The notes below the pieces were generated by a model. It had not been told where the DNA came from. It did not search any database and saw only the letters and a program-made list of their open reading frames with translations. From a virus, in IMG/VR virus record IMGVR_UViG_3300027869_000002, positions 1 through 62,756 of that record: a DNA stretch of 62,756 nt, one strand, 5' to 3'. Shown piece by piece: positions 1 to 62,756 of this stretch (position 1 is its first letter; each line of letters opens with the position of its first letter). A program made the translations under genes and the position numbers.

Positions 1-127
1 GATCAAGAAGGAGTTCACGGCCCTCGGCCGCCGCGCGCATCCGATGGCCATCATCCTGATGCAGTTCATCGACTCCCGCACCAGGTCTGCTCCCCTGCTC
101 TACAACGGCAAGCGACCCACCCACGCC
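1..127. repeat. Terminal direct repeat, left copy (circular join)
   Basis: Bases 1-127 are identical to 62630-62756. Reading continues in frame from the gene that starts at 62529 across the join. A length of exactly 127 matches the largest k-mer of common short-read assemblers, so this is best read as an assembly overlap of a circular or circularly permuted genome rather than a biological terminal repeat. Confidence 0.95.
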
Positions 128-1282
128 ACCATCCCGATGGTCGATTTCCAGCGCCTGACGGGCGCCTCCGATCGGACGATCAGCGCGCACCTTTCCAGAC
201 TCGAAAAGTGGCAATTCATCGAGCGTCAGATTTCGACCAATGGAACCCACAAGGGTGGGTATCGCACGCTCCCGCACAACTACCGCAAGCGGGAGATCCC
301 GCAACCCAAGCCGCACCGCGTCCGGACGAAGCCGCTCGAAGCGCACGTGAGCGGACCGAATTACCAGGCGGCTATGCGCGCGCCCGCGCGTGGCCAAGAG
401 GCGATTAAAGGGCAAAGTTTTCCGCTTCAGTTTTCCGTATCAGAGGCGATAATTGGGCGAAGAATTACCTTGGCACTAAGTGAACGCGGGGAACTGCCAT
501 CTATAGCTGAAATCAAAGAGATACAGGCTCTTGCCGAACAACAAGCCGCGCAGCCGGCTGCCGAATCGACCCTGGTGCGGGAAATTGCAGTAGCCGCCGG
601 CAGCAGCGGATTGCCGAACCGTGACAAGGAATTGCAGGTAAACCTGCAAGGGACAGCTGAAGTTCTGCCACTAGTAGGGGTAACTTCTGCAACCTGTTGC
701 CCATACGGATGGCTCTGCCCCGTATTTGACGGGCCTTCGGCGACGCCTCCTGTACAGAAACAGAAACAGAATCAGAGTGTGGGTGGGTGTGTTACAGGCG
801 AAGCCACCGAGGGCACCCACCCACCCACCTCCGAACCCGCTCTCCCCGCCACAACCCCGGAAGAGACGGAGCTCGAGGCGATAGCCGCAGCCATCCCGGA
901 GAAGCTGACGGAGAAATTGGTGAAGGTGCCGGACCGGGAGCTGCTGCTGTCTGTCCGGGCCGAATTAGCCGGGACCCCGCCTGAGTGGCTCACCCGCAAA
1001 ATCTACCAGCGGTTTCAGTCCATCACGTCTCTGGGGCTGCTGATCCGGCCGGACGGCGGACTGGCCGCGGACGCGCGCAAGGCGTATCAGAAATGGCTGG
1101 CGGAACATGCGCCGGCGCCCATCGCTAAACCGGCCGCGGTATCCACCTGCGATCAGTGCCACGGGTCAGGATTTCCCGGCTTGAACTGCAACAGCCTGGG
1201 CGAGGCTAAGCAATTTGTGGAATCCGGCGCCCGCCCGTGCACCTGTGAATTTGGAAAGTACTGGACGGCGATGCTCGAGTGA
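1..1282 (+). CDS. Replication-initiator-like winged-helix protein, main part
   Basis: This is the larger part of the 460-residue protein that begins at 62529; an internal ATG at 44 is not the true start. Residues about 45-125 read as a winged-helix domain (LTGASDRTISAHLSRLEKW resembles a recognition helix), followed by a long low-complexity middle. The C-terminus has a CDQCHGSGF motif and a later CTCEF pair, which may bind zinc. Position at the head of the early operon and this architecture resemble phage replication initiators or helicase loaders of the lambda O type. No helicase, primase or polymerase is seen elsewhere, so replication probably relies on host machinery. The replication role is inferred; a transcriptional regulator is the alternative. 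Confidence 0.6.
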   Translation, partial: IKKEFTALGRRAHPMAIILMQFIDSRTRSAPLLYNGKRPTHATIPMVDFQRLTGASDRTISAHLSRLEKWQFIERQISTNGTHKGGYRTLPHNYRKREIPQPKPHRVRTKPLEAHVSGPNYQAAMRAPARGQEAIKGQSFPLQFSVSEAIIGRRITLALSERGELPSIAEIKEIQALAEQQAAQPAAESTLVREIAVAAGSSGLPNRDKELQVNLQGTAEVLPLVGVTSATCCPYGWLCPVFDGPSATPPVQKQKQNQSVGGCVTGEATEGTHPPTSEPALPATTPEETELEAIAAAIPEKLTEKLVKVPDRELLLSVRAELAGTPPEWLTRKIYQRFQSITSLGLLIRPDGGLAADARKAYQKWLAEHAPAPIAKPAAVSTCDQCHGSGFPGLNCNSLGEAKQFVESGARPCTCEFGKYWTAMLE

Positions 1283-1303
1283 TTTCAACGGGAGGGTAGA
1301 CCG

Positions 1304-1768
1304 GTGAACTGGCTACAATACGCGCTCCTCAAAGGCGGCTTCACCCCGCAGCAACTGGGGATGGCCGAGCAAATACCGGCGCCCGTCAAAAAACGGAACT
1401 ACTCCCACCAGGCGACTGAGAACCTTATGCATCGCGAGGCCCTCGCCATCGTTGTAGCCCAGGAATGCAAATCTCAAATCACACCGGCCGAGGCTGTCGT
1501 AGCGGGAGAGGTGGAGAGACAGGCGATACGTTCGGCCGCCAGGCGCGCGCCTGAGCCGCCACGTCCGGCGCCGCCCGTCATTGCGAACGCCGCGGAGCTG
1601 GTGCGTGACTTCGTGGATACGCTGCCCGTCGCCGGGCCGCCGGTATATCAGGCTCCCCTGGATGATGACGGCATTCGGTGGCGCTCGATCGTAGTGAAGC
1701 CGGACCCACCCCGCAAGTCCGCGCAGATGGAGTTATTCAGTGACCCCGAAATCCGGAGGGTGAAGTGA
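1304..1768 (+). CDS. Hypothetical early protein, 154 aa
   Basis: GTG start with a strong GGAGGG Shine-Dalgarno 7-12 bases upstream, 21 bases after the initiator-like gene. The N-terminus starts with a short amphipathic segment. The rest is rich in Glu, Ala and Pro, with a proline-rich hinge near residues 85-120. No recognisable domain. The four-base overlap with the following HTH gene places it in the same operon. Confidence 0.75.
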   Translation: MNWLQYALLKGGFTPQQLGMAEQIPAPVKKRNYSHQATENLMHREALAIVVAQECKSQITPAEAVVAGEVERQAIRSAARRAPEPPRPAPPVIANAAELVRDFVDTLPVAGPPVYQAPLDDDGIRWRSIVVKPDPPRKSAQMELFSDPEIRRVK

Positions 1769-2022
1769 CGCTCGACACGTTAGCCCAAGTCTCCGAGGCG
1801 CGCCTGTACCTGCGCTGGGCAGCGCGATCGCTGAGCCCACTCGAACTTCTCGCAATTGAGATGTGGCTGGCCGGCACCGACGAATATGAAGCGGCACGCG
1901 CCATGCGAAGAAGCCGCGCAACATTCTGGGCCGCCCGGCAGCGCGCGCTCCCTAAAATGCGCCGAGTACTCCGGCGCATGGGACTGACCGCCACCCACCA
2001 GGTGATTGGAGGCCGCGAATGA
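1765..2022 (+). CDS. Small HTH protein resembling sigma factor region 4
   Basis: GTG start overlapping the previous stop (GTGA). The 85-residue protein is mostly helical. Residues 42-70 (EYEAARAMRRSRATFW and the following KMRRVLRRM) fit the pattern of a sigma-70 region 4 or LuxR-like helix-turn-helix followed by a basic helix. It lacks any region 2. It could be an early transcription regulator; the DNA-binding call is from pattern only. Confidence 0.6.
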   Translation: MTLDTLAQVSEARLYLRWAARSLSPLELLAIEMWLAGTDEYEAARAMRRSRATFWAARQRALPKMRRVLRRMGLTATHQVIGGRE

Positions 2023-2213
2023 AACTTGTGCTGGGTGCCGTGGCTGTCTGGGCTTGCGGCTTTCTCGCCGGCCGCGCCGTTCCGTGGCTGCGATACGGGC
2101 CGCTTCGCCGGCACGTGGTCAGGTTCTGCAACTCACTGGAGCACGGCTCGTGGTTGCAGGAGCGAATTCTCGACTGGCTCTATCCGGGAAATTGCGAGGT
2201 AACTTTCAAATGA
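2019..2213 (+). CDS. Small membrane protein, 64 aa
   Basis: Overlaps the preceding stop by four bases (ATGA). The N-terminus is a single hydrophobic helix (LVLGAVAVWACGFLAG) followed by a basic, Trp-containing tail. Function unknown. Confidence 0.65.
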   Translation: MKLVLGAVAVWACGFLAGRAVPWLRYGPLRRHVVRFCNSLEHGSWLQERILDWLYPGNCEVTFK

Positions 2214-2491
2214 ACCGCCAGGAACTGGAACGCCGCCGCTACGCCGCCCTCCGCGAACTACACGCGCGCCTGTTCGCGGAAGCCAACCGCCGCGACGCCC
2301 TGATCCGGGAGCTCGCCGCGAAATACCGCGTGGCCCGCCAAACCATCCGCGCCTGGCTGCGCCGCGAAACTGCAGGCACGCTCGCCAGCACCAAAGCCAC
2401 CGGGAGGCCGCGCGGAAGCGTGAGAGCAGCGTTTCGGGCGGCGTCCGCTAATGATCAGCTTCCAGGCGGGTGGGACCCATGGGGTGTGTGA
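2210..2491 (+). CDS. Small HTH protein, 93 aa
   Basis: The ATG at 2210 overlaps the preceding stop (ATGA). The 5' extension of this frame upstream of 2210 is not needed. Residues 28-48 (ELAAKYRVARQTIRAWL) are a clear helix-turn-helix, flanked by Arg-rich sequence. The tail (TGRPRGSVR) is basic. Likely a DNA-binding protein of the early operon, with unknown target. Confidence 0.65.
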   Translation: MNRQELERRRYAALRELHARLFAEANRRDALIRELAAKYRVARQTIRAWLRRETAGTLASTKATGRPRGSVRAAFRAASANDQLPGGWDPWGV

Positions 2492-3066
2492 TGCCCCGAG
2501 ATCCTCAGCGCTTCCAAAAACTGATGCTGGCGGCCCTGGCGAAACCGCACGGCGTGCGCGCGCGTTATGTGGCCGGCTGCCGGTGCGATCTCTGCCGCGC
2601 GGCCACAAACGCCTACGAAAAGCGGCGCAACAAACTGCGCAACACCTTCGACTATAACGGCCTGGTGCCGGCGACGACGGCGCGGGAATATTTGCGGCGA
2701 CTCTCCCGTCAGGGGATCGGCAGGCATTCCGTGTCCGCAGTCACCGGCATCTCCGACACGATCCTCTACGGCATCATCACCGGCGAGCGCCCAAATTGCC
2801 GCGCGCGGACTGAGCGCCGGATACTGGCCGTCGAGCCAACCCTGGCCCGCGCGGGGCACTCACTGGTTTCAGGCCGCGAAACCTGGCACAAGCTCGATCA
2901 GCTCATCAGGGATGGATGGACGAAGACTTTCCTCGCGGCGCAGCTCGGCAAGAAGGGCAACCCACCGGCGCTTCAGCTCCGGAGGGACCGAATCACCTGG
3001 CAGAATGCCGTGGCTGTTGAGAAACTCTGGACGCTGATTAACGCGGGAAGGGTGAGGCGTCCCTGA
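2491..3066 (+). CDS. Zinc-motif plus HTH protein, 191 aa
   Basis: The start at 2491 is chosen because it shares one base with the preceding stop (TGATG); an in-frame ATG lies 21 bases earlier. Residues about 15-40 contain HGVRARYVAGCRCDLCRA, a CxCxxC knuckle followed by a basic helix that is widespread in actinobacterial and other phage HTH proteins. A second HTH-like part lies around SVSAVTGISDTILYGII. Both halves suggest DNA binding. It sits in a run of overlapping early genes. Precise role unknown. Confidence 0.65.
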   Translation: MPRDPQRFQKLMLAALAKPHGVRARYVAGCRCDLCRAATNAYEKRRNKLRNTFDYNGLVPATTAREYLRRLSRQGIGRHSVSAVTGISDTILYGIITGERPNCRARTERRILAVEPTLARAGHSLVSGRETWHKLDQLIRDGWTKTFLAAQLGKKGNPPALQLRRDRITWQNAVAVEKLWTLINAGRVRRP

Positions 3067-3332
3067 TGCCCTGCCACCACGTAACACTCCCCGGCGGAGC
3101 CCACGCCATCGTCCGGACCGCGAGCCCACGCGCGCGCGCCTGCTCCGTCTGCCAGATCAAGGTCCGCGATTACAAGCTATGTGACTGGCCAATCGGTGGA
3201 GTCATTCGGCGAGGCCTGCAGGAAATCCCGCGCACCTGTGATGCCGTGCTGTGCCGGATCCACGCCACACACATAGAGCCGGACACCGACTACTGCCCGC
3301 TGCACGCCGCGGCCGGAAAGCTGAAGCTCTGA
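3066..3332 (+). CDS. Cys/His-rich small protein, 88 aa
   Basis: Starts with the one-base TGATG overlap. It has dispersed Cys and His residues (CSVCQIK, LCRIHATHIE, YCPLHAA) that could bind one or two zinc ions. No family recognised. Confidence 0.6.
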   Translation: MPCHHVTLPGGAHAIVRTASPRARACSVCQIKVRDYKLCDWPIGGVIRRGLQEIPRTCDAVLCRIHATHIEPDTDYCPLHAAAGKLKL

Positions 3333-3333
3333 C

Positions 3334-3666
3334 ATGCCCATCCGGCCAGAGAACCGAAAATTCTACGGCTGGCACTGGCGCCGCCACGTCCGTCCGCCCG
3401 CCCTGGTCGCGATCGGCGCTGACCCGAAAACCAGCATAGGGAAATGCCAGGCCTGCTGGAAGATCAAGAAGCTGGACGTGGCCCACCGCGATCGCGTGGC
3501 CGGCCATGACGACCCGTCGAACCTGGTCTGTCTTTGCAAACCGTGCCACAACCGGTACGATGCCGCGGTGCGCGAGCGGAAGTCGAGGCGCACGCGCATC
3601 CGCCGCAAGGATGCGGCGCGGCCCATACTCGCGTTGATACAAGGAGAAGTCGATGCAAGAGCCTAA
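3334..3666 (+). CDS. HNH-type endonuclease-like protein
   Basis: The 110-residue protein has the order CQAC, then LDVAHRDR, then NLVCLCKPCHNRYD, which is the Cys-Cys / His / Asn / Cys-Cys-His layout of HNH nucleases. The conserved DH-type histidine is represented by the AHRD segment. The C-terminus is Arg/Lys-rich and may contact DNA. It overlaps the next gene by 14 bases. It may be a phage-encoded nicking or homing enzyme; activity is inferred. Confidence 0.65.
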   Translation: MPIRPENRKFYGWHWRRHVRPPALVAIGADPKTSIGKCQACWKIKKLDVAHRDRVAGHDDPSNLVCLCKPCHNRYDAAVRERKSRRTRIRRKDAARPILALIQGEVDARA

Positions 3667-4117
3667 AACGTCGATCGATAAATCGAACTGGCCGCGCGGC
3701 CCGTGGGACGACGAACCCGACCGCGTGGAATTCGAACATGCCGGGCTGCCCTGCCTCATGATCCGGCACCCGAGACATGGAAACTATTGCGGCTATGCGG
3801 CGGTCCCGCCAGGGCACCCGCTACACGGCAAGGATTACGACACCCCGGAAGTGGATGTGCACGGCGGCCTCACCTATGCGGACAAGTGCCAGGGTGACAT
3901 TTGCCACGTGCCCAAGCCCGGAGAGCCCGAGGACGTATGGTGGTTCGGCTTTGACTGCGCGCACGGCGGGGATCGCGCGCCGGGACTGGAGGCTGATCTC
4001 CGAGAGGCCGGGATACCCCGGTTGAGCGATTACGGGGAAGTATATCGCGATCTCTCTTACGTGCGGGCCGAAACCGAAAAGCTGGCCGAACAACTAGCGA
4101 GGGTTTCCCATGCCTGA
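3653..4117 (+). CDS. Conserved hypothetical phage protein, 154 aa
   Basis: The protein has a middle segment with GGLTYADKCQ followed by WWFGFDCAHGGD and ends in a helical tail with a repeating YxxxEtxxLAxQL pattern. This layout is familiar from many actinobacterial and environmental phages, where it has no assigned function. It overlaps both neighbours, so it is translationally linked to them. Confidence 0.7.
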   Translation: MQEPKTSIDKSNWPRGPWDDEPDRVEFEHAGLPCLMIRHPRHGNYCGYAAVPPGHPLHGKDYDTPEVDVHGGLTYADKCQGDICHVPKPGEPEDVWWFGFDCAHGGDRAPGLEADLREAGIPRLSDYGEVYRDLSYVRAETEKLAEQLARVSHA

Positions 4118-4322
4118 CAGCGACGCCGAGGATTATAACGGCCGCGAAGTGGATCCGGATTACCTGGTGAACCTGCGCAAGTTCATGAGACGCGGCTTGG
4201 GCGCCCAGCTCGCAATAGATAAAGCGCTGCGCGACGTCAATAGCTACGTCGAACGCGTGAAGCGGAAAGACGCCGAGAGCCTCATGCCCCCGGAGGATGA
4301 CCTGGAGCGGGGGCGGCGATGA
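4110..4322 (+). CDS. Hypothetical early protein, 70 aa
   Basis: Overlaps the previous gene by eight bases and the next by four. It is charged, with an acidic start and alternating basic and acidic helices. No family recognised. Confidence 0.6.
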   Translation: MPDSDAEDYNGREVDPDYLVNLRKFMRRGLGAQLAIDKALRDVNSYVERVKRKDAESLMPPEDDLERGRR

Positions 4323-4489
4323 GTCTCACGGTAGTGTGTGACGGCTGCGGGTTGAGATTTCCAATTGCCCTAGCCGACGTCCTGCATTGGTGGTGGACGG
4401 GAAGAACGATGGCCGAGTGCCGGGAGTATCGCAAATACGTCGCCGATCTGATAGCGGAGAACCTGCCGAACCTGGAGCACAGGTTATGA
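4319..4489 (+). CDS. Very small Trp-containing Cys protein, 56 aa
   Basis: The ATG at 4319 overlaps the preceding stop (ATGA) and the stop at 4487-4489 overlaps the next ATG, so both ends are fixed by overlaps. It begins MSLTVVCDGCGLRF, a CxxC knuckle, and has a WWWTG patch mid-way. Unknown function; coding status rests on the perfect overlap chain. Confidence 0.6.
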   Translation: MSLTVVCDGCGLRFPIALADVLHWWWTGRTMAECREYRKYVADLIAENLPNLEHRL

Positions 4490-4599
4490 GACTGACCATC
4501 GACCTGATTGTCATCTTCCTGTCCTGCGTCGGCATCTGGATTCTGGGATATAAGACCGGACGCATCGCCCAGCGCAGGGCTGACAGGGAGCGGAAATGA
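4486..4599 (+). CDS. Mini membrane protein, 37 aa
   Basis: ATGA overlap with the previous stop. One transmembrane helix (LIVIFLSCVGIWILGY) followed by a strongly basic tail. The longer in-frame start at 4387 would read through the upstream gene and is rejected. Confidence 0.6.
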   Translation: MRLTIDLIVIFLSCVGIWILGYKTGRIAQRRADRERK

Positions 4600-4832
4600 G
4601 CGACGACCCGAAACAGCACATCGAGGTTCAGGTCACCGACAGCACTGAATTCCATTGCTTCCGCGTGATCTTTTGGGCCGCCCTTGAACCCGGAGCCCAG
4701 AGGCACAAAATCGAGATCATGCTCCACGCCACGCAACTGGTTGACCTGCTGCACAAGGGATCGCAAGCCCTGGGTGAGTGGCAGTGTCAGACCACCGACT
4801 ACCTGCTCAAGCGGTTGGGCGTAGAGAGATGA
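4596..4832 (+). CDS. Hypothetical early protein, 78 aa
   Basis: ATGA overlap with the mini membrane gene. Soluble, beta-rich first half and helical second half (LVDLLHKGSQALGEWQ). No family recognised. Confidence 0.65.
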   Translation: MSDDPKQHIEVQVTDSTEFHCFRVIFWAALEPGAQRHKIEIMLHATQLVDLLHKGSQALGEWQCQTTDYLLKRLGVER

Positions 4833-4850
4833 ATTTCTGGAGGGACTTCC

Positions 4851-5138
4851 ATGAAACACTTCGCATTCTTCAAACGCGCAATCCCCATCGCCGCCCTGCT
4901 GTTCGTGTGGTGGCTGCAATACCAGCAGTCCGAGACGTGGCGACACCAGGCCATGCGGGACGAAGTGGAGCTCCGCGAAGCGGACCGCGCGGCATCCAGG
5001 GCGCAGGCGGCGATCGACGAAGCCGGGCGTGAGGTGTCCGAGGCGCGCGCCGCTATCGACGAGGCGTACGCCACCTGCCGGACTTCACCGCTCAAAACTT
5101 TACAGGGTGCGTCAAATTTTACGGAGGCGCGCCGGTGA
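4851..5138 (+). CDS. Membrane-anchored coiled-coil protein, 95 aa
   Basis: An N-terminal transmembrane helix (IPIAALLFVWWLQY) is followed by about 55 residues of Ala/Glu/Arg heptads with strong coiled-coil character. The arrangement resembles an inner-membrane spanin or a membrane-tethered accessory factor, but it lies in the early operon far from the lysozyme, so a lysis role is not claimed. Confidence 0.6.
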   Translation: MKHFAFFKRAIPIAALLFVWWLQYQQSETWRHQAMRDEVELREADRAASRAQAAIDEAGREVSEARAAIDEAYATCRTSPLKTLQGASNFTEARR

Positions 5139-5305
5139 TGTGGGTGGGTGCGGCCGTGGCGTGCTGCGTGTCGTTTGCCCTCGGCTATTGCTTCAAGCTG
5201 CGTGTGCACGAGACGCTGCGCAGGCCGCGAGACACCCGCGAGTTGAAGCACTCCGTTGACCGGTGGGAGCGGAGTCACCCAACACGCGAGGATAGCCAGC
5301 TGTGA
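5138..5305 (+). CDS. Small membrane protein, 55 aa
   Basis: The ATG at 5138 shares one base with the preceding stop and the end overlaps the next GTG start by four bases. One hydrophobic helix (VGAAVACCVSFALGYCF) and a basic-acidic tail. Unknown function. Confidence 0.55.
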   Translation: MWVGAAVACCVSFALGYCFKLRVHETLRRPRDTRELKHSVDRWERSHPTREDSQL

Positions 5306-5490
5306 GCAACGAGCTGCTGTACTGGATCGCCCTGAAAGCCATCGCAAAGAGCGATAGCCCGGAATGGCTGCGGAAGCACAGCGAGAAAGCGTACGGCCTT
5401 TCATACCACGAAGCGTTGGAGATGGCCTACGAAAATTTGCAAGCGCTCGCCATCAATGCCACGTACAAAAAACGAAAGCCAAGCTTCTGA
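5302..5490 (+). CDS. Hypothetical early protein, 62 aa
   Basis: GTG start overlapping the previous stop (GTGA). Helical and amphipathic, with a basic C-terminus. No family recognised. Confidence 0.55.
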   Translation: MSNELLYWIALKAIAKSDSPEWLRKHSEKAYGLSYHEALEMAYENLQALAINATYKKRKPSF

Positions 5491-5512
5491 TGACCAGGGA
5501 GAAGGCGCACCA

Positions 5513-5701
5513 ATGATCACGGTCGTTATCACCGAGAGAGCCGACGGCAAGATGGATCTCCGGATCGAGCCGCCCCTTATCAGTGCGCTGGAATACACGA
5601 AAGAGCAACTCACCGCGGCATACCTCTGCTATTGCGCGGAGAAAATGACTGTCAATCTGGTGGGCTCCTGCCGCCTGGGAACGGAGCCGCCTACGCAATG
5701 A
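5513..5701 (+). CDS. Hypothetical early protein, 62 aa
   Basis: The ATG at 5513 is preferred over the upstream in-frame start because GGGAGAAGG lies about ten bases upstream. Beta-rich start (ITVVITERADGKMDLRI) and one CYC near the middle. The stop overlaps the next ATG. Confidence 0.55.
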   Translation: MITVVITERADGKMDLRIEPPLISALEYTKEQLTAAYLCYCAEKMTVNLVGSCRLGTEPPTQ

Positions 5702-5952
5702 AACGCCGCGCCACATCCGCCGAGGGGGACCGCTTCATCGACCAGCTTTTCTATGACCGCCTGCAGCGGAAGCAGCGCAATAGCGTTCCGGTGGGCGAAC
5801 TGGAGGCCGAGTTTCCACCAGGCTGGATCGAATCCACCACGCACCTGCGGCCCGCGCCTCAAAGTGCCGGAGCCTGCCAGTGCCCCATGTGCGCACGGGA
5901 CCGCTGGCTGCGACGGGTGCGGGCTGAACGCACCCAGGCCGCGGCAGGTTGA
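5698..5952 (+). CDS. Small protein with a Cys cluster, 84 aa
   Basis: ATGA overlap sets the start. The C-terminal third contains CQCPMCARDRW, three cysteines that may form a zinc site. The remainder is charged. Unknown function. Confidence 0.55.
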   Translation: MKRRATSAEGDRFIDQLFYDRLQRKQRNSVPVGELEAEFPPGWIESTTHLRPAPQSAGACQCPMCARDRWLRRVRAERTQAAAG

Positions 5953-6164
5953 GGTGTGTGGGTTTGATCGTAAGCCGATTTATGCAGCCTATGGACGATA
6001 ATCTCGAAGGCGAGAAGGAAGCACCCGATAAATCTGCGCTGTATGCCCAGGCCTGCCGGGATGCCCACTTCATCACGGATCGGCTTCGCGGGCTGCCATG
6101 GGCCGAAGGACGCCGGGTGCTGCTGGGAAAGCTGGAGATGGCGGCCACCGAGCTACTCGAATAG
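5949..6164 (+). CDS. Hypothetical early protein, about 71 aa
   Basis: A TTG at 5949 overlaps the preceding stop (TTGA), the same arrangement used by several other genes here. Internal ATGs at 5982 and 5991 are alternative starts and one of them may be the real one. The conserved-looking part is the helical C-terminal 55 residues. Confidence 0.5.
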   Translation: MRCVGLIVSRFMQPMDDNLEGEKEAPDKSALYAQACRDAHFITDRLRGLPWAEGRRVLLGKLEMAATELLE

Positions 6165-6212
6165 ATCAAGGCATTGAAGGACGCCGAAAAACTCTGAAAA
6201 AGGAGGGAAGGT

Positions 6213-6407
6213 ATGGCAGGACAGCCGGGATCGAAGGCCGAGCGGGCTTTCGCTCTCTACACTGAGATGACCGCGGCGGAACGGAGCGAGTACGCGCTGC
6301 TGTGCCGCGGATACGACGCGGCGAAAGAGACGAAGAAGCAGCCGAAAGCCTCACCCGCGCGCGCGAGAGCGGTAGGTGTTGGAAAGGAGGTGGGCGAATC
6401 AGGGTAA
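6213..6407 (+). CDS. Hypothetical last gene of the early operon, 64 aa
   Basis: Preceded by a strong AGGAGGGAAGG ribosome site. Helical first half, Lys/Ala/Arg-rich second half suggesting nucleic-acid contact. It ends about 30 bases before a hairpin terminator. Confidence 0.6.
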   Translation: MAGQPGSKAERAFALYTEMTAAERSEYALLCRGYDAAKETKKQPKASPARARAVGVGKEVGESG

Positions 6408-6438
6408 AAATCAACTAGCCAGGTACATGGGAAGGGGA

Positions 6439-6470
6439 CGGCGGGCGGTCGCGAGGCAGCCCGCCGTTTT
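6439..6470 (+). terminator. Rho-independent terminator of the early operon
   Basis: Perfect 8-bp stem CGGCGGGC / GCCCGCCG (6439-6446 with 6459-6466) and a 12-base loop, followed by TTTT and a further T run. It lies after the last early gene and just before the stop of the convergent minus-strand gene. Confidence 0.85.
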
Positions 6471-6480
6471 CCGTTTTAGC

Positions 6481-7416
6481 CTAGACGTGCATGCTGGCGC
6501 GGATCGCCTGGGTGTCCGCATAGATCTGCGCGAGCGCCGCGGAGTCACCGGTAGCGGGTTGTGCCGGCAGCGCCGGGGGCTGGACATCCGTCCGCAGGAT
6601 AATCCATTGCATCGATGTGCCGGGGAACGGCTTACTGCCGGGCTGCAGGCCGGGGATGGCGTTCGCGATCACCTCGTTCGGAAGCGTCGCGCGAATGGGC
6701 GTCGGCCAGGTGGCTTCGTTCGGTGGCGCCTGGTCGGGCGGGCGGTCGAAGACCCATTGCGGATTCGGTCCCACCAGGATGAAGTGGCCGGGGGCGCCGT
6801 CGCCCTGGGACTTGGACGCCAGGATCAGCGCCTGGGCCAAGAACGTGTTGCCGGCAATCTGGATGTACCACTGCCGCGTGGGGACCTGCCCGTAGTTGAG
6901 GCGATACAGATTGCTCACCAGCTGGACGACGGTAGCTGTCTGGCCGGGATACAGCGCCTGAATCTGCGCGGCCATGGCTTGCGCGTCCGCCAATAGACAC
7001 ATCTGATTGGGATCCGCCGGCACGGTTCCTCCGCCCAGTAGCCACGTGAGGGTTGCATCGGTGGCCGGGGAAGTGTACGGCTCATAGAAGGCGCTCGGGT
7101 AGTTGATCGAGGTAGCCTCATCGATCGACATCGTGATCGTGCTCTCTACCCCCAGGCCGCCCGTGCCGGCTTTCGCTACGGCCGCATTTGCCGCAAGCGC
7201 CGGATCGAACACGTTGAACGTGAGATTTCCGTTTTTGTCTGCGTTGGCCGCCGCGTAGGCAGCGCTCACTGTCCACAGCTTCAGATTTCGGCTGGTACGG
7301 TATTTGTCTTGCGGGACGCCTTTGGCTTTCGCGTCGGCCGCGGAGAGGTACGCGGTAATGTTCGGATCGTCAAGGGTCGGGTGGATGGGATACCACCAGG
7401 TCGATGGTTGCGTCAT
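6481..7416 (-). CDS. Unknown 311-aa protein, isolated minus-strand gene
   Basis: The start at 7416 is chosen because AGGAGG lies seven bases upstream of the ATG; the frame extends further upstream without a better start. N-terminus MTQPSTWWYPIHPTL. The middle is rich in Ala, Thr and Asn, and the C-terminus is helical. No signal peptide and no recognised domain. It stands alone between two plus-strand units, with its own leader, like an independently acquired cargo gene or a virion-associated protein. Function not assignable. Confidence 0.75.
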   Translation of the reverse strand: MTQPSTWWYPIHPTLDDPNITAYLSAADAKAKGVPQDKYRTSRNLKLWTVSAAYAAANADKNGNLTFNVFDPALAANAAVAKAGTGGLGVESTITMSIDEATSINYPSAFYEPYTSPATDATLTWLLGGGTVPADPNQMCLLADAQAMAAQIQALYPGQTATVVQLVSNLYRLNYGQVPTRQWYIQIAGNTFLAQALILASKSQGDGAPGHFILVGPNPQWVFDRPPDQAPPNEATWPTPIRATLPNEVIANAIPGLQPGSKPFPGTSMQWIILRTDVQPPALPAQPATGDSAALAQIYADTQAIRASMHV

Positions 7417-7510
7417 AGATTGGCCTCCTGCCTCCCGTATGGTATTCCCATTCCGATGTGGCCGGAGGGTTTCGGGAACTCGCGCTAGTACTCTTCTACC
7501 CAGATTTGCA

Positions 7511-7539
7511 TTGACAATAAAACAGCTATAAGCGATACT
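7511..7539 (+). promoter_or_regulatory. Sigma-70-type promoter for the coiled-coil pair
   Basis: A perfect -35 TTGACA at 7511-7516, a 17-base AT-rich spacer, and GATACT at 7534-7539 as -10. It lies 50 bases upstream of the gene at 7589 in the divergent gap 7417-7588. Confidence 0.65.
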
Positions 7540-7588
7540 GGGAGTGTAAGCAAGGCCCGCATCCACGGGCCGCAAACAGGAGATACGA

Positions 7589-7795
7589 ATGCCCACAAAA
7601 GAGACCCTCAGCACGCGCGTGAAGCGCCTGGAAGAATCCCAGATCAGGCTGGACAACGCCATGGCTCACCTGGCCGAAGTCCAGGCGCAGGATCAGACCG
7701 AAGCCCGCGAGCGCGAAAAGCGCATCGACGATCGCATTGAAAAGCTGGTGCTGGCCATTGCCGAGCTCGTCCGCCGCCAGAACGGGAAAAGCTAG
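7589..7795 (+). CDS. Coiled-coil protein A, 68 aa
   Basis: Preceded by AGGAGATACG. Almost wholly heptad-patterned (TRVKRLEESQIRLDNAM, then EREKRIDDRIEKL). Its start and end (MPTKETLSTRVKRLE and RRQNGKS) match the next gene, so the two are tandem paralogs. Could be an oligomerising regulator or scaffold; unknown. Confidence 0.7.
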   Translation: MPTKETLSTRVKRLEESQIRLDNAMAHLAEVQAQDQTEAREREKRIDDRIEKLVLAIAELVRRQNGKS

Positions 7796-7803
7796 GAGAT
7801 ACG

Positions 7804-8064
7804 ATGGCAACCAAAGACACCCTCAACGTACGTGTCACCCGCCTGGAAACCGAGATGGCCCTCCTGGTCAAAACCGTGCGGAAGCTGCGCATCGAATCGA
7901 ACGAACGCGAGAAGCGCATGGACAAACGGTTCGACGCCATGAATGCTCAAATCTTCCAGCTGCACATCGAATCGGACAAGCGCGAAAAGCGCATGGACGA
8001 GCGGATCGGTAGCCTGGTATCCGCCATCGGCGAATTCATCCGCCACCGGAACGGCAAAACTTAA
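7804..8064 (+). CDS. Coiled-coil protein B, 86 aa, paralog of A
   Basis: Starts eight bases after protein A with the same AGGAGATACG leader. It shares the N-terminus (MATKDTLNVRVTRLE) and C-terminus (RHRNGK) with A, but carries an extra internal copy of the REKRMD segment (IESNEREKRMDKR and IESDKREKRMDER), so it has grown by internal duplication. Function unknown. Confidence 0.7.
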   Translation: MATKDTLNVRVTRLETEMALLVKTVRKLRIESNEREKRMDKRFDAMNAQIFQLHIESDKREKRMDERIGSLVSAIGEFIRHRNGKT

Positions 8065-8156
8065 AAAAGCTCCGCTGCGATGCAGTATCTCCGCGCAGGC
8101 GGGGCGTCCGGAGGGAAACCGGGTGCGGGTACGTAACCCCGCGAAAGGATCTTCCC

Positions 8157-8336
8157 ATGCGCACTCTCACCACCCGACAGGCCCGCCAGATGGCCGCCCA
8201 GCGCAAGCGCTACGGCGCCGGCAGCGGCCGCCCGCCAGGCGCGCTCAGCGATAAGCCGCGCTGCCCCTGCGGGGTGATGACGCGCGATCGCGCGCGCAAG
8301 CGCCGGCACGTGTGCGAGGCTGTGGCTGTCGGATAA
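8157..8336 (+). CDS. Small basic protein with Cys motif, 59 aa
   Basis: ATG with GAAAGGAT eight bases upstream. Very basic (RQMAAQRKRYG, RARKRRH), with CPCGVM and a later Cys. Reads as a small nucleic-acid-binding protein. The leader 8065-8156 is GC-rich with a possible GCGGG / CCCGC hairpin. Confidence 0.5.
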   Translation: MRTLTTRQARQMAAQRKRYGAGSGRPPGALSDKPRCPCGVMTRDRARKRRHVCEAVAVG

Positions 8337-8503
8337 GATGAATGGCGGTAGCGTACCGTTGAGTGGCCTGGGGAGCGAAGACCAACAGCGGGTTGTGATT
8401 GAAGGGTCCTCGAAAGGGATCCTGGGAAAGTTACTGCCGAGCCCCCACTCAGCCTGATGTGTTCGTTCGCTCCCCCAAATTCCAAATCTTTGATGTTGCT
8501 GCC

Positions 8504-8527
8504 GCGCCGGTCAGGCCTGCCCGGCGC
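8504..8527. terminator. Hairpin between convergent genes
   Basis: Stem GCGCCGG / CCGGCGC (8504-8510 with 8521-8527) with an internally palindromic 10-base loop. It lies between the convergent ends at 8336 and 8538. There is no clear U-tract on either side, so it may be a weak or factor-assisted bidirectional terminator. The rest of 8337-8537 shows no gene. Confidence 0.4.
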
Positions 8528-8537
8528 TAGTAAAACC

Positions 8538-8810
8538 TCACTGCCCCTTCAATCGCTGCTGACCAGGTAATAGAACCGATTTTCCAGGCGGCTCCGGGTT
8601 TACAACACACCCATGCCGTTCCAGGACTGAGGCGCGATATTCGTCATAGGTAGCCTCGCGCAAAATGAACAGGGGCGGCGGGGGAAATATTGGGCAATCC
8701 TCGGGGCGCAGCGTCAGTACTGAATCGCGCGGGCAAAGTGGACAGCCAGGTCCGCAGACGGTCCCGATGGGGTGCGGAGCGGCGAAGCTGATAATAATTT
8801 CTCCAATCAC
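8538..8810 (-). CDS. Hypothetical protein with CxxC motif, 90 aa
   Basis: Last gene of the leftward operon, overlapping its upstream neighbour by four bases. GPGCPLCPRD carries a CxxC. The C-terminal part is hydrophilic. No family recognised. Confidence 0.6.
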   Translation of the reverse strand: MIGEIIISFAAPHPIGTVCGPGCPLCPRDSVLTLRPEDCPIFPPPPLFILREATYDEYRASVLERHGCVVNPEPPGKSVLLPGQQRLKGQ

Positions 8811-9055
8811 GGCAGGTCCACCTTGATCGGCAGCACCATCCCGCGCGGGTCGGTACCGAAGCGGACGAATCGTTGCAGCGGGTCCGGCTCATCCAGAAAT
8901 TCCATCTCGATCATGTGCGGGCCGTCTTTCAGCGCCTCCGCGTGACGATCCGCGAGCATCGCGATAGCCATGTCCTCGGCGCCGTCGTCGATCGCCACCA
9001 TGTCGGTGAACTGCAGCACGCCGTCCTTATAGCCGCGAATCGCGAGGTTGATCAC
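8807..9055 (-). CDS. Hypothetical protein, 82 aa
   Basis: Flanked by four-base overlaps on both sides. Acidic, mixed alpha/beta (INLAIRGYKDGVLQF). No family recognised. Confidence 0.65.
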   Translation of the reverse strand: MINLAIRGYKDGVLQFTDMVAIDDGAEDMAIAMLADRHAEALKDGPHMIEMEFLDEPDPLQRFVRFGTDPRGMVLPIKVDLP

Positions 9056-9261
9056 ACGTCCCTCCGCTCACCATTCAGGTATTGCACGATGGCCCCCAGG
9101 CTGGGAAATTCCTTCTTTCGATTGTTCGTGGTGTACAGCCAGCCGTCCTCCGTCTTGCTGATGGTCTCGATCCCGCGTTCGTAGTGGTCCATGCCCACCC
9201 GGCTGAATCCTTGGCAGCCGAGCACGAAAAGCGCGTCTTTGGGGATGAATTGTTTTTTCAT
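9052..9261 (-). CDS. Hypothetical protein, 69 aa
   Basis: The ATG at 9261 overlaps the upstream stop and is preceded by a short purine run; the longer upstream extension overlaps a real gene and is rejected. Beta-rich middle (DGWLYTTNNRKKEFPS). Unknown function. Confidence 0.6.
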   Translation of the reverse strand: MKKQFIPKDALFVLGCQGFSRVGMDHYERGIETISKTEDGWLYTTNNRKKEFPSLGAIVQYLNGERRDV

Positions 9262-9578
9262 CGCCCCACTCCAAATTCCGCCTGCAGCTCCGCGATCAGC
9301 GCGCGCACGTCCAGCTTGTGCACCCGCGCGAACCTCACCGGCCCCAGCGCGTGTAGCGATTGATTTCCCGTGCTGTGATGCTTCCAACAGAGCGGGATGG
9401 CATCCAGGTCCGAGGCTTTCTGCCCCATCCCGTGCGGTCCGGTATGCGCCGCTTCTATGCCCCACGTGCGGCCACAGACGGCGCAGGGACGCGTCCGGAC
9501 CAGGGCGAGGTAGCGCGAGTCCCGGACTGGGGAGTTGCGCGCGTAGGCGGGGCGCGGGCGCACGGCAAAGGCGGTCAT
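9258..9578 (-). CDS. Ref / DUF968-like HNH nuclease, 106 aa
   Basis: The start at 9578 overlaps the stop of the preceding microgene (ATGA). Motif order CAVCG, IEAAHTGPHGMG, DLDAIPLCWKHH matches the HNH-like core of the DUF968 family that includes the P1 Ref recombination-enhancement nuclease. Metal ligands Cys/Cys/His/His are present. It probably acts on recombination or replication intermediates; that role is inferred from family. Confidence 0.7.
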   Translation of the reverse strand: MTAFAVRPRPAYARNSPVRDSRYLALVRTRPCAVCGRTWGIEAAHTGPHGMGQKASDLDAIPLCWKHHSTGNQSLHALGPVRFARVHKLDVRALIAELQAEFGVGR

Positions 9579-9673
9579 AGGCGGCCTCTGCGAATTGAGA
9601 ACGTGAGCACGAACCACTTCCAGCACAGCCATTCCCACCAGGTATATTCGGTTGGCCCAGTTTTCTTAGGCAT
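9575..9673 (-). CDS. Trp-rich microprotein 1, 32 aa
   Basis: The ATG follows a GGAGCCCCCC leader and the stop overlaps the nuclease start (ATGA). The protein contains EYTWWEWLCWKWFVLTF, shared with the microproteins at 10621-10758 and 57889-57966. Its six tryptophans and hydrophobic end suggest membrane association or protein docking. Confidence 0.6.
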   Translation of the reverse strand: MPKKTGPTEYTWWEWLCWKWFVLTFSIRRGRL

Positions 9674-10016
9674 TGGGGGGCTCCTTTTTGTTTGCTGCCG
9701 CGCGGGTCACGGCCGTGCCCCGCGCTAGGTCCGGTCTCCGGCACGTGCAGGTCTTCGCGACAGGCCAGCCCTTCTGACAGTCCAGATCGTGGGCGCTCGG
9801 ATGCGGGCAGCGTTCCTCAGCCCAAAACGTGAACTTCGGATGGGTGATCTTCTCTCCGCGATGCATGATGATTTGAGCCATCGTGGAATCCAGGCCCGTG
9901 AAATGCTCGATGACGCGGAAGAAAGCCGGCACCACTTCCTGATCCATTATCGGGATCGCCCGCTCCTCCAATGGCCGGAAGCCCGGCTCCGCGATGAAGT
10001 AGGTGTAAGCTTTCAC
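9666..10016 (-). CDS. Hypothetical protein, 116 aa
   Basis: Overlaps the upstream gene by four bases and the microprotein by eight. The C-terminus has Cys residues (RCPHPSAHDLDC, KTCTCRRP) that may bind metal. No family recognised. Confidence 0.6.
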   Translation of the reverse strand: MKAYTYFIAEPGFRPLEERAIPIMDQEVVPAFFRVIEHFTGLDSTMAQIIMHRGEKITHPKFTFWAEERCPHPSAHDLDCQKGWPVAKTCTCRRPDLARGTAVTRAAANKKEPPNA

Positions 10017-10618
10017 CGTCCGCCTCCCTGGATGACCACCGTGTTAGCCATGGCCCTGAGATCCTCGCCGGTGAATGCCGGCATCTGGAAGCCCAGCGTC
10101 TTGGCGTGCAGGGTGGCCTTATGCGCGGCGGTGACCGCCAGACACAGCGCGGCTTCGAGTCCGGAGATCTCGCCGGATCTGGCGGATCCGCTCGGCGGAC
10201 GTGGCGAGCATGCCGGCAGTTTCTCGACGACAAAAGTTCCGTCCGTCTGCTCTCCGGTGCGCTTCGATTCTGCCACCGGCTGCGGGGTGCGCCTTTCTGC
10301 AATCGGCTGCACGGGCAGGGATTCTGCATCGATCAGCCACCGGGTTACCGTCTTGCCGTTTGCGCCGGGCTTCTGGGATTTAGTGATGATCACCGGCTGG
10401 CCGGGCTGGATCGCGCGGTCCACCATCTGCTGAGTCACCGAGGCTGCAGCGGCTTCGGAGAGATAGAAGCAGCGGTGATCCGTGGTCGAGAACATCATCT
10501 GCCAGCCGCCCCCGAATTGCGAAGCCACGCGCTTGCCTTCGGCGAAGGCGAGGGTGAGTAACACCGGCACGTTAGCGGGGAATTCGATCTTGGCGCGAAG
10601 TGCTTGCGGTGCGGCCAT
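10013..10618 (-). CDS. Conserved phage protein, possible OB-fold DNA-binding protein, 201 aa
   Basis: Residues 1-95 have alternating beta strands (RAKIEFPANVPVLLTLAF, MMFSTTDHRCFYLSE, QPVIITKSQ). This pattern recurs in phage proteins that sit in early or replication operons and would fit a single-strand-binding OB fold. A proline-rich linker is followed by a helical C-terminus. The assignment is tentative. Confidence 0.5.
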   Translation of the reverse strand: MAAPQALRAKIEFPANVPVLLTLAFAEGKRVASQFGGGWQMMFSTTDHRCFYLSEAAAASVTQQMVDRAIQPGQPVIITKSQKPGANGKTVTRWLIDAESLPVQPIAERRTPQPVAESKRTGEQTDGTFVVEKLPACSPRPPSGSARSGEISGLEAALCLAVTAAHKATLHAKTLGFQMPAFTGEDLRAMANTVVIQGGGR

Positions 10619-10620
10619 CG

Positions 10621-10758
10621 CTAGATCCCCCTCCCGGAAAGCATGTTACCTCCGGTGCGCCAGTGGAAGCTGACAACCAGCCAGCGCCAGCATAGCCATT
10701 CCCAGGCGGTGTAGTGCGCCGCGTTTCGCGTTCTGTGGGTGTAGTGAATCCGTGCCAT
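10621..10758 (-). CDS. Trp-rich microprotein 2, 45 aa
   Basis: The ATG at 10758 shares one base with the upstream stop (TAATG). It contains HYTAWEWLCWRWLVVSFHW, closely matching microprotein 1. Located immediately upstream of the OB-like gene. Confidence 0.6.
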   Translation of the reverse strand: MARIHYTHRTRNAAHYTAWEWLCWRWLVVSFHWRTGGNMLSGRGI

Positions 10759-11081
10759 TATGCCACCTCCGAATATTCAAACTCGAAACTGCCCTGTTGG
10801 CGAACCGGCCCGCGCCGCAGGTATTCCAGCTCGTCCTCGGGCTCCGGATCAGACTGCCGCGCTAACCGCTCCAGCTCCGCGGCGAGCAGCAGCGCGCGCC
10901 GCTCGTCTTCCATCGATGGCGCGGGGAGTTCCGCGTCCGCCCGCTCGTCGCCGTTGTCCCAGGCGAGCTCGTCGGCGTTGAGGCCGCTGATTTCTTCGGG
11001 GTCGTAATCTGCGGGGTGCTCGCGGATCTCGTAGCTGTCGCTGAAGTACGAGGGGTCCGGGCATACGCTGTATTGGCTCAT
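10758..11081 (-). CDS. Acidic protein, 107 aa, first gene of the leftward operon
   Basis: Preceded by AAAAAGGAGC. Strongly acidic (Asp/Glu rich throughout) with a helical Leu/Glu/Arg stretch around residues 62-90. Its position right after the divergent promoter region could fit an anti-repressor or DNA-mimic role, but there is no direct evidence. Confidence 0.65.
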   Translation of the reverse strand: MSQYSVCPDPSYFSDSYEIREHPADYDPEEISGLNADELAWDNGDERADAELPAPSMEDERRALLLAAELERLARQSDPEPEDELEYLRRGPVRQQGSFEFEYSEVA

Positions 11082-11104
11082 TGGTTGCTCCTTTTTCCAA
11101 TAGA

Positions 11105-11126
11105 GGGCGCACAGCGCTGTGCGCCC
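11105..11126. promoter_or_regulatory. Perfect 22-bp palindrome in the leader of the leftward operon
   Basis: GGGCGCACAGC followed by its exact reverse complement. It lies between the leftward promoter and the first gene's ribosome site. It may be a protein-binding dyad or an mRNA hairpin. No U-tract follows on the transcribed strand. Confidence 0.6.
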
Positions 11127-11208
11127 CCGAGGGTCCTTTCCGGCCTGGAGGACCTTCCGTCCCCAGGTCCGGGGGTAGTCCCTCTCGATTCTGTTTGAGT
11201 CTCTTTGT

Positions 11209-11222
11209 GTGCTAGCGCTAGC
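11209..11222. promoter_or_regulatory. Operator-like dyad TGCTAGCGCTAGCA
   Basis: Perfect 14-bp palindrome built from two GCTAGC units, 13 bases downstream of the leftward -10. Related GCTAGC or GCGCTAG units lie within the spacers of both divergent promoters (11245-11250 and 11295-11301). Confidence 0.65.
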
Positions 11223-11234
11223 ATCGTCTATTCC

Positions 11235-11263
11235 AGTATGCTATGCTAGCGGTAGGATGTCAA
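11235..11263 (-). promoter_or_regulatory. Leftward promoter of the divergent pair
   Basis: On the minus strand TTGACA (11263-11258), 17-base spacer containing GCTAGC, and CATACT (11240-11235). Drives the operon 11081 to 8538. Confidence 0.65.
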
Positions 11264-11280
11264 TAGGGTAAACGAAGGTT

Positions 11281-11309
11281 TTGACAAAATACTTGCGCTA
11301 GTATACTAT
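11281..11309 (+). promoter_or_regulatory. Rightward promoter of the divergent pair
   Basis: Perfect TTGACA at 11281-11286. With a 17-base spacer the -10 is TACTAT (11304-11309); with 15 bases it is TATACT. TAGTATACTA at 11300-11309 is a perfect palindrome over the -10. Transcription would begin around 11314-11317, right at the ATG at 11318, so the mRNA is probably leaderless. Confidence 0.65.
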
Positions 11310-11317
11310 TGGGAACC

Positions 11318-11488
11318 ATGTCGAACGACGCTGCGAAAGAGTTGGGCCAGAGACGCTGGGAGGGTAAGACGGCGGAGGAGAGAAAAGAGCACATGCGCAA
11401 GATGGCGCAGGCTCGGTGGGGTGTGCCCAAGAAGCAGGCAACGAAGAAAAAGGCAGGCGTGAAGGGGAAGGGGAAGGCGAAGAGCTAG
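11318..11488 (+). CDS. Small basic protein from a probably leaderless mRNA, 56 aa
   Basis: There is no ribosome site and the predicted transcription start falls within a few bases of the ATG. Residues 1-35 are a helical AARE-type segment (ELGQRRWEGKTAEERKEHM, then AQARWG). The tail is Lys/Gly/Ala-rich and histone-like. It may be a DNA-binding product of the switch region; not a recognisable repressor. Confidence 0.6.
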   Translation: MSNDAAKELGQRRWEGKTAEERKEHMRKMAQARWGVPKKQATKKKAGVKGKGKAKS

Positions 11489-11536
11489 ACTTATGTGGAC
11501 TTGCGCCGTTTGGTCGCCGCAAGGCAGAATGCAGGC

Positions 11537-12229
11537 ATGAAAAAAACGATCTGTTTCATCGTGCTGTTTTTGGGCCGCTGCATCGCTGGCGCGCCCGCAT
11601 TCGATGCTGATCCGCCAAAACTGCTGGGGATGAGCCTTCGTGATTTCCTGAACGCCTACCCGAGTGAGTGCAAGAAGGTGTTCCGATTACGCGAACTTCC
11701 CCCGCACACATTTCAGGGTCTGTCGATTCCCGCGAGCGCATATGACCTCCACGCCAGTTTCAGGATTAACTACGGCGAAGAAGTCTACCGGTGCGAAATC
11801 CGGCATCGCGCAAAGGAGATTCTCCGAGGATTTCCTGCCAAAATTTTGCAAGAGCGTCTTTACATCAAGGCTGGCCGGATTGCGGAGGTGCAGATCCAAA
11901 CCAATTCACCTGAAGTGATGGATCACTTCCAGCAGGCCTTCGGGGCCTCCGATACGTTGGCTTTGGGGTTCGAGGATCATTCCAATTCTAGGGAAGTGGC
12001 CTACAGTGAGGGCGGCTATTCTTCAATCACCACACTCTCCAGCGCCTCAGAATCCTCCTTTCAAAAATGGACCAAGTGTTCGTTTCTGGTCATCTTGGCG
12101 TTCCATTCGATTGAGAGCTTTCAGAGCGGGTTGTCTTCGTCAGGATTGACCGCGACTTTCCGACCGTTGGAAGAGGGCGAAATCGGCACGCTCGATTACA
12201 AGCACGGATGTCCACAGGGGAAGAAGTGA
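11537..12229 (+). CDS. Exported protein, 230 aa, unknown
   Basis: The ATG at 11537 is chosen because it starts a clean signal peptide (MKKTICFIVLFLGRCIAGAPAF); the frame is open further upstream. The mature part has an alternation of charged helices and beta strands and three cysteines. No family recognised. It leads a set of exported or membrane-anchored genes (to 14805) that look like lysogenic-conversion cargo. Confidence 0.65.
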   Translation: MKKTICFIVLFLGRCIAGAPAFDADPPKLLGMSLRDFLNAYPSECKKVFRLRELPPHTFQGLSIPASAYDLHASFRINYGEEVYRCEIRHRAKEILRGFPAKILQERLYIKAGRIAEVQIQTNSPEVMDHFQQAFGASDTLALGFEDHSNSREVAYSEGGYSSITTLSSASESSFQKWTKCSFLVILAFHSIESFQSGLSSSGLTATFRPLEEGEIGTLDYKHGCPQGKK

Positions 12230-12648
12230 GCGACGAAACCGAGAAACTCCTAGCCCGCGAAGCCGCCCAGCTTGAAGACACCAAGCGCTTCAACGCGGAG
12301 CGCGAGCTGGCCCTGCTTCTCGCCCCCGAAAAATGGGCTGAACTGAAGCGGGCATTCAGCGAACTGTGTGCGGAGATCTCAGCCCACACCCACAGCTTTG
12401 AATTTGAGTGCGAAGAGTCCGGCCACCGTTTTCAGGTGAACAAAGTGGTGCGGGGCACAGCGTTGCCCGCCGCCACGTTCACGTTCGAGCCCAGAATTCC
12501 CGCCATTCGTTACGAGATTGGGGAGAAGGGCTCGGGCGTGATCACGTTCGCCGTTTCCGGGCAGTCCGTATTTTTCACCATCGGACGCAGCGGTTTCGTG
12601 CTCCGCCAGTTTGTGGGTGATACGCTGATGCGGGTGATGAAAGCATGA
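12226..12648 (+). CDS. Hypothetical protein, 140 aa
   Basis: GTG start overlapping the preceding stop (GTGA). N-terminal helices, then a beta-rich C-terminus (GVITFAVSGQSVFFTIG). Cytoplasmic. Unknown. Confidence 0.6.
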   Translation: MSDETEKLLAREAAQLEDTKRFNAERELALLLAPEKWAELKRAFSELCAEISAHTHSFEFECEESGHRFQVNKVVRGTALPAATFTFEPRIPAIRYEIGEKGSGVITFAVSGQSVFFTIGRSGFVLRQFVGDTLMRVMKA

Positions 12649-12670
12649 CGTGCGGCAACTGCATCGACCG

Positions 12671-12780
12671 ATCACCAGCCGGGCATGCGGTAAGGAGGCG
12701 CGCGGCAAGAAACAGCCGACCATCGGCACACTGACGGAGGGATTTCAAAGAGGGAAGCTCAGAAAAGCATAAGGCCTAAT
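12671..12780 (+). repeat. Dispersed intergenic element, copy 1
   Basis: Core CCAGCCGGGCATGCGGTAAG at its 5' side and GGGAAGCTCAGAAAAGCATAA at its 3' side, shared with the copies at 14925, 25092, 26762, 60430, 24900 and 26404. It also contains GGCCTAAT, as found beside copy 5. It lies 28 bases upstream of the exported Cys-rich gene. In one frame it can encode SRACGKEARG... ending GKLRKA-stop. Otherwise 12649-12807 shows nothing. Confidence 0.65.
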
Positions 12781-12807
12781 TCAACTTGGCAGGGGGGAAA
12801 AAGGAAA

Positions 12808-13107
12808 ATGCTACTCAAACGTTCAAAGCTACTTTTCGCGCTGGTCGCACTTCTGGCCAGTGCTTACTCAGGACAGGCCATCTGCCTGCGCGGTACCGGC
12901 ATGGGTCAAAACTATTCATGCTGGGTTATGGATTCCTGCGGCTCTTACATGAAGGGAATCTACTGGCAGTGCATCGAAGAACAGTGCGGGGTGAACTGGG
13001 GAGACGGCTGCTGGCCGGCGAATTTCTACGGGTGTGCCTTCTTCGGCTGCGTGAATCCATTCACCGGCAACTGCACGCCCTGCGCCACGGAGGTGCCCCA
13101 TGCGTAA
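12808..13107 (+). CDS. Secreted Cys-rich protein, 99 aa
   Basis: Strong GGAAAA leader. The signal peptide covers residues 1-25 (KLLFALVALLASAYSGQA). The mature ~74 residues contain ten cysteines, enough for five disulfides, together with many Gly, Trp and Asn. This is the profile of a disulfide-stabilised secreted effector, inhibitor or toxin-like peptide, but no family is recognised. It overlaps the next gene by eight bases. Confidence 0.65.
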   Translation: MLLKRSKLLFALVALLASAYSGQAICLRGTGMGQNYSCWVMDSCGSYMKGIYWQCIEEQCGVNWGDGCWPANFYGCAFFGCVNPFTGNCTPCATEVPHA

Positions 13108-13852
13108 GCCGCTGTTCTGGTATCTGCTGATCGCGGCGTGCGTGGCCGCCTATTATGGCGCCGCCCACTGGACTGTCAAAGTCGCCGCGCAATCCGCCAT
13201 CAGCGTAAAGCCGTTCACGCTCGAATTTGTGACGTACAATTCCGCCGGCAAGCTGGTTGAGGACCGCATCACCGCGCGCAGAAGCGATGGGTCGGAGGTT
13301 ATGGTTTCGATGTCGCCGGCAGGGAAGAACCGCCGCATCGATTTCATGGACGGCGCTTCGATGGCGCTGCTCGACGCGGTGAAGATCCGGATGTCAGGGA
13401 TCGTCGCCGCAGACCGGACTGCCGCCCGAAAGACCATGCTCACAAACCCGCCGACGGATTGTCTCTTTCCCGGCGAGACACTGGCGAGCCGCACCACCAC
13501 TGGAGGCGTGGCCGTCAACGTGGTCAAATCAACCAGGGGGAGTTATAGCCTGACTGAGGACCGCGCGCCCGCGTACGCTTGCAAGGCGCTCGATGCCCTC
13601 GGCCAGGACCTGCAGCCGGATGGCACCTGGGTTACCCGCTTCCAGGCCCGCCTGGTGGCCTTCACGCCCGGCGAACCGGATGCAAGGATCTTTGCACCCG
13701 GCGACGGATATCGCGAAATGTCGCCCTCGCAGGTCCGCGACGAAGCACTGCGCGGTCAGGGGGTCACCAAGCAATCCTGTCCCGCCTGCTTCTCGCAAAG
13801 CGCCCAGGACATGGACGCGGAGTATAACGCGGCCCAGGGGAGGAAGCCGTAA
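13100..13852 (+). CDS. Membrane-anchored periplasmic protein, 250 aa
   Basis: An N-terminal hydrophobic helix (FWYLLIAACVAAYYGAA) precedes a beta-rich domain with paired strands (FTLEFVTYNSAGKLVEDRI, SYSLTEDRAPAYACKAL). Two cysteines occur in SCPACF near the end. Resembles the style of host periplasmic proteins. Translationally coupled to the Cys-rich gene. Confidence 0.65.
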   Translation: MRKPLFWYLLIAACVAAYYGAAHWTVKVAAQSAISVKPFTLEFVTYNSAGKLVEDRITARRSDGSEVMVSMSPAGKNRRIDFMDGASMALLDAVKIRMSGIVAADRTAARKTMLTNPPTDCLFPGETLASRTTTGGVAVNVVKSTRGSYSLTEDRAPAYACKALDALGQDLQPDGTWVTRFQARLVAFTPGEPDARIFAPGDGYREMSPSQVRDEALRGQGVTKQSCPACFSQSAQDMDAEYNAAQGRKP

Positions 13853-13854
13853 GA

Positions 13855-14325
13855 ATGGCGAGCGAAAAGCGCGGCCTGTTCATGGAATCGACGGAGATCG
13901 ATCCCGCGCGCACCGCCGGGGAGATTGTCTCGGAGCTGGTGCGCAACGGGGCTACGTCCATCAATACCGATTACAAGGACGGGCAAGTGTGCGGGCTGCG
14001 CTGGATCATGAAGGTGAACGGCATCGACGTGCTGTTCGATATGCCAGTGCGGATCGATCCGGTAATGGCGATTTTCAAAAAGCGCGCGGAGGACGGCTAC
14101 CGCTCACTCACTCAGGCCGATGAAATCCGGATGCGCGGCAAGGCCGAGCGCGTGGCATGGCGTCAGTTGCTCCGTTGGGTGCAGGCCCAAAACGCCATGA
14201 TCGAAACAGGGATGGTGCAGGCAGCCGAAGTCTACATGCCCTACATGGTCGTGCACGCCTCCGGGCAAACGCTCTTCCAGCACATGAGCGGATCTCAGTT
14301 CAAGATGCTGACAGCCGGGAAGTGA
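13855..14325 (+). CDS. Conserved hypothetical protein, 156 aa
   Basis: Starts two bases after the previous stop. Contains a strand-rich middle (LRWIMKVNGIDVLFDMPVR) and a helix-rich end with RMRGKAERVAWRQLLRWV. This layout occurs in other phages, as a small protein of unknown role. Cytoplasmic. Confidence 0.65.
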   Translation: MASEKRGLFMESTEIDPARTAGEIVSELVRNGATSINTDYKDGQVCGLRWIMKVNGIDVLFDMPVRIDPVMAIFKKRAEDGYRSLTQADEIRMRGKAERVAWRQLLRWVQAQNAMIETGMVQAAEVYMPYMVVHASGQTLFQHMSGSQFKMLTAGK

Positions 14326-14397
14326 ATCCAGCGCGGGGTTAACCTCAGACAACGTTGCGGGCATCACCGGCAGGGGTGGGAAAATCGGAGAACCGTG

Positions 14398-14805
14398 ATG
14401 AAGATTATCTGTCTCGGATTCCTAGTGCTGGTGGCCATCGGCTCCGTAATGAACTCGGTTCAGCAAGAACGGGATCGCGCTGCCGAAGTCAAACGGCAGG
14501 CGTCCCTTACGGAACCGCAGCGCCAGCAGGAAAAACTCAACAACCTGAAACGCAGCGCGGTGGCGAAGGCGCTTGAAAACCGGCTGCTCGATGCAGGATT
14601 CGACGTGCAGTGCACGCCAGTGATAGGCAACGGAGAATTATTTATTACCGGCCCCGTCGTAAACCGGGTGTTCGCGCGGCACTTCATGACCCGCGAGACG
14701 GTCAAGTCACTCAGAAAGGCTGGCTTTGACACCCTCGCCTTTTCGAACGGCACAAGCGCACTCTCCGCCTCGACCTATTCCGAGCGTTATGATCTGACCC
14801 GGTAG
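14398..14805 (+). CDS. Membrane-anchored coiled-coil protein, 136 aa
   Basis: The ATG at 14398 is preferred over the GTG three bases earlier. N-terminal helix (IICLGFLVLVAIGSVM), then a Gln/Glu/Arg coiled-coil of about 45 residues, then an alpha/beta tail with FITGPVVNRVFARHFM. Ends the accessory unit. Unknown. Confidence 0.6.
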   Translation: MKIICLGFLVLVAIGSVMNSVQQERDRAAEVKRQASLTEPQRQQEKLNNLKRSAVAKALENRLLDAGFDVQCTPVIGNGELFITGPVVNRVFARHFMTRETVKSLRKAGFDTLAFSNGTSALSASTYSERYDLTR

Positions 14806-14924
14806 CTTCCGTCGCCCACAGCCAGCACGTCACTTCCCAGTCCCAATCGTCCGAGCCGATTTCGCATTCGATATCCGTGCTGCGGGTGTCCATAGGGGAG
14901 CCTCGAACGTGCGGACGATGTGAC

Positions 14925-15033
14925 TACCAGAGACCATCCGGGCATGCGGTAGGAGACGCCCGGCAGTAGATCACTGACAAGGTGCAACTGAAGCCGCGAG
15001 CGATTAGAAGGCGGCGAAGCTCCGAAAGGCATA
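14925..15033 (+). repeat. Dispersed intergenic element, copy 2
   Basis: Shares CCGGGCATGCGGTAGGAG with copies 1 and 5, and AAGGTGCAAC, GAGCGATT and GCGAAGCTCC with copy 5. It lies between the convergent ends at 14805 and 15036. The C-terminal AAKLRKA-stop of its small reading frame is kept, but the frame is interrupted upstream. The rest of 14806-15035 shows no gene. Confidence 0.65.
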
Positions 15034-15035
15034 AA

Positions 15036-15302
15036 TCAGGCAGCCGGTGCCGGGGGTGCTGGCGCGGCAATCACAACTGGCGCGGCGATTACCCTGGGTT
15101 TGCGTCGCTCACCGACCCGATTTTTATTTGACGCCAGGGTCTGCGTCAGATCGAAGAACCAAGCGTTCAAATAGCCGCATTCTTCGAGCGGCGCCGGCAT
15201 GGTCGAGGCGGCGTCCACAAACAGCTTGCCGCCCACGGCCACCACGGTAGCCCAGGGAATCACGTGCAGGATTTGAGAGAGTGTTGCGAGTATAGGTGTC
15301 AT
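15036..15302 (-). CDS. Last gene of the late block, 88 aa
   Basis: One hydrophobic stretch (PWATVVAVGGKLFVDAA) and an Ala/Pro-rich tail (VIAAPAPPAPAA). It follows the fibre genes with a three-base gap. It may be a fibre accessory or holin-like membrane protein; undecided. Confidence 0.55.
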   Translation of the reverse strand: MTPILATLSQILHVIPWATVVAVGGKLFVDAASTMPAPLEECGYLNAWFFDLTQTLASNKNRVGERRKPRVIAAPVVIAAPAPPAPAA

Positions 15303-15305
15303 AGG

Positions 15306-15698
15306 TCAAAAGGAGTTGCTGTAGCCGGCAGCGCCCATCTGCGCCCAGGAGTTCGGGGCATAGCACCAGTAGAAATTTCCGATCGCATCGAACGCCATCT
15401 GGCCGGGAATGCCGGCGGAGTTGTGATGTGCTGGTGTCGCGACCCGAAGAACGGGGGGCGCGCCCGCGTCGATAGCGTTGCCGTTCGCGTCGAAGATCAG
15501 CGCGTCGCCGTCCGCCGCCGAACCGTTGAACATCTGGAACAGCGCGCCGGTGCCCTGCCTGGCGATCGTCCGCACCTGGTCGAAGTCAATATTCCCGCGC
15601 TGCGTTTTGACCGCCGCACCCGCTCCGCCCGAGGGATAGGAAAATACCAGCGGGAGCGTGCCGATGTGCGCGGCGGTGCCTGACCAGGTGAGGATCAT
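15306..15698 (-). CDS. Tail-fibre-associated protein, 130 aa
   Basis: Gly/Ala/Asn-rich beta pattern with GAPPVLRVATPAHH, a variant of the GSPPV motif of this phage, and FDAIGNFYWCYAPNSW near the end, a surface-exposed fibre-tip style. Probably the distal appendage protein. Confidence 0.6.
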   Translation of the reverse strand: MILTWSGTAAHIGTLPLVFSYPSGGAGAAVKTQRGNIDFDQVRTIARQGTGALFQMFNGSAADGDALIFDANGNAIDAGAPPVLRVATPAHHNSAGIPGQMAFDAIGNFYWCYAPNSWAQMGAAGYSNSF

Positions 15699-16436
15699 TT
15701 AAGCCTGCGGGATGATGGTGATAGGCCGCGCGTCCGCGCCGGTGGCGGTGAATAGGAAGTTGATGATGCCGCCGTTCAAGTCCGTGTTCGCCAGGTTGAT
15801 CAGATAGAAGCCGCTTCCGAGTTCCGTGACCGCATTGGCGCAGGCGCCCAAGGCTCCGCCATCGATGGAACGGACGGCAGTGACTGTAGCCCCCAGCTTG
15901 GGCGTCACGTGATCGGAGGATTGCACCAGGTAGAACGCAAAATTGTTAAACGCCGTGTTCTTCTTCACCTGCATCTCGCCAGGCGCGTAGGTCACGCGGC
16001 CGCTGGCATCGCCCGTGGGCAAGCCGCCATTCGCTCCCGCCGCGGCGTTGGGGAGTGCCGTCAATCCAGCGCGCACGCCATCCTGGTTCGACCAGGCCGT
16101 CAATTCCACCTCGATGGCAACTGCGCCCATATTGGCGGCCCCTTGCAGGTAGAGAGTCACCAGGTCCGCGCCGGTGATCAGCGCAGCGTTGGGGATGCCG
16201 ATTTCGTAGAGACCCGGCATGTTGGTCGCATCGACTTCTATGAATCCCCCGGTGGCCCAGGTGCCAAGCGTCATGGTGGCGAGCGTGACAGCCACGCTTC
16301 CCGCTCCCGTGTTGCGCTTGTAGTAGCACGTCAGGCCGGAAGTACCGAACGCGAGCCCGGTGCGCCCTAGACCTGTCGAGCTATTCGGAATGTAGACCTG
16401 GATGATTTGCGAAGTGGTGCCGACTTGACGTTCCAT
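15699..16436 (-). CDS. Tail fibre / baseplate upper-type protein with two repeated domains, 245 aa
   Basis: The N-terminal half (GLTCYYKRNTGAG, then GGFIEVDATNMPGLYEIGIP, then GADLVTLYLQG) and the C-terminal half (LGATVTAVRSIDGG, then LGSGFYLINLANTDLNGG, then INFLFTATGADARPITI) are diverged copies of the same ~95-residue beta domain. The first matches a module common in siphophage adsorption proteins. Likely a receptor-binding or adaptor protein at the tail tip. Confidence 0.65.
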   Translation of the reverse strand: MERQVGTTSQIIQVYIPNSSTGLGRTGLAFGTSGLTCYYKRNTGAGSVAVTLATMTLGTWATGGFIEVDATNMPGLYEIGIPNAALITGADLVTLYLQGAANMGAVAIEVELTAWSNQDGVRAGLTALPNAAAGANGGLPTGDASGRVTYAPGEMQVKKNTAFNNFAFYLVQSSDHVTPKLGATVTAVRSIDGGALGACANAVTELGSGFYLINLANTDLNGGIINFLFTATGADARPITIIPQA

Positions 16437-16463
16437 TGTTTGGGCCTTTGGGGGAAAAGCGGA

Positions 16464-17429
16464 TTACTGCGCGACCAGTGAGCTGAAGGAGCTATGGAGG
16501 AAGGTCACAGAGGAAGTGTTCGAGGCGTTATTTGCGTTGATGAACCCGCCGCAGTTGGTCACCGCAGCCAGGTTCCCGCTGGTCGATGCGGTGAGCGTGC
16601 GCCAGCCGCCCGTGGTTCCTCCTGGGGTGCCAACGCCGTCGAAGGAGTAGTGATAGGAGAGCGTTCCCGAAGAGTTTCCTACGTGAATCCAGATCTGGGT
16701 GCCCGCTGGCTGCGAGTTAAAGCCGTCGGCGTTGAGTGAAGAGGAAGCGGAGGTCGTGGTCGCCCAGGTTTCGCTGGCAATGACCGATGAGGACCCGTTA
16801 AAATTCACCCCGACGCCCGTCAGCTTGGTGCCGTCGTCCACTTCGATGCCCGCAAACGGGTTGCCGCTCAGGTAGCCGCTTATAACGTAGAGAATGTACC
16901 AGTCGGTCCAGGCGCTGCCGCTGTTGCACGCTGAATGCAGGACGCGCAGACTGTTACCGCTGGTAGCCGTCGCGGCGATAGAGAGGAAATTCGTGCCCGA
17001 AACCGAAGCGGACGAGCCCTGATTCATCCAAGTGGCCCATGTCGGCTTAGTGAGCGTCCACATTCCGTATCCAGCAGGCGCGCCGCCGGTGGCCGACACC
17101 GTGCAACTCGAGCCCAGGGTGCAGGTGGTGCTGTTGACGGTTGTGGACGCGTTGGCAAGCGCGGCGTTCGGCACGGCCTCATAAGTGACCGCGTTGGTAC
17201 CGGTGACCACGGGGACGGTGTTCGTGGATGGGCTGGCACCATAGGTCACGCCGTGGACCTTGGCAACCGTGGCCGCGGCGGATCCGCAGCACGAAGCCGT
17301 GACGTCCCCGGTTAAAGCGGTCAGTCCCGCCACTCCGGTGGTCAGGGGCGTCTGTCCGATGGCGGACGCCACGATGATGATGAGCAGCGCGAAAATTCCA
17401 AGGCGCACCTTGCGCCAGTCGATATGCAT
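16464..17429 (-). CDS. Tail fibre protein with N-terminal hydrophobic leader, 321 aa
   Basis: Begins with a basic then hydrophobic segment (LGIFALLIIIVASAIGQ) that looks like a signal peptide, unusual for a virion protein. Then comes ALTGDVTASCCGSAAATVAKV, the repeated LTGDVT phrase typical of phage fibres. The C-terminal ~200 residues are Gly/Ser/Thr-rich beta structure with conserved Trp, resembling a lectin-like sandwich. Confidence 0.65.
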   Translation of the reverse strand: MHIDWRKVRLGIFALLIIIVASAIGQTPLTTGVAGLTALTGDVTASCCGSAAATVAKVHGVTYGASPSTNTVPVVTGTNAVTYEAVPNAALANASTTVNSTTCTLGSSCTVSATGGAPAGYGMWTLTKPTWATWMNQGSSASVSGTNFLSIAATATSGNSLRVLHSACNSGSAWTDWYILYVISGYLSGNPFAGIEVDDGTKLTGVGVNFNGSSSVIASETWATTTSASSSLNADGFNSQPAGTQIWIHVGNSSGTLSYHYSFDGVGTPGGTTGGWRTLTASTSGNLAAVTNCGGFINANNASNTSSVTFLHSSFSSLVAQ

Positions 17430-17439
17430 GCGAGTTCCT

Positions 17440-18114
17440 TTAGTGGGTGTATTGCGTGACAGGTGGATCGTCGGTCGATTTGGGAGCCACGGTAAACGTG
17501 ACGGTTGCCCCGCTCGCCGTGTAGTCCGTGGTGGGAATCTGCTCTACGCCATTCAGCCACACGGTCTGCGAGGAAACGGGATTCGGCGTGTAGCTTGAGG
17601 TGAAAGCGGTGTTTGATCCGTTCAAGGTGCCCGAGAGGTTCTCGCGGACGATACTGGGTCCGGAGCTCCCGGCGCCGCGTTCGGTGAAGTAGTTCGTGCC
17701 ATCCGACGCGATGTAGATGCCCTGGCCCGGCTGCAGCACGATCGACGCGGACGATCCGTCAAGATTCGCGCCTGCAGGAGGCGACCCGCTTAACGGGGTG
17801 ATCGTGAGCGTGGGAGTGACCGGCGGGCTTCCGGCAGTGACGCTCGCGTTCTGGATGAAGACGTCCCATTGTCCAAAGGGGGGCGCCGAGGGAAGCGTGA
17901 ACGTGCCGTTGGCCGTGCCTTCGAATACCAGCAGCATCCCGCAGTCGGAGCTGAGGAGCTGATAGCTGACGGTTTTGACCGCGGCCCCGCCGGTATTCGG
18001 CACATACGCGGAGTCGTTCCGCGGCGTGGAGGTGTCGCGCTGCCACTTGGCGTTCTGGCGTCCGGAGGGCGCCGCGGGCGTCGCGTCGTTCAGGTTTTGC
18101 TGGTTGGCAGGCAT
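17440..18114 (-). CDS. Tail appendage protein, 224 aa, with two GSPP motifs
   Basis: Beta-rich, Ser/Thr/Gly-heavy. AGSPPVT and SGSPPAG occur at residues 95-99 and 110-114 (nt 17818-17832 and 17773-17787), and the C-terminus has a related DDPPVTQ. The last third (SQTVWLNGVEQIPTTDYTASG) is the frequent phage repeat of a beta hairpin with a vxlNGveq phrase. Fibre or collar component. Confidence 0.6.
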   Translation of the reverse strand: MPANQQNLNDATPAAPSGRQNAKWQRDTSTPRNDSAYVPNTGGAAVKTVSYQLLSSDCGMLLVFEGTANGTFTLPSAPPFGQWDVFIQNASVTAGSPPVTPTLTITPLSGSPPAGANLDGSSASIVLQPGQGIYIASDGTNYFTERGAGSSGPSIVRENLSGTLNGSNTAFTSSYTPNPVSSQTVWLNGVEQIPTTDYTASGATVTFTVAPKSTDDPPVTQYTH

Positions 18115-18153
18115 GACCGCAATGCGCTATATGTGTTGGGCGGAGGAATCCGA

Positions 18154-18585
18154 ATGGCACCGAAACAGATTGTGCGTCCCCCACTGAAAACGCCGGAAGC
18201 AGAGAAGCCGTCCGAAGTAAAGAAACCCGCCGAGGCAGAGAAAAAAGCCGAAGCACATGACAGGCGGAGTGCCGCGGGCGTAGCGTGGAAGAAGCCTCTC
18301 CCGCGAGAACCAGACCATCTCCTGTGGAAACGCGCCCGCGCCGAAAATGCGCGCGTGGTGATTCGCCTGCTAACCGGCGACGTGATCGCTGGCTTGGTGG
18401 CGGACTCCGGCTTGTACACCGTGATGATTCAAAGCGACGACGGCCAAGTGCTCGTTTTTAAAAACGCGATCGCGACGGTTCATGCCCCGTTCACCAGCAG
18501 CTCGAAAGAGTCGAAGCCGGACGAGCCGCCGGGCCCCACGACGGTTCCCCCACCTCCTGGCAGCGCCACGATCGATCCGATGTAA
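18154..18585 (+). CDS. Hfq-like Sm-fold RNA-binding protein, 143 aa
   Basis: Preceded by GGAGGAAT. Residues 1-50 are a Lys/Glu/Pro-rich arm. Residues 54-110 align with bacterial Hfq: an N-terminal helix (DHLLWKRARAENA), then Sm1 strands (VVIRLLTGDVIAGLV, compared with VSIYLVNGIKLQGQI in Hfq), and Sm2 VFKNAIATV (compared with VYKHAISTV). The conserved Lys is kept and His is replaced by Asn. The tail is Ser/Pro-rich. It is antisense within the late block and its last 106 bases overlap the 3' end of the tail hub gene. Probably a hexameric RNA chaperone acting on phage or host small RNAs; the family is well supported, the role is inferred. Confidence 0.75.
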   Translation: MAPKQIVRPPLKTPEAEKPSEVKKPAEAEKKAEAHDRRSAAGVAWKKPLPREPDHLLWKRARAENARVVIRLLTGDVIAGLVADSGLYTVMIQSDDGQVLVFKNAIATVHAPFTSSSKESKPDEPPGPTTVPPPPGSATIDPM

Positions 18586-21500
18586 GTGTTTCCCGGCACG
18601 CCCACTAGCGCCGCGGAGGTCTGGCAAATCCCTACGAGATTCGTCTGCCCCGGTGAGTCTCCGGTGTAGCCCGGATCTGTGATGGTCACGTAATAGGTCG
18701 TCGGCACTGAAGGCGCGGGAATGGTGAACACGCGCGCATTGTAAACCACCGTGTTCGACGGAAAATTCGCCGTCACCTGCGCCATATCGATGGTGGTGGC
18801 GGTGGGATTTGACAGCGCCGCCGATGGAGCAACCGGCGGAGAGCCCGCGGGCGTGGGAGTCACGGAATAGCTCGATGGATTTCCGGATGCCGAGCCCGCC
18901 GCGCCCGTCGGGGTGTAGGCGTATGGAGTGCAGTCGGCCAGGTCCTGGACCTGCGCGATGTTCGAATTAAAGGCCGCGAATTTGAAATAGAGCGTCTTGC
19001 CGATCCACGTCGGATCCAAGGCCAGGCGCATGATGCCGGTGTAGGGCGGTCCCACGAAACAGAATCGCGATGTGCCGCTTTGAGACAACGGCACGGCTGG
19101 AATGATCGGCCCTTGGTGGAAGACGCCCTGATTCGGCGCAGGGCAGCCGAAGACTCCGCGGTCCAGGTGATTTCCCACCGGCGGAGATCCCGTCGCGAGC
19201 GCCTTCAGCGCGTAGATTTCCGTGCCGACCAGCTCCGCCAGAGCGTAGGTCATCAGCTCGTATGGAATCCCCGTCACCTGGTTGCCGCTGGGGGGAAGCG
19301 CGATGGCTCCGAAGTGGATGGCGTTCTGTCCATCCGGCCCGGCCAGCGTGTCGTTCTGCGCCGAGACAAGTGGTACGGCGACATCCCACACGGCTAGTTG
19401 CGATTGATCGGAGCCCAAGGGCAGCGATGGATTTTCGCGCAGGTTCCAGGCAAAGTGCGGAGTGATGGTGAAGGGGTCCTGGTTCTGATTGTTCGCGGCG
19501 TCGTAGCCGAACGCGATGACCAGACTGCCGGGCTGGTTGACCGGGTAGGCTCCGCTCGAGATAGTGAAGGCGCCGCCGAAAATCGCCTGGTTAAACGAGA
19601 ACGTGAAGGGCAGGACACTGGGGGGCGAGCCCGTGGTGGCCAGGTCGGAGTATTCGAGCGCCGCGAACAGAATCTCTCCTGTTCCCGATTGAAACGATAC
19701 CGTAACCGTGTTCCCGCCCGAGACGATGTTCAGCGCGGCGTATACGTAGACCTTGGAGTAGACGCCGAAATCGGAGACGGCGGAGGTGGTGAACAGCAAC
19801 CCGTAGGAGTTGCCGTTCGAGTCTGAGACGTTGACGCCCAGCGGCATGCTTTCGCGCGTCGCAATGATCAGTAGGATGGCGTTGCCCGGATTGTTCGAGA
19901 GTGGAAAGATCTTGGAGGCGGTGGAGGCGCTGACGGCGGCCGTTGAACAGGACTGCTGATAGAGCGGGGAAGTGGCCGCCCCCGTCACCAGACACGGATA
20001 CGTGAAGGCGTCCTCGTCGGTGGCCGAATAGGAATCCAGCGTCCCGTGGCATTCCGAAAGGTCTACGATGAGATCGTTCGTTGAATCGGGCGACGGATGC
20101 GCCGCCCAGGGTTGGGTGAGCCATCCGGTGGTGGCGTTACCTAAGAGCGCGTTCGAGGGCGGGGCGTTGTTTCCGCCGACGACACTGCCGCCCTGCACCA
20201 AAGGCGCCACGGGCTGGTAGCTGTTCCCGCCGTCTGTCGAGACATACACGAAGCAGCCGCCGTAGTCCGGGATGACCGGCGGACTCCCCACGGCGGCGCC
20301 GCCGGAGACGGCCAGCCACAATTCGGGCTGCGTGTTCCCTCCCGCGAGTCTCGGTACCGGCTCGAAGAGCACCGGAATATTCACCGATCCCGGAGCTCCG
20401 GTTTTCGGAATGTATCCCTGCTGCTGAGTCGCGGGAAGTTCGAGGGGCGCGTAGCAGCCGTAGATAAACGGCTCCGCCGTGCACTTCAGGCCGAGGTCTT
20501 TGTCTTCATCGCATGAGAGCAGGCGGACCGGGACTTTCACATATGGCACAGGCACCGTTCCGCCCGGCCCCTGCGTGTTCGGCATCATGGAGGCCACGGG
20601 AACCGTGACCAGGTCGCCAGGTTCGAACAGTTTCCATTTCGCGTTCAGCGTGAACTCGGTCTGATTTCTGACCAGGTCCGCCAGTCTCACCTGGATGTCG
20701 AGATACATTCTCGAGACCGCCGGCGACTGGAACATGGGCATGCGCTTGGGCGAGTCCTTGCGCGGCCCGTAGAGCGCTACCGCTCCGGATTCCGGCTCCG
20801 AGATGTTGACTTCGTTGTATTGGGATGCCCGGTTGGGATGCGAGACGCTCAGAATGTCCGGTACGTTCACCTGCGCCTTGCGCGTGACAGTGACGGGCGG
20901 AGTATCCGGGCTCGATGTGATGAAGTCGGACTCGACCAGGTCAACGATGGGGCCCGCCGCGGTGGGCGCGTTGTAGACGGCGCCGTTTCCAACCGCCGAG
21001 ACTTCCGAGCGCGCGATGGACTTGAGCGAGAAGCCCGACCAGACCGGCCAGGCATCCATGGCTTCGTAGAGCTGCCCCAGGATGTCCGAGCCCCTGACCT
21101 GCGAATCAAGAAACAGCGAGCCCCACAGTCCCGCGGCCCGGCACTGGTTTCGCACGATCTGGAGCGACGGCTTGTCGAGAATGTCCCCGATCACATTGCC
21201 GAGGGCGGGGGGATAGTTCGGAGGCTGCGAGCACTTGAACGCCAGCAGGGCCACGTGCGCGGGGGTGTGGCTTGCGCCCACAGTGTGAGCGGTGTATTGG
21301 TACGTCCCTGGAAATTGCACCACGCGGTATTGCTCGCGGCAGAGCGCGGTGAGCACGGTAAGATCGGCCACGTCCGGATTCAGCAGGTTCTGCCACAGCG
21401 CCACCGGAGGAACGGCGCCTCCTCCAGAGAGTTGGGAATAATCCGCGATCGCCAGGATATATTCGGGCGTGCCCTGGACTCCCGTCGTCGTGATGGAAGC

Positions 21501-22970
21501 GGTGGCGCCCGCGGCGGTTGCCGATGCATCGAACGTATCCACGCCGGCGATCTCGAGCAGTGTGATCTGATTGGTGGCCAGGCCGAACCAGGGAATGGTG
21601 ACCGTGACCGTGGTGCCCTGGCCGTTGTGGTTGTAGGCTTTGGCTTGCGCGTACCAGACCTGGAAATTCGCGGCGCCGGCAAATAGTGCGGTCCAGGTGT
21701 TGCCGGCGGTATCCGAAATGCTCATCGCCCCCGAGGAGTCTCCGGCGCCGGCAATCACCACCAGCCAATCGCCCGCCACGTTGGGCAGGTTGTAGGCGAA
21801 CGTCCCACCCCCGCCGGACGCGAGCGCGGGCTCGTAAATGTAATCCGCCTGCTGCATGGTCCCCGGACGCTGCCCGCAGTTCAGCCCGTGCTGGATGGGG
21901 GTTTGCGGGTTATCGTTTCCGAAGCCGGCCTGGGTTGCGCCATAGAACAGGTCCTCCACCATGTCGGCGAAGTCCGCATCGACGCCCGAGCCGTCGCCGG
22001 TGGTTCCCGTGAACGGCCCTGACGGATTGACCGGGAAGGTGCCCAGCAGCTCGGGCGCGAATTCCGGGAAGGTCTGCGACGACCCCATGGCGAAGGCTTC
22101 CGAACCCGCCCCCGCATAATGCGGATAGATGATCTGCTGATCGTCGAGCGGGTTGCCGCTGGTGTTGTCGGTGCCTTGAAATTCCGGCCCGTCTCCGAGC
22201 GATGGCTCGAAGATCAGATTCATCGCGCCCACCGGGGTGTCGGCCGAGGCCTTTTGCCCGTTCAATCCCAGCGCGGTCTGGAGGGCGTTGGTATTGATTT
22301 CGTTGAAGCTCGGGATCTGGGCGTAGTAGACGTTGATGTCATACCCGCCGATGGGATACATGCCCAAAGCCGCATAGGGCAGCTGGATGGTTCGTCCCGC
22401 CGCGGGCGTCCACCAATACGCCCAGGGGGAGTTGCGCTGTCCGGAAGAGTGCACCGGGTCAGGCCCGTTATAGGCCGCGTTCCAGAGCGGGATTTCGTAG
22501 TTTCCGGAAAGCGTGGAGCTGCCCTGGGCGCCGTAATCGTCGAAGGTGACCGAGCCGCCCGAGCTGCCGGTGTAGTTGAAATCGTAGGGAACCGTGACGG
22601 TGACCGCGACAACGGCGTAGAGCGCGGTGTCGGGGACGGTGAGCGTGGCTCCGCCGATGAAACTCGAGTGCAGGGTGTACTTCGCGAAGTTGAGAATCAG
22701 CCACTGGTTCTGATTGATCCACGCCTGCAGGATGGTCGCGATGGGATTGTGGGCCATCAGCCAGTCCACGTTCGCCACGTAGTCCGGAGGGCCCTTCGTT
22801 TTCTTGGCCTTCTTCGCCGATCCCTGGCGCATGTTGGCCATCCAAATCAGGTACGCGGCCCCTTTGGTCATGCCGTAAAGCAGCGGGATGGTCTGGCCAT
22901 AGGCTCCGCTGTTGACAGTGGCGCCGAGGGCTACCGGGCGAATCTGATTTTGTGCTTTACCGCCGAGCAT
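18480..22970 (-). CDS. Large tail hub / tip attachment protein, 1496 aa
   Basis: The N-terminus (RPVALGATVNSGAYGQTIPLLYGMTKG) matches the start of phage tail-tip and gene-transfer-agent gp15-like proteins. The central region holds the Phage-tail-3-type module (PNRASQYNEVNISEP, FELTLNAKWKLFEPGDLV-like strand pattern, then YGGCFVYVSTDGGNSY). Two inserted ~100-residue beta domains of the same type (ISDTAGNTWTALF and VSDSNGNSYGLLF) interrupt it. Four GSPP motifs are present, at 20274, 19617, 19176 and 18831. It should form the tail tip that connects to the fibres encoded downstream. It is about 1.3-1.5 times the usual length because of the insertions. Confidence 0.8.
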   Translation of the reverse strand: MLGGKAQNQIRPVALGATVNSGAYGQTIPLLYGMTKGAAYLIWMANMRQGSAKKAKKTKGPPDYVANVDWLMAHNPIATILQAWINQNQWLILNFAKYTLHSSFIGGATLTVPDTALYAVVAVTVTVPYDFNYTGSSGGSVTFDDYGAQGSSTLSGNYEIPLWNAAYNGPDPVHSSGQRNSPWAYWWTPAAGRTIQLPYAALGMYPIGGYDINVYYAQIPSFNEINTNALQTALGLNGQKASADTPVGAMNLIFEPSLGDGPEFQGTDNTSGNPLDDQQIIYPHYAGAGSEAFAMGSSQTFPEFAPELLGTFPVNPSGPFTGTTGDGSGVDADFADMVEDLFYGATQAGFGNDNPQTPIQHGLNCGQRPGTMQQADYIYEPALASGGGGTFAYNLPNVAGDWLVVIAGAGDSSGAMSISDTAGNTWTALFAGAANFQVWYAQAKAYNHNGQGTTVTVTIPWFGLATNQITLLEIAGVDTFDASATAAGATASITTTGVQGTPEYILAIADYSQLSGGGAVPPVALWQNLLNPDVADLTVLTALCREQYRVVQFPGTYQYTAHTVGASHTPAHVALLAFKCSQPPNYPPALGNVIGDILDKPSLQIVRNQCRAAGLWGSLFLDSQVRGSDILGQLYEAMDAWPVWSGFSLKSIARSEVSAVGNGAVYNAPTAAGPIVDLVESDFITSSPDTPPVTVTRKAQVNVPDILSVSHPNRASQYNEVNISEPESGAVALYGPRKDSPKRMPMFQSPAVSRMYLDIQVRLADLVRNQTEFTLNAKWKLFEPGDLVTVPVASMMPNTQGPGGTVPVPYVKVPVRLLSCDEDKDLGLKCTAEPFIYGCYAPLELPATQQQGYIPKTGAPGSVNIPVLFEPVPRLAGGNTQPELWLAVSGGAAVGSPPVIPDYGGCFVYVSTDGGNSYQPVAPLVQGGSVVGGNNAPPSNALLGNATTGWLTQPWAAHPSPDSTNDLIVDLSECHGTLDSYSATDEDAFTYPCLVTGAATSPLYQQSCSTAAVSASTASKIFPLSNNPGNAILLIIATRESMPLGVNVSDSNGNSYGLLFTTSAVSDFGVYSKVYVYAALNIVSGGNTVTVSFQSGTGEILFAALEYSDLATTGSPPSVLPFTFSFNQAIFGGAFTISSGAYPVNQPGSLVIAFGYDAANNQNQDPFTITPHFAWNLRENPSLPLGSDQSQLAVWDVAVPLVSAQNDTLAGPDGQNAIHFGAIALPPSGNQVTGIPYELMTYALAELVGTEIYALKALATGSPPVGNHLDRGVFGCPAPNQGVFHQGPIIPAVPLSQSGTSRFCFVGPPYTGIMRLALDPTWIGKTLYFKFAAFNSNIAQVQDLADCTPYAYTPTGAAGSASGNPSSYSVTPTPAGSPPVAPSAALSNPTATTIDMAQVTANFPSNTVVYNARVFTIPAPSVPTTYYVTITDPGYTGDSPGQTNLVGICQTSAALVGVPGNTYIGSIVALPGGGGTVVGPGGSSGFDSFELLVNGA

Positions 22971-22990
22971 GGAAGTGGGAAGATCGGGCT

Positions 22991-23188
22991 ATGGTGGATT
23001 TCAAGATTGGCAACGTGGTGCGGCTGAAGACCGGCGGCCCATGCATGACAGTGGAGTCACTCAGCGATTCGCTAAAGGACCGGGTATCCTGCGTGTGGTT
23101 CAAAAATCACGCAAGCGAAAAGGACCCAATATGGGGGGAAGTCACACGCGCAAGATTTGAAGTTCAATCTCTCGAATTGGTTACCTGA
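22991..23188 (+). CDS. DUF2158 / YodC-like small protein, 65 aa
   Basis: Antisense cargo gene in the late block, with GGAAGATCGGGCT upstream of the ATG. FKIGNVVRLKTGGPCMTV followed by CVWF and a terminal strand is the signature of the YodC/DUF2158 family of small beta-barrel proteins. Function of the family is unknown. One-base overlap with the next gene. Confidence 0.75.
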   Translation: MVDFKIGNVVRLKTGGPCMTVESLSDSLKDRVSCVWFKNHASEKDPIWGEVTRARFEVQSLELVT

Positions 23189-23466
23189 TGTTGAGGGACT
23201 GCCAAAAGTGCCGGACGCGCTACGACGACGCGGTTTCGAGAGACTTCTGCCCGCACAAGCCGTTTAAGTGCACGGAGTGCGGAACCGAAACCGGAGTGTC
23301 TCTGATCAGGGTTCTGCGGTCGGACGGAACCTTGCGCATGGAAATCGAACTGTGCGCCCCGTGCGGTGATGCGCTCGCAGCGAAGTACGTCGATCATTCG
23401 CCGCTGACACCGGGGGATATCAGGTCCGCCCAAGCACTCGCGCGGAAGCTCGGCCTGTGCGCGTGA
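23188..23466 (+). CDS. Zinc-ribbon protein, 92 aa
   Basis: Starts by TGATG overlap. Two CxxC pairs in the first third (CQKC and CTEC) plus CPH and CAPC give six to seven likely metal ligands. The helical C-terminus (LTPGDIRSAQALARKLGL) may contact a partner. Antisense to the tail genes, in operon with the YodC-like gene. Confidence 0.65.
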   Translation: MLRDCQKCRTRYDDAVSRDFCPHKPFKCTECGTETGVSLIRVLRSDGTLRMEIELCAPCGDALAAKYVDHSPLTPGDIRSAQALARKLGLCA

Positions 23467-23486
23467 GGCAAGTTTAGCCCGACAGG

Positions 23487-23984
23487 TTAATTTAGCCTGA
23501 ACGGATCAAACACCGCGATTTCGTGATGCGCCCACATGGGATGCCGCGTGGCGTCGGCTTCTGAAACTACCGGAGCGACTGCGTGCGCAATCAGCGGCCA
23601 GGCGAGTACGATGCCGCCGTGGTTATACACGCGGGAAACTCCCACTCTGACCAGCAGCAGGTTCCCCGGGTCAATTCTAGTGGACCGGTACGCCACGCCT
23701 TCCATGGCCTTTTCGGCGTGTCTGAGCAGGCGCACCATGTAGCGCTGCTCGCGCGTGTGACAGCACCAATCGAGATGATAGACGCCCAGGCCTCCGTAGA
23801 TGGCAGACTCGGAAGCCTCGCCGGATTCGACGAGCACGGATCCCAGAAACGTGGCGCAGTCGCACCCCACGCCCTTTAGCCTGGCGCCCAAGCGGTAGGG
23901 TGTGCCGATCCAGCTCCGCGCGATCGCAACAAGTGCGGCTCTACGATCCGCCAAGAGAGGAGCTGGGGACGAACAGGAATCCAT
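23487..23984 (-). CDS. Tail-associated NlpC/P60 cysteine peptidase, 165 aa
   Basis: WIGTPYRLGARLKGVGCDCATF carries the catalytic Cys after the canonical G-x-x-Y segment, and NHGGIVL supplies the histidine. This is the small NlpC/P60 hydrolase that sits next to the tail hub in siphophages and gene-transfer agents, cutting peptidoglycan cross-bridges at entry or trimming tail parts. It overlaps the preceding tail gene by 44 bases. Confidence 0.85.
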   Translation of the reverse strand: MDSCSSPAPLLADRRAALVAIARSWIGTPYRLGARLKGVGCDCATFLGSVLVESGEASESAIYGGLGVYHLDWCCHTREQRYMVRLLRHAEKAMEGVAYRSTRIDPGNLLLVRVGVSRVYNHGGIVLAWPLIAHAVAPVVSEADATRHPMWAHHEIAVFDPFRLN

Positions 23985-24882
23985 CGAAGGCCTCGGGATC
24001 GTCCGACTGGTCGACCGGCGCCGGCGCGGAAGCGTAGAAGGTATCGACAGATGGGATCGGGGGTTGCGGGAGCGGGCGATACAGGATGAATTGATTCAGG
24101 TAGTTCATGGCGCCGATCGTGACGCCCACGTTTTCCTGAATCGCGCTCCAGTTGGAAGGCCCTAAAGCTCCGCCAGTCTTGTTGAACACCAGGTATCCAC
24201 CCCGCAAGACGTTGGTGCCGAACTGGTGATGCGGACCGATGTTTGTGCAGTCTCCGATAATGACCGTCGTCGAGTCGCCGGCGATCACGTTGAACTGCGG
24301 AATTACGTTAAAGCCCGCGGGCGGCGTGGCTCCCGAATAAGCCGCGGATTGCGAGTACATCTCGATCAGGTTCGTGGGGACCATCTGGCCCACCACGTCC
24401 AAAAACGAATTGACCGAGAAGACGATGGAGCCGCGGTCGATCTTCGATTGTCCGATCCTCCCGCCGAACGCCGCGGAGCAGCCCAGCGTCATGGCGTCCC
24501 CGCCCGGCAGAAGATAGCAGCTCCAGACCCGCACCGGGAGGTTGTCGTAATAGCCGGCTAGTGCCAGCTGCCACGGGTTCGAGGTGCCGGTGGTTGTGCC
24601 GTACGTCTGATTCTTGGGCGTCCAGGTGATATCCAGCTTCGAGGCCGCCAGGCCCACTTTCGTCGAGATGGTACCGCGGGAGACTGCGGCGTTTAGATAA
24701 TCCGCGCTTCCCCACACCGGCCAGCAGATGGGCGATTCGTAATCGGTGAGCCAGGCTGCGTTGGGGTCCTCTGGGTATCCGATCAAATACAAATTCACGA
24801 TGCGCAGGACGTTGTTCGCCTTCAGGTAGGCGAGGGTGGCCGCGGTGGAGTCTTGGCCGTAGCCTGAGATGACTTGACGCAT
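23941..24882 (-). CDS. Minor tail protein, DUF2163-like, 313 aa
   Basis: Order of genes (tape measure, DUF2460-like, this, NlpC/P60, hub) matches gene-transfer-agent-type tails, where this slot holds the BR0599/DUF2163 protein. Sequence signs: SKLDITWTPKNQTYG, VRVWSCYLLPGGDAM and FGGRIGQSKIDRGSIVFSV (strand pattern) and GGYLVFNKTGGA. A GATPPAG segment recalls the GSPP motif. Confidence 0.7.
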   Translation of the reverse strand: MRQVISGYGQDSTAATLAYLKANNVLRIVNLYLIGYPEDPNAAWLTDYESPICWPVWGSADYLNAAVSRGTISTKVGLAASKLDITWTPKNQTYGTTTGTSNPWQLALAGYYDNLPVRVWSCYLLPGGDAMTLGCSAAFGGRIGQSKIDRGSIVFSVNSFLDVVGQMVPTNLIEMYSQSAAYSGATPPAGFNVIPQFNVIAGDSTTVIIGDCTNIGPHHQFGTNVLRGGYLVFNKTGGALGPSNWSAIQENVGVTIGAMNYLNQFILYRPLPQPPIPSVDTFYASAPAPVDQSDDPEAFDGFLFVPSSSLGGS

Positions 24883-24899
24883 GCAAAATCTTTAGGGAT

Positions 24900-24995
24900 T
24901 GGTGAGCTTCGCGGCGCATCAGTCGCGCGATTTCGTCGGGGAACTGGAGCCCGTTGTCTTGTCGTGCGGCTTCCGCTGGTAGAGATGGGTGACGG
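24900..24995 (-). repeat. Dispersed intergenic element, copy 6
   Basis: Read on the minus strand it has GCACGACAAGACAACGGG and CTCCAGTTCCCCG, matching copy 3 at 25 of 31 positions, and ends CGCCGCGAAGCTCA like copy 3. It sits just upstream of the ATG of the minor tail gene (24882). Confidence 0.65.
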
Positions 24996-25091
24996 TCGCC
25001 AGAAATCTAAAGTGAAACTTTAATGGCCCGTAAAGAAATCCGCAGGCAGTAAAAAAAAGCGCATCAAAGTCCGCCGTGTGGACGCTGCCAC

Positions 25092-25195
25092 CCTCATCCC
25101 AGCCGGGCCTGCGGTAGCTCTCGCACGGCAGGAAAGCGGTCTACAGTTCCCCGGTTGCATCAGGAGTTTCAGAACGCCGCGAAGCTCAGAAGAGA
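25092..25195 (+). repeat. Dispersed intergenic element, copy 3
   Basis: Shares GGGCCTGCGGTAGCTCTC, CGGTCTACAGTTCCCCG and CAGGAGTTTCAGAACGC with copy 4. GAGTTTC can pair with GAAGCTC across a ten-base loop. One frame is open through CGRC, SRACGSS, VPRLHQEFQNAAKLRRD and continues in frame into the methylase remnant 38 bases downstream. The rest of 24883-25232 shows no gene. Confidence 0.65.
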
Positions 25196-25232
25196 CCACC
25201 CCGGGGGGTTGACTCCATCGGCGGAAAGAGCG

Positions 25233-25548
25233 ATGCTTCCGGGAATGGAATATCCCGGAGGAAAGAACGCGCCCGGCGTCTACCACCGCATCATCAACCT
25301 GATGCCGCCGCACGAAACGTACATCGAGCCTTTCGCGGGAAGCTTCGCGATCGGCAGGCTGAAGCGGCCGGCCTCGCTCAACATCGCGATAGACCTGGAT
25401 ATCGGCTCGCTCAAAATGCTATCTCGGCTCGGGCTTCCGGGAGCGGGAGAACATCCGCCGCCAGATCAAGCGCTGGAAAGGCAAGCTGGAACGGATGCCG
25501 CTATTGAAGCGCCAGGCCATGCTCGCGGCGATCGCTGATATCGGCTGA
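25233..25548 (+). pseudogene. D12-class DNA adenine methylase remnant
   Basis: The frame from 25233 reads EYPGGKNAPGVYHRIINLM then ETYIEPFAGSFAIGRL, the N-terminus and SAM-binding FxGxG-type motif of D12 (Dam-like) methylases. After about residue 70 the frame changes. The following coherent sequence (FRERENIRRQIKRWKGKL, then PLLKRQAMLAAIADIG-stop) is the usual methylase C-terminus, in another frame. About 150 central residues, including the DPPY motif, are missing. An internal deletion with frameshift has destroyed the enzyme. It sits antisense between tail genes and next to a dispersed element. Confidence 0.75.
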
Positions 25549-25593
25549 TCCGGCGGTGCGGACCGCAGCGGCGTTTCCGGCGATCCTCGAGCA

Positions 25594-25638
25594 GCGGCGA
25601 ATCCGGCGAGCCCGGCCAGGCGCGGCGAATCCGGCGAG
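25594..25638. repeat. Short tandem direct repeat
   Basis: GCGGCGAATCCGGCGAG occurs at 25594-25610 and 25622-25638, period 28 bases, with a degenerate third unit just upstream. It lies between the methylase remnant and the stop of the DUF2460-like gene. Confidence 0.8.
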
Positions 25639-25647
25639 GGCAGCAGC

Positions 25648-26397
25648 TTAAGCCGCCGGCGGCCGCGAGCTAACGAGCTTCAGCGTCCCGGTGCCGTTGC
25701 GCGCGTTCTCTCCGCCGATGGTCCACAACTGCTGCGCCCACTGTTCGAATTCCGAGGTGTCGGATTTCAGCCTCACGCGGAAATAGAAGTTGAACGTGGC
25801 ACTGATCGGCCCGGTGGGTTGGGCGGCCCATTGAATCACGAGGCCCCGCCAGGAATAGCCGGGAATCGCAACGCCCGGGCCCAGGATAGTGTAGTCCGTG
25901 CCGTTGTTCTTCAATACGCCGTTCGCATAGACCGCGATGGTGCTCGCCGGGTTTAGGTCAGTGACATCCTCCCAGAACAATCCCCCCATGTTCCGCTGGA
26001 TGGGCGAGTAGTAAACCGGAGGCGAGCCGCCGTCGTTGACCAGTTGCAGCTCAGCCTGGGTGTTGGGAACCGGGGGAGAGCCTGAAAGCGCAGGACCCAC
26101 CGAGTCATCTGACGGATCGTCGAACAGGATGTCGTTCAATTGCCCCTGGCAGGCCAGGATGAATCCCATGAAATAGCGCAGGTCGGTGTACGGCGCGTAC
26201 GGTTGTGTGTTCCCCGAGCCTGGCCAGGCGTCGAAGAGAAACTCGTACATCAGTGTGAAGGTCCAGACGGGATTGTAGGTTTGCGCGATCCTTACGGTGT
26301 CTTCTCCAGGCGAGGCTTGGACGATGGTCTTGCCGTCCATGGATTTGAGGACGGTCCAGGTGAGTCCCTTGATATTGGCGGGCCAGATAGCTGACAT
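25648..26397 (-). CDS. Tail protein, DUF2460-like, 249 aa
   Basis: DLRYFMGFILACQGQLNDILFDDPSDDSV followed by AELQLVNDGG and a C-terminal MSFEFDVPVRFDTD-like strand pair (FYFRVRLKSDTSEFEQWA) places it in the DUF2460 / gene-transfer-agent gp12 family of tail-hub subunits. Two GSPPV motifs (26068-26082 and 26014-26028) occur in exactly the loops where family members have a short G-G turn, so they look like insertions. Confidence 0.7.
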   Translation of the reverse strand: MSAIWPANIKGLTWTVLKSMDGKTIVQASPGEDTVRIAQTYNPVWTFTLMYEFLFDAWPGSGNTQPYAPYTDLRYFMGFILACQGQLNDILFDDPSDDSVGPALSGSPPVPNTQAELQLVNDGGSPPVYYSPIQRNMGGLFWEDVTDLNPASTIAVYANGVLKNNGTDYTILGPGVAIPGYSWRGLVIQWAAQPTGPISATFNFYFRVRLKSDTSEFEQWAQQLWTIGGENARNGTGTLKLVSSRPPAA

Positions 26398-26403
26398 GGA
26401 TTT

Positions 26404-26497
26404 TGGTGAGCTTCGCGGCTTTGTCAGTCGCGCGATTTCGTCGGGGAACTGGAGAGCGGTGTCTTATCGTGCGGCTTCCGCTGGTAGAGATGGGTTA
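26404..26497 (-). repeat. Dispersed intergenic element, copy 7
   Basis: Nearly identical to copy 6 (shared blocks GTCAGTCGCGCGATTTCGTC and GCGGCTTCCGCTGGTAGAGA on the plus strand). It ends about eight bases before the ATG at 26397 of the DUF2460-like gene in the same orientation. Confidence 0.65.
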
Positions 26498-26509
26498 TAC
26501 TGCGGCCAG

Positions 26510-26740
26510 ATGAGCGCGAAGCACTTTGGAAGATTCCTGTTCGACGTTCAATTCTGTACCTTCGAAGCCAAGGATAAATACGGCATGGACTCCACTGGCG
26601 ACATTCTCGCCCTCGTGCTCATTCAATTCGGATGGGCGTGCGCTTGGGTGTGGATGTTCTCTAATTTGGCGATGTGGGTGTGGATAGCCACCCAGCAAGA
26701 GATTCTGCGAATGCTCGGAATGTCAGGGCTACCCATTTAA
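26510..26740 (+). CDS. Membrane protein of antisense cargo unit, 76 aa
   Basis: The ATG at 26510 starts a soluble 30-residue head, then one long Trp-rich hydrophobic segment (ALVLIQFGWACAWVWMFSNL) and a second shorter one. It is bracketed by copy 7 and copy 4 of the dispersed element, between two late tail genes on the opposite strand. It may act at the envelope, for example in superinfection exclusion; no direct evidence. Confidence 0.55.
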   Translation: MSAKHFGRFLFDVQFCTFEAKDKYGMDSTGDILALVLIQFGWACAWVWMFSNLAMWVWIATQQEILRMLGMSGLPI

Positions 26741-26761
26741 AGCAACGTGGCCGGAGTGCCC

Positions 26762-26870
26762 CCTCAGCCCCAGTCGGGCCTGCGGTAGCTCTCCCACGAA
26801 AGGGAATCGGTCTACAGTTCCCCGACAGCATCAGGAGTTTCAGAACGCATCAAAGCCCAGAAAAGACAGA
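26762..26870 (+). repeat. Dispersed intergenic element, copy 4
   Basis: Close relative of copy 3. Its open frame reads WPEC, SRACGSS, STVPRQHQEFQNASKPRKD. It ends with two tandem copies of AGAAGAGACAGACTC-like sequence (26860-26886) before the stop of the tape-measure gene. Confidence 0.65.
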
Positions 26871-26886
26871 CTCAGAAGAGACAGAC

Positions 26887-29607
26887 TCATGAGTTGTTGA
26901 ACGCATTCGCCCGCACACGCATTTCACCGAACAGAAAATCCGCGTGGGCACGGAGATCATCGCGAGTCACCGGGTGGTTGATCACGGGCTGGTAATTCAC
27001 ATGGAACGTGTGGCCACCGCCGCGAGAGCTTCCGCCGCCCGATCCCTCGCCTGCTGCCTTCAGCACCCAGTTGGAAACGTGCCTGGGCAGCACCATTTCA
27101 CCCGGATGCGCATTGATCGGCACGACGCCGCCATGCTCAAACGATCCAAACGCCATCACTCCTGCGAATGCGCCTGCCGCGGCGATCGGCGCGAGAATCG
27201 CGTTTACCGGGAACGGCACTTCATTCATGACCCAGCGGAAGGCGGAGGCGCCGGCAGATCCCGCGTCGGAGAGGATGCCTGATTTCGCGATGGCTTTATG
27301 GGTGAGCATGGCCGCCAGCTCTTCCGCCCCCCACTTCACTAAATTGCCGATGATGCTGGTTACCATCTGGTCATAGACCTGGATCATGGCCCTGCCGAAA
27401 GTCTCATGCCGGCCGAGCCACTGCCCCAGATCGCGGGTCAGTAGCGTGCCCATGCGCTCGAACATCTGGGAGAACTTGTCATATTCCTGCTGCTGAATTT
27501 GGGCGATGCGGTCCGCTGCCTGCTGGGTGATCTGAACTTCCCGGTCTTTGATGCGCTTATATTCGGTGGTCTGGCGGCCCTGGATGGCCAACTCCTGCGC
27601 GGCTTCCTTCTCGAGGATCGCGATCGCCTGCGCCTGCCACTGCCGGACCGCTTCAATCTCCGCGTCCTCCCATTGCCGGGCGGTCATCTGGTGATGCTTC
27701 AGCCGGTCATTATCCATGCGCAGCGTGGTCTCGAGCTGCCGATTGTTCATCTCCGTGGCGAAGGACAGTTCCTCGCGCATGTCCCGCTCGCGTTCCTGGA
27801 GTTCCTTGCGCGCCTCCGCGCTTTCAACGGCGAATTCCCGCGCCTGGGCTTCCCCGAGCTGATGCAGGAGATTCTCTTTCGCCAGCTCTGCTTTCTTGCT
27901 ATCGGCGACGATTCTTTCGTTGGCCCGGTCGTTGATCTCGACGCGTTTCTCCGCGGCATGATCTTCCGCCGCCGCCCCTTCCGCGGCCAGGCGCGCCTGG
28001 CGGTCCGCGGTATTCTCATCGCCCTGTAGCGCCTTCAGCTCCGCGATGGCGTTTTGCTTGATGCGCAGCTCTCTATCGTTGAAGGCGAGCAGTTGCGCTT
28101 CAACCTGGAGGGCGGAGTCGCCGCGCAGTTTGGCTTCTGACTCATAACGCTTGCGCTCGATCTCGAGCATGGCGAGGGCGTGGGCTTCCTCGGCTTTCAC
28201 CTCGATATCGAAGGTGTGGTCTGGAACGAGTTTGCCCTCCTTGGGCGCGGCCGGCTTAGGAAGATTTGGACCACCCTTTCCTTCGCCCTTATCTTCGAAC
28301 GATGCCTTCAACTTCTCCCACTCGGAGCCCATCCGCCGCCAATAGTCCTCGATCTCCGTGGAGCCGGTTTTCCAGATGGCTACGATACTTTTCTCAGCCT
28401 CGGCTGCGTCAATGACGGCTTCGCCGAAGTTCCGCGATGCCACATCCATAGCGACCTTGGCCAGGCCCACCAGGCTATGCACCGCAACGGCCGCGGCGCT
28501 TGCGATGGCTTGTGCGACTGTGGCAACGATGGCCCCCAGCGCTTCGAATCCGAACGCCACAACCCGAACCGCGGGTACGATGACGGTGAGGAGGGTGGCT
28601 CCCAGGCGGCTGGCATATTCCTTCAGCTCCGCCATTCCCGCGGTCCATTTTGCGGCGGCGTCCGTGGCTTTAGTGGTCACGCCAGAAGCGATGGCCGCCT
28701 CTTTGACCATCTCTCTGATGCTGTCTCCAGCGCTTATAAAGATGGGAATCAGCGCCGCACCCCCCTTACCGAAGATGCCGATATCGGAAGCCGCATTGGC
28801 CGCGGTGCTTCCGCTTGTGCGCACTGCCTGCGCGATGCGATAGAAGAGTTCCTCCGGCTCCAGGGCTTTTAATTCCTGGACCGTGATTCCGATCCGCGCG
28901 AAAGCCTGCACCGCGCCCTGACTTCCCTCCCGTGCAAGTTGCTGGGCCTTCTGCATTTTGATGAGCCCATTCGCGACCGCCTCAAAGGGAGTGTCCAGCG
29001 CCTCGGCCATGTGCTTTAGCCCGGCTAGCGACTCGACGCTGATCAACGTCTGGAGGTGCAGATTTCTCAGCGCCATCAGGCTCTTGGCCACACCGTCTTC
29101 GAAGTGCGCGAAGAACCCGAGCAGCAGGCCCCCGCCCAGCAGCCCCGCGATCCCCGCGAACCCCGCCATGCTGCCTTCGGCCAGCTTTGATGCTTCCGCC
29201 GTCCCCACCAGGCGCTCCGTCAGCCCGGCCAGCATGCCTTCCTCTTCGACCCCCGCCACCGTAGCCGCCTTGATGGCCGCGGCCTGGGCTTCGGACGCGA
29301 TCGCCGCGTCTCGCTTAGCCAGCGCCAGGCGCGCCAGCGCCGCGGTGTCGCCCTCTTCGGCTTCTTTGGCCGCCAGAGTTGCAGAGCGGACATCCGATTG
29401 CGCGGCCTTCAGGGCGAGCGAGGCCTGCGCCACGTTCACCCAGTTGGAGGCGATCTCTTCAGTGGAGGCGCGCGACTCGGCCGCCAGCTGCTGGAACGCC
29501 TCGGACATGGAGCCCGCCTGCGAACGGACACTCCCGGCGGCGTCCACCATCGCTTCTTTGAGCGGGGCGATATCGACGGTGGCGCCGATCTGGAGTACGT
29601 TTCCCAT
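26887..29607 (-). CDS. Tape measure protein, 906 aa
   Basis: The longest helical protein in the tail block, placed directly after the tail-assembly chaperones. Residues 1-130 are Ala/Glu/Lys coiled-coil. Hydrophobic segments lie near 150-175 (AGIAGLLGGGLLLGFFAHF), 355-395 (VVAFGFEALGAIVATVAQAI) and 845-870. Residues 450-740 are a long Glu/Arg/Gln coiled-coil. The C-terminus has HPGEMVLPRHVS, a common tape-measure ending. The length suggests a tail near 135 nm. Confidence 0.85.
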   Translation of the reverse strand: MGNVLQIGATVDIAPLKEAMVDAAGSVRSQAGSMSEAFQQLAAESRASTEEIASNWVNVAQASLALKAAQSDVRSATLAAKEAEEGDTAALARLALAKRDAAIASEAQAAAIKAATVAGVEEEGMLAGLTERLVGTAEASKLAEGSMAGFAGIAGLLGGGLLLGFFAHFEDGVAKSLMALRNLHLQTLISVESLAGLKHMAEALDTPFEAVANGLIKMQKAQQLAREGSQGAVQAFARIGITVQELKALEPEELFYRIAQAVRTSGSTAANAASDIGIFGKGGAALIPIFISAGDSIREMVKEAAIASGVTTKATDAAAKWTAGMAELKEYASRLGATLLTVIVPAVRVVAFGFEALGAIVATVAQAIASAAAVAVHSLVGLAKVAMDVASRNFGEAVIDAAEAEKSIVAIWKTGSTEIEDYWRRMGSEWEKLKASFEDKGEGKGGPNLPKPAAPKEGKLVPDHTFDIEVKAEEAHALAMLEIERKRYESEAKLRGDSALQVEAQLLAFNDRELRIKQNAIAELKALQGDENTADRQARLAAEGAAAEDHAAEKRVEINDRANERIVADSKKAELAKENLLHQLGEAQAREFAVESAEARKELQERERDMREELSFATEMNNRQLETTLRMDNDRLKHHQMTARQWEDAEIEAVRQWQAQAIAILEKEAAQELAIQGRQTTEYKRIKDREVQITQQAADRIAQIQQQEYDKFSQMFERMGTLLTRDLGQWLGRHETFGRAMIQVYDQMVTSIIGNLVKWGAEELAAMLTHKAIAKSGILSDAGSAGASAFRWVMNEVPFPVNAILAPIAAAGAFAGVMAFGSFEHGGVVPINAHPGEMVLPRHVSNWVLKAAGEGSGGGSSRGGGHTFHVNYQPVINHPVTRDDLRAHADFLFGEMRVRANAFNNS

Positions 29608-29608
29608 G

Positions 29609-30327
29609 TCAGTGGATGGTTACGGATTTCGAAAGCTTGGCCTGGATTTCGATGGCCTCGAGCGCCATCTGGCGCAGGTGCGGCGGTAGCTTATTGGCGG
29701 CGGTCATGCCCGAGCCCAGCAGGCCGGACATGGATTGCAGGTCACCCAAGGCGGCCTGGGTGCTCTTCGGTGCCTTGCGCTTCTTGCGCCGGTTCTCCTG
29801 CTTCAAATACCGGGCAGCCAGAATCTCCGCGGCCGTCGGATTTTCGTTCAGATAGTCGAGCGTGTCGAACGCCCGGGCTACGCACATCCGATCGATGTAT
29901 TCATACGACCAGCCGGTAGCGGTGACCAGCCGCCCGTAGAGCCAGGGCCAGTCGATCTCTTCGGTACCGGCTTCTATTCCCCCGGCTTGGCGGGACGCAT
30001 ACCACTGCCGGAAGAGATGGCGCGCATGATCGCGGGGACGTTGTTGGCGTCGATCATGTCTTCGAGCTGATCCTGGGTGAGGTCGGGATAGTTGCGCTGC
30101 ATGGCCGCCAGGATGACGGGCAGGCGTTCGTCGAGCGACTCATTCAGGATGCGCCCGGTCTCTTCGATGGAAGCGCCCTCCGGAATGCTGGTGGCTTTCG
30201 CCATGACCGGAAAGAACTTCTTAAACTGGCGCACGGAGAGGCCTGGGATAATCCAGGCCTTTCCCGCCATGAAAACCGGCAAGCCGTCATAATCGGGGCG
30301 TGAGTCAGGGTAAGGAGGAGGGGGCAT
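29609..30327 (-). CDS. Tail assembly chaperone, -1 frameshift product (G-T type)
   Basis: The upstream frame ends at the TAG at 29974-29976. The -1 frame is open well before that point and continues through EEIDWPWLYGRLVTATGW and SYEYIDRM to LAARYLKQENRRKKRK and the stop at 29609. Position between tail tube and tape measure and this dual-frame structure are the hallmark of lambda gpG/gpGT-type chaperones that load onto the tape measure. Confidence 0.75.
29974..29984 (-). promoter_or_regulatory. Probable -1 frameshift site
   Basis: On the minus strand CGGGGGAATAG: five Gs followed by GAA and the zero-frame stop. A GGG codon can re-pair with GGG one base back; the following GAA pairs less well with GGA, so slippage may occur mainly in the P site next to the stop. 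The exact slip point is inferred. Confidence 0.55.
29974..30327 (-). CDS. Tail assembly chaperone, unshifted product (G type), 117 aa
   Basis: GLSVRQFKKFFPVMAKATSI and LTQDQLEDMIDANNVPAIMRAI give the helical, acidic profile of phage G-type chaperones and resemble the gene-transfer-agent gp10 family. It starts three bases after the tail tube stop. Confidence 0.75.
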   Translation of the reverse strand: MPPPPYPDSRPDYDGLPVFMAGKAWIIPGLSVRQFKKFFPVMAKATSIPEGASIEETGRILNESLDERLPVILAAMQRNYPDLTQDQLEDMIDANNVPAIMRAISSGSGMRPAKPGE

Positions 30328-30330
30328 GCG

Positions 30331-31101
30331 TTATCCGAGATCCGCGTACATCTTGCCGAGCGTATCGGTCGAGTCCGTGTTGGCCTCGAAGTCCACGTCC
30401 GACACCCAGAAATCTTCCTGCTTGGTGGGGATGTTGAAGCTGCCCATCGTGCAGCAGTAGAGTTCCACGCCCAGGATCTGGTTGCGGAACGTGTTGAACA
30501 GGAACGCGCGGAATTCGGGCGCGTATCCCATGTACTGGTTCGTGAGGGTGACAGTCACGCCGCGGCTGGCATTGGTGTAGGTGTAGGAGACCAGCACGGT
30601 GGCGCCGTTGTCCAGCGCGTTGAACGTGTAGGTGCCGGCGGAATACTGATACTGCCCCTGCAGCGGGGCGCCAGTGACCAGCACGAGCTGTTGGCCGGCG
30701 TTCGTTCCCGTCGCGTAGATCACACCGTAATTGGTCACGATGGTGGCCGAATTGATCACGGTGATCTGGTTGGCCACGGGCGGCGAACCCACGGCTCCAA
30801 TGATGTCCTGCTCATCGGCCGCCAGGATGGTCATGCCCGCCGTCTGGGTCTGGCCCCAGTACAGCTGGTTCAACAGCGTGGGGTCTTGCGAGGCATACTT
30901 CGCCTTCACGGTCACATTGATTTTGCCCCTGGCCGTGGCCACGGCGAACTGCTTCTGACCGAACAGCTTTTTCAGGTCGCCTTTGACGTCGAGTTGGGCT
31001 TCCTGCAGCGTCCCGAATTTGTAAGGCGTGGGGTTCGCTGCCTGGTTGCCCTGGTTCGGTGTAGCGTAGAGAACGCCAGTCCCGAATTGAAAATCAGGCA
31101 T
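30331..31101 (-). CDS. Major tail tube protein, 256 aa
   Basis: Sits between the tail terminator and the chaperones. Beta-rich, with KINVTVKAKYASQDPTLLNQLYWG, then VSYTYTNASRGVTVTLTNQYMG and FWVSDVDFEANTDS at the end, the usual hexameric tube profile. A GSPPV motif (30775-30789) lies in the insertion IIGAVGSPPVANQITV. It is expected to be a multicopy virion protein, so this motif would be abundant in particles. Confidence 0.75.
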   Translation of the reverse strand: MPDFQFGTGVLYATPNQGNQAANPTPYKFGTLQEAQLDVKGDLKKLFGQKQFAVATARGKINVTVKAKYASQDPTLLNQLYWGQTQTAGMTILAADEQDIIGAVGSPPVANQITVINSATIVTNYGVIYATGTNAGQQLVLVTGAPLQGQYQYSAGTYTFNALDNGATVLVSYTYTNASRGVTVTLTNQYMGYAPEFRAFLFNTFRNQILGVELYCCTMGSFNIPTKQEDFWVSDVDFEANTDSTDTLGKMYADLG

Positions 31102-31156
31102 TGTGGTGCTCCTTTTGTTTTGGGTTTTGAGATTGGCGTTTCTAAATCGCCGGGTG

Positions 31157-31657
31157 CTACGGAACTAAAATCTTGACCGGGATGATGGCGCCGGCCTGTT
31201 GGGAATAGATGCCCTGGTCAATGAGCGATTCGCCTTCGATCCAGCAGTGGTGAACCAGGCCGCCCAGGGTCTGCAGGTTCTGATAACTGCCATTCTGGGG
31301 TGCTAAGGCCGTTTCAATCGCCAGCAGCAGCGCGTTGATTTGTGTGGCCGCGAGCGAGGTTTCTTGTCCGGGCGCCGGATTGATGGCCGATTCGAAGCAG
31401 TACATCACCAGCCACACATCGAGCGTGAGTTTTCCCCCCGTGCCCATGGGCCTCGGGACGCGCGATTCCTTCATCTCGACGACGAACAGCGCGGGCTGCT
31501 GCGCGGGGGAGAGTTCTTCCGGATGCACGTGCCGGCGTCCGACCGTCTGAAAGATCGGCGGCGAGCCTTGCAGATTTACCTGCAACAGAGCGAGCAGCGC
31601 CGCGTAGATGGGCTCCCGATCGATCAGGGCGAGCTGGCTAGGCATGCAGCGCCTCAT
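31157..31657 (-). CDS. Tail terminator / completion protein, 166 aa
   Basis: DREPIYAALLALLQ, then PALFVVEMKESRVPRP, then LDVWLVMYCFESAI and an end strand (AGAIIPVKILVP) match the minor tail U-like tail terminators. QGSPPIFQTVGRRHV contains the GSPP motif (31553-31567) before the conserved tvgRr phrase. Overlaps the upstream connector by 20 bases. Confidence 0.7.
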   Translation of the reverse strand: MRRCMPSQLALIDREPIYAALLALLQVNLQGSPPIFQTVGRRHVHPEELSPAQQPALFVVEMKESRVPRPMGTGGKLTLDVWLVMYCFESAINPAPGQETSLAATQINALLLAIETALAPQNGSYQNLQTLGGLVHHCWIEGESLIDQGIYSQQAGAIIPVKILVP

Positions 31658-32105
31658 CCACGCGCGCGCTCAGCCGCTCGAAGAACGCGCCCTCGTAGGC
31701 CTCGCCCGTGGCGATGATGAACGGCTTCGCGGCTTCGGTGAATGCCTTGTGGGCGCTCCGGAAAAGGGTCTCGCCGCCAATCTGCATGGGCACGAGCACG
31801 TCTGTCACTTCCGGGATGGAGACCCCGTACTCGAGCCAGTAATGCGGTTGCTTCGACGAGGAACGCGGCTTATAGATGGCCACGATCTCCGTGCCGGTCT
31901 CGATCACTCTGCCGGCGCGCCCCAGGATGCGCTCGAGCAACCCGGTTTTGCGGTGCGGCGCCGCGGCCGCGGCTTCGGCTTGCGCCAGGCCTCGAACCCC
32001 ATCCCGCATGCCCAGCCGGATGCCAACGAGGATGCGCTCCTGCATGTTCTCGATATGCGCCACGGAAGCGTCTACCGACGTCTGGGTGATTTGGAAAAGG
32101 ATCAT
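31638..32105 (-). CDS. HK97 gp10-like head-tail joining protein, 155 aa
   Basis: The ATG at 32105 overlaps the preceding stop (ATGA); the frame continues upstream but is not needed. TGLLERILGRAG, HYWLEYGVSIPEV and FRSAHKAFTEAAKPFI fit the gp10 family of neck proteins. Confidence 0.7.
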   Translation of the reverse strand: MILFQITQTSVDASVAHIENMQERILVGIRLGMRDGVRGLAQAEAAAAAPHRKTGLLERILGRAGRVIETGTEIVAIYKPRSSSKQPHYWLEYGVSIPEVTDVLVPMQIGGETLFRSAHKAFTEAAKPFIIATGEAYEGAFFERLSARVDEALHA

Positions 32106-33100
32106 CGCTTCCGCGCCTTGGCCATCTCCAGCTTTTTGTCCATATTGAGCAACGGCACGCGCTCCGGAGGCGTTTGCAGCGGGTCGTAGCGCCTGTAGCG
32201 TTCGATCACGCGCTTGACCGATGCCGGAATTTCGCTTTCGGGCGTGGTCACGCTGTCGCCGGTCGACATGTGTTTCTGGGTCTGCCCGATGTTTTGCCGG
32301 CTTTTGTAACTGTGGCCGGTCCACTCGACGACGGCCTGCGCGGCGTCCGGAGGAACCGTGGCATAGCCGGCGTTGTAGGTGATCGAGTACTCGCGCTGAT
32401 CCGTGAATTTGTAGACCTTGCCGTCGAGATACAGTTCATAGCGCCGCTCGGGGTCGATGTCGGAATCGATCCACCAGCCCGGTAAAACGTCATTCGTCGA
32501 TTGCGGGATGGCCACCAGGCTTCCCAGGTCGAACCAGGTGTAGGTGATGACCACCTGGATGCCGGCCAGGGCATCCGCAGCCGAAAACGAATAGAAGCCC
32601 GTCGCTCGATTCACGCTGTACTGCCCGGCCGCGAGAGTCCCCTGCGAAACAAACGCCAGCGGAAGCCCGGTTGCCGCGTTCACCACCGCAGCTTGGGCAT
32701 TGCCGGCGTCCGGCGGTCCGTCATACATGAAATCCGCGGCATGGGCGACGCTGATGGTTGAGACTGGCGGAGAGCCGCCCAGCGTATAAGGCTCTTGCGC
32801 CTGCTCGATCGACGAGCCCGTGAGGGTGGGAGGGCTTCCCGTGGCGTGGCCGGCGTCGATCAGTGAGACATTCACGATCGAATTGATGGGCCAGTGCCGC
32901 AGCACCATCAAGTCTCCGCCGTCGCCTTCGCGCACCTCGTTGTAAATGGCGGCGGGATAAAAATCCGGGCGCTTGATTTCGTTGATGAAATCGAGTGAGG
33001 CGGAAGTCACCAGGCCCGAGATGATGGTGTCGTCGCTGATCTGCGCCGTAGGGATGGCCAGCCAGGCTTTGACCGCCGCGAGAGTAGTGAGATCAGCCAC
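32102..33100 (-). CDS. Head-tail connector / adaptor-like protein, 332 aa
   Basis: The N-terminus (LTTLAAVKAWLAIPTAQISDDTIISGLVTSASLDF) is the helical adaptor (gp6-like) domain. It is followed by VREGDGGDLMVLRHWPINSIVNVSL and a beta-rich extension with GSPPTLTG (32825-32839) and GGSPPVST (32762-32776). The C-terminal YRRYDPLQTPPERVP is helical. It is longer than the standard adaptor of 100-200 residues because of the central beta part. Confidence 0.65.
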   Translation of the reverse strand: MADLTTLAAVKAWLAIPTAQISDDTIISGLVTSASLDFINEIKRPDFYPAAIYNEVREGDGGDLMVLRHWPINSIVNVSLIDAGHATGSPPTLTGSSIEQAQEPYTLGGSPPVSTISVAHAADFMYDGPPDAGNAQAAVVNAATGLPLAFVSQGTLAAGQYSVNRATGFYSFSAADALAGIQVVITYTWFDLGSLVAIPQSTNDVLPGWWIDSDIDPERRYELYLDGKVYKFTDQREYSITYNAGYATVPPDAAQAVVEWTGHSYKSRQNIGQTQKHMSTGDSVTTPESEIPASVKRVIERYRRYDPLQTPPERVPLLNMDKKLEMAKARKR

Positions 33101-33803
33101 GGGTTTGCGCCCAATCCTCGACGCGCTTGGACCACAGCAAACGGTCGACGGCTTCCCAGGATTTGCCGGTCATCTCTACGTCCCGGTCCCAGGCCTTGAT
33201 GAGCATGCGCATGGCGAGGCGAATGGTCGCGGGGACTGACTCGGGTGCAGAGCCGTAGCCGGCGGTGAAGTTCACGGTGACGGCGCTTGGAACGTAGAGC
33301 ACAGAGGGCCAGTTCTGTCCGGAGTTCGGGAAGATGCGGGCGGGCTCGGATTTCAGATCGACGACGAATTGCCCGCTCTGATCCTGCGGCGTTCCTGGAA
33401 GCAGGGTCTGCTGGTTCCCGTTTGTGTCGACGTACTGGATGTTATCGACACTCAGGATGGGCGACGGAAACAGCTTGACCATCTGGCTGTAATTCCAGAG
33501 CGTGGTGGAGAATCTGGGCAGCGAGTAATATGCCGGCGGGTAGGCCTGCTGGCTCATTAACGTGTCGGTGTAGTACGGGAACGAATCCATCGACTGCGCG
33601 AAGCCCGTGGCGATGAAGGTGCGCCGCGTGAAGGTCTCGCAATATTCCCGCGCCGCTACGATGAGATCCCGCAGCCTGGTGGCCAGGTTCTTCGAAGTGA
33701 CATGGTCGGAGTCCTCCCAGGGTCCATAGCCGAGCATCACTTTCACGTCGGCGAGTGACAGCGGACCGCACGCGGGCGGAGAAGTATTTACAATGGACGA
33801 CAT
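33093..33803 (-). CDS. Head-tail adaptor, gp6-like, 236 aa
   Basis: PLSLADVKVMLGYG, then LIVAAREYCETFTRRTFI is the typical gp6 start, followed by strands PSPILSVDNIQYVDTNG and VTVNFTAGYGSAPESVP and a terminal helix IRLAMRMLIKAWD. It lies first in the tail block and overlaps the next connector by eight bases. A second adaptor follows it, so the neck may use two related rings. Confidence 0.75.
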   Translation of the reverse strand: MSSIVNTSPPACGPLSLADVKVMLGYGPWEDSDHVTSKNLATRLRDLIVAAREYCETFTRRTFIATGFAQSMDSFPYYTDTLMSQQAYPPAYYSLPRFSTTLWNYSQMVKLFPSPILSVDNIQYVDTNGNQQTLLPGTPQDQSGQFVVDLKSEPARIFPNSGQNWPSVLYVPSAVTVNFTAGYGSAPESVPATIRLAMRMLIKAWDRDVEMTGKSWEAVDRLLWSKRVEDWAQTRG

Positions 33804-33818
33804 TGGAGAGTGACCCTT

Positions 33819-34103
33819 ATGGGCCTGGCTTACATCCGCATCGACGTGGCGCTGCCCTCTGAGCTGCTCGCTCGGTTCTTGCAGGGCATTCGCGATCTAG
33901 AACAGACCGCGCCAGACGATATTCAACTGGCGATCCTCACCAGCGACGACAGCGCCAGCATGCAGGAGCAGTTGGACCTGGTGAAAAACATCTCACCGGG
34001 ATTTGCGCACAGCGTGTCGGTGCCTCGATCCGAGATGACCGCCGAACAGAAGGCACGGCACGACGGTATTCTGAAGTACCTGAATCGCGATCGCGCCGGT
34101 TAG
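33819..34103 (+). CDS. Antisense cargo gene, 94 aa
   Basis: ATG with GGAGAGTGA upstream; divergent from the adaptor gene. Contains a mixed alpha/beta fold (YIRIDVALPSELLARFLQGI) and a helical end (TAEQKARHDGILKYL). No family recognised. Confidence 0.6.
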   Translation: MGLAYIRIDVALPSELLARFLQGIRDLEQTAPDDIQLAILTSDDSASMQEQLDLVKNISPGFAHSVSVPRSEMTAEQKARHDGILKYLNRDRAG

Positions 34104-34318
34104 CGCGTCTCGCGCCTGACCGCGCGGGTCTTCGCTTCGGGATTCTCGATACGGAGCCTGTTGCCGCTCGCTACGACGGTGAGCAGTTCCCGGATCTTCT
34201 TCAGCTCGGCGGTTTGTGCGTCCATAGCTTCCTGCAGCCACGGCGCATGTAGCGAGGGTCCACCGCAGGAGTGCAGCTCGCCCGGCGCGACCTTGCAGGC
34301 GCAGTTGGGGCAGGTCAA
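34100..34318 (-). CDS. Zinc-ribbon plus helix protein, 72 aa
   Basis: A TTG at 34318 overlaps the upstream stop (TTGA). Begins TCPNCACKV with a later HSC, a likely zinc knuckle, followed by a helical tail (AELKKIRELLTVVA). The longer in-frame upstream extension overlaps a better gene and is rejected. Confidence 0.55.
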   Translation of the reverse strand: MTCPNCACKVAPGELHSCGGPSLHAPWLQEAMDAQTAELKKIRELLTVVASGNRLRIENPEAKTRAVRRETR

Positions 34319-34605
34319 TTGCGCATCCCCATGGGCATGGATACAGCCGGCACGATCAGGCTGCGCTGGATCGGCTCCATAAACGCGTGCTTGTGCGCGG
34401 TGCAGTAATGGCCTTCCGGTTGAATCAGCCATCCGAGACTGACCAGGTGATTGAAGAACCCCTGCACCACGTTGTTCTTGGGGACGCCCGGAGCCATCTG
34501 CCCGAACTGCTGTTCGAGGCAGCGGCCGTTATCACACTGCACGCGCATGATGGCCGCGTCGGGCTGGCCTGGCTGCCCTTTCTGGGAGCCTATACGGAAT
34601 GACAT
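34315..34605 (-). CDS. Hypothetical protein, 96 aa
   Basis: Contains CDNGRCLEQQFGQMAPG, then VVQGFFNHLVSLGWLIQPEG and YCTAHKHAF, so Cys/His spaced for possible metal binding and a winged-helix-like middle. Overlaps the plus-strand HD-like gene by seven bases head to head. Confidence 0.6.
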   Translation of the reverse strand: MSFRIGSQKGQPGQPDAAIMRVQCDNGRCLEQQFGQMAPGVPKNNVVQGFFNHLVSLGWLIQPEGHYCTAHKHAFMEPIQRSLIVPAVSMPMGMRN

Positions 34606-34820
34606 CTATTCTCTTTCTTACCAGGAACCCGCTACAGGATTATGCCGGGTACATCCAACAGATCAGGGACTCGCGAGATACTCTCGCCTTGGCGGTCAAG
34701 CTCGCGGATCTGAGAGACCACCTTCGCCCGAACTGTCCGGCTCGACTGCGACCGCAATATCAGAAGGCTTGGCAGACTTTGACAGGCGGCCCTTTTCCCA
34801 CCATTCCCAAAGGTGACTGA
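34599..34820 (+). CDS. HD-family phosphohydrolase C-terminal-like protein, 73 aa
   Basis: TLALAVKLADLRDHLRP followed by ARLRPQYQKAWQTL matches the last helices of HD-domain hydrolases related to GTP pyrophosphokinases (pattern A-VKLADL-DN). The catalytic HD half is absent, so it is a stand-alone C-terminal segment. It is antisense to, and overlaps by 125 bases, the 3' end of the glycosyltransferase gene. Confidence 0.55.
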   Translation: MTSILFLTRNPLQDYAGYIQQIRDSRDTLALAVKLADLRDHLRPNCPARLRPQYQKAWQTLTGGPFPTIPKGD

Positions 34821-35514
34821 CTCCCGCGCTATACGTTCTCCAGGGGCGCTGCCAGCCCTTCGCGATATACTCCGCGCTCAGCGACGCCCACGGCTCCATG
34901 GGAAGCCGGTCCAGCAGGAACAGCGATAGTGCCGGCTGAATCTGCGCCCGCGTGACTTCCGGATGCGCCCTTTGCCAGGCCTCGAAGCCGCCGTATTTCC
35001 CCTCCGGACTCAGCGGCCGCCCTTCGAACGCGCGCCGGCGAAAGACGCCGATTCCGCCGATGGTGGCCACCTCCACGTAGGAAGGTGGACCTGGTCGCAT
35101 CTCCAGATCGCGCGTGGGCTCCGGACGATAGGCCATCGAGAAGTGCGGGCAGCGGCTGTCCGGCGGTTCGATGCCCAGCAGGTCCAGTTCCGGATGGGCT
35201 TCAAACGTGGCCGCGCATTGGTCGAGCCAGCCGGGAGGCACGATCACGTCGTTATCGATCTTGGCGAAGAACTCGGCGCCAGGCTGCGACAGGTATTCCG
35301 CCATGATTGCTACCGGGCTGCCCCATACTCCTCCGTGAATTTCCCCCGCCGTTCTGAACGGTGATTGAAATTCCAAACTCACGTTTGGAAATTCGCTGTC
35401 CTGATAGGTGATCTGGCGATCAACCAGCCCCCAGTTCGTGTTTGCCAGCAGCGCCTTGAAGCTCGCCCGCGAAAACTTCAGGCGGTGGTGCGCCAGGAAT
35501 AGGATGTCGATCAC
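34696..35514 (-). CDS. GT2-type glycosyltransferase, 272 aa
   Basis: MIDILFLAHHRLKFSRASFKAL, FFAKIDNDVIVPPGWLD (a DND metal site) and VATIGGIGVFRRRAF give the GT-A nucleotide-sugar fold with donor-site acid pair. It is the last of the sugar-modification island and overlaps the next GT by four bases. Confidence 0.75.
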   Translation of the reverse strand: MIDILFLAHHRLKFSRASFKALLANTNWGLVDRQITYQDSEFPNVSLEFQSPFRTAGEIHGGVWGSPVAIMAEYLSQPGAEFFAKIDNDVIVPPGWLDQCAATFEAHPELDLLGIEPPDSRCPHFSMAYRPEPTRDLEMRPGPPSYVEVATIGGIGVFRRRAFEGRPLSPEGKYGGFEAWQRAHPEVTRAQIQPALSLFLLDRLPMEPWASLSAEYIAKGWQRPWRTYSAGVSHLWEWWEKGRLSKSAKPSDIAVAVEPDSSGEGGLSDPRA

Positions 35515-36146
35515 CTGGTGGCCTCGGCGAAACTGGCGCTGGTCGACGCCTTCACGGCCGCGATTCGATGCAGGATTTTGCGCAGATCATCGCCATGGCC
35601 TGGCTGCTTCCACATCCGGTCCGAATTGCTCTCATATTCAAGCCGCCTGATTGGCAGGTCCAGCTCGAAAAACGGATTCAGCGCCGTGAAGACGCGGTCG
35701 CATTCTCGGTAGAACAAATCGTCGAATGGAAGTACGCCAAAGTAACGGTCGAAGCAGAAGCGCAGGTTGCGGTGAAACAGCGCCCCCCAGCCCACGAGAC
35801 TGATTCCGAGCGGGGCGTATGCCCGCCGGTGGCCAGGCGAAGGTATGTTGCAGGCGATTTCTTCCTGCGTCATTCGGTTATCGCAGATGGGCGATAGTGG
35901 CCCGGCACCCTTCTCCGCTCGCTCGATGAATTCCCGCACAGGCACCACGCAATCGTCATCCTGCACATAAATCCATTCGTGCTTCGCTTCGGCGATTCCC
36001 AGGTATCGCCCATAGACCTTAACGTCCAGCTTCCGTTTCGAGTTATCCCAGACCACGATGTCATCAAACGGCAGTGACTCCAGGATGGGAGACAGGTCCA
36101 CATCGCCCTTGGTGACGAGGACGGCCGAGATGTCAGAGCAGTTCAC
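35511..36146 (-). CDS. Glycosyltransferase-like protein, 211 aa
   Basis: GT-A fold: MNCSDISAVLVTKGDVDLSPI strand, VWDNSK, EWIYVQDDDCVVP (DDD metal motif), GWGALFHRNLRF, LPFDDLFYRECDRVF. A C-terminal REE/REC acidic pair could be the base. Translationally coupled to both neighbours. Confidence 0.75.
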   Translation of the reverse strand: MNCSDISAVLVTKGDVDLSPILESLPFDDIVVWDNSKRKLDVKVYGRYLGIAEAKHEWIYVQDDDCVVPVREFIERAEKGAGPLSPICDNRMTQEEIACNIPSPGHRRAYAPLGISLVGWGALFHRNLRFCFDRYFGVLPFDDLFYRECDRVFTALNPFFELDLPIRRLEYESNSDRMWKQPGHGDDLRKILHRIAAVKASTSASFAEATR

Positions 36147-37566
36147 GAAAGAACTCCAGCGCCCGCGCCTTGGTCAGTTGCCCGCTGCGGGTGTACGCGC
36201 GGGTCTTGCCATCTAACAGCGGAGGATTTAGCGGGTCCATGGCCGATCCCAGGTTGATATACGTCCGCCCGGGGAACTTCTCCCACAGCTTCACCACCGG
36301 GATGGTTCCAGCCATGCCGGCCGCCCAGAGCAGGATATCGAAGCCGAACGGGTCATTCGCCAGCTTCTCGTAAATCGAATCCACCGACGCCAGCAGGTCC
36401 TTCATGGGCGTGACCACGTGCTCGCAGCCGAGCATGCGCGCGGCCGCGGCGTGCTCCTTGGGTCCAATATACACTTTCCGCCGCGTGTCCGCCTTGACCG
36501 CCCTGTAGAAATCGAGCAGCTCGCAGGATTCGCGCGTTAGGAGCAGGGCTTCGAAGTGTAGGAAGTTCAGCCGGGCGCCCCCGATCAGCCTGGCATACTC
36601 TGCCCGGTATTCTGTCGAGCGGTTGGCACCGAACGAAGCCGAGAGCCAGTCGCCGACAAAAATTCGGCCCTGCTCCTTTTCCCAATAATCAAGCTCTGCA
36701 TCGCCGCCAGACCCATCCGGACGCCAGGCGAACAGGCGATCCCACGCCTCCTGCATCCCGCGCGCAAGTTCCGGCGAATACTGTTCGCCGTCCGCTGTGT
36801 GGCCGATTCCCTTCCGGTTGATGCACTCTAACGCGCCATCGCCGTAGCGGACGAACAGGAACGGGTTGCGGCTCCGAAGCCTGGATGTGAGGTACCCGGC
36901 GCTTTCGTCGATCGACAGGCGGGCGTAGGTCCCATTGCGGCTGAGCGGGTCGAATCTCATCTGGCTATCCGAGCTGATGACTCCCGTGGGCCTCGGCGGG
37001 CCGCCCCAGAATTCGGATGATCCCCGTACCGGGCGCTGCGCCACCACGCCGTATCCCAGCGGGAATCGAAAGCCGCCCAGGTCGATCGAAGCGCGGCGCT
37101 CGTGGCGGACGATGTCAAAGCCGGCCTGGAACAGCAGGACTTCCATCCCCGCCTTGGTGAACCGCCAGAAATCGTTAACCTCCACCTCGTCCCAATTTGT
37201 CGGGTACGTCATCACCAGGTAGCCGCCGGGTTTCAGCACACCGAATAACCGGCCCAGCCACACCTTGGGGTCGACCAGGTATTGCATCACCTGGGTGCAG
37301 ATGACGGCGTCGAAGAGCGCGCCTGCCGGCCAGGGATCGCCCTCGTCGTACGGCACATAATCGCCGTGGACAAGGTCCCGGTATGGCTGCGGCGTTCGGC
37401 ACGTCTCCGGCTTCCCGGCGCCGAAGTCCAGCACGCGGCCGCCGTAAATATATCTGCCGTGCTGCTCCATGAACCGGCGTATGGAGGTGCGCTCCAGCTC
37501 CCGCACGGTGTGCTGGTTCCACAGCTCGGGCGCGATCCAGTCCTTGGTTAAAGTGGCTTCTGCCAT
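36133..37566 (-). CDS. Methyltransferase fused to GT-D (DUF1792)-type glycosyltransferase, 477 aa
   Basis: Residues 1-190 are a class I SAM methyltransferase (GGRVLDFGAGKPETC as motif I, then FDAVICTQVMQYL, then LFGVLKPGGYLVMT). Residues 200-477 match GT-D/DUF1792 enzymes: NPFLFVRYGDGALECI, then LLTRESCELLDFYRA and FDILLWAAGMAGTIPVVKLWE, ending TYINLGSAMDPLN. The fusion suggests that one sugar is both methylated and transferred. The start at 37566 overlaps the upstream gene by 19 bases. Confidence 0.75.
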   Translation of the reverse strand: MAEATLTKDWIAPELWNQHTVRELERTSIRRFMEQHGRYIYGGRVLDFGAGKPETCRTPQPYRDLVHGDYVPYDEGDPWPAGALFDAVICTQVMQYLVDPKVWLGRLFGVLKPGGYLVMTYPTNWDEVEVNDFWRFTKAGMEVLLFQAGFDIVRHERRASIDLGGFRFPLGYGVVAQRPVRGSSEFWGGPPRPTGVISSDSQMRFDPLSRNGTYARLSIDESAGYLTSRLRSRNPFLFVRYGDGALECINRKGIGHTADGEQYSPELARGMQEAWDRLFAWRPDGSGGDAELDYWEKEQGRIFVGDWLSASFGANRSTEYRAEYARLIGGARLNFLHFEALLLTRESCELLDFYRAVKADTRRKVYIGPKEHAAAARMLGCEHVVTPMKDLLASVDSIYEKLANDPFGFDILLWAAGMAGTIPVVKLWEKFPGRTYINLGSAMDPLNPPLLDGKTRAYTRSGQLTKARALEFFRELL

Positions 37567-38183
37567 ATCCCTATCATGGCCGGGATCTCGCACTGCATCA
37601 CCGGGTCAGTGGAAAATAACTCGCGATGCACCTCCCGCAGTTCTGTATAGGACAGGTGCCTGTCGAGCTGCCCGGTGGTGAGCGAGTGATCGTGAATCAG
37701 GTTCAGCAGCTCCAGCGGACGCAGGTGCACGTGCAGGTAGAAGACGCCCCCCGGCTTCAGGATGCGGGCGATCTTGGGGAGCAGGTGGAAGCCCATCTCG
37801 CCGTGATCCAGGGCGTTGGCGCACAGGATGGTGTCGAAGACGTAATCGCCCGGGTCCCACTGTTCAAACGGCTCCGCGAAATACCGGATGTCGCCGCGCC
37901 CCTCCAGCAGGCTCAGCTCCTCATAGTGCTCGATCAGCGGATCGATCGCCACGCGCAGGCCCGCGTTCAGATGCGGAAGCATTCCCCAATACGGTCCGGT
38001 CCCGATCTCCAGGATGCTCTGATCTTCCGGTGCAACCCACGGCCGCTCGGGCGCGTGTGACCCGAAAGCCACGAGGTAGGCACGTTGCAGCGCCTTCTGC
38101 GCCAGGAGGCCGTCCGGTCCGTCGAGCAGCTCCGCCCGTGTCCAGTACTTCAGCTCGCGGAGATCTTTTCGGCTGAGGGTCAC
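37548..38183 (-). CDS. Class I SAM methyltransferase, 211 aa
   Basis: A GTG start overlaps the PIG-L stop (GTGA). SILEIGTGPYWGMLPHL is motif I, FDTILCANALDHGEM the motif IV region, and ARILKPGGVFYLHVHL the post-motif strand. Probably an O-methyltransferase acting on a sugar in this island. Confidence 0.75.
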   Translation of the reverse strand: MTLSRKDLRELKYWTRAELLDGPDGLLAQKALQRAYLVAFGSHAPERPWVAPEDQSILEIGTGPYWGMLPHLNAGLRVAIDPLIEHYEELSLLEGRGDIRYFAEPFEQWDPGDYVFDTILCANALDHGEMGFHLLPKIARILKPGGVFYLHVHLRPLELLNLIHDHSLTTGQLDRHLSYTELREVHRELFSTDPVMQCEIPAMIGIWQKPL

Positions 38184-38797
38184 TCGTAATACTCCCAGAG
38201 ATCCCGGCAGAAATGATCCCGGCACCCCAGGCGTTCCAGGTCGATCTGCGACTCGTAGCAGGCCAGCGCTCGAAGCTTGCGGCGGACCATTTCGCCCGTG
38301 AATGCCACTGGCCTATCCGGGTCTCCGTTCGGCAATCGGCGCTCGGATTTCCCGCCTCGATGCGTCTCTGTTCGATAGGTGTAGGTGAGATAGTGAGTCA
38401 CCTGGCCTGGCCAGAGGATGTCTGCGGCGCGCCCGACGGCGTTGTGCTGCTCGTGGCCATTCTCTTCAATTGCGGGGGCATAGACGTGCTCGATCTCTTC
38501 ATCTCCGAATGGCCGCCATGGCTTTATAAGTAGTAGCGCATCCGAGACCGCCTCCGCGTCCGACGCGGTCGCATGATGGTCGGGGATGCCGGCAAACATC
38601 GCGATATCACAGCCCAGTTCCAGCAGCGCGCGGCGGGTTTCGAATCGTCGATCGTCCGCAGTCACCGGATTACCCCGCTTTTGCTGGAGGAACGAATCGA
38701 AGACCACAACCACTGCCACATTCGACTTCTCGCGCTGGATGGTGAAACTAGTCCACAACGTTTCATCATCGTTGTGGGGGGCCAACACGAGCCTCAA
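38180..38797 (-). CDS. PIG-L / LmbE-type N-acetylglycan deacetylase, 205 aa
   Basis: APHNDDETLW is the PHPDDE zinc motif with Asn for Pro, followed by VVVFDSF and a distal NGHEQHNAVGRAA histidine pair that completes the site. Family enzymes remove N-acetyl groups from GlcNAc-like sugars. It is located among glycosyltransferases and methyltransferases, so it fits tailoring of a glycan. Four-base overlaps at both ends. Confidence 0.8.
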   Translation of the reverse strand: MRLVLAPHNDDETLWTSFTIQREKSNVAVVVVFDSFLQQKRGNPVTADDRRFETRRALLELGCDIAMFAGIPDHHATASDAEAVSDALLLIKPWRPFGDEEIEHVYAPAIEENGHEQHNAVGRAADILWPGQVTHYLTYTYRTETHRGGKSERRLPNGDPDRPVAFTGEMVRRKLRALACYESQIDLERLGCRDHFCRDLWEYYE

Positions 38798-39495
38798 GCG
38801 GACGCTCTCCGAAGAACCCAGGCGGCCTTCATGCGCGCGCGGGTTTCCGCGCTCTTTGGCCTACCTTTTGAAGCGACGCTGATCTTTCGTTTCGTCTCCG
38901 CTGAAAGCGGAACTCCCGGACGGACGACACGGCATATTGCTTGCTGGCGTTGTTCGGGATTCTGCAAGCGACGTTTGGCCGCCGCACTCATTGCCGCCCT
39001 GCCGGCTAGAGATTTAGGCTTCCCGGCGTTCGCGGCGCGGCATTTGTCTTTTGCGAGGTCGCTGTGCTTCCAGCCTCTGACTCTTTCGCGGGTTCGATTG
39101 GCCTCAGCGATGCGCTCCCGAGCTGCTGGATCCGCAAACCGCCGTCTATTAGCCGCGGCTATTTTCGCGCGCTGTTCTTGGGTCAGCGCAAAGCCGCCGC
39201 CGCCCTCTCCGCCCGCTCTGATATTGGTCAGGCGCGCGCCCGCATCACGAAAAGCAGCGATCCATCTTTGCTCAGCCTGGTCGAGTCCAGCCCCTTCCGC
39301 CAGTGATTCGAGCTGCACAATGGAGACCTGATAACCCGCCGATCTGATCCAGTTACAGACGTACTGCCGCATACCCCTGCGCGCAGCCCAGAGGTGGCGG
39401 TCCAGGCGATCAGCCAAAGAAGCCGTCGTCTTCCCGACGTAGCGAATCGCTCCAGTCCGATTATCGCGAAGCCCATAAATAAAGGCGCTTTCCAT
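38794..39495 (-). CDS. GIY-YIG homing endonuclease with NUMOD3 repeats, 233 aa
   Basis: AFIYGLRDNRTGAIRYVGKT is the GIY-YIG nuclease core. The Lys/Arg/Ala-rich second half has repeated A(A)xRRR and SAETRARMKAAW phrases typical of NUMOD3 DNA-binding motifs. It is free-standing, inserted in the sugar-gene row without interrupting an ORF. In-frame ATGs at 39495 and 39504 are alternative starts. Confidence 0.8.
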   Translation of the reverse strand: MESAFIYGLRDNRTGAIRYVGKTTASLADRLDRHLWAARRGMRQYVCNWIRSAGYQVSIVQLESLAEGAGLDQAEQRWIAAFRDAGARLTNIRAGGEGGGGFALTQEQRAKIAAANRRRFADPAARERIAEANRTRERVRGWKHSDLAKDKCRAANAGKPKSLAGRAAMSAAAKRRLQNPEQRQQAICRVVRPGVPLSAETKRKISVASKGRPKSAETRARMKAAWVLRRASA

Positions 39496-39554
39496 ATTCC
39501 CCATGGTCACACAGAGCGATCAAATCGAAGGTACTAGATGGGTGGTATCCAGCT

Positions 39555-40043
39555 TCAATTCTTGACCGCCTGTAACAATGCCCTCACCTTGCTGCGTCTC
39601 TCCGCGCCCTCGCCGTATTCATAGAGCTCCCAGTGCAGCGGCCGAAACAGCGCTGTGATTCCATAAGCCGGCCCCAATCTTCCGCGTTCACCCCGAGGGT
39701 GATTCCACTCTTCGCAGAAGTAGTACCGGTCATCCATGGTCCAGAACGTCGTGTGCGTGGGGTCCGCAAACGCCCCCGGATTCACCCGTCCGTCCGAGAG
39801 ATACACGCACGGCACCCACAGATCCAAAGTCCCGTTAGCCTGCAGCACGCGGTGGGCTTCGTTCAGCGTGAAGATCTTCGATGGGAGATGCTCGAACACA
39901 TCGTGGGCAATGATGTCCTCGACTGACGACGTCCGCCACGGCCAGGCCACCCGCAGGTCCGCGATCTGATCGCACGGCGGGCATTGATCCACGTTCAGAT
40001 AGCCCGGCTTCAAATCGTCCGAGCATCCCAAATGCAGCCTCAA
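39555..40043 (-). CDS. SAM-dependent methyltransferase, 162 aa
   Basis: A TTG start overlapping the stop of the microprotein (TTGA) gives the canonical beginning MRLHLGCSDDLKPGYLNVD (motif I). It is followed by VEDIIAHDVFEHLP and EAHRVLQANGTLDLWVP. Smaller than most class I enzymes. It probably modifies a glycan sugar or a protein, given the neighbours. Confidence 0.75.
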   Translation of the reverse strand: MRLHLGCSDDLKPGYLNVDQCPPCDQIADLRVAWPWRTSSVEDIIAHDVFEHLPSKIFTLNEAHRVLQANGTLDLWVPCVYLSDGRVNPGAFADPTHTTFWTMDDRYYFCEEWNHPRGERGRLGPAYGITALFRPLHWELYEYGEGAERRSKVRALLQAVKN

Positions 40044-40114
40044 AACCACTCCCGCTTCGAAGCCGCCAGGCCCGCGCACAGACTCAGGCCATAAAGGAAC
40101 AGCAGAAAGATCAT
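40040..40114 (-). CDS. Membrane microprotein, 24 aa
   Basis: ATGA overlap with the GT2 stop and TTGA overlap with the methyltransferase start. IFLLFLYGLSLCAGLAA is a single hydrophobic helix. It may act mainly as a translational coupler, or anchor the glycan enzymes. Confidence 0.5.
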   Translation of the reverse strand: MIFLLFLYGLSLCAGLAASKREWF

Positions 40115-40824
40115 GTCAGTGCCTCAACATTGACCGCCGCGAAGAATGCCGACGGAAACGCCTCGTCCCGGATGCGCGGCCAGCCGTTCGATGCGATGTT
40201 GCGCGCGCTTGAGCTATTCGAATCGTGCGCCCGCGCCACGCACATCCCTCCGCCGTCGAGGGTGGCCACGCCGTCAATCGCTTGCGCCTGGCGCATGACT
40301 TGTACGTCCGTGGCGTCGAAGCGCGGGTTCGCGGGGAGTCCGGAGTACTCGGGCCACCGGTGCGATTTCCAGAACTCTTTGGTGTAGGCCATGGAGGTTC
40401 CGATCGCGAAGCCTTCCGCGCCTTTCCACCGGTATCCGAGCGCCGTCCGCATGTCCCAGAACAGGAGCGAGTGATAGCCGGACATGGGTTTGCCTGACTC
40501 GCCGAGCAGTCTTACCTGCTCTTCCATCCGTCCGGGCGCCGACCAGTCGTCGGAATCGAAGTGCATAATCACTTCGCCCTGGGCAAGCTGGCAGCACTTT
40601 TCACGCTTCGCCCCGATGGTTGCGCGTGGCTGTCTCAGGTACCGCAGCGAAAGCTGCTTTCCCGCACAGAAGCGATCGGCAAACGCTCCGGGGAATGACG
40701 GATCGTCTTCGTCGTCCAGAATCACCAGCTCGCGCGGCGCGTACGTCTGCGCCATGAAACACTTCACAGCGGTCCGGGCGAGCGCCTGCCTGCCCCTGGT
40801 GGGCATGATGGCGGAAACGAGCAT
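40111..40824 (-). CDS. GT2 family glycosyltransferase, 237 aa
   Basis: LVSAIMPTRGRQALARTAVKCF and ELVILDDEDD start, EVIMHFDSDDWSAPGRM (DSDD metal motif) and GEGFAIGTSMAYTKEFW-like acceptor region. It is the first enzyme of the sugar island and most canonical of its GTs. Confidence 0.85.
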   Translation of the reverse strand: MLVSAIMPTRGRQALARTAVKCFMAQTYAPRELVILDDEDDPSFPGAFADRFCAGKQLSLRYLRQPRATIGAKREKCCQLAQGEVIMHFDSDDWSAPGRMEEQVRLLGESGKPMSGYHSLLFWDMRTALGYRWKGAEGFAIGTSMAYTKEFWKSHRWPEYSGLPANPRFDATDVQVMRQAQAIDGVATLDGGGMCVARAHDSNSSSARNIASNGWPRIRDEAFPSAFFAAVNVEALT

Positions 40825-40826
40825 TC

Positions 40827-40883
40827 TCAGGCTTTCTCGCGTTTGGCCCGCGCGCGCTTCTTCTTGTCGCGGCCCTTGCTCAC
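40827..40883 (-). CDS. Basic micro-ORF, 18 aa
   Basis: A GTG overlaps the stop of the spike-like gene (GTGA), and the stop lies two bases before the GT2 start. Encodes an almost purely Lys/Arg/Ala peptide. Kept only because both junctions are tight; it may be just a coupling device. Confidence 0.35.
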   Translation of the reverse strand: MSKGRDKKKRARAKREKA

Positions 40884-41710
40884 AGGACTTCTACCGTGGC
40901 AACGATATCCCCGAGAGCGTCCACTGTGACTGCTCCACCGGTGAATACGCCCGCACCGGTGCAGGTGGCGATGGTGCCGGCAGTGGGCGACGCGGAGTAG
41001 AGCGTGCCGCCGTTATTCGTGATGGTCACCGCACCCGTGGGAACGTTGCCCGATACCGTGATGGTCCCGAGGGCTGCGACACCGGTGGAATTATTGGTAA
41101 AGGTGACGATCTGGGTGCCATAGCGCCCATCGAGAGTCGTGCCGTAGGCCTGGATGATTTTTCCCGTGTAGTCGATGAACGTTGCCGGATTGGTGTGGCA
41201 GGTCCGCGGGGGAAACGTGATCACCCCGCCGGCGGCGATCGCCGTGGTGATCGCGGTGGTGTCGTCAGTCACTCCATCGCAGCGGGCGCCTGAGTTTTCA
41301 ACCGACACGGCGCCGGTGACCTGGGATGGATTCGGCCCGCTGATCTCCGTGCGAATGGTGACCAGCACGCCTGCCCCTCCGGACCAGGTGGCGGAGATGG
41401 AATAGTGATCGTAGACCGAGGCGATCGTGGGTTTGCGCGAAGCCACGCTCGAGCCCGTGGTGGCGTTCGAATCCAGCTGCGTGCAAACGTTCAGCGACGT
41501 GCAGCCCGAAATAACTACGGTCGTTGAGGTGGGAGAGCCGAGGACCGTTTCGAGGAAGCCGGCGACCTGGGAGCTATACTGATTCGCCACCGTGATGGAG
41601 GCGCCCGAGGCGGAGATGGTCTGCGAATCGGTATGGAGCAGCCCGCCCTGGGCGAGAGTCAGCAGGCACGCGAGCAGCCCGAGCGCGATGGTCTTTGAGA
41701 GTGTGAGCAT
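40880..41710 (-). CDS. Beta-helix/pectate-lyase-like spike protein with signal-like leader, 276 aa
   Basis: The ATG at 41710 starts a hydrophobic leader (SKTIALGLLACLLTLAQGG). Residues 130-180 carry SVENSGARCDGVTDDTTAI, the entry motif of pectate-lyase-like beta-helices (GA-gDGvtDDT) found in tail spikes. The distal part is short, so the helix is truncated relative to known spikes. It lies beside the capsid decoration gene, so it may be a head fibre. Confidence 0.6.
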   Translation of the reverse strand: MLTLSKTIALGLLACLLTLAQGGLLHTDSQTISASGASITVANQYSSQVAGFLETVLGSPTSTTVVISGCTSLNVCTQLDSNATTGSSVASRKPTIASVYDHYSISATWSGGAGVLVTIRTEISGPNPSQVTGAVSVENSGARCDGVTDDTTAITTAIAAGGVITFPPRTCHTNPATFIDYTGKIIQAYGTTLDGRYGTQIVTFTNNSTGVAALGTITVSGNVPTGAVTITNNGGTLYSASPTAGTIATCTGAGVFTGGAVTVDALGDIVATVEVL

Positions 41711-41762
41711 GAGGAAAAGGTGGGGCCGCTGGTAGGCAGCAGCCCCCAAGCGAGGCTTCTGG

Positions 41763-42194
41763 TTAAGTGATTGCAAAGCCGGTGATTGAGCCGTTGACGT
41801 ACCAGGTGCCGTTATACGCTTTGAGCGATACGGACTGGCCCTTGGTGCCGGCGGCGGTCAGGATGTGGTTGACGCCGTTGATGCCGTTGGCGGGCGTGGT
41901 CACGGTGTGCGCGTGCCCCGTGCCGTCGATGATATCCAGCCGGCGGCCGTCATCACCGCCTGCGGAGGGCAGGCCGGCAATAGGAGCGGCGAGAAGATAG
42001 GCGCCGGCACTCACCTTAGTGAGAATGACCAGGCCTTCCTTCGAGGAGATCTCCGCCGGGTCGGAGGCCACGGGCGGGGACGATACGGTATCGAGCGGTT
42101 TCACCTCGACGCCAAACATGGGTTCGAGGTTTTGACAGATGAAGCTCTCCTCGTCGGGAGAGGTAGTCGGGAAGCGGTTCACGATATTAGCCAT
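41763..42194 (-). CDS. Capsid decoration / head fibre-like protein, 143 aa
   Basis: Directly after the capsid gene. LTKVSAGAYLLAAPIAG, then DGRRLDIIDGTGHAHTVTTPANGING and KAYNGTWYV form a beta repeat common to small virion-surface proteins. It carries SSPPVAS, a variant of the recurrent motif. Confidence 0.6.
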   Translation of the reverse strand: MANIVNRFPTTSPDEESFICQNLEPMFGVEVKPLDTVSSPPVASDPAEISSKEGLVILTKVSAGAYLLAAPIAGLPSAGGDDGRRLDIIDGTGHAHTVTTPANGINGVNHILTAAGTKGQSVSLKAYNGTWYVNGSITGFAIT

Positions 42195-42254
42195 TGAATT
42201 GTTCTCCTTGGTTTTTGAAATTGGGGGGCCATGTTGTTTCAGCCCCCCGGCAGG

Positions 42255-43559
42255 TTAGGAATTGGCGCAGTAGAACACCGGGTGGGTGCCGGCGTCCAAC
42301 AGGTTGCCGTCGTAGCGCGCAAACGCCAAGAACGCCACCTGGCCAAAATCCGCAAACCGCTCGACCAGGCGCAGGACCGACATCTCCTTCACGCGCCGGA
42401 TCAGGTACTTATCCAACGGGCCGAACGCCACGCTCTTGTTGAGGTGTCCCAACTGGGCCATGTCGTTATTGATCGAGAAGCCGTAGCCGTTGATGGTGTC
42501 CGCGGCGCCGGTGGTCATGCCGGCCATCCACAAGGGGCGGCCGTACTTGTCCTTCAGGGTCTTCACGAAGCGCAGGGTCTGATCGTGGAACATGAACTTC
42601 GCGCCCTTGCGATACAGCGGGTCTACCTGGTGCTCCAGGTTGACGAAGTCGGTGTAACCGAACTGCGTGGTGGGGTCCGGAACGGTCGCGTTGTCGTCGC
42701 CGATGACGGTCTGGGTGGAAGCGGCGGACGCGGTGATGATGCCCTTCGGCTCATTGGTTCCCGAGCCCACCGTGAACTTGGTGTTCGAGATACGGCCCAG
42801 GCGGGTGCCGAATTTCTTGACGAGGAAGCTCTCCATGTCGAAGGCCGAATCCTGGAGCAGCTCGATCGAAACCTTGACCAGCTTCGAAGAGAACTTCCAG
42901 GCGCCGAACAGGATCTGGCCGAGCGACACATCCGCGGTCGAAACCTGCTGGCCTTCGCCCACGATCTCACCGGCTACCGTGGTGTCGTTGTCGGTCGGGT
43001 AGGGCAACTGCTGGCCGGTGGCGGTGTCGAGCACCTCCGCCTGGTTCCACATGTCGCCGTAATACTTCAGCGCGTCTTCGATCTTGTTGGTAAAACCAAC
43101 CGGGACGAAGAAGCCCGTGGTGGCTCCGGGATACGCACCCTGGCCGCCGGATCCCATGTCGCGCGATTCCACGTCCATGATGGTGCGGCGGGTGGTGAGG
43201 ATTTTCTTATCCTCGTCCGAAATGCCGCGGAAGCCGTACTGGTCCGGCGTCCATCCCTGGCGCATGAAGTTATTGAACGCCCGCGCTTCTTTCTTGCGGG
43301 CTTCGGCGGCCACGTCGGGGCTGTCGGCGCCGTTGGGCGCGTTTTCCCGTCGCGTGGGGTCCTGGGGCGTGCGCAGCTCCGCGTCGAGAGCACCCGAGCG
43401 TTCCATGCGCGTGATGGCTTCGAGCAACTGCTTCTGCTCGGCGTCCATGGCGTCGAATTTGGTCATGTTCTCGGCCCGCGTGGCGGGAGTCGAGAGGTCC
43501 AAAGCTGCCATGTCGGCCGCGATTTTGCCGCGCTGTTCGCGCAGCTCCTTGCTGGTCAT
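42255..43559 (-). CDS. Major capsid protein, HK97 fold, 434 aa
   Basis: Start at 43559 after CAGGAGAAAA. Residues 1-105 form a coiled-coil delta/scaffold domain with Lys/Glu heptads. The mature shell starts around TGFFVPVGFTNKI, with ISIELLQDSAFDMESFLV-like spine (KVSIELLQDSAFDMESFLV), then GYGFSINNDMAQ and RVKEMSVLRLVERFADFGQVAFLAFAR. Cleavage by the neighbouring protease should remove the N-terminus. Confidence 0.9.
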   Translation of the reverse strand: MTSKELREQRGKIAADMAALDLSTPATRAENMTKFDAMDAEQKQLLEAITRMERSGALDAELRTPQDPTRRENAPNGADSPDVAAEARKKEARAFNNFMRQGWTPDQYGFRGISDEDKKILTTRRTIMDVESRDMGSGGQGAYPGATTGFFVPVGFTNKIEDALKYYGDMWNQAEVLDTATGQQLPYPTDNDTTVAGEIVGEGQQVSTADVSLGQILFGAWKFSSKLVKVSIELLQDSAFDMESFLVKKFGTRLGRISNTKFTVGSGTNEPKGIITASAASTQTVIGDDNATVPDPTTQFGYTDFVNLEHQVDPLYRKGAKFMFHDQTLRFVKTLKDKYGRPLWMAGMTTGAADTINGYGFSINNDMAQLGHLNKSVAFGPLDKYLIRRVKEMSVLRLVERFADFGQVAFLAFARYDGNLLDAGTHPVFYCANS

Positions 43560-43699
43560 AGAGTTTTCTCCTGTTGAGTTTTGGGGTGTGACACATCGCG
43601 CCTCAGCCGCCGCGGCCCGCGGGGTGTGCGCGCTTCCGCCCTCCGCGCGTGGCATCCAAGCCAGCCCGCATCCGGGCGCGCGTCAGGCGGCGAAAATTG

Positions 43700-43927
43700 T
43701 TAGCTGATTAGCTTTCCGTCCACCAGCACGGAAAGCGTGTGCTTCGGACAGTAGAACTTTTTGTCGATCTCCCGCCAGCCTTCCGGCATTGACGGATTCG
43801 GAATCTGATGCTGGGGCCCGTAGGGCCTGTGCTGCTCCACCCCGACTTGCTCGCATCCGAAGCAGTGCCATTCGTACCGAAGCACCGCTACGGTGAATCC
43901 ACCGGGAAGGTAGCTAGGCTGCGACAT
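43700..43927 (-). CDS. Small Cys-containing protein between capsid and protease, 75 aa
   Basis: Start at 43927 overlaps the protease end by 14 bases. HCFGCEQVG with a later YCPKH could coordinate zinc. Located where some phages encode small head accessory proteins. The 43560-43699 gap shows only the capsid leader. Confidence 0.55.
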   Translation of the reverse strand: MSQPSYLPGGFTVAVLRYEWHCFGCEQVGVEQHRPYGPQHQIPNPSMPEGWREIDKKFYCPKHTLSVLVDGKLIS

Positions 43928-44780
43928 CGGGCTCCAGGGTGGCCTGGATGGCGCGCAGGCGGAAGTTGCGCTTCTCGACTTCGGGGTCGACGGCGTTCGC
44001 CTCGACTGGATCCACAGCGGCGGGCGCAGCCACGGCGGGCGGATCAACCACCACGGGCTTGGGCTCAACCTTGGGAGCCCGCTTGTGGCGCTTCATGGAG
44101 CGCTCGCCGTCCTCGGCTTCGCAGTTGGTATCCACGCAATCCGAATTCGAACACTCGGCGCACTCGCCGGCCTCGCACTGCTCGCACTCACACTTGCAAT
44201 ACGTGTTGCGCTTCTCAAAGCGGGAGCGGACTTCGGAGGGCATGCCCTGCGGAAACATGGAGCGGATGCCGGCGGTGGCGCTTTCGCTGGCCGGGAAAGT
44301 GACGGGCGAAACGTCGAACAGGTCCACGTCCAGGATGGTGCGGGTGGATTTAACCAGCTTGCCGGCGTCGTCGAATTCGTCCGCCCAGGTGTCTTTCTTG
44401 ACGATGAAGCCGATCGAGGCGCCGTCCACATCGCCGCGTTCGATCGCGTCGGTGACATGCGTGGCCATGGGTCCGGCCGGGGGAGTGTCGGTATATTTCA
44501 GGCCGGTCGAATCCACGCTCAGCACCAGGGTGCCGGGCTTGGTACGCCCCAGGATGAAATTCACATCGTGGTTGAAGAGGCACCGCACGTCCTGCTTTTC
44601 CGCTATCGCTCGGTTGAACGCCAGGGGCGACATGATTTCTTCGTATTCGTCCCACCAGTCGGAGATGGAATAGGGCACGTTGAAAACCGAGGCGTAGCCC
44701 TCGATGCGGCGCGTGTCGGCCGCACCTGTCATCCGGACTTCAGTTTTCAAGTTGCGGTATTCGATCTTCTGCTTGCTCAT
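43914..44780 (-). CDS. HK97 prohead protease with Cys-rich C-terminal extension, 288 aa
   Basis: Family S78 core: RRIEGYASVFN start, FNHDV with catalytic His71, GASIGF with Ser122, and DVDLFDVSPVTFPA. Residues about 193-222 contain eight cysteines in CKCECEQC, GECAEC, SDC and TNC, then a Lys/Pro/Val/Ala tail. Standard members end near residue 200-230 without such a cluster. It processes capsid and portal within the prohead. Confidence 0.85.
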   Translation of the reverse strand: MSKQKIEYRNLKTEVRMTGAADTRRIEGYASVFNVPYSISDWWDEYEEIMSPLAFNRAIAEKQDVRCLFNHDVNFILGRTKPGTLVLSVDSTGLKYTDTPPAGPMATHVTDAIERGDVDGASIGFIVKKDTWADEFDDAGKLVKSTRTILDVDLFDVSPVTFPASESATAGIRSMFPQGMPSEVRSRFEKRNTYCKCECEQCEAGECAECSNSDCVDTNCEAEDGERSMKRHKRAPKVEPKPVVVDPPAVAAPAAVDPVEANAVDPEVEKRNFRLRAIQATLEPDVAA

Positions 44781-46548
44781 GGCTCAACTCCTCTTTGGCT
44801 TTTCGTGCTGCGAGGTCCCGATAGACCGCGATTTTGATGGCGCCCACCGCGCGCGCTAATTCGCGGCCGGTAGCGGCGGGTTCGTCGGCTTTCCAGTCGC
44901 CCGAGCGCTTCTGCATGCCGGAAATATATTCCTGGACGAAGGAAACGACTTCGGTTGACGGCGGGTCGCTGGGGTTCACTGAATCGAGGCGCATCATGAC
45001 CGCGCCGACCTGGGTAGCGACTTCCGCCACGGCGTAAAGCACGGGCGTAAACGCCTTCTGAAAGTCGCGTAAGTCCGGCTTATCGCGGGCTAAAACGCGC
45101 TGCAATGCGTCCTGAAACACGCGGGAATAGGCGCGGATAAAGCGCTGATCTTCGGCGGGCGGCGTTTTCTTCTTGGGGTCTGGTTCGGACTCTCCGCCCG
45201 TGCCGTCGCTTCCGTCCTGCGAGTTCGGATCACCCGGCGACAATGCCAGCGGGTCCGAGGCATCCATCATGTTGACCGGCATCCAGTAGGTTTGCCCGGC
45301 CTTTCCGCCGATCGGATTCCAGTCCAGGAAGAACTCGCGGATATCGTCGGTATTGGCCAGGCCCCACTGCTTCAGGACCGTGATAATCTTCGCCCGGCTC
45401 TCGCTGTCCGGCGTCAGGAGTTCCTGATAATAGAAGCCGGGAAAGAACTTGTTCGCGGTGCGCCCAGTCTTCACAAACAGCTTGCGCTTGAATTCCTGTT
45501 GCAGCGGCTTGAACCACGGCCGCAGGGTATACTGCACCAGCTCGATGGCTTCCTGCTCGGCCGAAGAACGGTTGACCCTGCCCGACTCGCCCAGCATGCG
45601 GACGGGAACGTGGAAGATAGCCGCGATCTCTTCGCGCTGGTGCTTTCTCGTTTCGAGGAACTGCGCTTCGTTCGGTTTGATGTCCGAGGGCTTCCAGATC
45701 ATCCCGCCCTCGATCACCATGGGGCGGAGCATGTTTTCCCCGCCGTAGGCTTCGTTGATCGAGCGCTTGAAGTTCTCCATGGCCTTGGGCTCCATGGTGT
45801 GCGGGATCTCAACGACGCCCGTGGGGCGGATGCCGTTCGCAAAGAACTTGCCGCCGAACTTCTCCGCCGCGAGTGACAGCCCCATCACTTGCCGCGTGAG
45901 TTCAATAACGGGCTTGCCGAGTCTCCCGTCCAAAGACAGGCCCGGCACGTGCAGCATGTTGTCCGCGAGGATCAGGCGCGGCTCGCGCGGCGCGTTCTCC
46001 TCAAACGGATGGCCGTCGGTGGTCTCATAGATGATCTTGCCGAACGGGACCATCTCGCCCTGCACCATCAGCGGAACGACAACTCGGCGGGGCTTGGTGG
46101 AGATGGGAGACCGCGGCCACAGCCCGATTACCCGGTTCGCCTGGTCGCGTTCGATTTCGGCATAGGCATTGGTCCACAAAAGCGCGTGGGCCATATACGT
46201 CTTGATGAACGTGAACGCGGTCATCTCCTCGTTCGGTTCGTCGTGCAGGATGAAGTGCAGGTCCTGCTCGTAGGCCAGGCGCTTGCCCCTGGGGTCCAGT
46301 TGCTCGTAGACGTTCAGGTCCGTGGCGGCCATGGCGCCCGAGACGAGATCGACGCACGAATAGACCGTGGCGATTTGCAGCGCGGTGAGTTCGGAAACGC
46401 GGATGCCGGAGTCCGTCCGGCCGCCGTTGAAGATATCGAGCAACCATTCTGCTGGGTAGCTCAACGGAGTCATCGGATTTTCGAGCGATGATCGAAATTC
46501 CGGCAGAAAGCCTGCCACGCCCGCACTGATTCTCTGGAGTAGTCCCAC
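44740..46548 (-). CDS. Portal protein, HK97-type, 602 aa
   Basis: SGIRVSELTALQIATVYSCVDLVSGAMAA is the canonical phage-portal N-terminus, then PNEEMTAFTFIKTYMAHALLW, LSLAAEKFGGKFFANG and AIFHVPVRMLGESG. Residues beyond ~400 are an extension with Asp/Gly/Glu linker and helical tail. The protein is longer than the usual 400-450 residues. It overlaps the protease by 41 bases. Confidence 0.9.
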   Translation of the reverse strand: MGLLQRISAGVAGFLPEFRSSLENPMTPLSYPAEWLLDIFNGGRTDSGIRVSELTALQIATVYSCVDLVSGAMAATDLNVYEQLDPRGKRLAYEQDLHFILHDEPNEEMTAFTFIKTYMAHALLWTNAYAEIERDQANRVIGLWPRSPISTKPRRVVVPLMVQGEMVPFGKIIYETTDGHPFEENAPREPRLILADNMLHVPGLSLDGRLGKPVIELTRQVMGLSLAAEKFGGKFFANGIRPTGVVEIPHTMEPKAMENFKRSINEAYGGENMLRPMVIEGGMIWKPSDIKPNEAQFLETRKHQREEIAAIFHVPVRMLGESGRVNRSSAEQEAIELVQYTLRPWFKPLQQEFKRKLFVKTGRTANKFFPGFYYQELLTPDSESRAKIITVLKQWGLANTDDIREFFLDWNPIGGKAGQTYWMPVNMMDASDPLALSPGDPNSQDGSDGTGGESEPDPKKKTPPAEDQRFIRAYSRVFQDALQRVLARDKPDLRDFQKAFTPVLYAVAEVATQVGAVMMRLDSVNPSDPPSTEVVSFVQEYISGMQKRSGDWKADEPAATGRELARAVGAIKIAVYRDLAARKAKEELSHEQAEDRIPQLEN

Positions 46549-46593
46549 GGTGAGAGTTGGAAATGAGGTTGCTAAGTGACTGGCGGTCGGAAA

Positions 46594-46737
46594 CTATCTG
46601 ATCACGCCAAGCTGAAACAGCAGGCTGAAGAACGCGCCCACTAGCGCGCCCGCCGCGAAGCTCAAGGCCAGCGCCAGAAACCAGGTAACGGCTATGTCGG
46701 CTCCGCGCGGAACTGTGACCCCGCCGAATCCGCTCAT
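46594..46737 (-). CDS. Small membrane protein, 47 aa
   Basis: ATGA overlap with the upstream gene. ADIAVTWFLALALSFAAGALVGAFF is a single helix. Located between portal and Ntn hydrolase, an unusual place for membrane proteins. Confidence 0.55.
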   Translation of the reverse strand: MSGFGGVTVPRGADIAVTWFLALALSFAAGALVGAFFSLLFQLGVIR

Positions 46738-46940
46738 TCCGCCTTCTTGTGACTTATCTTGCTACCCGACGAAGATGTGACAAAGGCCCACGCGAACAGC
46801 AGCCCGCCCGCGAGCAGCAGCGCGGACCGCCACGACCAGCACGCCACCGCGCCCACAATCATGGCCAGGCCGATGAGTGCGGCCAGGCCGCGGGCAGCAG
46901 CGGCGCCCGCTTCCAGACGATTCTGGACCGGGCTGCTCAT
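46734..46940 (-). CDS. Two-helix membrane protein, 68 aa
   Basis: Ala/Leu/Trp-rich segments GLAALIGLAMIVGAVACW and SALLLAGGLLFAWAFV form a hairpin of two transmembrane helices, holin-like in size. Flanked by four-base overlaps. Its place among head genes makes a lysis role uncertain. Confidence 0.6.
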   Translation of the reverse strand: MSSPVQNRLEAGAAAARGLAALIGLAMIVGAVACWSWRSALLLAGGLLFAWAFVTSSSGSKISHKKAE

Positions 46941-47476
46941 ATGGACTTCACGACGAACGGCCTGCGCACGCCAGCGCTGTGGCGCTCAGCGGCTCCGAGG
47001 GCCAGGGCCATCCGGTCCACCGCAGACAGGTTCATGTCTTTCGTCGCGAATAGTGCGCCGCAGGCTATCTGGTTTCCACATCCGCAGGCGTCGTAGCCGT
47101 CCAGAGATTCGCCCACCTGGTAATCGCTCTGCACGCTGAACAGCCGGCCGCGAAACCCTACCAGAAATGTGCCGGCGGATTCCACGTCCTTGTCTTTGGT
47201 GGCGAAGCCGCCGGCCTTGAGGCAGTCGCGAACGGCGTTCACGAACGTGGTGCACATGAAGCCGTAAACGTTCTGGCCCTCCGCCATCACGGGCGGGGAG
47301 AAGGAATAGCGGAGCAGCTGGCCCATCCGGAACGAGGACGTGAAGCCGAAGAGAAACTCACCATTCTGGAAAACCTTCGGATCAGCCCGGACGGTCAAAT
47401 CGAACCCCGCAACGCCCGCGCTATCGCCGCCAATCCAGACCTTACCCTGCTCGCAGAATCCCGCGATGGCGGTCAT
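46937..47476 (-). CDS. Proteasome beta / HslV-like Ntn hydrolase, 179 aa
   Basis: Starts M-TAIAGF, leaving Thr as N-terminal residue after Met removal. With that Thr as residue 1, Asp is at 17 (in WIGGDSAG) and Lys at 33 (in DPKVFQNG), exactly the catalytic Thr1/Asp17/Lys33 geometry of proteasome beta subunits. LFGFTSSFRMGQLL and AAERHSAGVRRPFVV fit the rest of the fold. Encoded between terminase and membrane/portal genes with four-base overlaps. Likely a phage protease, perhaps in head maturation or host-protein turnover; the substrate is unknown. Confidence 0.75.
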   Translation of the reverse strand: MTAIAGFCEQGKVWIGGDSAGVAGFDLTVRADPKVFQNGEFLFGFTSSFRMGQLLRYSFSPPVMAEGQNVYGFMCTTFVNAVRDCLKAGGFATKDKDVESAGTFLVGFRGRLFSVQSDYQVGESLDGYDACGCGNQIACGALFATKDMNLSAVDRMALALGAAERHSAGVRRPFVVKSI

Positions 47477-49134
47477 ACAACCACCGGCCCGTTATCAAAG
47501 ATGGACTTCCGGTACTTCGGCTGGTTCTCAAACAGGATCGCCCGGCACAATGCATCGACCGTAGCCGAGAGACCGTCAATCCTGCTCGATTCTCTCTCGC
47601 GGTCCGGCTTCTTAAACATGGTGAGATCGTTCTTTCTGACCAGCGACGCGCAGGAAGCGTTCCACCGCAGTACCGGATGATTCCCGTGGTGCAGTCTGCC
47701 CTGGCTGATCAGCTCCAGGATTTTCTTCGTCGGTTCGTGCAGCGTGACCAGCCCCTGCTTCACATCCATGCACTCGTATCCGTTCTCGATCATGGGAACG
47801 GAGATCTGGTGCGAGTTATAAGGGTCCCAGCAGAATTGCTCGACCTCGAACATTTGCGCGCCCCACTTCAAGCGCTCCTCGATGTCCCGATAATCGATGC
47901 ACGCGCCCGGGCAGGTTTCAATCCAGCCCTCCTCCACCCAGCGTTCGTAGGGCATGCCGTCTTTGCGCTGCAGCTTCAATACCGCGTCCTGGGGCATCCA
48001 GAAAAACGGGATCACCTCATACTGCGGGAGCAGCTCGAGTGCCGGCCCGAAGCCCTCCGTCAGAAACACAAACGCCACCGCCGACAGGTCCGTGGTCATG
48101 GAGAGATCGACGCCCACCCAGCAGCGCCGTTCGATAAACCGCTTCAGCAGCCCGTCCGGCAGCCGGCGCAATTTATCCTCGGGAAGCTTCGATCGGAGGG
48201 GCGCCGCCACCCAATCCGTCGGGCAGGCGTCCCACTTGATCATGTCGATGGCCCGGTCCTCTTTCTGATCCCAGACGTTGAGGAAGTACCGTTTGAACGA
48301 GGTGAGCTGGCCTTCTGCCAGGGCCGAGACGTATTCCTTGGCGATCTTTTCGAGCGGCAGGAATCCGCCGTTGGGAATGAGCGATGGATTCGCCTTGATC
48401 CAGGTAGCCGGTAAGGAGGGGTCGTCGGTTGGTGCGGCGCCATAGAGCCGCCCGAAGAACCTGGGGTCGGATACGATGCCTTCCTGGATCTTGCGGGTCT
48501 TCTCGTGCAGTCGCCAGGCCAGGGGTGATTCCGATTGCACGCCCGCCGTGGTGATCGCCACCGTGAGCGTCTGCTTGCGGGTGATGCCGCCCTTCGAGAG
48601 TACGTCCCAGTTCTCTTGCTGCTTGCGCGTCTTCCAGCGGTGCACTTCATCCGCCACCACGAAGGCCGGGTTCACGCCGTCCCCGAGATCTCCATCCGCC
48701 GCGATCGCGGCATAGAAGCTGTCCGGGTCGGAGCGCTTCAGAATCCGGTTCGTTCCACGCAGGATGCGGAACTGCCTCTGCAGTAGCGGCGACTGCTCCA
48801 CCATTTTGCAGGCGGCCCGGTAGACATTCATCGCCTGGCGGGTGGCAGCCGCGGCCCCGTAGACCTGGCAGCCAGGCGCAGAGGTGCAGAGCGATACCCA
48901 CAGCACCAGGCCCGCGGCGAATTCGGTCTTGCCTGCTTTTTTCGGCACTTCCAAGTACACCTGTTCGATCAGCCGGTTACCGTCGTCGCCGAGAGTCCCG
49001 AAGACCTGGACCAGCACTTCCTCCTGCCAGGGCGTGAGCAGGAACGGTTTACCCCAATACTCATCGGCTGAGTGTTTGAGGACGCCCTCGAAGAAGTTGC
49101 AGGCGGCGTCCGCGGCTTGCTGCGAGAAGGGCAC
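47473..49134 (-). CDS. Terminase large subunit, 553 aa
   Basis: ATPase: PKKAGKT (residues 64-70) as Walker A, AFVVADEVH (157-165) as Walker B. Nuclease: GVDLSMTTDLSAVAFVF near residue 340 with later DYRDIEER and WDPYNS acidic segments. Typical HK97/P27-type terminase length and neighbours. Confidence 0.92.
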   Translation of the reverse strand: MPFSQQAADAACNFFEGVLKHSADEYWGKPFLLTPWQEEVLVQVFGTLGDDGNRLIEQVYLEVPKKAGKTEFAAGLVLWVSLCTSAPGCQVYGAAAATRQAMNVYRAACKMVEQSPLLQRQFRILRGTNRILKRSDPDSFYAAIAADGDLGDGVNPAFVVADEVHRWKTRKQQENWDVLSKGGITRKQTLTVAITTAGVQSESPLAWRLHEKTRKIQEGIVSDPRFFGRLYGAAPTDDPSLPATWIKANPSLIPNGGFLPLEKIAKEYVSALAEGQLTSFKRYFLNVWDQKEDRAIDMIKWDACPTDWVAAPLRSKLPEDKLRRLPDGLLKRFIERRCWVGVDLSMTTDLSAVAFVFLTEGFGPALELLPQYEVIPFFWMPQDAVLKLQRKDGMPYERWVEEGWIETCPGACIDYRDIEERLKWGAQMFEVEQFCWDPYNSHQISVPMIENGYECMDVKQGLVTLHEPTKKILELISQGRLHHGNHPVLRWNASCASLVRKNDLTMFKKPDRERESSRIDGLSATVDALCRAILFENQPKYRKSIFDNGPVVV

Positions 49135-49167
49135 ATTCGCTAAGCTCTAGGCAAAGGAGAATCAGAC

Positions 49168-49365
49168 GTGGACGAAACCACGGCAACAATCAAAAACGAA
49201 TGGCTCGAAAGGTCGTTAGCGGCTGGCATCCCCGGATGCGACAAGCGGATAGCCGGGCTGCTCTTCGACAAAATCGAGACGGATCCGCTGTTTCAGAAGG
49301 TCGTCGTGAGTATGGCGGCTCATTTCAGCGGCTCCAAACAAACCCAACACGCGGGCGGCGTCTAA
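49168..49365 (+). CDS. Antisense small gene, 65 aa
   Basis: GTG with AAAGGAGA upstream, 33 bases from the divergent terminase start. Helical, acidic start, His/Gly end. No family recognised. Confidence 0.5.
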   Translation: MDETTATIKNEWLERSLAAGIPGCDKRIAGLLFDKIETDPLFQKVVVSMAAHFSGSKQTQHAGGV

Positions 49366-49374
49366 CCCCTCGCG

Positions 49375-49509
49375 TCAACCGTGCGCGGCGCTGCTAGGTG
49401 GCCCTGGTGGCGCCGCGCCGTCTTCGTCCCCGTACCAGGTGGCCCAGCGTCTCAGGGCTTCGGTCTCTTCTGCTGATTTCGGATACTCCACCAGGCGATC
49501 ACTCTTCAT
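49375..49509 (-). CDS. Hypothetical small protein, 44 aa
   Basis: The ATG lies inside the end of the DUF6527 gene (11-base overlap). The first half is charged helical (EYPKSAEETEALRRWATWYG), the end Pro/Gly/Ala-rich. Coding status is moderate. Confidence 0.4.
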   Translation of the reverse strand: MKSDRLVEYPKSAEETEALRRWATWYGDEDGAAPPGPPSSAAHG

Positions 49510-49852
49510 CCGTGAGGCCTTCGGGCAGGGGTGGCAGCGGGACGGATTTTCCCACTAGAGCGTGCGTGCAGTCGTTCTGGAAGTTGAGCTGGCCAGCGGT
49601 CAGAATGTAGTGGCAAAGAAACTGCACCGTGTTCCCGTTCGCGTCGCGGACCCATTCTCCCGTCCACTTGCCCGCAACGAAAACCCTCTGTATACCCCAG
49701 TGCTTGAAGCTCGGGGTGAAAGTCGGACGCTCTAAATTTCCATCGAAGGTCCACCCGGACGGAAACGGTAGCCGGTGCATTTCCTGGCAGCCCGGACACC
49801 AGTGACCGTAGCCCCCTTTAACGCGGCGTAACGTGCTGCTGAGCTGTCCCAT
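49499..49852 (-). CDS. DUF6527-like protein, 117 aa
   Basis: GGYGHWCPGCQEMHRLPF, then WTFDGNLERPTFTPSF, then LCHYILTAGQLNFQND and terminal PLPPLPEG match a small zinc-containing phage family annotated as DUF6527. Often near terminase genes. Unknown role. Confidence 0.7.
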   Translation of the reverse strand: MGQLSSTLRRVKGGYGHWCPGCQEMHRLPFPSGWTFDGNLERPTFTPSFKHWGIQRVFVAGKWTGEWVRDANGNTVQFLCHYILTAGQLNFQNDCTHALVGKSVPLPPLPEGLTDEE

Positions 49853-49870
49853 GTATTCGCGTGGCCTTCC

Positions 49871-50017
49871 CTACCGCGCAGGCCTTGCCACGCCGGGGCG
49901 CGCGGAAGTCGGCTGCGAGTTTGCCGGGCTTATAAGCATCGCAAGAGTCGCCATTGCTATCAGCAGTCCCTTCGTAATGCTTGGCTTCGCATTCTCGTCT
50001 AGCCGTTTCTTTTTCAT
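49871..50017 (-). CDS. Small protein with signal-like helix, 48 aa
   Basis: KKKRLDENAKPSITKG followed by LLIAMATLAMLISPANSQ, a possible signal peptide or membrane anchor, then a basic tail. Starts 20 bases after the small terminase stop. Confidence 0.45.
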   Translation of the reverse strand: MKKKRLDENAKPSITKGLLIAMATLAMLISPANSQPTSARPGVARPAR

Positions 50018-50036
50018 CGGTACGCTCACCGCCCTC

Positions 50037-50576
50037 TCACTGCACCGTTTCCGGTTTGGGTTTCGCGTCGCGGGGTCGGGAAAGGATCGCCATCAGGTCA
50101 TCCACGCCGGCGTCCTTCTTCTCGAGCGTCAGGCGCGTGCGGCTCACGGGTGACAATCCAAACTCGGAGCAGAAGCTGCGCACCTGCCGCCAGCACATAT
50201 TGCTGAGCCGATTCGCCGGGTGGTTTTTCAGACCGGTGAGAACTTTCTCACCGCTCTCGGCGACGGTCCACTCCTCGAACATCAAGCCTTCGCGGTCCAG
50301 GATCAGATCCGCCTTGACGGCCCGCGCGTAATTAACGCAGGCGCCTTCGAGCATCATGGCGTCCGGCCGGCGGTCGAGGTTCATGGCGGCCAGCTCCTCC
50401 ACCCAGAAATTCCAGGCGAACCGCGCGCGCCCCTTCAAATGCCGCGGGCATTCCGGCAGCCCCTTAGTCGGCCGCGGCTCGGCATCCAGCCGCTCGGCCA
50501 GTTTTTTCACGCCGTGCTTGCGGGGGTCGCCCTCGGCTATCTGCTGCGCGACGGGTTTCGGCTTGCGCCCTCTCAT
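50037..50576 (-). CDS. Terminase small subunit, P27 family, 179 aa
   Basis: MRGRKPKPVAQQIAEGDPRKHG start and LKGRARFAWNFWVEELAAM, then VSRTRLTLEKKDAGVDDLMAIL are the P27 signatures. It recognises viral DNA and recruits the large subunit encoded downstream. Confidence 0.88.
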   Translation of the reverse strand: MRGRKPKPVAQQIAEGDPRKHGVKKLAERLDAEPRPTKGLPECPRHLKGRARFAWNFWVEELAAMNLDRRPDAMMLEGACVNYARAVKADLILDREGLMFEEWTVAESGEKVLTGLKNHPANRLSNMCWRQVRSFCSEFGLSPVSRTRLTLEKKDAGVDDLMAILSRPRDAKPKPETVQ

Positions 50577-51052
50577 TCGATCTTGAGGCCGGTCTCTGTA
50601 TGGCGCCGGGGTACGAGCATGCGCACGGGGCGGACCTTGACGGCCGGCTCCTTCGCGAGCGCCCGCGCGGTGGTGAGGAAGCGCAGCGCCGTATTCATGT
50701 TCCAGCCGGCCGGGTGAACGGTAGTTACCTGCTTCTCGTTGCCCGCCATATCCTGCTGTGTCACGCGCGTGACGTCCGCCAGCGGGAACGCGAGCATGTC
50801 GTCCGCCTTGGCCAGCAGCTTGTCCCGGACCGCGGCTTCCCGATCGGCGGGTGCCGGTTTCTGCCCGGTATCAAATGATACTGCCCGCTCCGTCCACTTC
50901 CAGGCCTTCGACCACTTGGCCAGCATCGCCTGGCTCTTCCCGGTGGTGGCGGCCAGGGCGTGTAGCGTCCGGGCGGGCCCCATCGTCAAGAACGACTCGA
51001 GTGCGCGGTAGGCCGCCGGGGTCTCGCCGGGGAGCCGGTCGATGGTTAACAT
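50573..51052 (-). CDS. Terminase-adjacent HTH protein, 159 aa
   Basis: Start at 51052 chosen for MLTIDRLPGETPAAYRALESFL; longer start possible. ARTLHALAATTGKSQAMLAKWSKAWKW is an HTH with a following WxxRA helix, common in packaging-linked proteins. It overlaps the small terminase by four bases and may assist DNA recognition. Confidence 0.65.
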   Translation of the reverse strand: MLTIDRLPGETPAAYRALESFLTMGPARTLHALAATTGKSQAMLAKWSKAWKWTERAVSFDTGQKPAPADREAAVRDKLLAKADDMLAFPLADVTRVTQQDMAGNEKQVTTVHPAGWNMNTALRFLTTARALAKEPAVKVRPVRMLVPRRHTETGLKIE

Positions 51053-51121
51053 GCGAATCCGCTTGACTTCAGAGCGTCGACAGAGCGACACATCGATGTG
51101 CGCAAAGGAGCGCCAGAAACG

Positions 51122-51742
51122 ATGCTATACGTGATCGACAACGACAACGATGTAACCTACGGCAAGCTGGCCCGAGACATAGAACCGGGAAGCGCGGTCT
51201 TCGCCAGCCTCTCCGATCTGGATATCGCCACCAACGGCTGGCCCATGGCCCGCCTGGTCGAGATCTGGAACGGCTTCGCCGGGGTGGTGCCCTTCGACGA
51301 CCTGAAACCGGTCCAAAAGTTCATGGACCGCAAGACGGCTCTGTCACGGCTGTGGAACGCGGTCCGGCGCCTTTCGAACCACAAGGCCACAGAAACGGCC
51401 AGCCCCGCGCCCGTGTCGCCCGACGTTGCGCCCGCGGCCAACGGGAGCGACAATGCACCCATGCCGAAAACCAAAGCCAAGGGCGCTAAACCCGCCGCAA
51501 AGAAGGCCCAATCGAAGAAGGCCGCCAAGCCGGCTGCTGAGCGGGACAGCAAAAAGGCCTCGGTGATCGAAATGATGAGCCGCAAGGGCGGCGCCACCCT
51601 GGCCGAGGTCATGAAGGCCACAGGCTGGCAGCCCCACACCGTGCGCGGCTTCGTAGCCGGGACGCTCGGCAAGAAGATGGGCCTGACCGTCGAATCGACC
51701 AAGTCGGAGGCCGGCGAGCGGACGTATCGGATTGCCGGTTAG
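51122..51742 (+). CDS. DUF3489-type protein, 206 aa
   Basis: N-terminal ~70 residues form an alpha/beta part (MLYVIDNDNDVTYGKLARDI). A Lys/Ala/Pro linker follows, then a C-terminal domain (KKASVIEMMSRKGGATLAEVMKATGW, HTVRGFVAGTLGKKMG, ERTYRI) that is the winged-helix DUF3489. Usually DNA-binding and common in proteobacterial phages. Antisense to flanking late genes; overlaps the ParB-methylase stop by four bases. Confidence 0.75.
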   Translation: MLYVIDNDNDVTYGKLARDIEPGSAVFASLSDLDIATNGWPMARLVEIWNGFAGVVPFDDLKPVQKFMDRKTALSRLWNAVRRLSNHKATETASPAPVSPDVAPAANGSDNAPMPKTKAKGAKPAAKKAQSKKAAKPAAERDSKKASVIEMMSRKGGATLAEVMKATGWQPHTVRGFVAGTLGKKMGLTVESTKSEAGERTYRIAG

Positions 51743-53058
51743 GCGGCCACGGGGACGCGAGCGCGCGCCAGATCGTCAAAGGCGCGCCCGTCCCCGTCGA
51801 GGGACGCCGCCTTGCCGGTGAAGGCCTGCCAGCGCTTTACAATCACATCCACGTACCTGGGGTCCAGCTCCATCAGCCTTGCATCCCGTCCGTTTTTCTC
51901 GCAGGCGATCAGCGTGGAGCCGGAGCCGCCGAAGCTATCCAGGACCACATCTCCCGTCTTGCTGCTGTTGACCAGCGCCCGCTCAATCAGCGCCACCGGC
52001 TTCTGGGTCGGGTGCACGTATTTCCCGCCGGTATCTGAGCCGGGCTTGTCATAGTGATCGGTCGCGATCTCTACGATGGTGGTCTGCGTCCGATCGCCGC
52101 ACCACTCGTGGGGCGCGCCGTCCTTCCAGCCGTAGAGGATGGGCTCGTGCATCCAGTGATAATCGGAGCGCCCAAAAACCAGGACCGTCTTCTTCCAGAT
52201 GAGGCAGCTCTTCAGCTTCCACGGCTGCGCGATGAAGGCGTTGCGGAAGTGGTGGCCTTCGGTGTCGGCGTGGCAGATGTAAATCGCGCCGCCCGGCTTT
52301 AGGTTGAGATCGATCGCGCCATATACCTCGTCCAGAAAGGCGCGGAAGGCCTCCGGGGTCTTGGTGTCGTTTTTGATCTTGCCCAGCTTGTGGGCCTTGC
52401 GCTGGGGCGAGAAATAGGAGGCGCGCGCCTCGGGATCGTAGTCGACGTTGTACGGCGGGTCGGTGAAAACCATGTCCGCCTTGGCGCCTTCCATCAAACG
52501 TTCGGCCGCGTCCACCTGGGTCGCGTCCCCGCACAGCAGGCGATGCCTCCCCAGAATCCACAAATCGCCCAGCACGCTGGCCGGCTGCGCGGGAGGCTCC
52601 GTCGCCGCGTCATCGTCCGTTTGCCCGGGTGCCGGCGGCTGGCTGGCTGCCACGCGGTCGACCAGGTCCCGCAGGGCTGCGTCGTCGTACCCGGTACCCG
52701 TCAGGCCGCCAGGCGAGGCGCTCATCTCCTGCAGCAGCTTGATCAGCTCCGGTTCGTTGTAGCCGGCGACGTCGTTGGTTCGATTGTCGGCCAGCAGGAT
52801 CTGCTTGGCGGTTTTCTCGTCGCACTCTACCCAGATCACCGGGACGACGTCGGCGCCTTTTTTGATAGCCGACTTCCACCGGTGGTTTCCGGCCAGGATG
52901 TAGTCCGTCCCGACCTGCGCCACTACCGCGCCGTAGAATCCGTTCGCCTCGATCGACGCGCAGATGGCGTCCTCGTTGCCCAGGCGCGGATTGGCCGGGT
53001 GTGGCTTCAGCCGCGATGCAGGGCAAGCCGCTTCATAGCCTCGGTTTATGATTCGCAC
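51739..53058 (-). CDS. ParB-like nuclease domain fused to DNA N6/N4 methyltransferase, 439 aa
   Basis: Residues 10-115 are ParB/Srx-like (LKPHPANPRLGNEDAI, DYILAGNHRWKSAIKKG). Residues 155-410 are a beta-class amino-methyltransferase with TDPPYNVDY as catalytic motif IV and LDSFGGSGSTLIACE as SAM motif I. GTG start. Such fusions often modify phage DNA to escape restriction; the recognition sequence is unknown. Confidence 0.85.
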   Translation of the reverse strand: MRIINRGYEAACPASRLKPHPANPRLGNEDAICASIEANGFYGAVVAQVGTDYILAGNHRWKSAIKKGADVVPVIWVECDEKTAKQILLADNRTNDVAGYNEPELIKLLQEMSASPGGLTGTGYDDAALRDLVDRVAASQPPAPGQTDDDAATEPPAQPASVLGDLWILGRHRLLCGDATQVDAAERLMEGAKADMVFTDPPYNVDYDPEARASYFSPQRKAHKLGKIKNDTKTPEAFRAFLDEVYGAIDLNLKPGGAIYICHADTEGHHFRNAFIAQPWKLKSCLIWKKTVLVFGRSDYHWMHEPILYGWKDGAPHEWCGDRTQTTIVEIATDHYDKPGSDTGGKYVHPTQKPVALIERALVNSSKTGDVVLDSFGGSGSTLIACEKNGRDARLMELDPRYVDVIVKRWQAFTGKAASLDGDGRAFDDLARARVPVAA

Positions 53059-53140
53059 GGGCGTTTTTTCAATTTCGCGGATTTACGCATACGGGACCCT
53101 GACGGCTCCAGCGCCGCGCGGCTGCGGGAAGGAAGACCCC

Positions 53141-53500
53141 CTACCCGGTCGCCTCGCTTCCCGTCTCCCGGCGCGTCTTGAGGGCGTGGCAGCGCGCGCA
53201 GAGGCCTTGCAAGTTATCAAGCGACCAGACGTCGCCGCCGCGCGCGATGGCTATCACGTGATCAGCTTCAGTAGCGGCTGCCACACCGCACGCCTTGCAC
53301 ACCAGGTCACGCTCCAGCACCTGCTGGCGTAGGCGTCGCCAGCGGGGTGAGTTGTAGCGTCCCAGGCCTGGCACCCGCTCGGGGTCTGCGTGACGCGCCC
53401 GCCGGCGCGCCTGGTCGTAGAGCCTGGATGCCGAGTGCTCCGTGCAGTTCAGGAGCGGGCAGCCAGGCTTGGGACACGGGCGCGAGGGCGCTGCGGGCAT
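53141..53500 (-). CDS. HNH endonuclease, packaging-associated, 119 aa
   Basis: CPKPGCPLLNC then SPRWRRLRQQVLERD, CKACGVAAATEADHVIAIARGG and LQGLCARCHALKTRRE, the standard HNH layout (DH..N..H). In HK97-type phages a gene like this acts with terminase in cos cleavage. Here the ParB-methylase gene lies between it and the small terminase. Confidence 0.85.
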   Translation of the reverse strand: MPAAPSRPCPKPGCPLLNCTEHSASRLYDQARRRARHADPERVPGLGRYNSPRWRRLRQQVLERDLVCKACGVAAATEADHVIAIARGGDVWSLDNLQGLCARCHALKTRRETGSEATG

Positions 53501-53751
53501 TAGGCAGCGGGTGGTGCAGGTGGTGCAGGAGGGGTCAGGGCTGCCACTTCCGCCAGGGCGGCCGCGGACAGCGCATTCAGTGTAGTGATGTAGGCGGCCT
53601 GATCGGTGGCGAGCTGTGTCTGCGCCGGTGCTAGCGGTGTAGTGGCGGCTGTGATGGCCGTCTCAATATTCTCCACGTTGGTCACGTCCGCGTTGTAGGT
53701 CGCCTCGGCGGCGGCTGCGGCGGTAATGGCATTGTCGATTGCTGTGTTCAT
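53500..53751 (-). CDS. Ala-rich coiled-coil protein, 83 aa
   Basis: The ATG at 53751 overlaps the upstream stop (ATGA). Nearly all Ala/Thr/Asn heptads (AITAAAAAEATYNADVTNVE) and ends TPPAPPAPPAA. Low-complexity helical rod; unknown. Confidence 0.55.
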   Translation of the reverse strand: MNTAIDNAITAAAAAEATYNADVTNVENIETAITAATTPLAPAQTQLATDQAAYITTLNALSAAALAEVAALTPPAPPAPPAA

Positions 53752-53960
53752 TGGGGTGTTTGGTTCCTTGGTTTTAAGAAATTGGTGGGTCTGTTCTGGT
53801 CCCACACGGGATGCTGATCGAATCTCAGTCGCTGCCTGAAGCGGTGATTCACGCAGCGCTCGCACTGGCAAATCTTCTGCCGTGAGCAGGTCTGTCTCTT
53901 CAGCCAGCGCTCTTCCGCCCGCTCGACATGAGCCTTCCGACGTTTGACCGCATGGGCCAC
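53748..53960 (-). CDS. Basic Cys-motif protein, 70 aa
   Basis: Four-base overlap with the Ala-rich gene and three bases from the lysozyme stop. CSRQKICQCERC gives a likely zinc knuckle in an Arg/Lys-rich context. Possible nucleic-acid binder. Confidence 0.5.
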   Translation of the reverse strand: MAHAVKRRKAHVERAEERWLKRQTCSRQKICQCERCVNHRFRQRLRFDQHPVWDQNRPTNFLKPRNQTPQ

Positions 53961-53963
53961 TGC

Positions 53964-54371
53964 CTATAGCAAGCAGAGTGCTTCTTCGAGACGGCGCCGG
54001 GCTACCAGGCCTGGCTGTACGTTGCCGTGGCGATCGGTGGTGTGCACCGGGTTGCCGATGGTGTCGTGGCCGGCCAGCACGCTTTCGAGTCTCGAACGGC
54101 CGCAGTTATAACCGAATGAGACGAGCGCTGCGGCGTGAGCAGTGGGAAGATCCTTGACCAGCGCGAACAAGCCAGCCGCGTCTTCACGCAGCCACTCAAC
54201 AGCCTGAGCGTGATTGCAGGTGAGATTCTGGTGCACGTCCTTGGTGTGACCGAATCCTATTGTCCACACGTCGCCCGAGTCACGATATGCGATGTGCTTT
54301 TCGCCTTCGAACGACGCGATCAGCGCGCCGGCAAGTTCTTCGGTGGTGAGTTTGGCCAGGATGTCGCTCAC
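53964..54371 (-). CDS. Endolysin, GH24 lysozyme, 135 aa
   Basis: FEGEKHIAYRDSGDVWTIGFGHT contains the catalytic series Glu22, Asp31, Thr37, with exactly the E-8-D-5-T spacing of T4-type lysozymes. No signal peptide, so export would depend on a holin. A four-base overlap links it to the next upstream gene. Confidence 0.88.
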   Translation of the reverse strand: MSDILAKLTTEELAGALIASFEGEKHIAYRDSGDVWTIGFGHTKDVHQNLTCNHAQAVEWLREDAAGLFALVKDLPTAHAAALVSFGYNCGRSRLESVLAGHDTIGNPVHTTDRHGNVQPGLVARRRLEEALCLL

Positions 54372-54760
54372 GCGTTCGCCTTCGGTTTCAGCGCACCAAT
54401 AAATAGCGCGAGAGCGTTGCGCGCGGCCACCGCGGCATCGATCGCCGTTGAGAGCGCGCTTTCACCTTCCGGAGTCAGTTTTAAATTGCCTCCGAACTCC
54501 GCAACGATAGCTTCCGCATTCGGCAGCTCGGACATGGCGATCGCGCTGGCGGTTTGCTTCTTGGCTATGCCTGATTGAGCAGTGGTAATGGAGGCCTCGG
54601 CGATGTGGATGCCTTTGGCAATCGCCTGCTCGGCCGCAAGCGCCGGACCGCTCAGCATGGGCGCGATGAAGGGCGTGGCCACTTGCGCGATCTGGTCAGC
54701 GACTCCGACACCGATGAGCGCGTCTTTGGCGATCTTCTTCAGAATAGAGACGAAGCTCAT
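54368..54760 (-). CDS. Ala-rich helical protein next to the endolysin, 130 aa
   Basis: Segments ALIGVGVADQIAQVATPFIAP and ALFIGAL are amphipathic to hydrophobic. Immediate coupling to the lysozyme gene makes a lysis accessory or holin-like role possible, but a clear membrane topology is lacking. Confidence 0.5.
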   Translation of the reverse strand: MSFVSILKKIAKDALIGVGVADQIAQVATPFIAPMLSGPALAAEQAIAKGIHIAEASITTAQSGIAKKQTASAIAMSELPNAEAIVAEFGGNLKLTPEGESALSTAIDAAVAARNALALFIGALKPKANA

Positions 54761-55026
54761 TGTGAGTCCTTGAAATCGAACAGCAGCTTGGCGGCGTTGC
54801 GCGCGCGAGTGTAGGACGGAAAATCGAACTGCCGGCTGGCGATGTCACACTGAACCGCGAAGGCCTGCGTGACTCCTGCCGTTTTACCGTACGCTGGACA
54901 GCCCATGTAGAGGCGGTAAAACGTCTCCCAGGCGACGTGATTGAGCTGGGCGCGGTGCGCGAAGCCGTCGCCGGCAGGAGCTGCAGACAGGTGCAGGCCG
55001 AGAAGTAGGATGAACAGCAGCCGCAC
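54757..55026 (-). CDS. Exported small protein, 89 aa
   Basis: MRLLFILLLGLHLSAAPAG is a signal peptide. The mature part (RAQLNHVAWETFYRLYMGCP) has two Cys. It overlaps the next gene by four bases, so it belongs to the lysis or export group. Confidence 0.6.
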   Translation of the reverse strand: MRLLFILLLGLHLSAAPAGDGFAHRAQLNHVAWETFYRLYMGCPAYGKTAGVTQAFAVQCDIASRQFDFPSYTRARNAAKLLFDFKDSQ

Positions 55027-55044
55027 GTTTACACGCTCACACGC

Positions 55045-55668
55045 TTATTGCGGGATCACCCCGAGAGACGCTGCGACAATCAACTGAACATCGAGCAGGT
55101 TACAGGCGCCGTCGCCGTTCACGTCCGCATTGGTGCAGGGCGATAGACCGAGAGCCTGTTGTGCCGCCAGGTTCACATCTAGCTGATTTACCAGCCCGTC
55201 ACCGTTTAGATCGTACCGAGATAGAACAACCACGCCTAAAGGGCTTCCTACGGCCACCGCCACAGCCGTGCCTGCAGGAGACGCACCCAATGCGGGAGCG
55301 GGAGTGTTGGGGAGCGAGATGGAATACGTTCCCGGAATGGTAGGCAGTCGGACGCTGTAGATGGCCACGACGCCAGGCGAAATGGTGTTTGAGTTCAGGC
55401 CAGCTTCGAGACACAGCGTTCCAGCAGAATTGCAGGAGAGTGTCTTCGCTGAGAGTGTAGCCGCGGGGCCCGGAGCAAAGGTCACCGTCGAACCGTTAGG
55501 CCCCGCGAAGTTCCACTCCAGGCCCGCAACGGCCGCTCCATTGTAATTCAGCGATACCTGGATGGTTGCGCCTTCCGGAGCTGAGGTTGTGGGGCAGGAA
55601 AGTGAAAGCGTGTTGGTCTGCGCGAACGCGCCGACGGTCAGAAGGAGGGCGAGAAGTAGTCGTTTCAA
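55045..55668 (-). CDS. Exported dockerin-domain protein 1, 207 aa
   Basis: TTG start with GAAAGGAC upstream, giving the signal peptide LLLALLLTVGAFAQ. A beta-sandwich (cohesin- or Ig-like, residues 20-145) is followed at residues 151-204 by two EF-like calcium loops, DLNGDGLVNQLDV and DVNGDGACNLLDV, spaced as in type I dockerins. Dockerins dock to cohesin partners on cell-surface complexes. Unusual in phage genomes; likely lysogenic-conversion cargo or surface decoration. Confidence 0.75.
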   Translation of the reverse strand: MKRLLLALLLTVGAFAQTNTLSLSCPTTSAPEGATIQVSLNYNGAAVAGLEWNFAGPNGSTVTFAPGPAATLSAKTLSCNSAGTLCLEAGLNSNTISPGVVAIYSVRLPTIPGTYSISLPNTPAPALGASPAGTAVAVAVGSPLGVVVLSRYDLNGDGLVNQLDVNLAAQQALGLSPCTNADVNGDGACNLLDVQLIVAASLGVIPQ

Positions 55669-56015
55669 GTGAGTCCTTTCGATTGGAGGCACCAGGGCTG
55701 ATAAGGCCCGAGCGGATAGAACGGGATGCCACCGTACGAGATGGCGAGATACAAAAGCTGCAGATCCACGATGTCGCACGCGCCGTTGCCGTCGAAGTCC
55801 GCGCTTGTGCACGGCGCCTGTCCCAGGATCTGGGCGAGCGCCAGGGTCACATCGTTCTGATCGAGCGCGCCGCTGCAATCGAGATCGAAAATGAACGGCG
55901 GGTGGCCGAGGAAGAAGCCGAGATCGGGAGGCGGCCCCAGGCCGGGAGGCGTGATTTGCGCGCACATGCCGGCGGCCAGCAGCACAAGCGCAAGAGCGAG
56001 CCGTCTCATATACAC
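55665..56015 (-). CDS. Exported dockerin-like protein 2, 116 aa
   Basis: MRRLALALVLLAAGMCAQ signal peptide, then a dockerin pair: DLDCSGALDQNDV and DFDGNGACDIVDL with the usual ~24-residue spacing. The upstream region is short, so the protein is essentially a secreted dockerin. Adjacent and homologous in its C-terminal module to protein 1; the two overlap by four bases. Confidence 0.7.
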   Translation of the reverse strand: MYMRRLALALVLLAAGMCAQITPPGLGPPPDLGFFLGHPPFIFDLDCSGALDQNDVTLALAQILGQAPCTSADFDGNGACDIVDLQLLYLAISYGGIPFYPLGPYQPWCLQSKGLT

Positions 56016-56467
56016 GTGAGGCTGGAGCCGTGTCGAACGATCAGCCCGGTATCGCTGGGATGCGCGAACCGCTCGTCATAGATGCGGTTCCAGCGCTCTT
56101 CATCGGGTGTCAGTTTCCGCCCGGCCTTCCCTGTTCGGCGACGATTGAGGAATGCCTCGGCTTGCTCGGGGGATACCGATGGGACACGAGCGGATGGTTT
56201 GATCGGAGCTGCTTTGGAATGCACCAGCCGTGTATATGCGCGCCGGGGTTTTCCAAGGCAAAACTTACCCGCCAGAAAATCGAGGGCTAGCTTCAAGCGC
56301 AGATTAACGCCTTTATCGCCGGGCAGCCGCCGCCAAAGGTGAGACAGATAAACCTTGGCAGTGCCCTCGCTGATTCCCAGCTCGCGAGCGATGGCTTTAT
56401 TGGGGAGCCCACGGGACAGGCATTCGACCAACTGCCATTCGCGAGGTGTGAGACCAACCGGCTCCAT
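56006..56467 (-). CDS. LuxR-type HTH regulator, 153 aa
   Basis: LTPREWQLVECLSRGLPNKAIARELGISEGTAKVYLSHLW is a complete GerE/LuxR DNA-binding domain at the N-terminus (residues 6-60). The rest is a basic, unassigned tail. It lacks any receiver domain. It overlaps the dockerin gene by ten bases and may control this exported group. Confidence 0.75.
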   Translation of the reverse strand: MEPVGLTPREWQLVECLSRGLPNKAIARELGISEGTAKVYLSHLWRRLPGDKGVNLRLKLALDFLAGKFCLGKPRRAYTRLVHSKAAPIKPSARVPSVSPEQAEAFLNRRRTGKAGRKLTPDEERWNRIYDERFAHPSDTGLIVRHGSSLTCI

Positions 56468-56848
56468 TTACGCCGCCAGCAAACCCCGCGCCGGACTCAA
56501 CCGCCGCCATTCGCCCGCCGCATAGGCGCGCGCCAGCTTCCGCCGTTCGGCCCGCGGCATGATGTTCCACCAGCAGCGACGTCCGCCTACCGTTCGCTCG
56601 GTCGAGTTGCGCTTGTTCACCTGGGCCATGGCCGCGCGGAAGAGGAAGTGCCGGGCAAGCTGGCGTGTCTTGTCCATCGGCGCTTTGAGTTCCGGTGGAT
56701 CCGCACGGCGAACCTGCCGGTGGCGGCCGCGCAGCGCTTCCCGCACGCGCTTAAAAGGATTGGCCGCACCGAAGCGCGCGTGGCGGATGTTCTGCTCCTT
56801 CGCCTGGTGCTGGCGGTTCAGGAGTCGATCGAACAAGTCCATCATCAT
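56468..56848 (-). CDS. Basic protein, 126 aa
   Basis: Arg/Ala-rich with HARFGAANPFKRVREALRG and RCWWNIMPRAERRKLARAYAAGEW. Could bind nucleic acid. It sits directly between integrase 1 and the LuxR gene, in the excisionase-type position, but no excisionase family is recognised. Confidence 0.55.
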   Translation of the reverse strand: MMMDLFDRLLNRQHQAKEQNIRHARFGAANPFKRVREALRGRHRQVRRADPPELKAPMDKTRQLARHFLFRAAMAQVNKRNSTERTVGGRRCWWNIMPRAERRKLARAYAAGEWRRLSPARGLLAA

Positions 56849-57892
56849 TTACTTCGGTCCTTTGATGCCCAGGTGATCGCACGGTGCGTCGGTGAGATCC
56901 TGTCTCACTCCCAGGTATCGTTCGGTGGTTTGAATCGACGAATGGCCCAGGCTGAGCTGGATTTGTCCTAACTCCGCCTTGCCGCCGTGCGCCAGTTTTG
57001 CAAACGTGCGCCGCAGATCGTGGGGCGCAAGGTGAGGAAGCGCCATCGCGCGGCCGTACGCGGCAACCAGGTCGTGGATGTTCTGGCCTACCAGCGGGCT
57101 CGATTGCAGCCGGCCGTGGTTATCGAGCGATCGGAAGACGCTGCCTGAGTTGCCCGCTCCAGAGAACTCTTGCCAGGCGTCGATCGCCAGCTTGGCCCAG
57201 TCCGGCATGGGCACGCTGCGGACGCGGTTCCCTTTGCCGCGAATGTCCAGGATCATCCAGCGCCCGTTGCGCTGCTGGATATCTACCCACTTCAGGTTTG
57301 CGGCTTCCGCGCGCCGCAGGCCTGCACCGATCAGTACGGCGAGGATCGCCCGATCGCGTACCCCCTTTAACGTCGAGGGGTCCGGAAGACCGAGGAGCTG
57401 CTCGGCCTGGTCCATGGTGAGCCAGGTGCCGGTGCGGACGCCTGAAGATTTCTCGCCTTTCACCCGGGCGATGCCGGCCGCCAGCTCGGGAGCGAGTAGT
57501 CCGTTGTCCGCAGCTTCCGCTGCCAGGCGCCGGACGGCCGTCAATTTCAGGTTCATTGAAGCAGGCGCCAGGCCCGAGGCCGCCAGGTGCCTTCCGTACC
57601 GCTGGACGAGCGCCTTCGAAAACGGTTCTCCTCGAGGGACCCACTCCAGGAAGCGCGATAGCGCCAGGTTATAGGCGCGCCGGCTTTGGGGTGAGCTGAG
57701 GGAATCGAGGACCAGTGCCTTGATGCGGTGCAGATCGAGGGGATCCGCCACCGGCTGGATTGCCGAGGGCGCCGGCACTATCGCCAGGTCCGCCGCGGCT
57801 GGCCGGGCCCGCTCGCTGATTTGGTTTTCGGTGGTAACGCCGGCGCCGCTCGCTGATTCCACAGAGGCGCGCTCGAGGTCCGGCTGGCTCAA
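56849..57892 (-). CDS. Tyrosine recombinase 1 (integrase), 347 aa
   Basis: A TTG start at 57892 overlapping the microprotein stop (TTGA) is preferred; the frame stays open further upstream. N-terminal SAM-like core-binding domain (SPQSRRAYNLALSRFLEWV). Catalytic domain residues: Arg in GLRRAEAANL, HDLRR (His-x-x-Arg), LGHSS, and the Tyr in TTERYLG. XerC/D-like in length. Likely phage integrase or dimer resolution enzyme. Confidence 0.88.
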   Translation of the reverse strand: MSQPDLERASVESASGAGVTTENQISERARPAAADLAIVPAPSAIQPVADPLDLHRIKALVLDSLSSPQSRRAYNLALSRFLEWVPRGEPFSKALVQRYGRHLAASGLAPASMNLKLTAVRRLAAEAADNGLLAPELAAGIARVKGEKSSGVRTGTWLTMDQAEQLLGLPDPSTLKGVRDRAILAVLIGAGLRRAEAANLKWVDIQQRNGRWMILDIRGKGNRVRSVPMPDWAKLAIDAWQEFSGAGNSGSVFRSLDNHGRLQSSPLVGQNIHDLVAAYGRAMALPHLAPHDLRRTFAKLAHGGKAELGQIQLSLGHSSIQTTERYLGVRQDLTDAPCDHLGIKGPK

Positions 57893-57966
57893 AACCAAGG
57901 CCCCAGGAGCCAGAGAATGCGGAGTTGGAGGCGTTCCCACCAGGTGAACTGCCGCAATTTCGACAT
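57889..57966 (-). CDS. Trp-rich microprotein 3, 25 aa
   Basis: QFTWWERLQLRILWLL resembles the YTWWEWL core of the microproteins at 9575 and 10621. The stop overlaps the TTG of integrase 1. Promoter-proximal place in front of a recombinase. Confidence 0.5.
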   Translation of the reverse strand: MSKLRQFTWWERLQLRILWLLGPWF

Positions 57967-58046
57967 AAATAATGCAAACAGCCTGCTACGGGGCTATCGC
58001 CATGCAGCCATAGGACTTGGAGAATGGAAACGGGCTATTTTCGCGA

Positions 58047-58128
58047 AATGAACGCAGGCGGTTTTGAACGTTTTTCGAAATTTCGTTCATTCCCGTGCGT
58101 TTGATAATTCCCGTTAACACACGCACGG
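58047..58128. promoter_or_regulatory. Two nested inverted repeats near integrase 1
   Basis: AATGAACG / CGTTCATT (58047-58054 with 58084-58091) and CCGTGCGT / ACGCACGG (58093-58100 with 58121-58128) lie in the AT-richer gap 57967-58225. They may be recombinase arm sites or operators. An AAAGGTGAC direct repeat follows at 58203-58222. No gene is seen in this gap. Confidence 0.5.
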
Positions 58129-58225
58129 CGCGAACTGCCGGCGGCCGGAAAGCGTCCTCGGGAAACCGCGGCCGGAACTTTCCGAAATCCCAACCGTGAC
58201 TTAAAGGTGACCAAAAGGTGACTGC

Positions 58226-58408
58226 TCAGGCTGCCCGGACCATGGCGTCCTTAGCGTGAGGCGCATTGTAAACCACGGTTCGGAACAGCCGCTCCCGGAT
58301 CAGCGCCTCAACCGCATCGAGCGTCTGGCAGTCCGGGCATTCTCCGCCCTGGCAGTCATGATCGAGCAGCAGCTGGAGATATTGCCGGATTTCAGACACC
58401 CTGGACAC
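58226..58408 (-). CDS. Small Cys protein, 60 aa
   Basis: LLLDHDCQGGECPDCQTL has three Cys in a zinc-knuckle spacing after a helical start, followed by AVEALIRERLF. Unknown; promoter-proximal to the integrase gap. Confidence 0.6.
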   Translation of the reverse strand: MSRVSEIRQYLQLLLDHDCQGGECPDCQTLDAVEALIRERLFRTVVYNAPHAKDAMVRAA

Positions 58409-58483
58409 CCGGTCGATCGGCGCCTGAATCGGGAGCGGGGCTAAAGGGGTGGGATAGCCGCTCGCTCGCCGGGCGCCCAGGTT

Positions 58484-58672
58484 TCAGTACAGTTTCAGTG
58501 CCAACGCCACCCGCGGGTCTTCGAAGCGGTGCAGATCGAGGCGCCGGTAGAGCGTCCGCAAACGCGCGCGCACGGTAGAGACGGACATGCCGAGCTCGCG
58601 CCCGATGCTCTCATTCGAACGCGCCTGTATGACCAGGCCGACGATGGCCGTTTCGCGTGGGGTCAGTTCCAT
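58484..58672 (-). CDS. Stand-alone LuxR/GerE HTH, 62 aa
   Basis: LTPRETAIVGLVIQARSNESIGRELGMSVSTVRARLRTLYRRL covers the entire protein, a GerE-type HTH without partner domain. It starts one base before the stop of the upstream membrane gene. A second LuxR-type regulator besides 56006-56467. Confidence 0.7.
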   Translation of the reverse strand: MELTPRETAIVGLVIQARSNESIGRELGMSVSTVRARLRTLYRRLDLHRFEDPRVALALKLY

Positions 58673-58897
58673 TTAGGATGGCACCACCACCACGGGCGGA
58701 AGCCCCATGCGCTCGCGGCAGACAGTCTCCTTGACGTAATGCACGGAGATGCGGCGCTCGAAGTCTGCCAGTTGCTCGGTCATTTTGGCGCTCAGCAGTG
58801 CGTTCGCGGCCGAGCTGCGGGCATTGTAAATGGTCCAGATACAGCTTGCGACCCAACCTAAAAGCAGCCCTGCGGCCGAAAACCATGCTGTATTCAT
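58673..58897 (-). CDS. Membrane-anchored small protein, 74 aa
   Basis: FSAAGLLLGWVASCIWTIY membrane helix then a helical tail with AKMTEQLADFERRISVHYVKE. It could be an inner-membrane spanin partner for the lipoprotein gene upstream; that pairing is only positional. Confidence 0.55.
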   Translation of the reverse strand: MNTAWFSAAGLLLGWVASCIWTIYNARSSAANALLSAKMTEQLADFERRISVHYVKETVCRERMGLPPVVVVPS

Positions 58898-58915
58898 TAT
58901 GGACCTTCGCGTCTT

Positions 58916-59422
58916 TTATTTACCGACAGCCTTGGCAACGGCCGCGGCGCGGGCTTGGAGGGCGGGAGCCTGTTTCACGTCTGAAACTGTCACAACAGGA
59001 GGCGGAGCGGTGGGCGCGAAGAGTGCCAGCAACACCCGAATGCCGGCATCGGCCGCGGAGAGGTAGGTCTGGGCCTGGGGGGAGAAGTTCGAGATATTGA
59101 TGCCCGTCAAGCACGCGGTGCCCTTGATCGCTAGTTGGGTTCCGGTAGCGCCCGCGGCGATGGCTTGACTGGCGCACGCGAGACCGGTCGAGAAGTCACC
59201 GAGGCCGGCTTCCACCTCAGCCTTTACCGACGCCGACATGTTCGGCATCAGCGGGACGACGGCTTCACCGACGGCGATGCCTACCGTGATCTTCGCGATG
59301 ACATCGGAGGGTTGCGGAGGCGCCGGCGTTGCTCCGGTGGTTGCCGACTTCGCGCAACCGGCCATACCGACGATGAGGACCGCGGCGAGCGCGACGATTG
59401 TCAGGCGTTGGGAGAATTGCAT
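58916..59422 (-). CDS. Lipoprotein, 168 aa
   Basis: Signal peptide with lipobox (VGMAGC), then Ser/Thr/Pro-rich linker and Ala-rich helical domain with three cysteines. Probably an outer-membrane or periplasm-facing lipoprotein. Spanin, superinfection exclusion or conversion gene are all possible. Confidence 0.65.
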   Translation of the reverse strand: MQFSQRLTIVALAAVLIVGMAGCAKSATTGATPAPPQPSDVIAKITVGIAVGEAVVPLMPNMSASVKAEVEAGLGDFSTGLACASQAIAAGATGTQLAIKGTACLTGINISNFSPQAQTYLSAADAGIRVLLALFAPTAPPPVVTVSDVKQAPALQARAAAVAKAVGK

Positions 59423-59455
59423 TTCTAAAAGTCCTTTTTTGAAAATGTGGGAATT

Positions 59456-59833
59456 TCAGGCCGCGCAGCTGTTCAAAACTTCGCGGTAAATGCGCCGGTT
59501 TCGGCGCCGGATGGGCTTGATGGTCCAGCAGCGATCGGGGTTGCCGGTCCAGTCCGTCTGGTCAACGGCGTGGTTATGTGACAGGCGCCGCGGGTTCCCC
59601 TGCTTCGCTTTCATGGCCAGATCGTCAGACGTGGCCGTGATGCGCAGCTCGACAATGCGCCGCTCGCCCTTGTTGCGCTTGCGCACGGCTTTCACGTTGG
59701 GCGCCTTCAGGAGCAACTGAACGCGAGATGGGTCGGCCAGCTCGATGAACCTATCCCCTTCAAACACAGGCACAAATCCAGCGGCAATCAGAATCGCCGA
59801 CATGCGCGGGCCTGGATAGGTGGAGACTGACAC
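59456..59833 (-). CDS. Hypothetical protein, 115-125 aa
   Basis: Starts at 59833 (GTG) or at the ATG 59803; neither has a strong ribosome site. GFVPVFEGDRFIELADPS and ERRIVELRITATSDD, then a basic end with PIRRRNRRIYREVLN. Unknown. Confidence 0.55.
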   Translation of the reverse strand: MSVSTYPGPRMSAILIAAGFVPVFEGDRFIELADPSRVQLLLKAPNVKAVRKRNKGERRIVELRITATSDDLAMKAKQGNPRRLSHNHAVDQTDWTGNPDRCWTIKPIRRRNRRIYREVLNSCAA

Positions 59834-59895
59834 TTCGGGTGTAACGGGTGAAACCAGAGTGGATTGATGCGGGCGCTCTGCCGCCCAGCGCTGCC

Positions 59896-60342
59896 TTACG
59901 CCGCCTGCAATGCAGCTTCTGTCGGCCGGGGGATGGCCGTCAGGTGGCGTGAGCCTCGCCGCTCGTTGGTGGTATAGAGGCCCTTCTTGTCTTTCGGGTC
60001 GGGGAGCTGACTAGCAGCGATTTGGCAGCGGTCGAGAAACTCCGCGGCGCCCCACAATCGCTTCAGCTTTCGTTTACCGGCTAATGTTACTTCGCGCCGG
60101 AAGTCACACACTGAGATCAGGAGACGGGATTCCAACCCATCGATAAAGCCAGGATCGACGCCCCGCATGGAGGGGGGCAGCAGTTTCAAAAAATGCTCTC
60201 GCAGGTCTTCGAGCCGCTTGATTTTCGCCTGCCACGGGGCCAGGGCGATCGAAACCTCTTTGCTGAGGCGTGCCCATTCATCCACGGGATCTTCGAGACC
60301 CAGCGACTGAACGGTTACCTCGGGGGAGGGTGAGGCGGTCAT
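59896..60342 (-). CDS. Hypothetical protein, 148 aa
   Basis: Mostly helical: WARLSKEVSIALAPWQAKIKRLEDLREHFLKLL, then a basic end (NERRGSRHLTAIPRP). Located between the two integrases and preceded by a dispersed element and palindrome. Confidence 0.6.
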   Translation of the reverse strand: MTASPSPEVTVQSLGLEDPVDEWARLSKEVSIALAPWQAKIKRLEDLREHFLKLLPPSMRGVDPGFIDGLESRLLISVCDFRREVTLAGKRKLKRLWGAAEFLDRCQIAASQLPDPKDKKGLYTTNERRGSRHLTAIPRPTEAALQAA

Positions 60343-60408
60343 TGTTCAGTCCGATTGTACGCAAAGGCACGGAGTCTGTAAATCGTCCCTGGGGCCTAAT
60401 GGAAGGGT

Positions 60409-60428
60409 ATTAGGCTTCAAAGCCTAAT
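60409..60428. promoter_or_regulatory. 20-bp inverted repeat ATTAGGCTT-CA-AAGCCTAAT
   Basis: Nine-base perfect arms, plus an additional GGCCTAAT at 60393-60400. It adjoins the 3' side of dispersed element copy 5. May be a repressor site or RNA hairpin. Confidence 0.55.
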
Positions 60429-60429
60429 T

Positions 60430-60535
60430 GATTTTGGAGCTTCGCGCGCCGCAATCGCTCGGTTTGTGGTTGCACCTGGTCACCGCTTGTCTGCCGCGCA
60501 CCTCCTACCGCAGGCCCGGCTGGAGTGAGGAGTGA
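60430..60535 (-). repeat. Dispersed intergenic element, copy 5
   Basis: On the minus strand CCAGCCGGGCCTGCGGTAGG, CCAGGTGCAAC, GAGCGATT and GCGAAGCTCC match copies 2, 3 and 1 in order. About 88 bases upstream of the gene starting at 60342. The remainder of 60536-60928 shows no reliable gene. Confidence 0.65.
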
Positions 60536-60928
60536 CACTCCAGGCACGGCGTGCTGAGGACTACAATGGCAGTTTCGGTTGAAAGGAGGAGGGGTGGGCC
60601 AGTCAGAAGGATGGACTGGCCCGGGAATGCTCTATTCGCTACTCTCTCTGTTCATGCCGAATGTACCACATTCCGGCCCAGTTAGCAGCTTCCGACCGCC
60701 CCTCGCCCGCCTCGCTATGTTAGTGCACAGTTGCGCAATATGGCCGGGGCCAAAGAATTCTCTTGATTTTTCGAGGGTGGTGCGTTTATTCTACGAAACA
60801 GGTTTCGGGCGGTTGGGACGGTGCCGCTCCCTGGTACTCATACGGGGAAATCGGACACTACCCGGCCCAGCCGCTCGGCTCTTTAGTGAGAGCAGCAGCC
60901 TATGAGAGATGCAGGCCCAACCCGACCG

Positions 60929-61870
60929 CTACAATCCCACCTGCCCCGAACAATTGCCTACGAACGGATCGCTCTGCCGGACGTACCTGCGCAGGCTCGA
61001 AAGCGACCGGTGACCGGTGTGGCCGGCGATGGCGATCTCGTTCAAGCCGTGTTCAAAACAGCTCGTCACAAAGCCGCTTCTGAGAGAGTGCCCGCCGTAT
61101 TCCGCGGCGTTATATCCCAGGGCGCGCGCCCCGCGTTTGACGACGTACGCTATCGTAGATGGGTGCAATCGCCTGGTGAAGGCCTGCGATCCGAAGGCGG
61201 GAGTGAACAGCGGACCGGGGGAGCTACCGCGTTTTTTGAGCCAGGTTTCGATCGCACGGACCGGGCAGGTTTCCGGATGCTCACCTCTGGCGATGGCGAT
61301 CAATCGCCCCTTCCCCAGGCGGTCCTGTTTCTCGTTGCGGATCTCGATCAGCAGTCCGCGCTGCTCTACCGTTACGTCCGCCAAGTCCAGGCGACAGAGG
61401 CTGCGGCGGCGCAGTGCGGAGGCGAAGCCCAGGGTAAGAATAGCCCGATTTCTGGCTTTCAGGCTTTCCGGCCCGGCGACCGCATCGCACATCCGGCGCA
61501 GCAGATCGACCGTCACCGGCCGCTTCTGAGAGGGCCGCTGGCATCGAAGGCGCTGGGCACCTCGCAACAGCGCGCGGATCTCACCCGAGACGGGCGAGGG
61601 GAAGCCGCCCTGGATGTGTCTGTGGCGGATGGCGGTAAGGTATCGCCTGACCGTCGAAAGCTTCTTGGGCGCCACCAGCAGGCCCGTGAGGTACAGGACT
61701 ATCGTCTCGCCGGAGGCCGGCAGGCTCTCTCTCCCCAGGATCCGGCACCAGGAGTCAAACGACGCCCAATTAGCGGCGTAGAACTGGCGCGTCGAATCCG
61801 CGTAAGCGGCGCCGCGCATCATCACCTCGGCGGAGGCGAGCAGCAGCCGCTCGCATTCCTGGTCGAGCAT
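60929..61870 (-). CDS. Tyrosine recombinase 2, 313 aa
   Basis: N-terminal core-binding part (DSTRQFYAANWASFDSWC). Catalytic Arg in FASALRRRSLCRL, GHSLRSGF (His-x-x-Arg), GHTGHRSLSSLRRYVR (His plus Tyr). Different subfamily from recombinase 1, closer to stand-alone phage or mobile-element recombinases with a CRILGRES signature. With both enzymes the genome could integrate and excise with separate enzymes, or one may be recently acquired. Confidence 0.87.
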   Translation of the reverse strand: MLDQECERLLLASAEVMMRGAAYADSTRQFYAANWASFDSWCRILGRESLPASGETIVLYLTGLLVAPKKLSTVRRYLTAIRHRHIQGGFPSPVSGEIRALLRGAQRLRCQRPSQKRPVTVDLLRRMCDAVAGPESLKARNRAILTLGFASALRRRSLCRLDLADVTVEQRGLLIEIRNEKQDRLGKGRLIAIARGEHPETCPVRAIETWLKKRGSSPGPLFTPAFGSQAFTRRLHPSTIAYVVKRGARALGYNAAEYGGHSLRSGFVTSCFEHGLNEIAIAGHTGHRSLSSLRRYVRQSDPFVGNCSGQVGL

Positions 61871-61948
61871 AGTCTCGATGGTGGCGCGTGCTCGGGTTGG
61901 ATTGGTAGTCCCGTATGGGTTGGGAGGGGCCCAGAGGTCCCATTTCCC

Positions 61949-61970
61949 GCGATATTGGAACTACTATCGC
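61949..61970. promoter_or_regulatory. Inverted repeat upstream of recombinase 2
   Basis: GCGATA / TATCGC arms (61949-61954 with 61965-61970) around a 10-base centre, in the divergent gap 61871-62208 between recombinase 2 and the early operon. Another perfect palindrome, CAACGCGTTG, is at 62091-62100. Likely regulatory sites for the early operon; no gene seen in the gap. Confidence 0.45.
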
Positions 61971-62208
61971 AGGTTCCCGCTACCGTGGCTGCTCGCATGA
62001 GCCGCGGAAGATCCCCTCCATTAACTGACTTTTAACCTGTCGGCTGGATGTCTTCTTGGCAGGAGGGTAGCCAGCAAACAAGTCCATTATCAACGCGTTG
62101 GAGGTTACGGCTCTGTTCTATTTTCTACCAGAGTTTCCCGCCTTCGCGCAAGTCCTGCCAGCGAAATTATCAGAACGGCAACGTTCAGAAAAGAGGCAGC
62201 GATCCAGC

Positions 62209-62532
62209 ATGGAAAATCCGAGTGCTATTGAAAGCGTGCTGATGGCTTACATCGAGAAGCGCGCGGGGCGCCAATTCACCCGCATCCCGTTATGCCAGAT
62301 GGGACAGCACTGCCACCGAAGCGAGCGTATGGTGGGTCTCTACCTCAGCCGGCTGGAGGCCTCCGGCTTACTTGAACGCCAGATACCAGGCCAGCACAGC
62401 CACAAGCTTGGATGCCGCCTCACAGCCGCCGGTCGAGCGCATCTGGCGGCCATGTTTATGTCGCCTCATCGCCAGAATTATGAGGGTGCGCTCGTGCCTT
62501 CAGCGTCACACCGGCACGGAGGTGCCGCATGA
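62209..62532 (+). CDS. Winged-helix regulator, MarR-like, 107 aa
   Basis: The ATG at 62209 is preferred; the frame extends upstream. IESVLMAYIEKRAGRQF, then HCHRSERMVGLYLSRLEASGLLER and LTAAGRAHLAAMF give a winged-helix domain with the final helix as in MarR/transcription-factor families. It leads the early operon, with its stop overlapping the initiator gene. A good candidate for early regulator or repressor. Confidence 0.6.
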   Translation: MENPSAIESVLMAYIEKRAGRQFTRIPLCQMGQHCHRSERMVGLYLSRLEASGLLERQIPGQHSHKLGCRLTAAGRAHLAAMFMSPHRQNYEGALVPSASHRHGGAA

Positions 62533-62756
62533 ACGCGCCCGAAGTTCAACCTACCGTGAAGATTCCGGACCGCCCGCCCGTTCTGTTTCCTTTGGAAGAA
62601 CTGCCCGAAGAAGCCGGGTATATCGAGGTGATCAAGAAGGAGTTCACGGCCCTCGGCCGCCGCGCGCATCCGATGGCCATCATCCTGATGCAGTTCATCG
62701 ACTCCCGCACCAGGTCTGCTCCCCTGCTCTACAACGGCAAGCGACCCACCCACGCC
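62529..62756 (+). CDS. Replication-initiator-like winged-helix protein, N-terminal part (continues at base 1)
   Basis: The ATG at 62529 overlaps the stop codon of the preceding regulator gene by four bases (ATGA). The frame is open to the window end and is the same frame that resumes at base 2. The complete protein is 460 residues (101 nt here before the duplicated segment plus 1,282 nt at the left end). The N-terminus is proline- and acid-rich and leads into the winged-helix segment encoded at the start of the window. Confidence 0.85.
   Translation, partial: MNAPEVQPTVKIPDRPPVLFPLEELPEEAGYIEVIKKEFTALGRRAHPMAIILMQFIDSRTRSAPLLYNGKRPTHA
62630..62756. repeat. Terminal direct repeat, right copy (circular join)
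   Basis: Exact copy of bases 1-127. Collapsing it gives a genome of about 62,629 bp. Confidence 0.95.

Follow-up and report, generated by a model that had tools for sequence, protein, structure and literature searches.

Homologues of the proteasome were sorted by Fuchs, Alva and Lupas in 2021 into 22 groups, among which AAH and PPH are the main ones found in phages (PMC8665760). The same survey found genomic context to be uninformative and came upon no companion AAA+ protein, and it includes the connectases, which share the fold and act as ligases instead of proteases (PMC8665760). The nearest solved structure to the protein discussed here is that of BPH (5OVS, 5OVU; PMC5777263), which has no known partner unfoldase and was inert on every peptide and on the casein tried, yet bound epoxomicin covalently (PMC5777263). 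A paper of 2020 noted that a Salmonella jumbo phage encodes HslV-like proteins but no HslU (PMC7823757). The open-licence literature yielded no study of what any phage homologue does.

The present work addresses one such gene in a viral DNA of 62,756 nucleotides, the whole of which is referred to as the window. An earlier note on this DNA had put the enzyme forward as a new find, which as a family it is not, phage proteasome homologues having been described already in 2021 (PMC8665760). The new element is the genomic context, and here a control gene keeps our claim modest. The features of the locus are the following.

46937-47476, minus strand: proteasome-like Ntn hydrolase, probably of AAH type, 179 aa, with Thr1 as the predicted mature N-terminus (PHROG 1040, AlphaFold2, Foldseek, conservation)
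47474-47476, minus strand: start codon ATG of the hydrolase, overlapping the stop codon of TerL (ATGA at 47473-47476; sequence)
47473-49134, minus strand: terminase large subunit (TerL), directly upstream of the hydrolase in transcription order (PF20441, E 5.8e-32; PF03354, E 3.6e-19; PHROG 9, E 2.3e-127)
46734-46940, minus strand: 68-aa membrane protein ORF (weak match to PHROG 502 'membrane protein', E 4e-4; homologues in L098-L103)
46594-46737, minus strand: 47-aa hydrophobic ORF in ATGA overlap with the 68-aa ORF (sequence)
44740-46548, minus strand: HK97-type portal protein (PF04860, E 6.9e-86)
43914-44780, minus strand: S78 prohead protease, the dedicated maturation protease (PF04586, E 1.5e-36)
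42255-43655, minus strand: HK97-type major capsid protein (PF05065, E 1.3e-49)

The 179-aa hydrolase frame runs on the minus strand from 47476 down to 46937, and its first residues are Met-Thr. The junction with TerL is a four-base ATGA overlap ('..GTTGTATGACC..'), the junction with the 68-aa membrane ORF is another ('..TCCATATGAGC..'), and the passage from the 68-aa to the 47-aa membrane ORF is a third ATGA overlap in a row. These overlapping start and stop codons show the gene to be placed within a putative late packaging and head operon. The earlier note had described a position in the head block with four-base overlaps to TerL and to a membrane gene, as well as a separate HK97-type prohead protease; both statements hold, the one through the two ATGA junctions and the Pfam-typed neighbours, the other through the Peptidase_S78 match listed above.

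The pair of 68-aa and 47-aa membrane ORFs lies between TerL and portal, and a small hydrophobic ORF is found there in the related contig L100 too. Between the capsid gene and a head-tail connector (PF05135, 32102-33100), the window carries glycosyltransferase- and methyltransferase-like genes (33093-41000), and L001 and L099 have comparable ones after their capsid gene. Near one end of the window are two integrase/recombinase-like genes (56849-57940 and 60929-61870, the latter PF00589, E 1.4e-15), a pair which suggests a temperate phage.

Profile searches with Pfam and NCBIfam returned no match to the hydrolase. PHROG 1040, named 'peptidase HslV family', matches it with E 5.8e-19, and a homologue of this type is present in 215 phage records at E<=1. 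A profile built from 68 homologues and compared with PDB sequences retrieved BPH (5ovu, E 2.5e-5), HslV (E 2.9e-5) and also proteasome beta. The AlphaFold2 model, made from the alignment of the same 68 homologues, has a mean pLDDT of 96.5 and a pTM of 0.91; its elements follow in the order S1-S6, H1, H2 (residues 70-88), S7-S10, H3, H4 and S11, and the four-layer alpha-beta-beta-alpha Ntn fold is complete. Foldseek gave 891 PDB matches to the model at E<=0.001, led by BPH (5ovs, TM 0.82, E 4.5e-11) and followed by HslV (about 0.70), then by 20S subunits and Anbu. A predicted structure set against 20S proteasome and HslV had been proposed in the earlier note as a check on the fold; it was run, and the four-layer fold is there, with HslV and 20S beta among the matches.

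Numbered from the Thr that follows the initiator Met, the protein has T1, D17 and K33 in the proteasome register, exactly the trio that had been claimed for it. Within the window, 558 Met-initiated frames are open for at least 60 codons; 32 of these begin with Met-Thr, and only the hydrolase frame has T1/D17/K33. Conservation was assessed over 80 homologues of less than 80% mutual identity, where T1, D17, K33, G43 and G131 are invariant (80/80), S47 and R49 are kept in 79/80, and nearly all members start with Met-Thr. The probable equivalent of the oxyanion Gly47 is Ser46, in an alignment to HslV that is gapped there, and it is Ser in 72 and Gly in 6 of the 80. A backbone NH at the oxyanion position would serve with either residue. 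The GSG loop of the 20S proteasome appears mostly as GCG (Cys in 67 homologues, Ser in 8). Taken from model and alignment, a phage-encoded, proteasome-like Ntn hydrolase with a predicted Thr1/Asp17/Lys33 centre is supported.

Judged from the published description of the group, the hydrolase fits AAH by predicted architecture and by phyletic range. Both are compact group I subunits with S1-S11 and H1-H4, without insertions, S12/H5 or a propeptide, and against that published description no defining difference was found. AAH ranges over alpha-proteobacteria, Actinobacteria and many phages; the homologues collected here come from rhizobia, Streptomyces and phages, with copies of Rhizobium/Sinorhizobium and Streptomyces carried on plasmids and others belonging to phages of Moorella and Geobacillus. 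Where the two accounts part is in context, since the AAH paper had none that was informative, whereas the present homologues recur beside TerL, portal and protease genes on viral contigs of 20-70 kb.

Other assignments fare less well. PPH, likewise proteasome-like and phage-encoded, is ruled out by its size of about 140 residues and its lack of H2, as the hydrolase has 179 aa and an H2 at residues 70-88. Connectase is disfavoured by the model, in which H1 and H2 are present and the two-helix S3/S4 insertion is not. BPH, for all its structural nearness, is only about 21% identical, is chromosomal in beta-proteobacteria and others, and has a pore loop that is long and acidic. HslV and the 20S proteasome beta subunits share the Thr1/Asp17/Lys33 centre and the Ntn fold with the hydrolase (TM about 0.65-0.73), but they are 16-20% identical to it and usually possess propeptides, of which it has none. 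An HslV in the strict sense is unsupported, because BPH is the better structural match and the phage records searched contain no HslU; the name of PHROG 1040 implies HslV, whereas structurally the group lies nearer BPH and comes without an accompanying HslU. A search for AAA_2 (HslU/ClpX-type unfoldase) put none over the cut-off in 50 viral records, the window included, while matching 14/14 control genomes, and neither HslU nor a proteasomal ATPase was found in the phage records searched; an HslU of the host may be the partner instead.

The immediate neighbours were classified for 75 representatives, and in 15 of them the homologue is directly beside TerL. Our claim of TerL adjacency is limited to contigs of 20 kb or more, because selection for hallmark genes biases the short IMG/VR contigs. 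Under this limit random gene order would put 1.9 of 49 beside TerL, and 10 are found there (nominal Poisson P 4e-5); at 30 kb or more, 1.1 of 37 would be expected and 9 are found (P 3e-6), both P values counting the representatives as independent. Head adjacency over all contigs, short ones included, does not exceed expectation (25 vs 22, P 0.30), and TerL adjacency in contigs >70 kb amounts to 0/14. TerL lies upstream of the homologue in some contigs and downstream in others, and by profiles these terminases fall into about five divergent groups. Other slots occur as well, namely portal, gene, protease (L033, L034, L051, L067) and TerL, gene, protease-capsid fusion (L026). Mapped on the tree, adjacency to TerL takes 12 changes for 15 tips, of which well supported branches force just 3. 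One clade of 6 homologues (support 98/96) has differing gene sites: beside TerL in the window, two small ORFs before the protease in L018, and among glycan and nucleotide-sugar genes in L001 and L019. In the large isolate phages, among them Ochrobactrum phage OC, Geobacillus virus E3 and Vibrio phage 2.058.O, the gene stands among metabolic or unknown genes. The recurrence beside TerL in unrelated head modules strengthens the tie to packaging. As a control, the ParB/methylase gene of the window phage was scanned alike and is TerL-adjacent in 2 of 27, a difference from the 10/49 of the hydrolase which is not significant (Fisher one-sided p 0.12); a glycosyltransferase control had only 4 loci and was left out. 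The claim is a modest one, in that adjacency beats random placement and, on the methylase control, does not significantly exceed that of a typical packaging-region accessory gene.

The same tie is weakened by the nearest relatives, which lack the gene both at the junction and elsewhere in their records. Found by TerL search, these relatives have TerL proteins 85-90% identical and portals 76-81% identical to those of the window. In L098, L099, L101, L102 and L103 a homologue of the 68-aa ORF begins with a start codon that shares bases with the stop codon of TerL (GTGA), and in L100 a short spacer separates the two genes, with no hydrolase there. A profile search found no homologue elsewhere in the records of the relatives, which are mostly fragments of 4-56 kb. 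As read from these junctions, the hydrolase gene is an insertion into, or a loss from, one very tight TerL/membrane-gene junction. The empty site implies that packaging in such phages does not need the hydrolase, and an essential packaging role is disfavoured.

The explanation that we consider probable is that an AAH hydrolase is carried by the phage as late accessory cargo with TerL, cleaving unfolded or particular proteins and not serving as an obligatory packaging factor. Methionine aminopeptidase removes a Met that precedes Thr, and the host enzyme would thereby expose Thr1, which would act as the nucleophile. The subunits would assemble into a BPH/HslV-like ring with the active sites facing inward. 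As an accessory cargo gene, it would be translated with TerL, and through this coupling the hydrolase would be made late in infection. From the presence of the prohead protease the earlier note had concluded that the enzyme has another target, for example host proteins or packaging factors; such targets are conjectural. Its substrates may be unfolded or particular proteins, either by-products of phage morphogenesis or host proteins, and their cleavage would proceed without an unfoldase of the phage's own, the enzyme acting by itself or together with an AAA+ protein of the host. Because BPH is inert on the substrates tested, protease activity of the hydrolase cannot be assumed. The departures from the 20S proteasome around the active site and the ligase chemistry of connectase also count against this explanation. 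On weighing the evidence, we rank late accessory proteolysis first, a dedicated head or packaging role second and a connectase-like specific reaction third.

A dedicated role would mean that AAH is expressed late and serves morphogenesis in tailed phages of middle size, having been taken up time and again into the terminase/portal/protease operon, and that it processes or removes a packaging or head protein; we hold this to be unlikely. Likewise unlikely is that the hydrolase is a morphogenesis factor which processes or clears a terminase, portal, scaffold or protease product and is kept nearby for that reason. What speaks for such a factor is that TerL, portal, S78 protease or head-morphogenesis genes are frequent among the immediate neighbours of the homologues, that TerL adjacency exceeds random placement, that it is met with in about five divergent groups of TerL and to either side of that gene, and that the adjacent state is scattered over the tree. 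Yet the gene is missing in relatives with such similar portal and TerL proteins, it lies outside the head region in 14/14 contigs >70 kb, its surroundings are metabolic or unknown in the three isolate phages named above, and the methylase control is found near TerL too.

Less probable again is an enzyme of the connectase kind, be it a specific protein ligase or a protease of very narrow range, with one phage or host protein as its target. The fold supports both chemistries (PMC8665760), the family-specific S47 and R49 near the active site point to a narrow role, and BPH does nothing to general substrates (PMC5777263); against this, the model has H1 and H2 and is missing the S3/S4 helical insertion that is the connectase signature. 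Least of all do we expect the gene to be a mere passenger that has no function at present in the window phage. The relatives without the gene would agree with it, and so would a 71%-identical homologue among glycosyltransferase and methyltransferase genes (L001:5001-5465), which has lost about 24 residues in frame from the core, including the strand around GGTFLVG, a loss that should break the core; that copy is likely broken, or else an assembly error. The window copy, however, keeps all invariant residues, is modelled at pLDDT 96.5 and has start/stop overlaps on both sides.

Late accessory proteolysis thus stays our preferred reading, and the recurrence beside TerL together with the gene-free close relatives provides a concrete comparison of similar phages with and without the enzyme. 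If a role in head assembly were true, the hydrolase would add a second proteolytic system to HK97-type morphogenesis, as a viral threonine protease in addition to the prohead protease. If its targets were host proteins, it would represent viral use of proteasome chemistry.

Some copies depart from the usual form. Tandem, strongly diverged homologues lie head to tail, with an overlap or a 1-base gap, at L087:7454-8576 and L088:4650-5815; all have T1/D17/K33, and the arrangement is reminiscent of paired proteasome subunits. In Moorella phage MTATph1 (CDS0188, L013:8001-8558) the annotated start is internal and Thr1 is lost, and taking a TTG 42 bases upstream as the start gives back the family N-terminus.

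The gene is rare in cells: among 398 Pseudomonadota genomes sampled for gene context, the homologue was found in the starting genome only. The nearest cellular homologues, with 55-60% identity, are on plasmids of legume-nodulating Rhizobium, Sinorhizobium and Mesorhizobium (including L112), and plasmids of Paraburkholderia phymatum and P. sabiae bear homologues of about 50% identity. The homologue of R. tropici lies about 7 kb from nifHD, and those at L011:8001-8546 and L012:8001-8546 are situated between genes that we take to be rpoN and nifS/nifV/fixABC.
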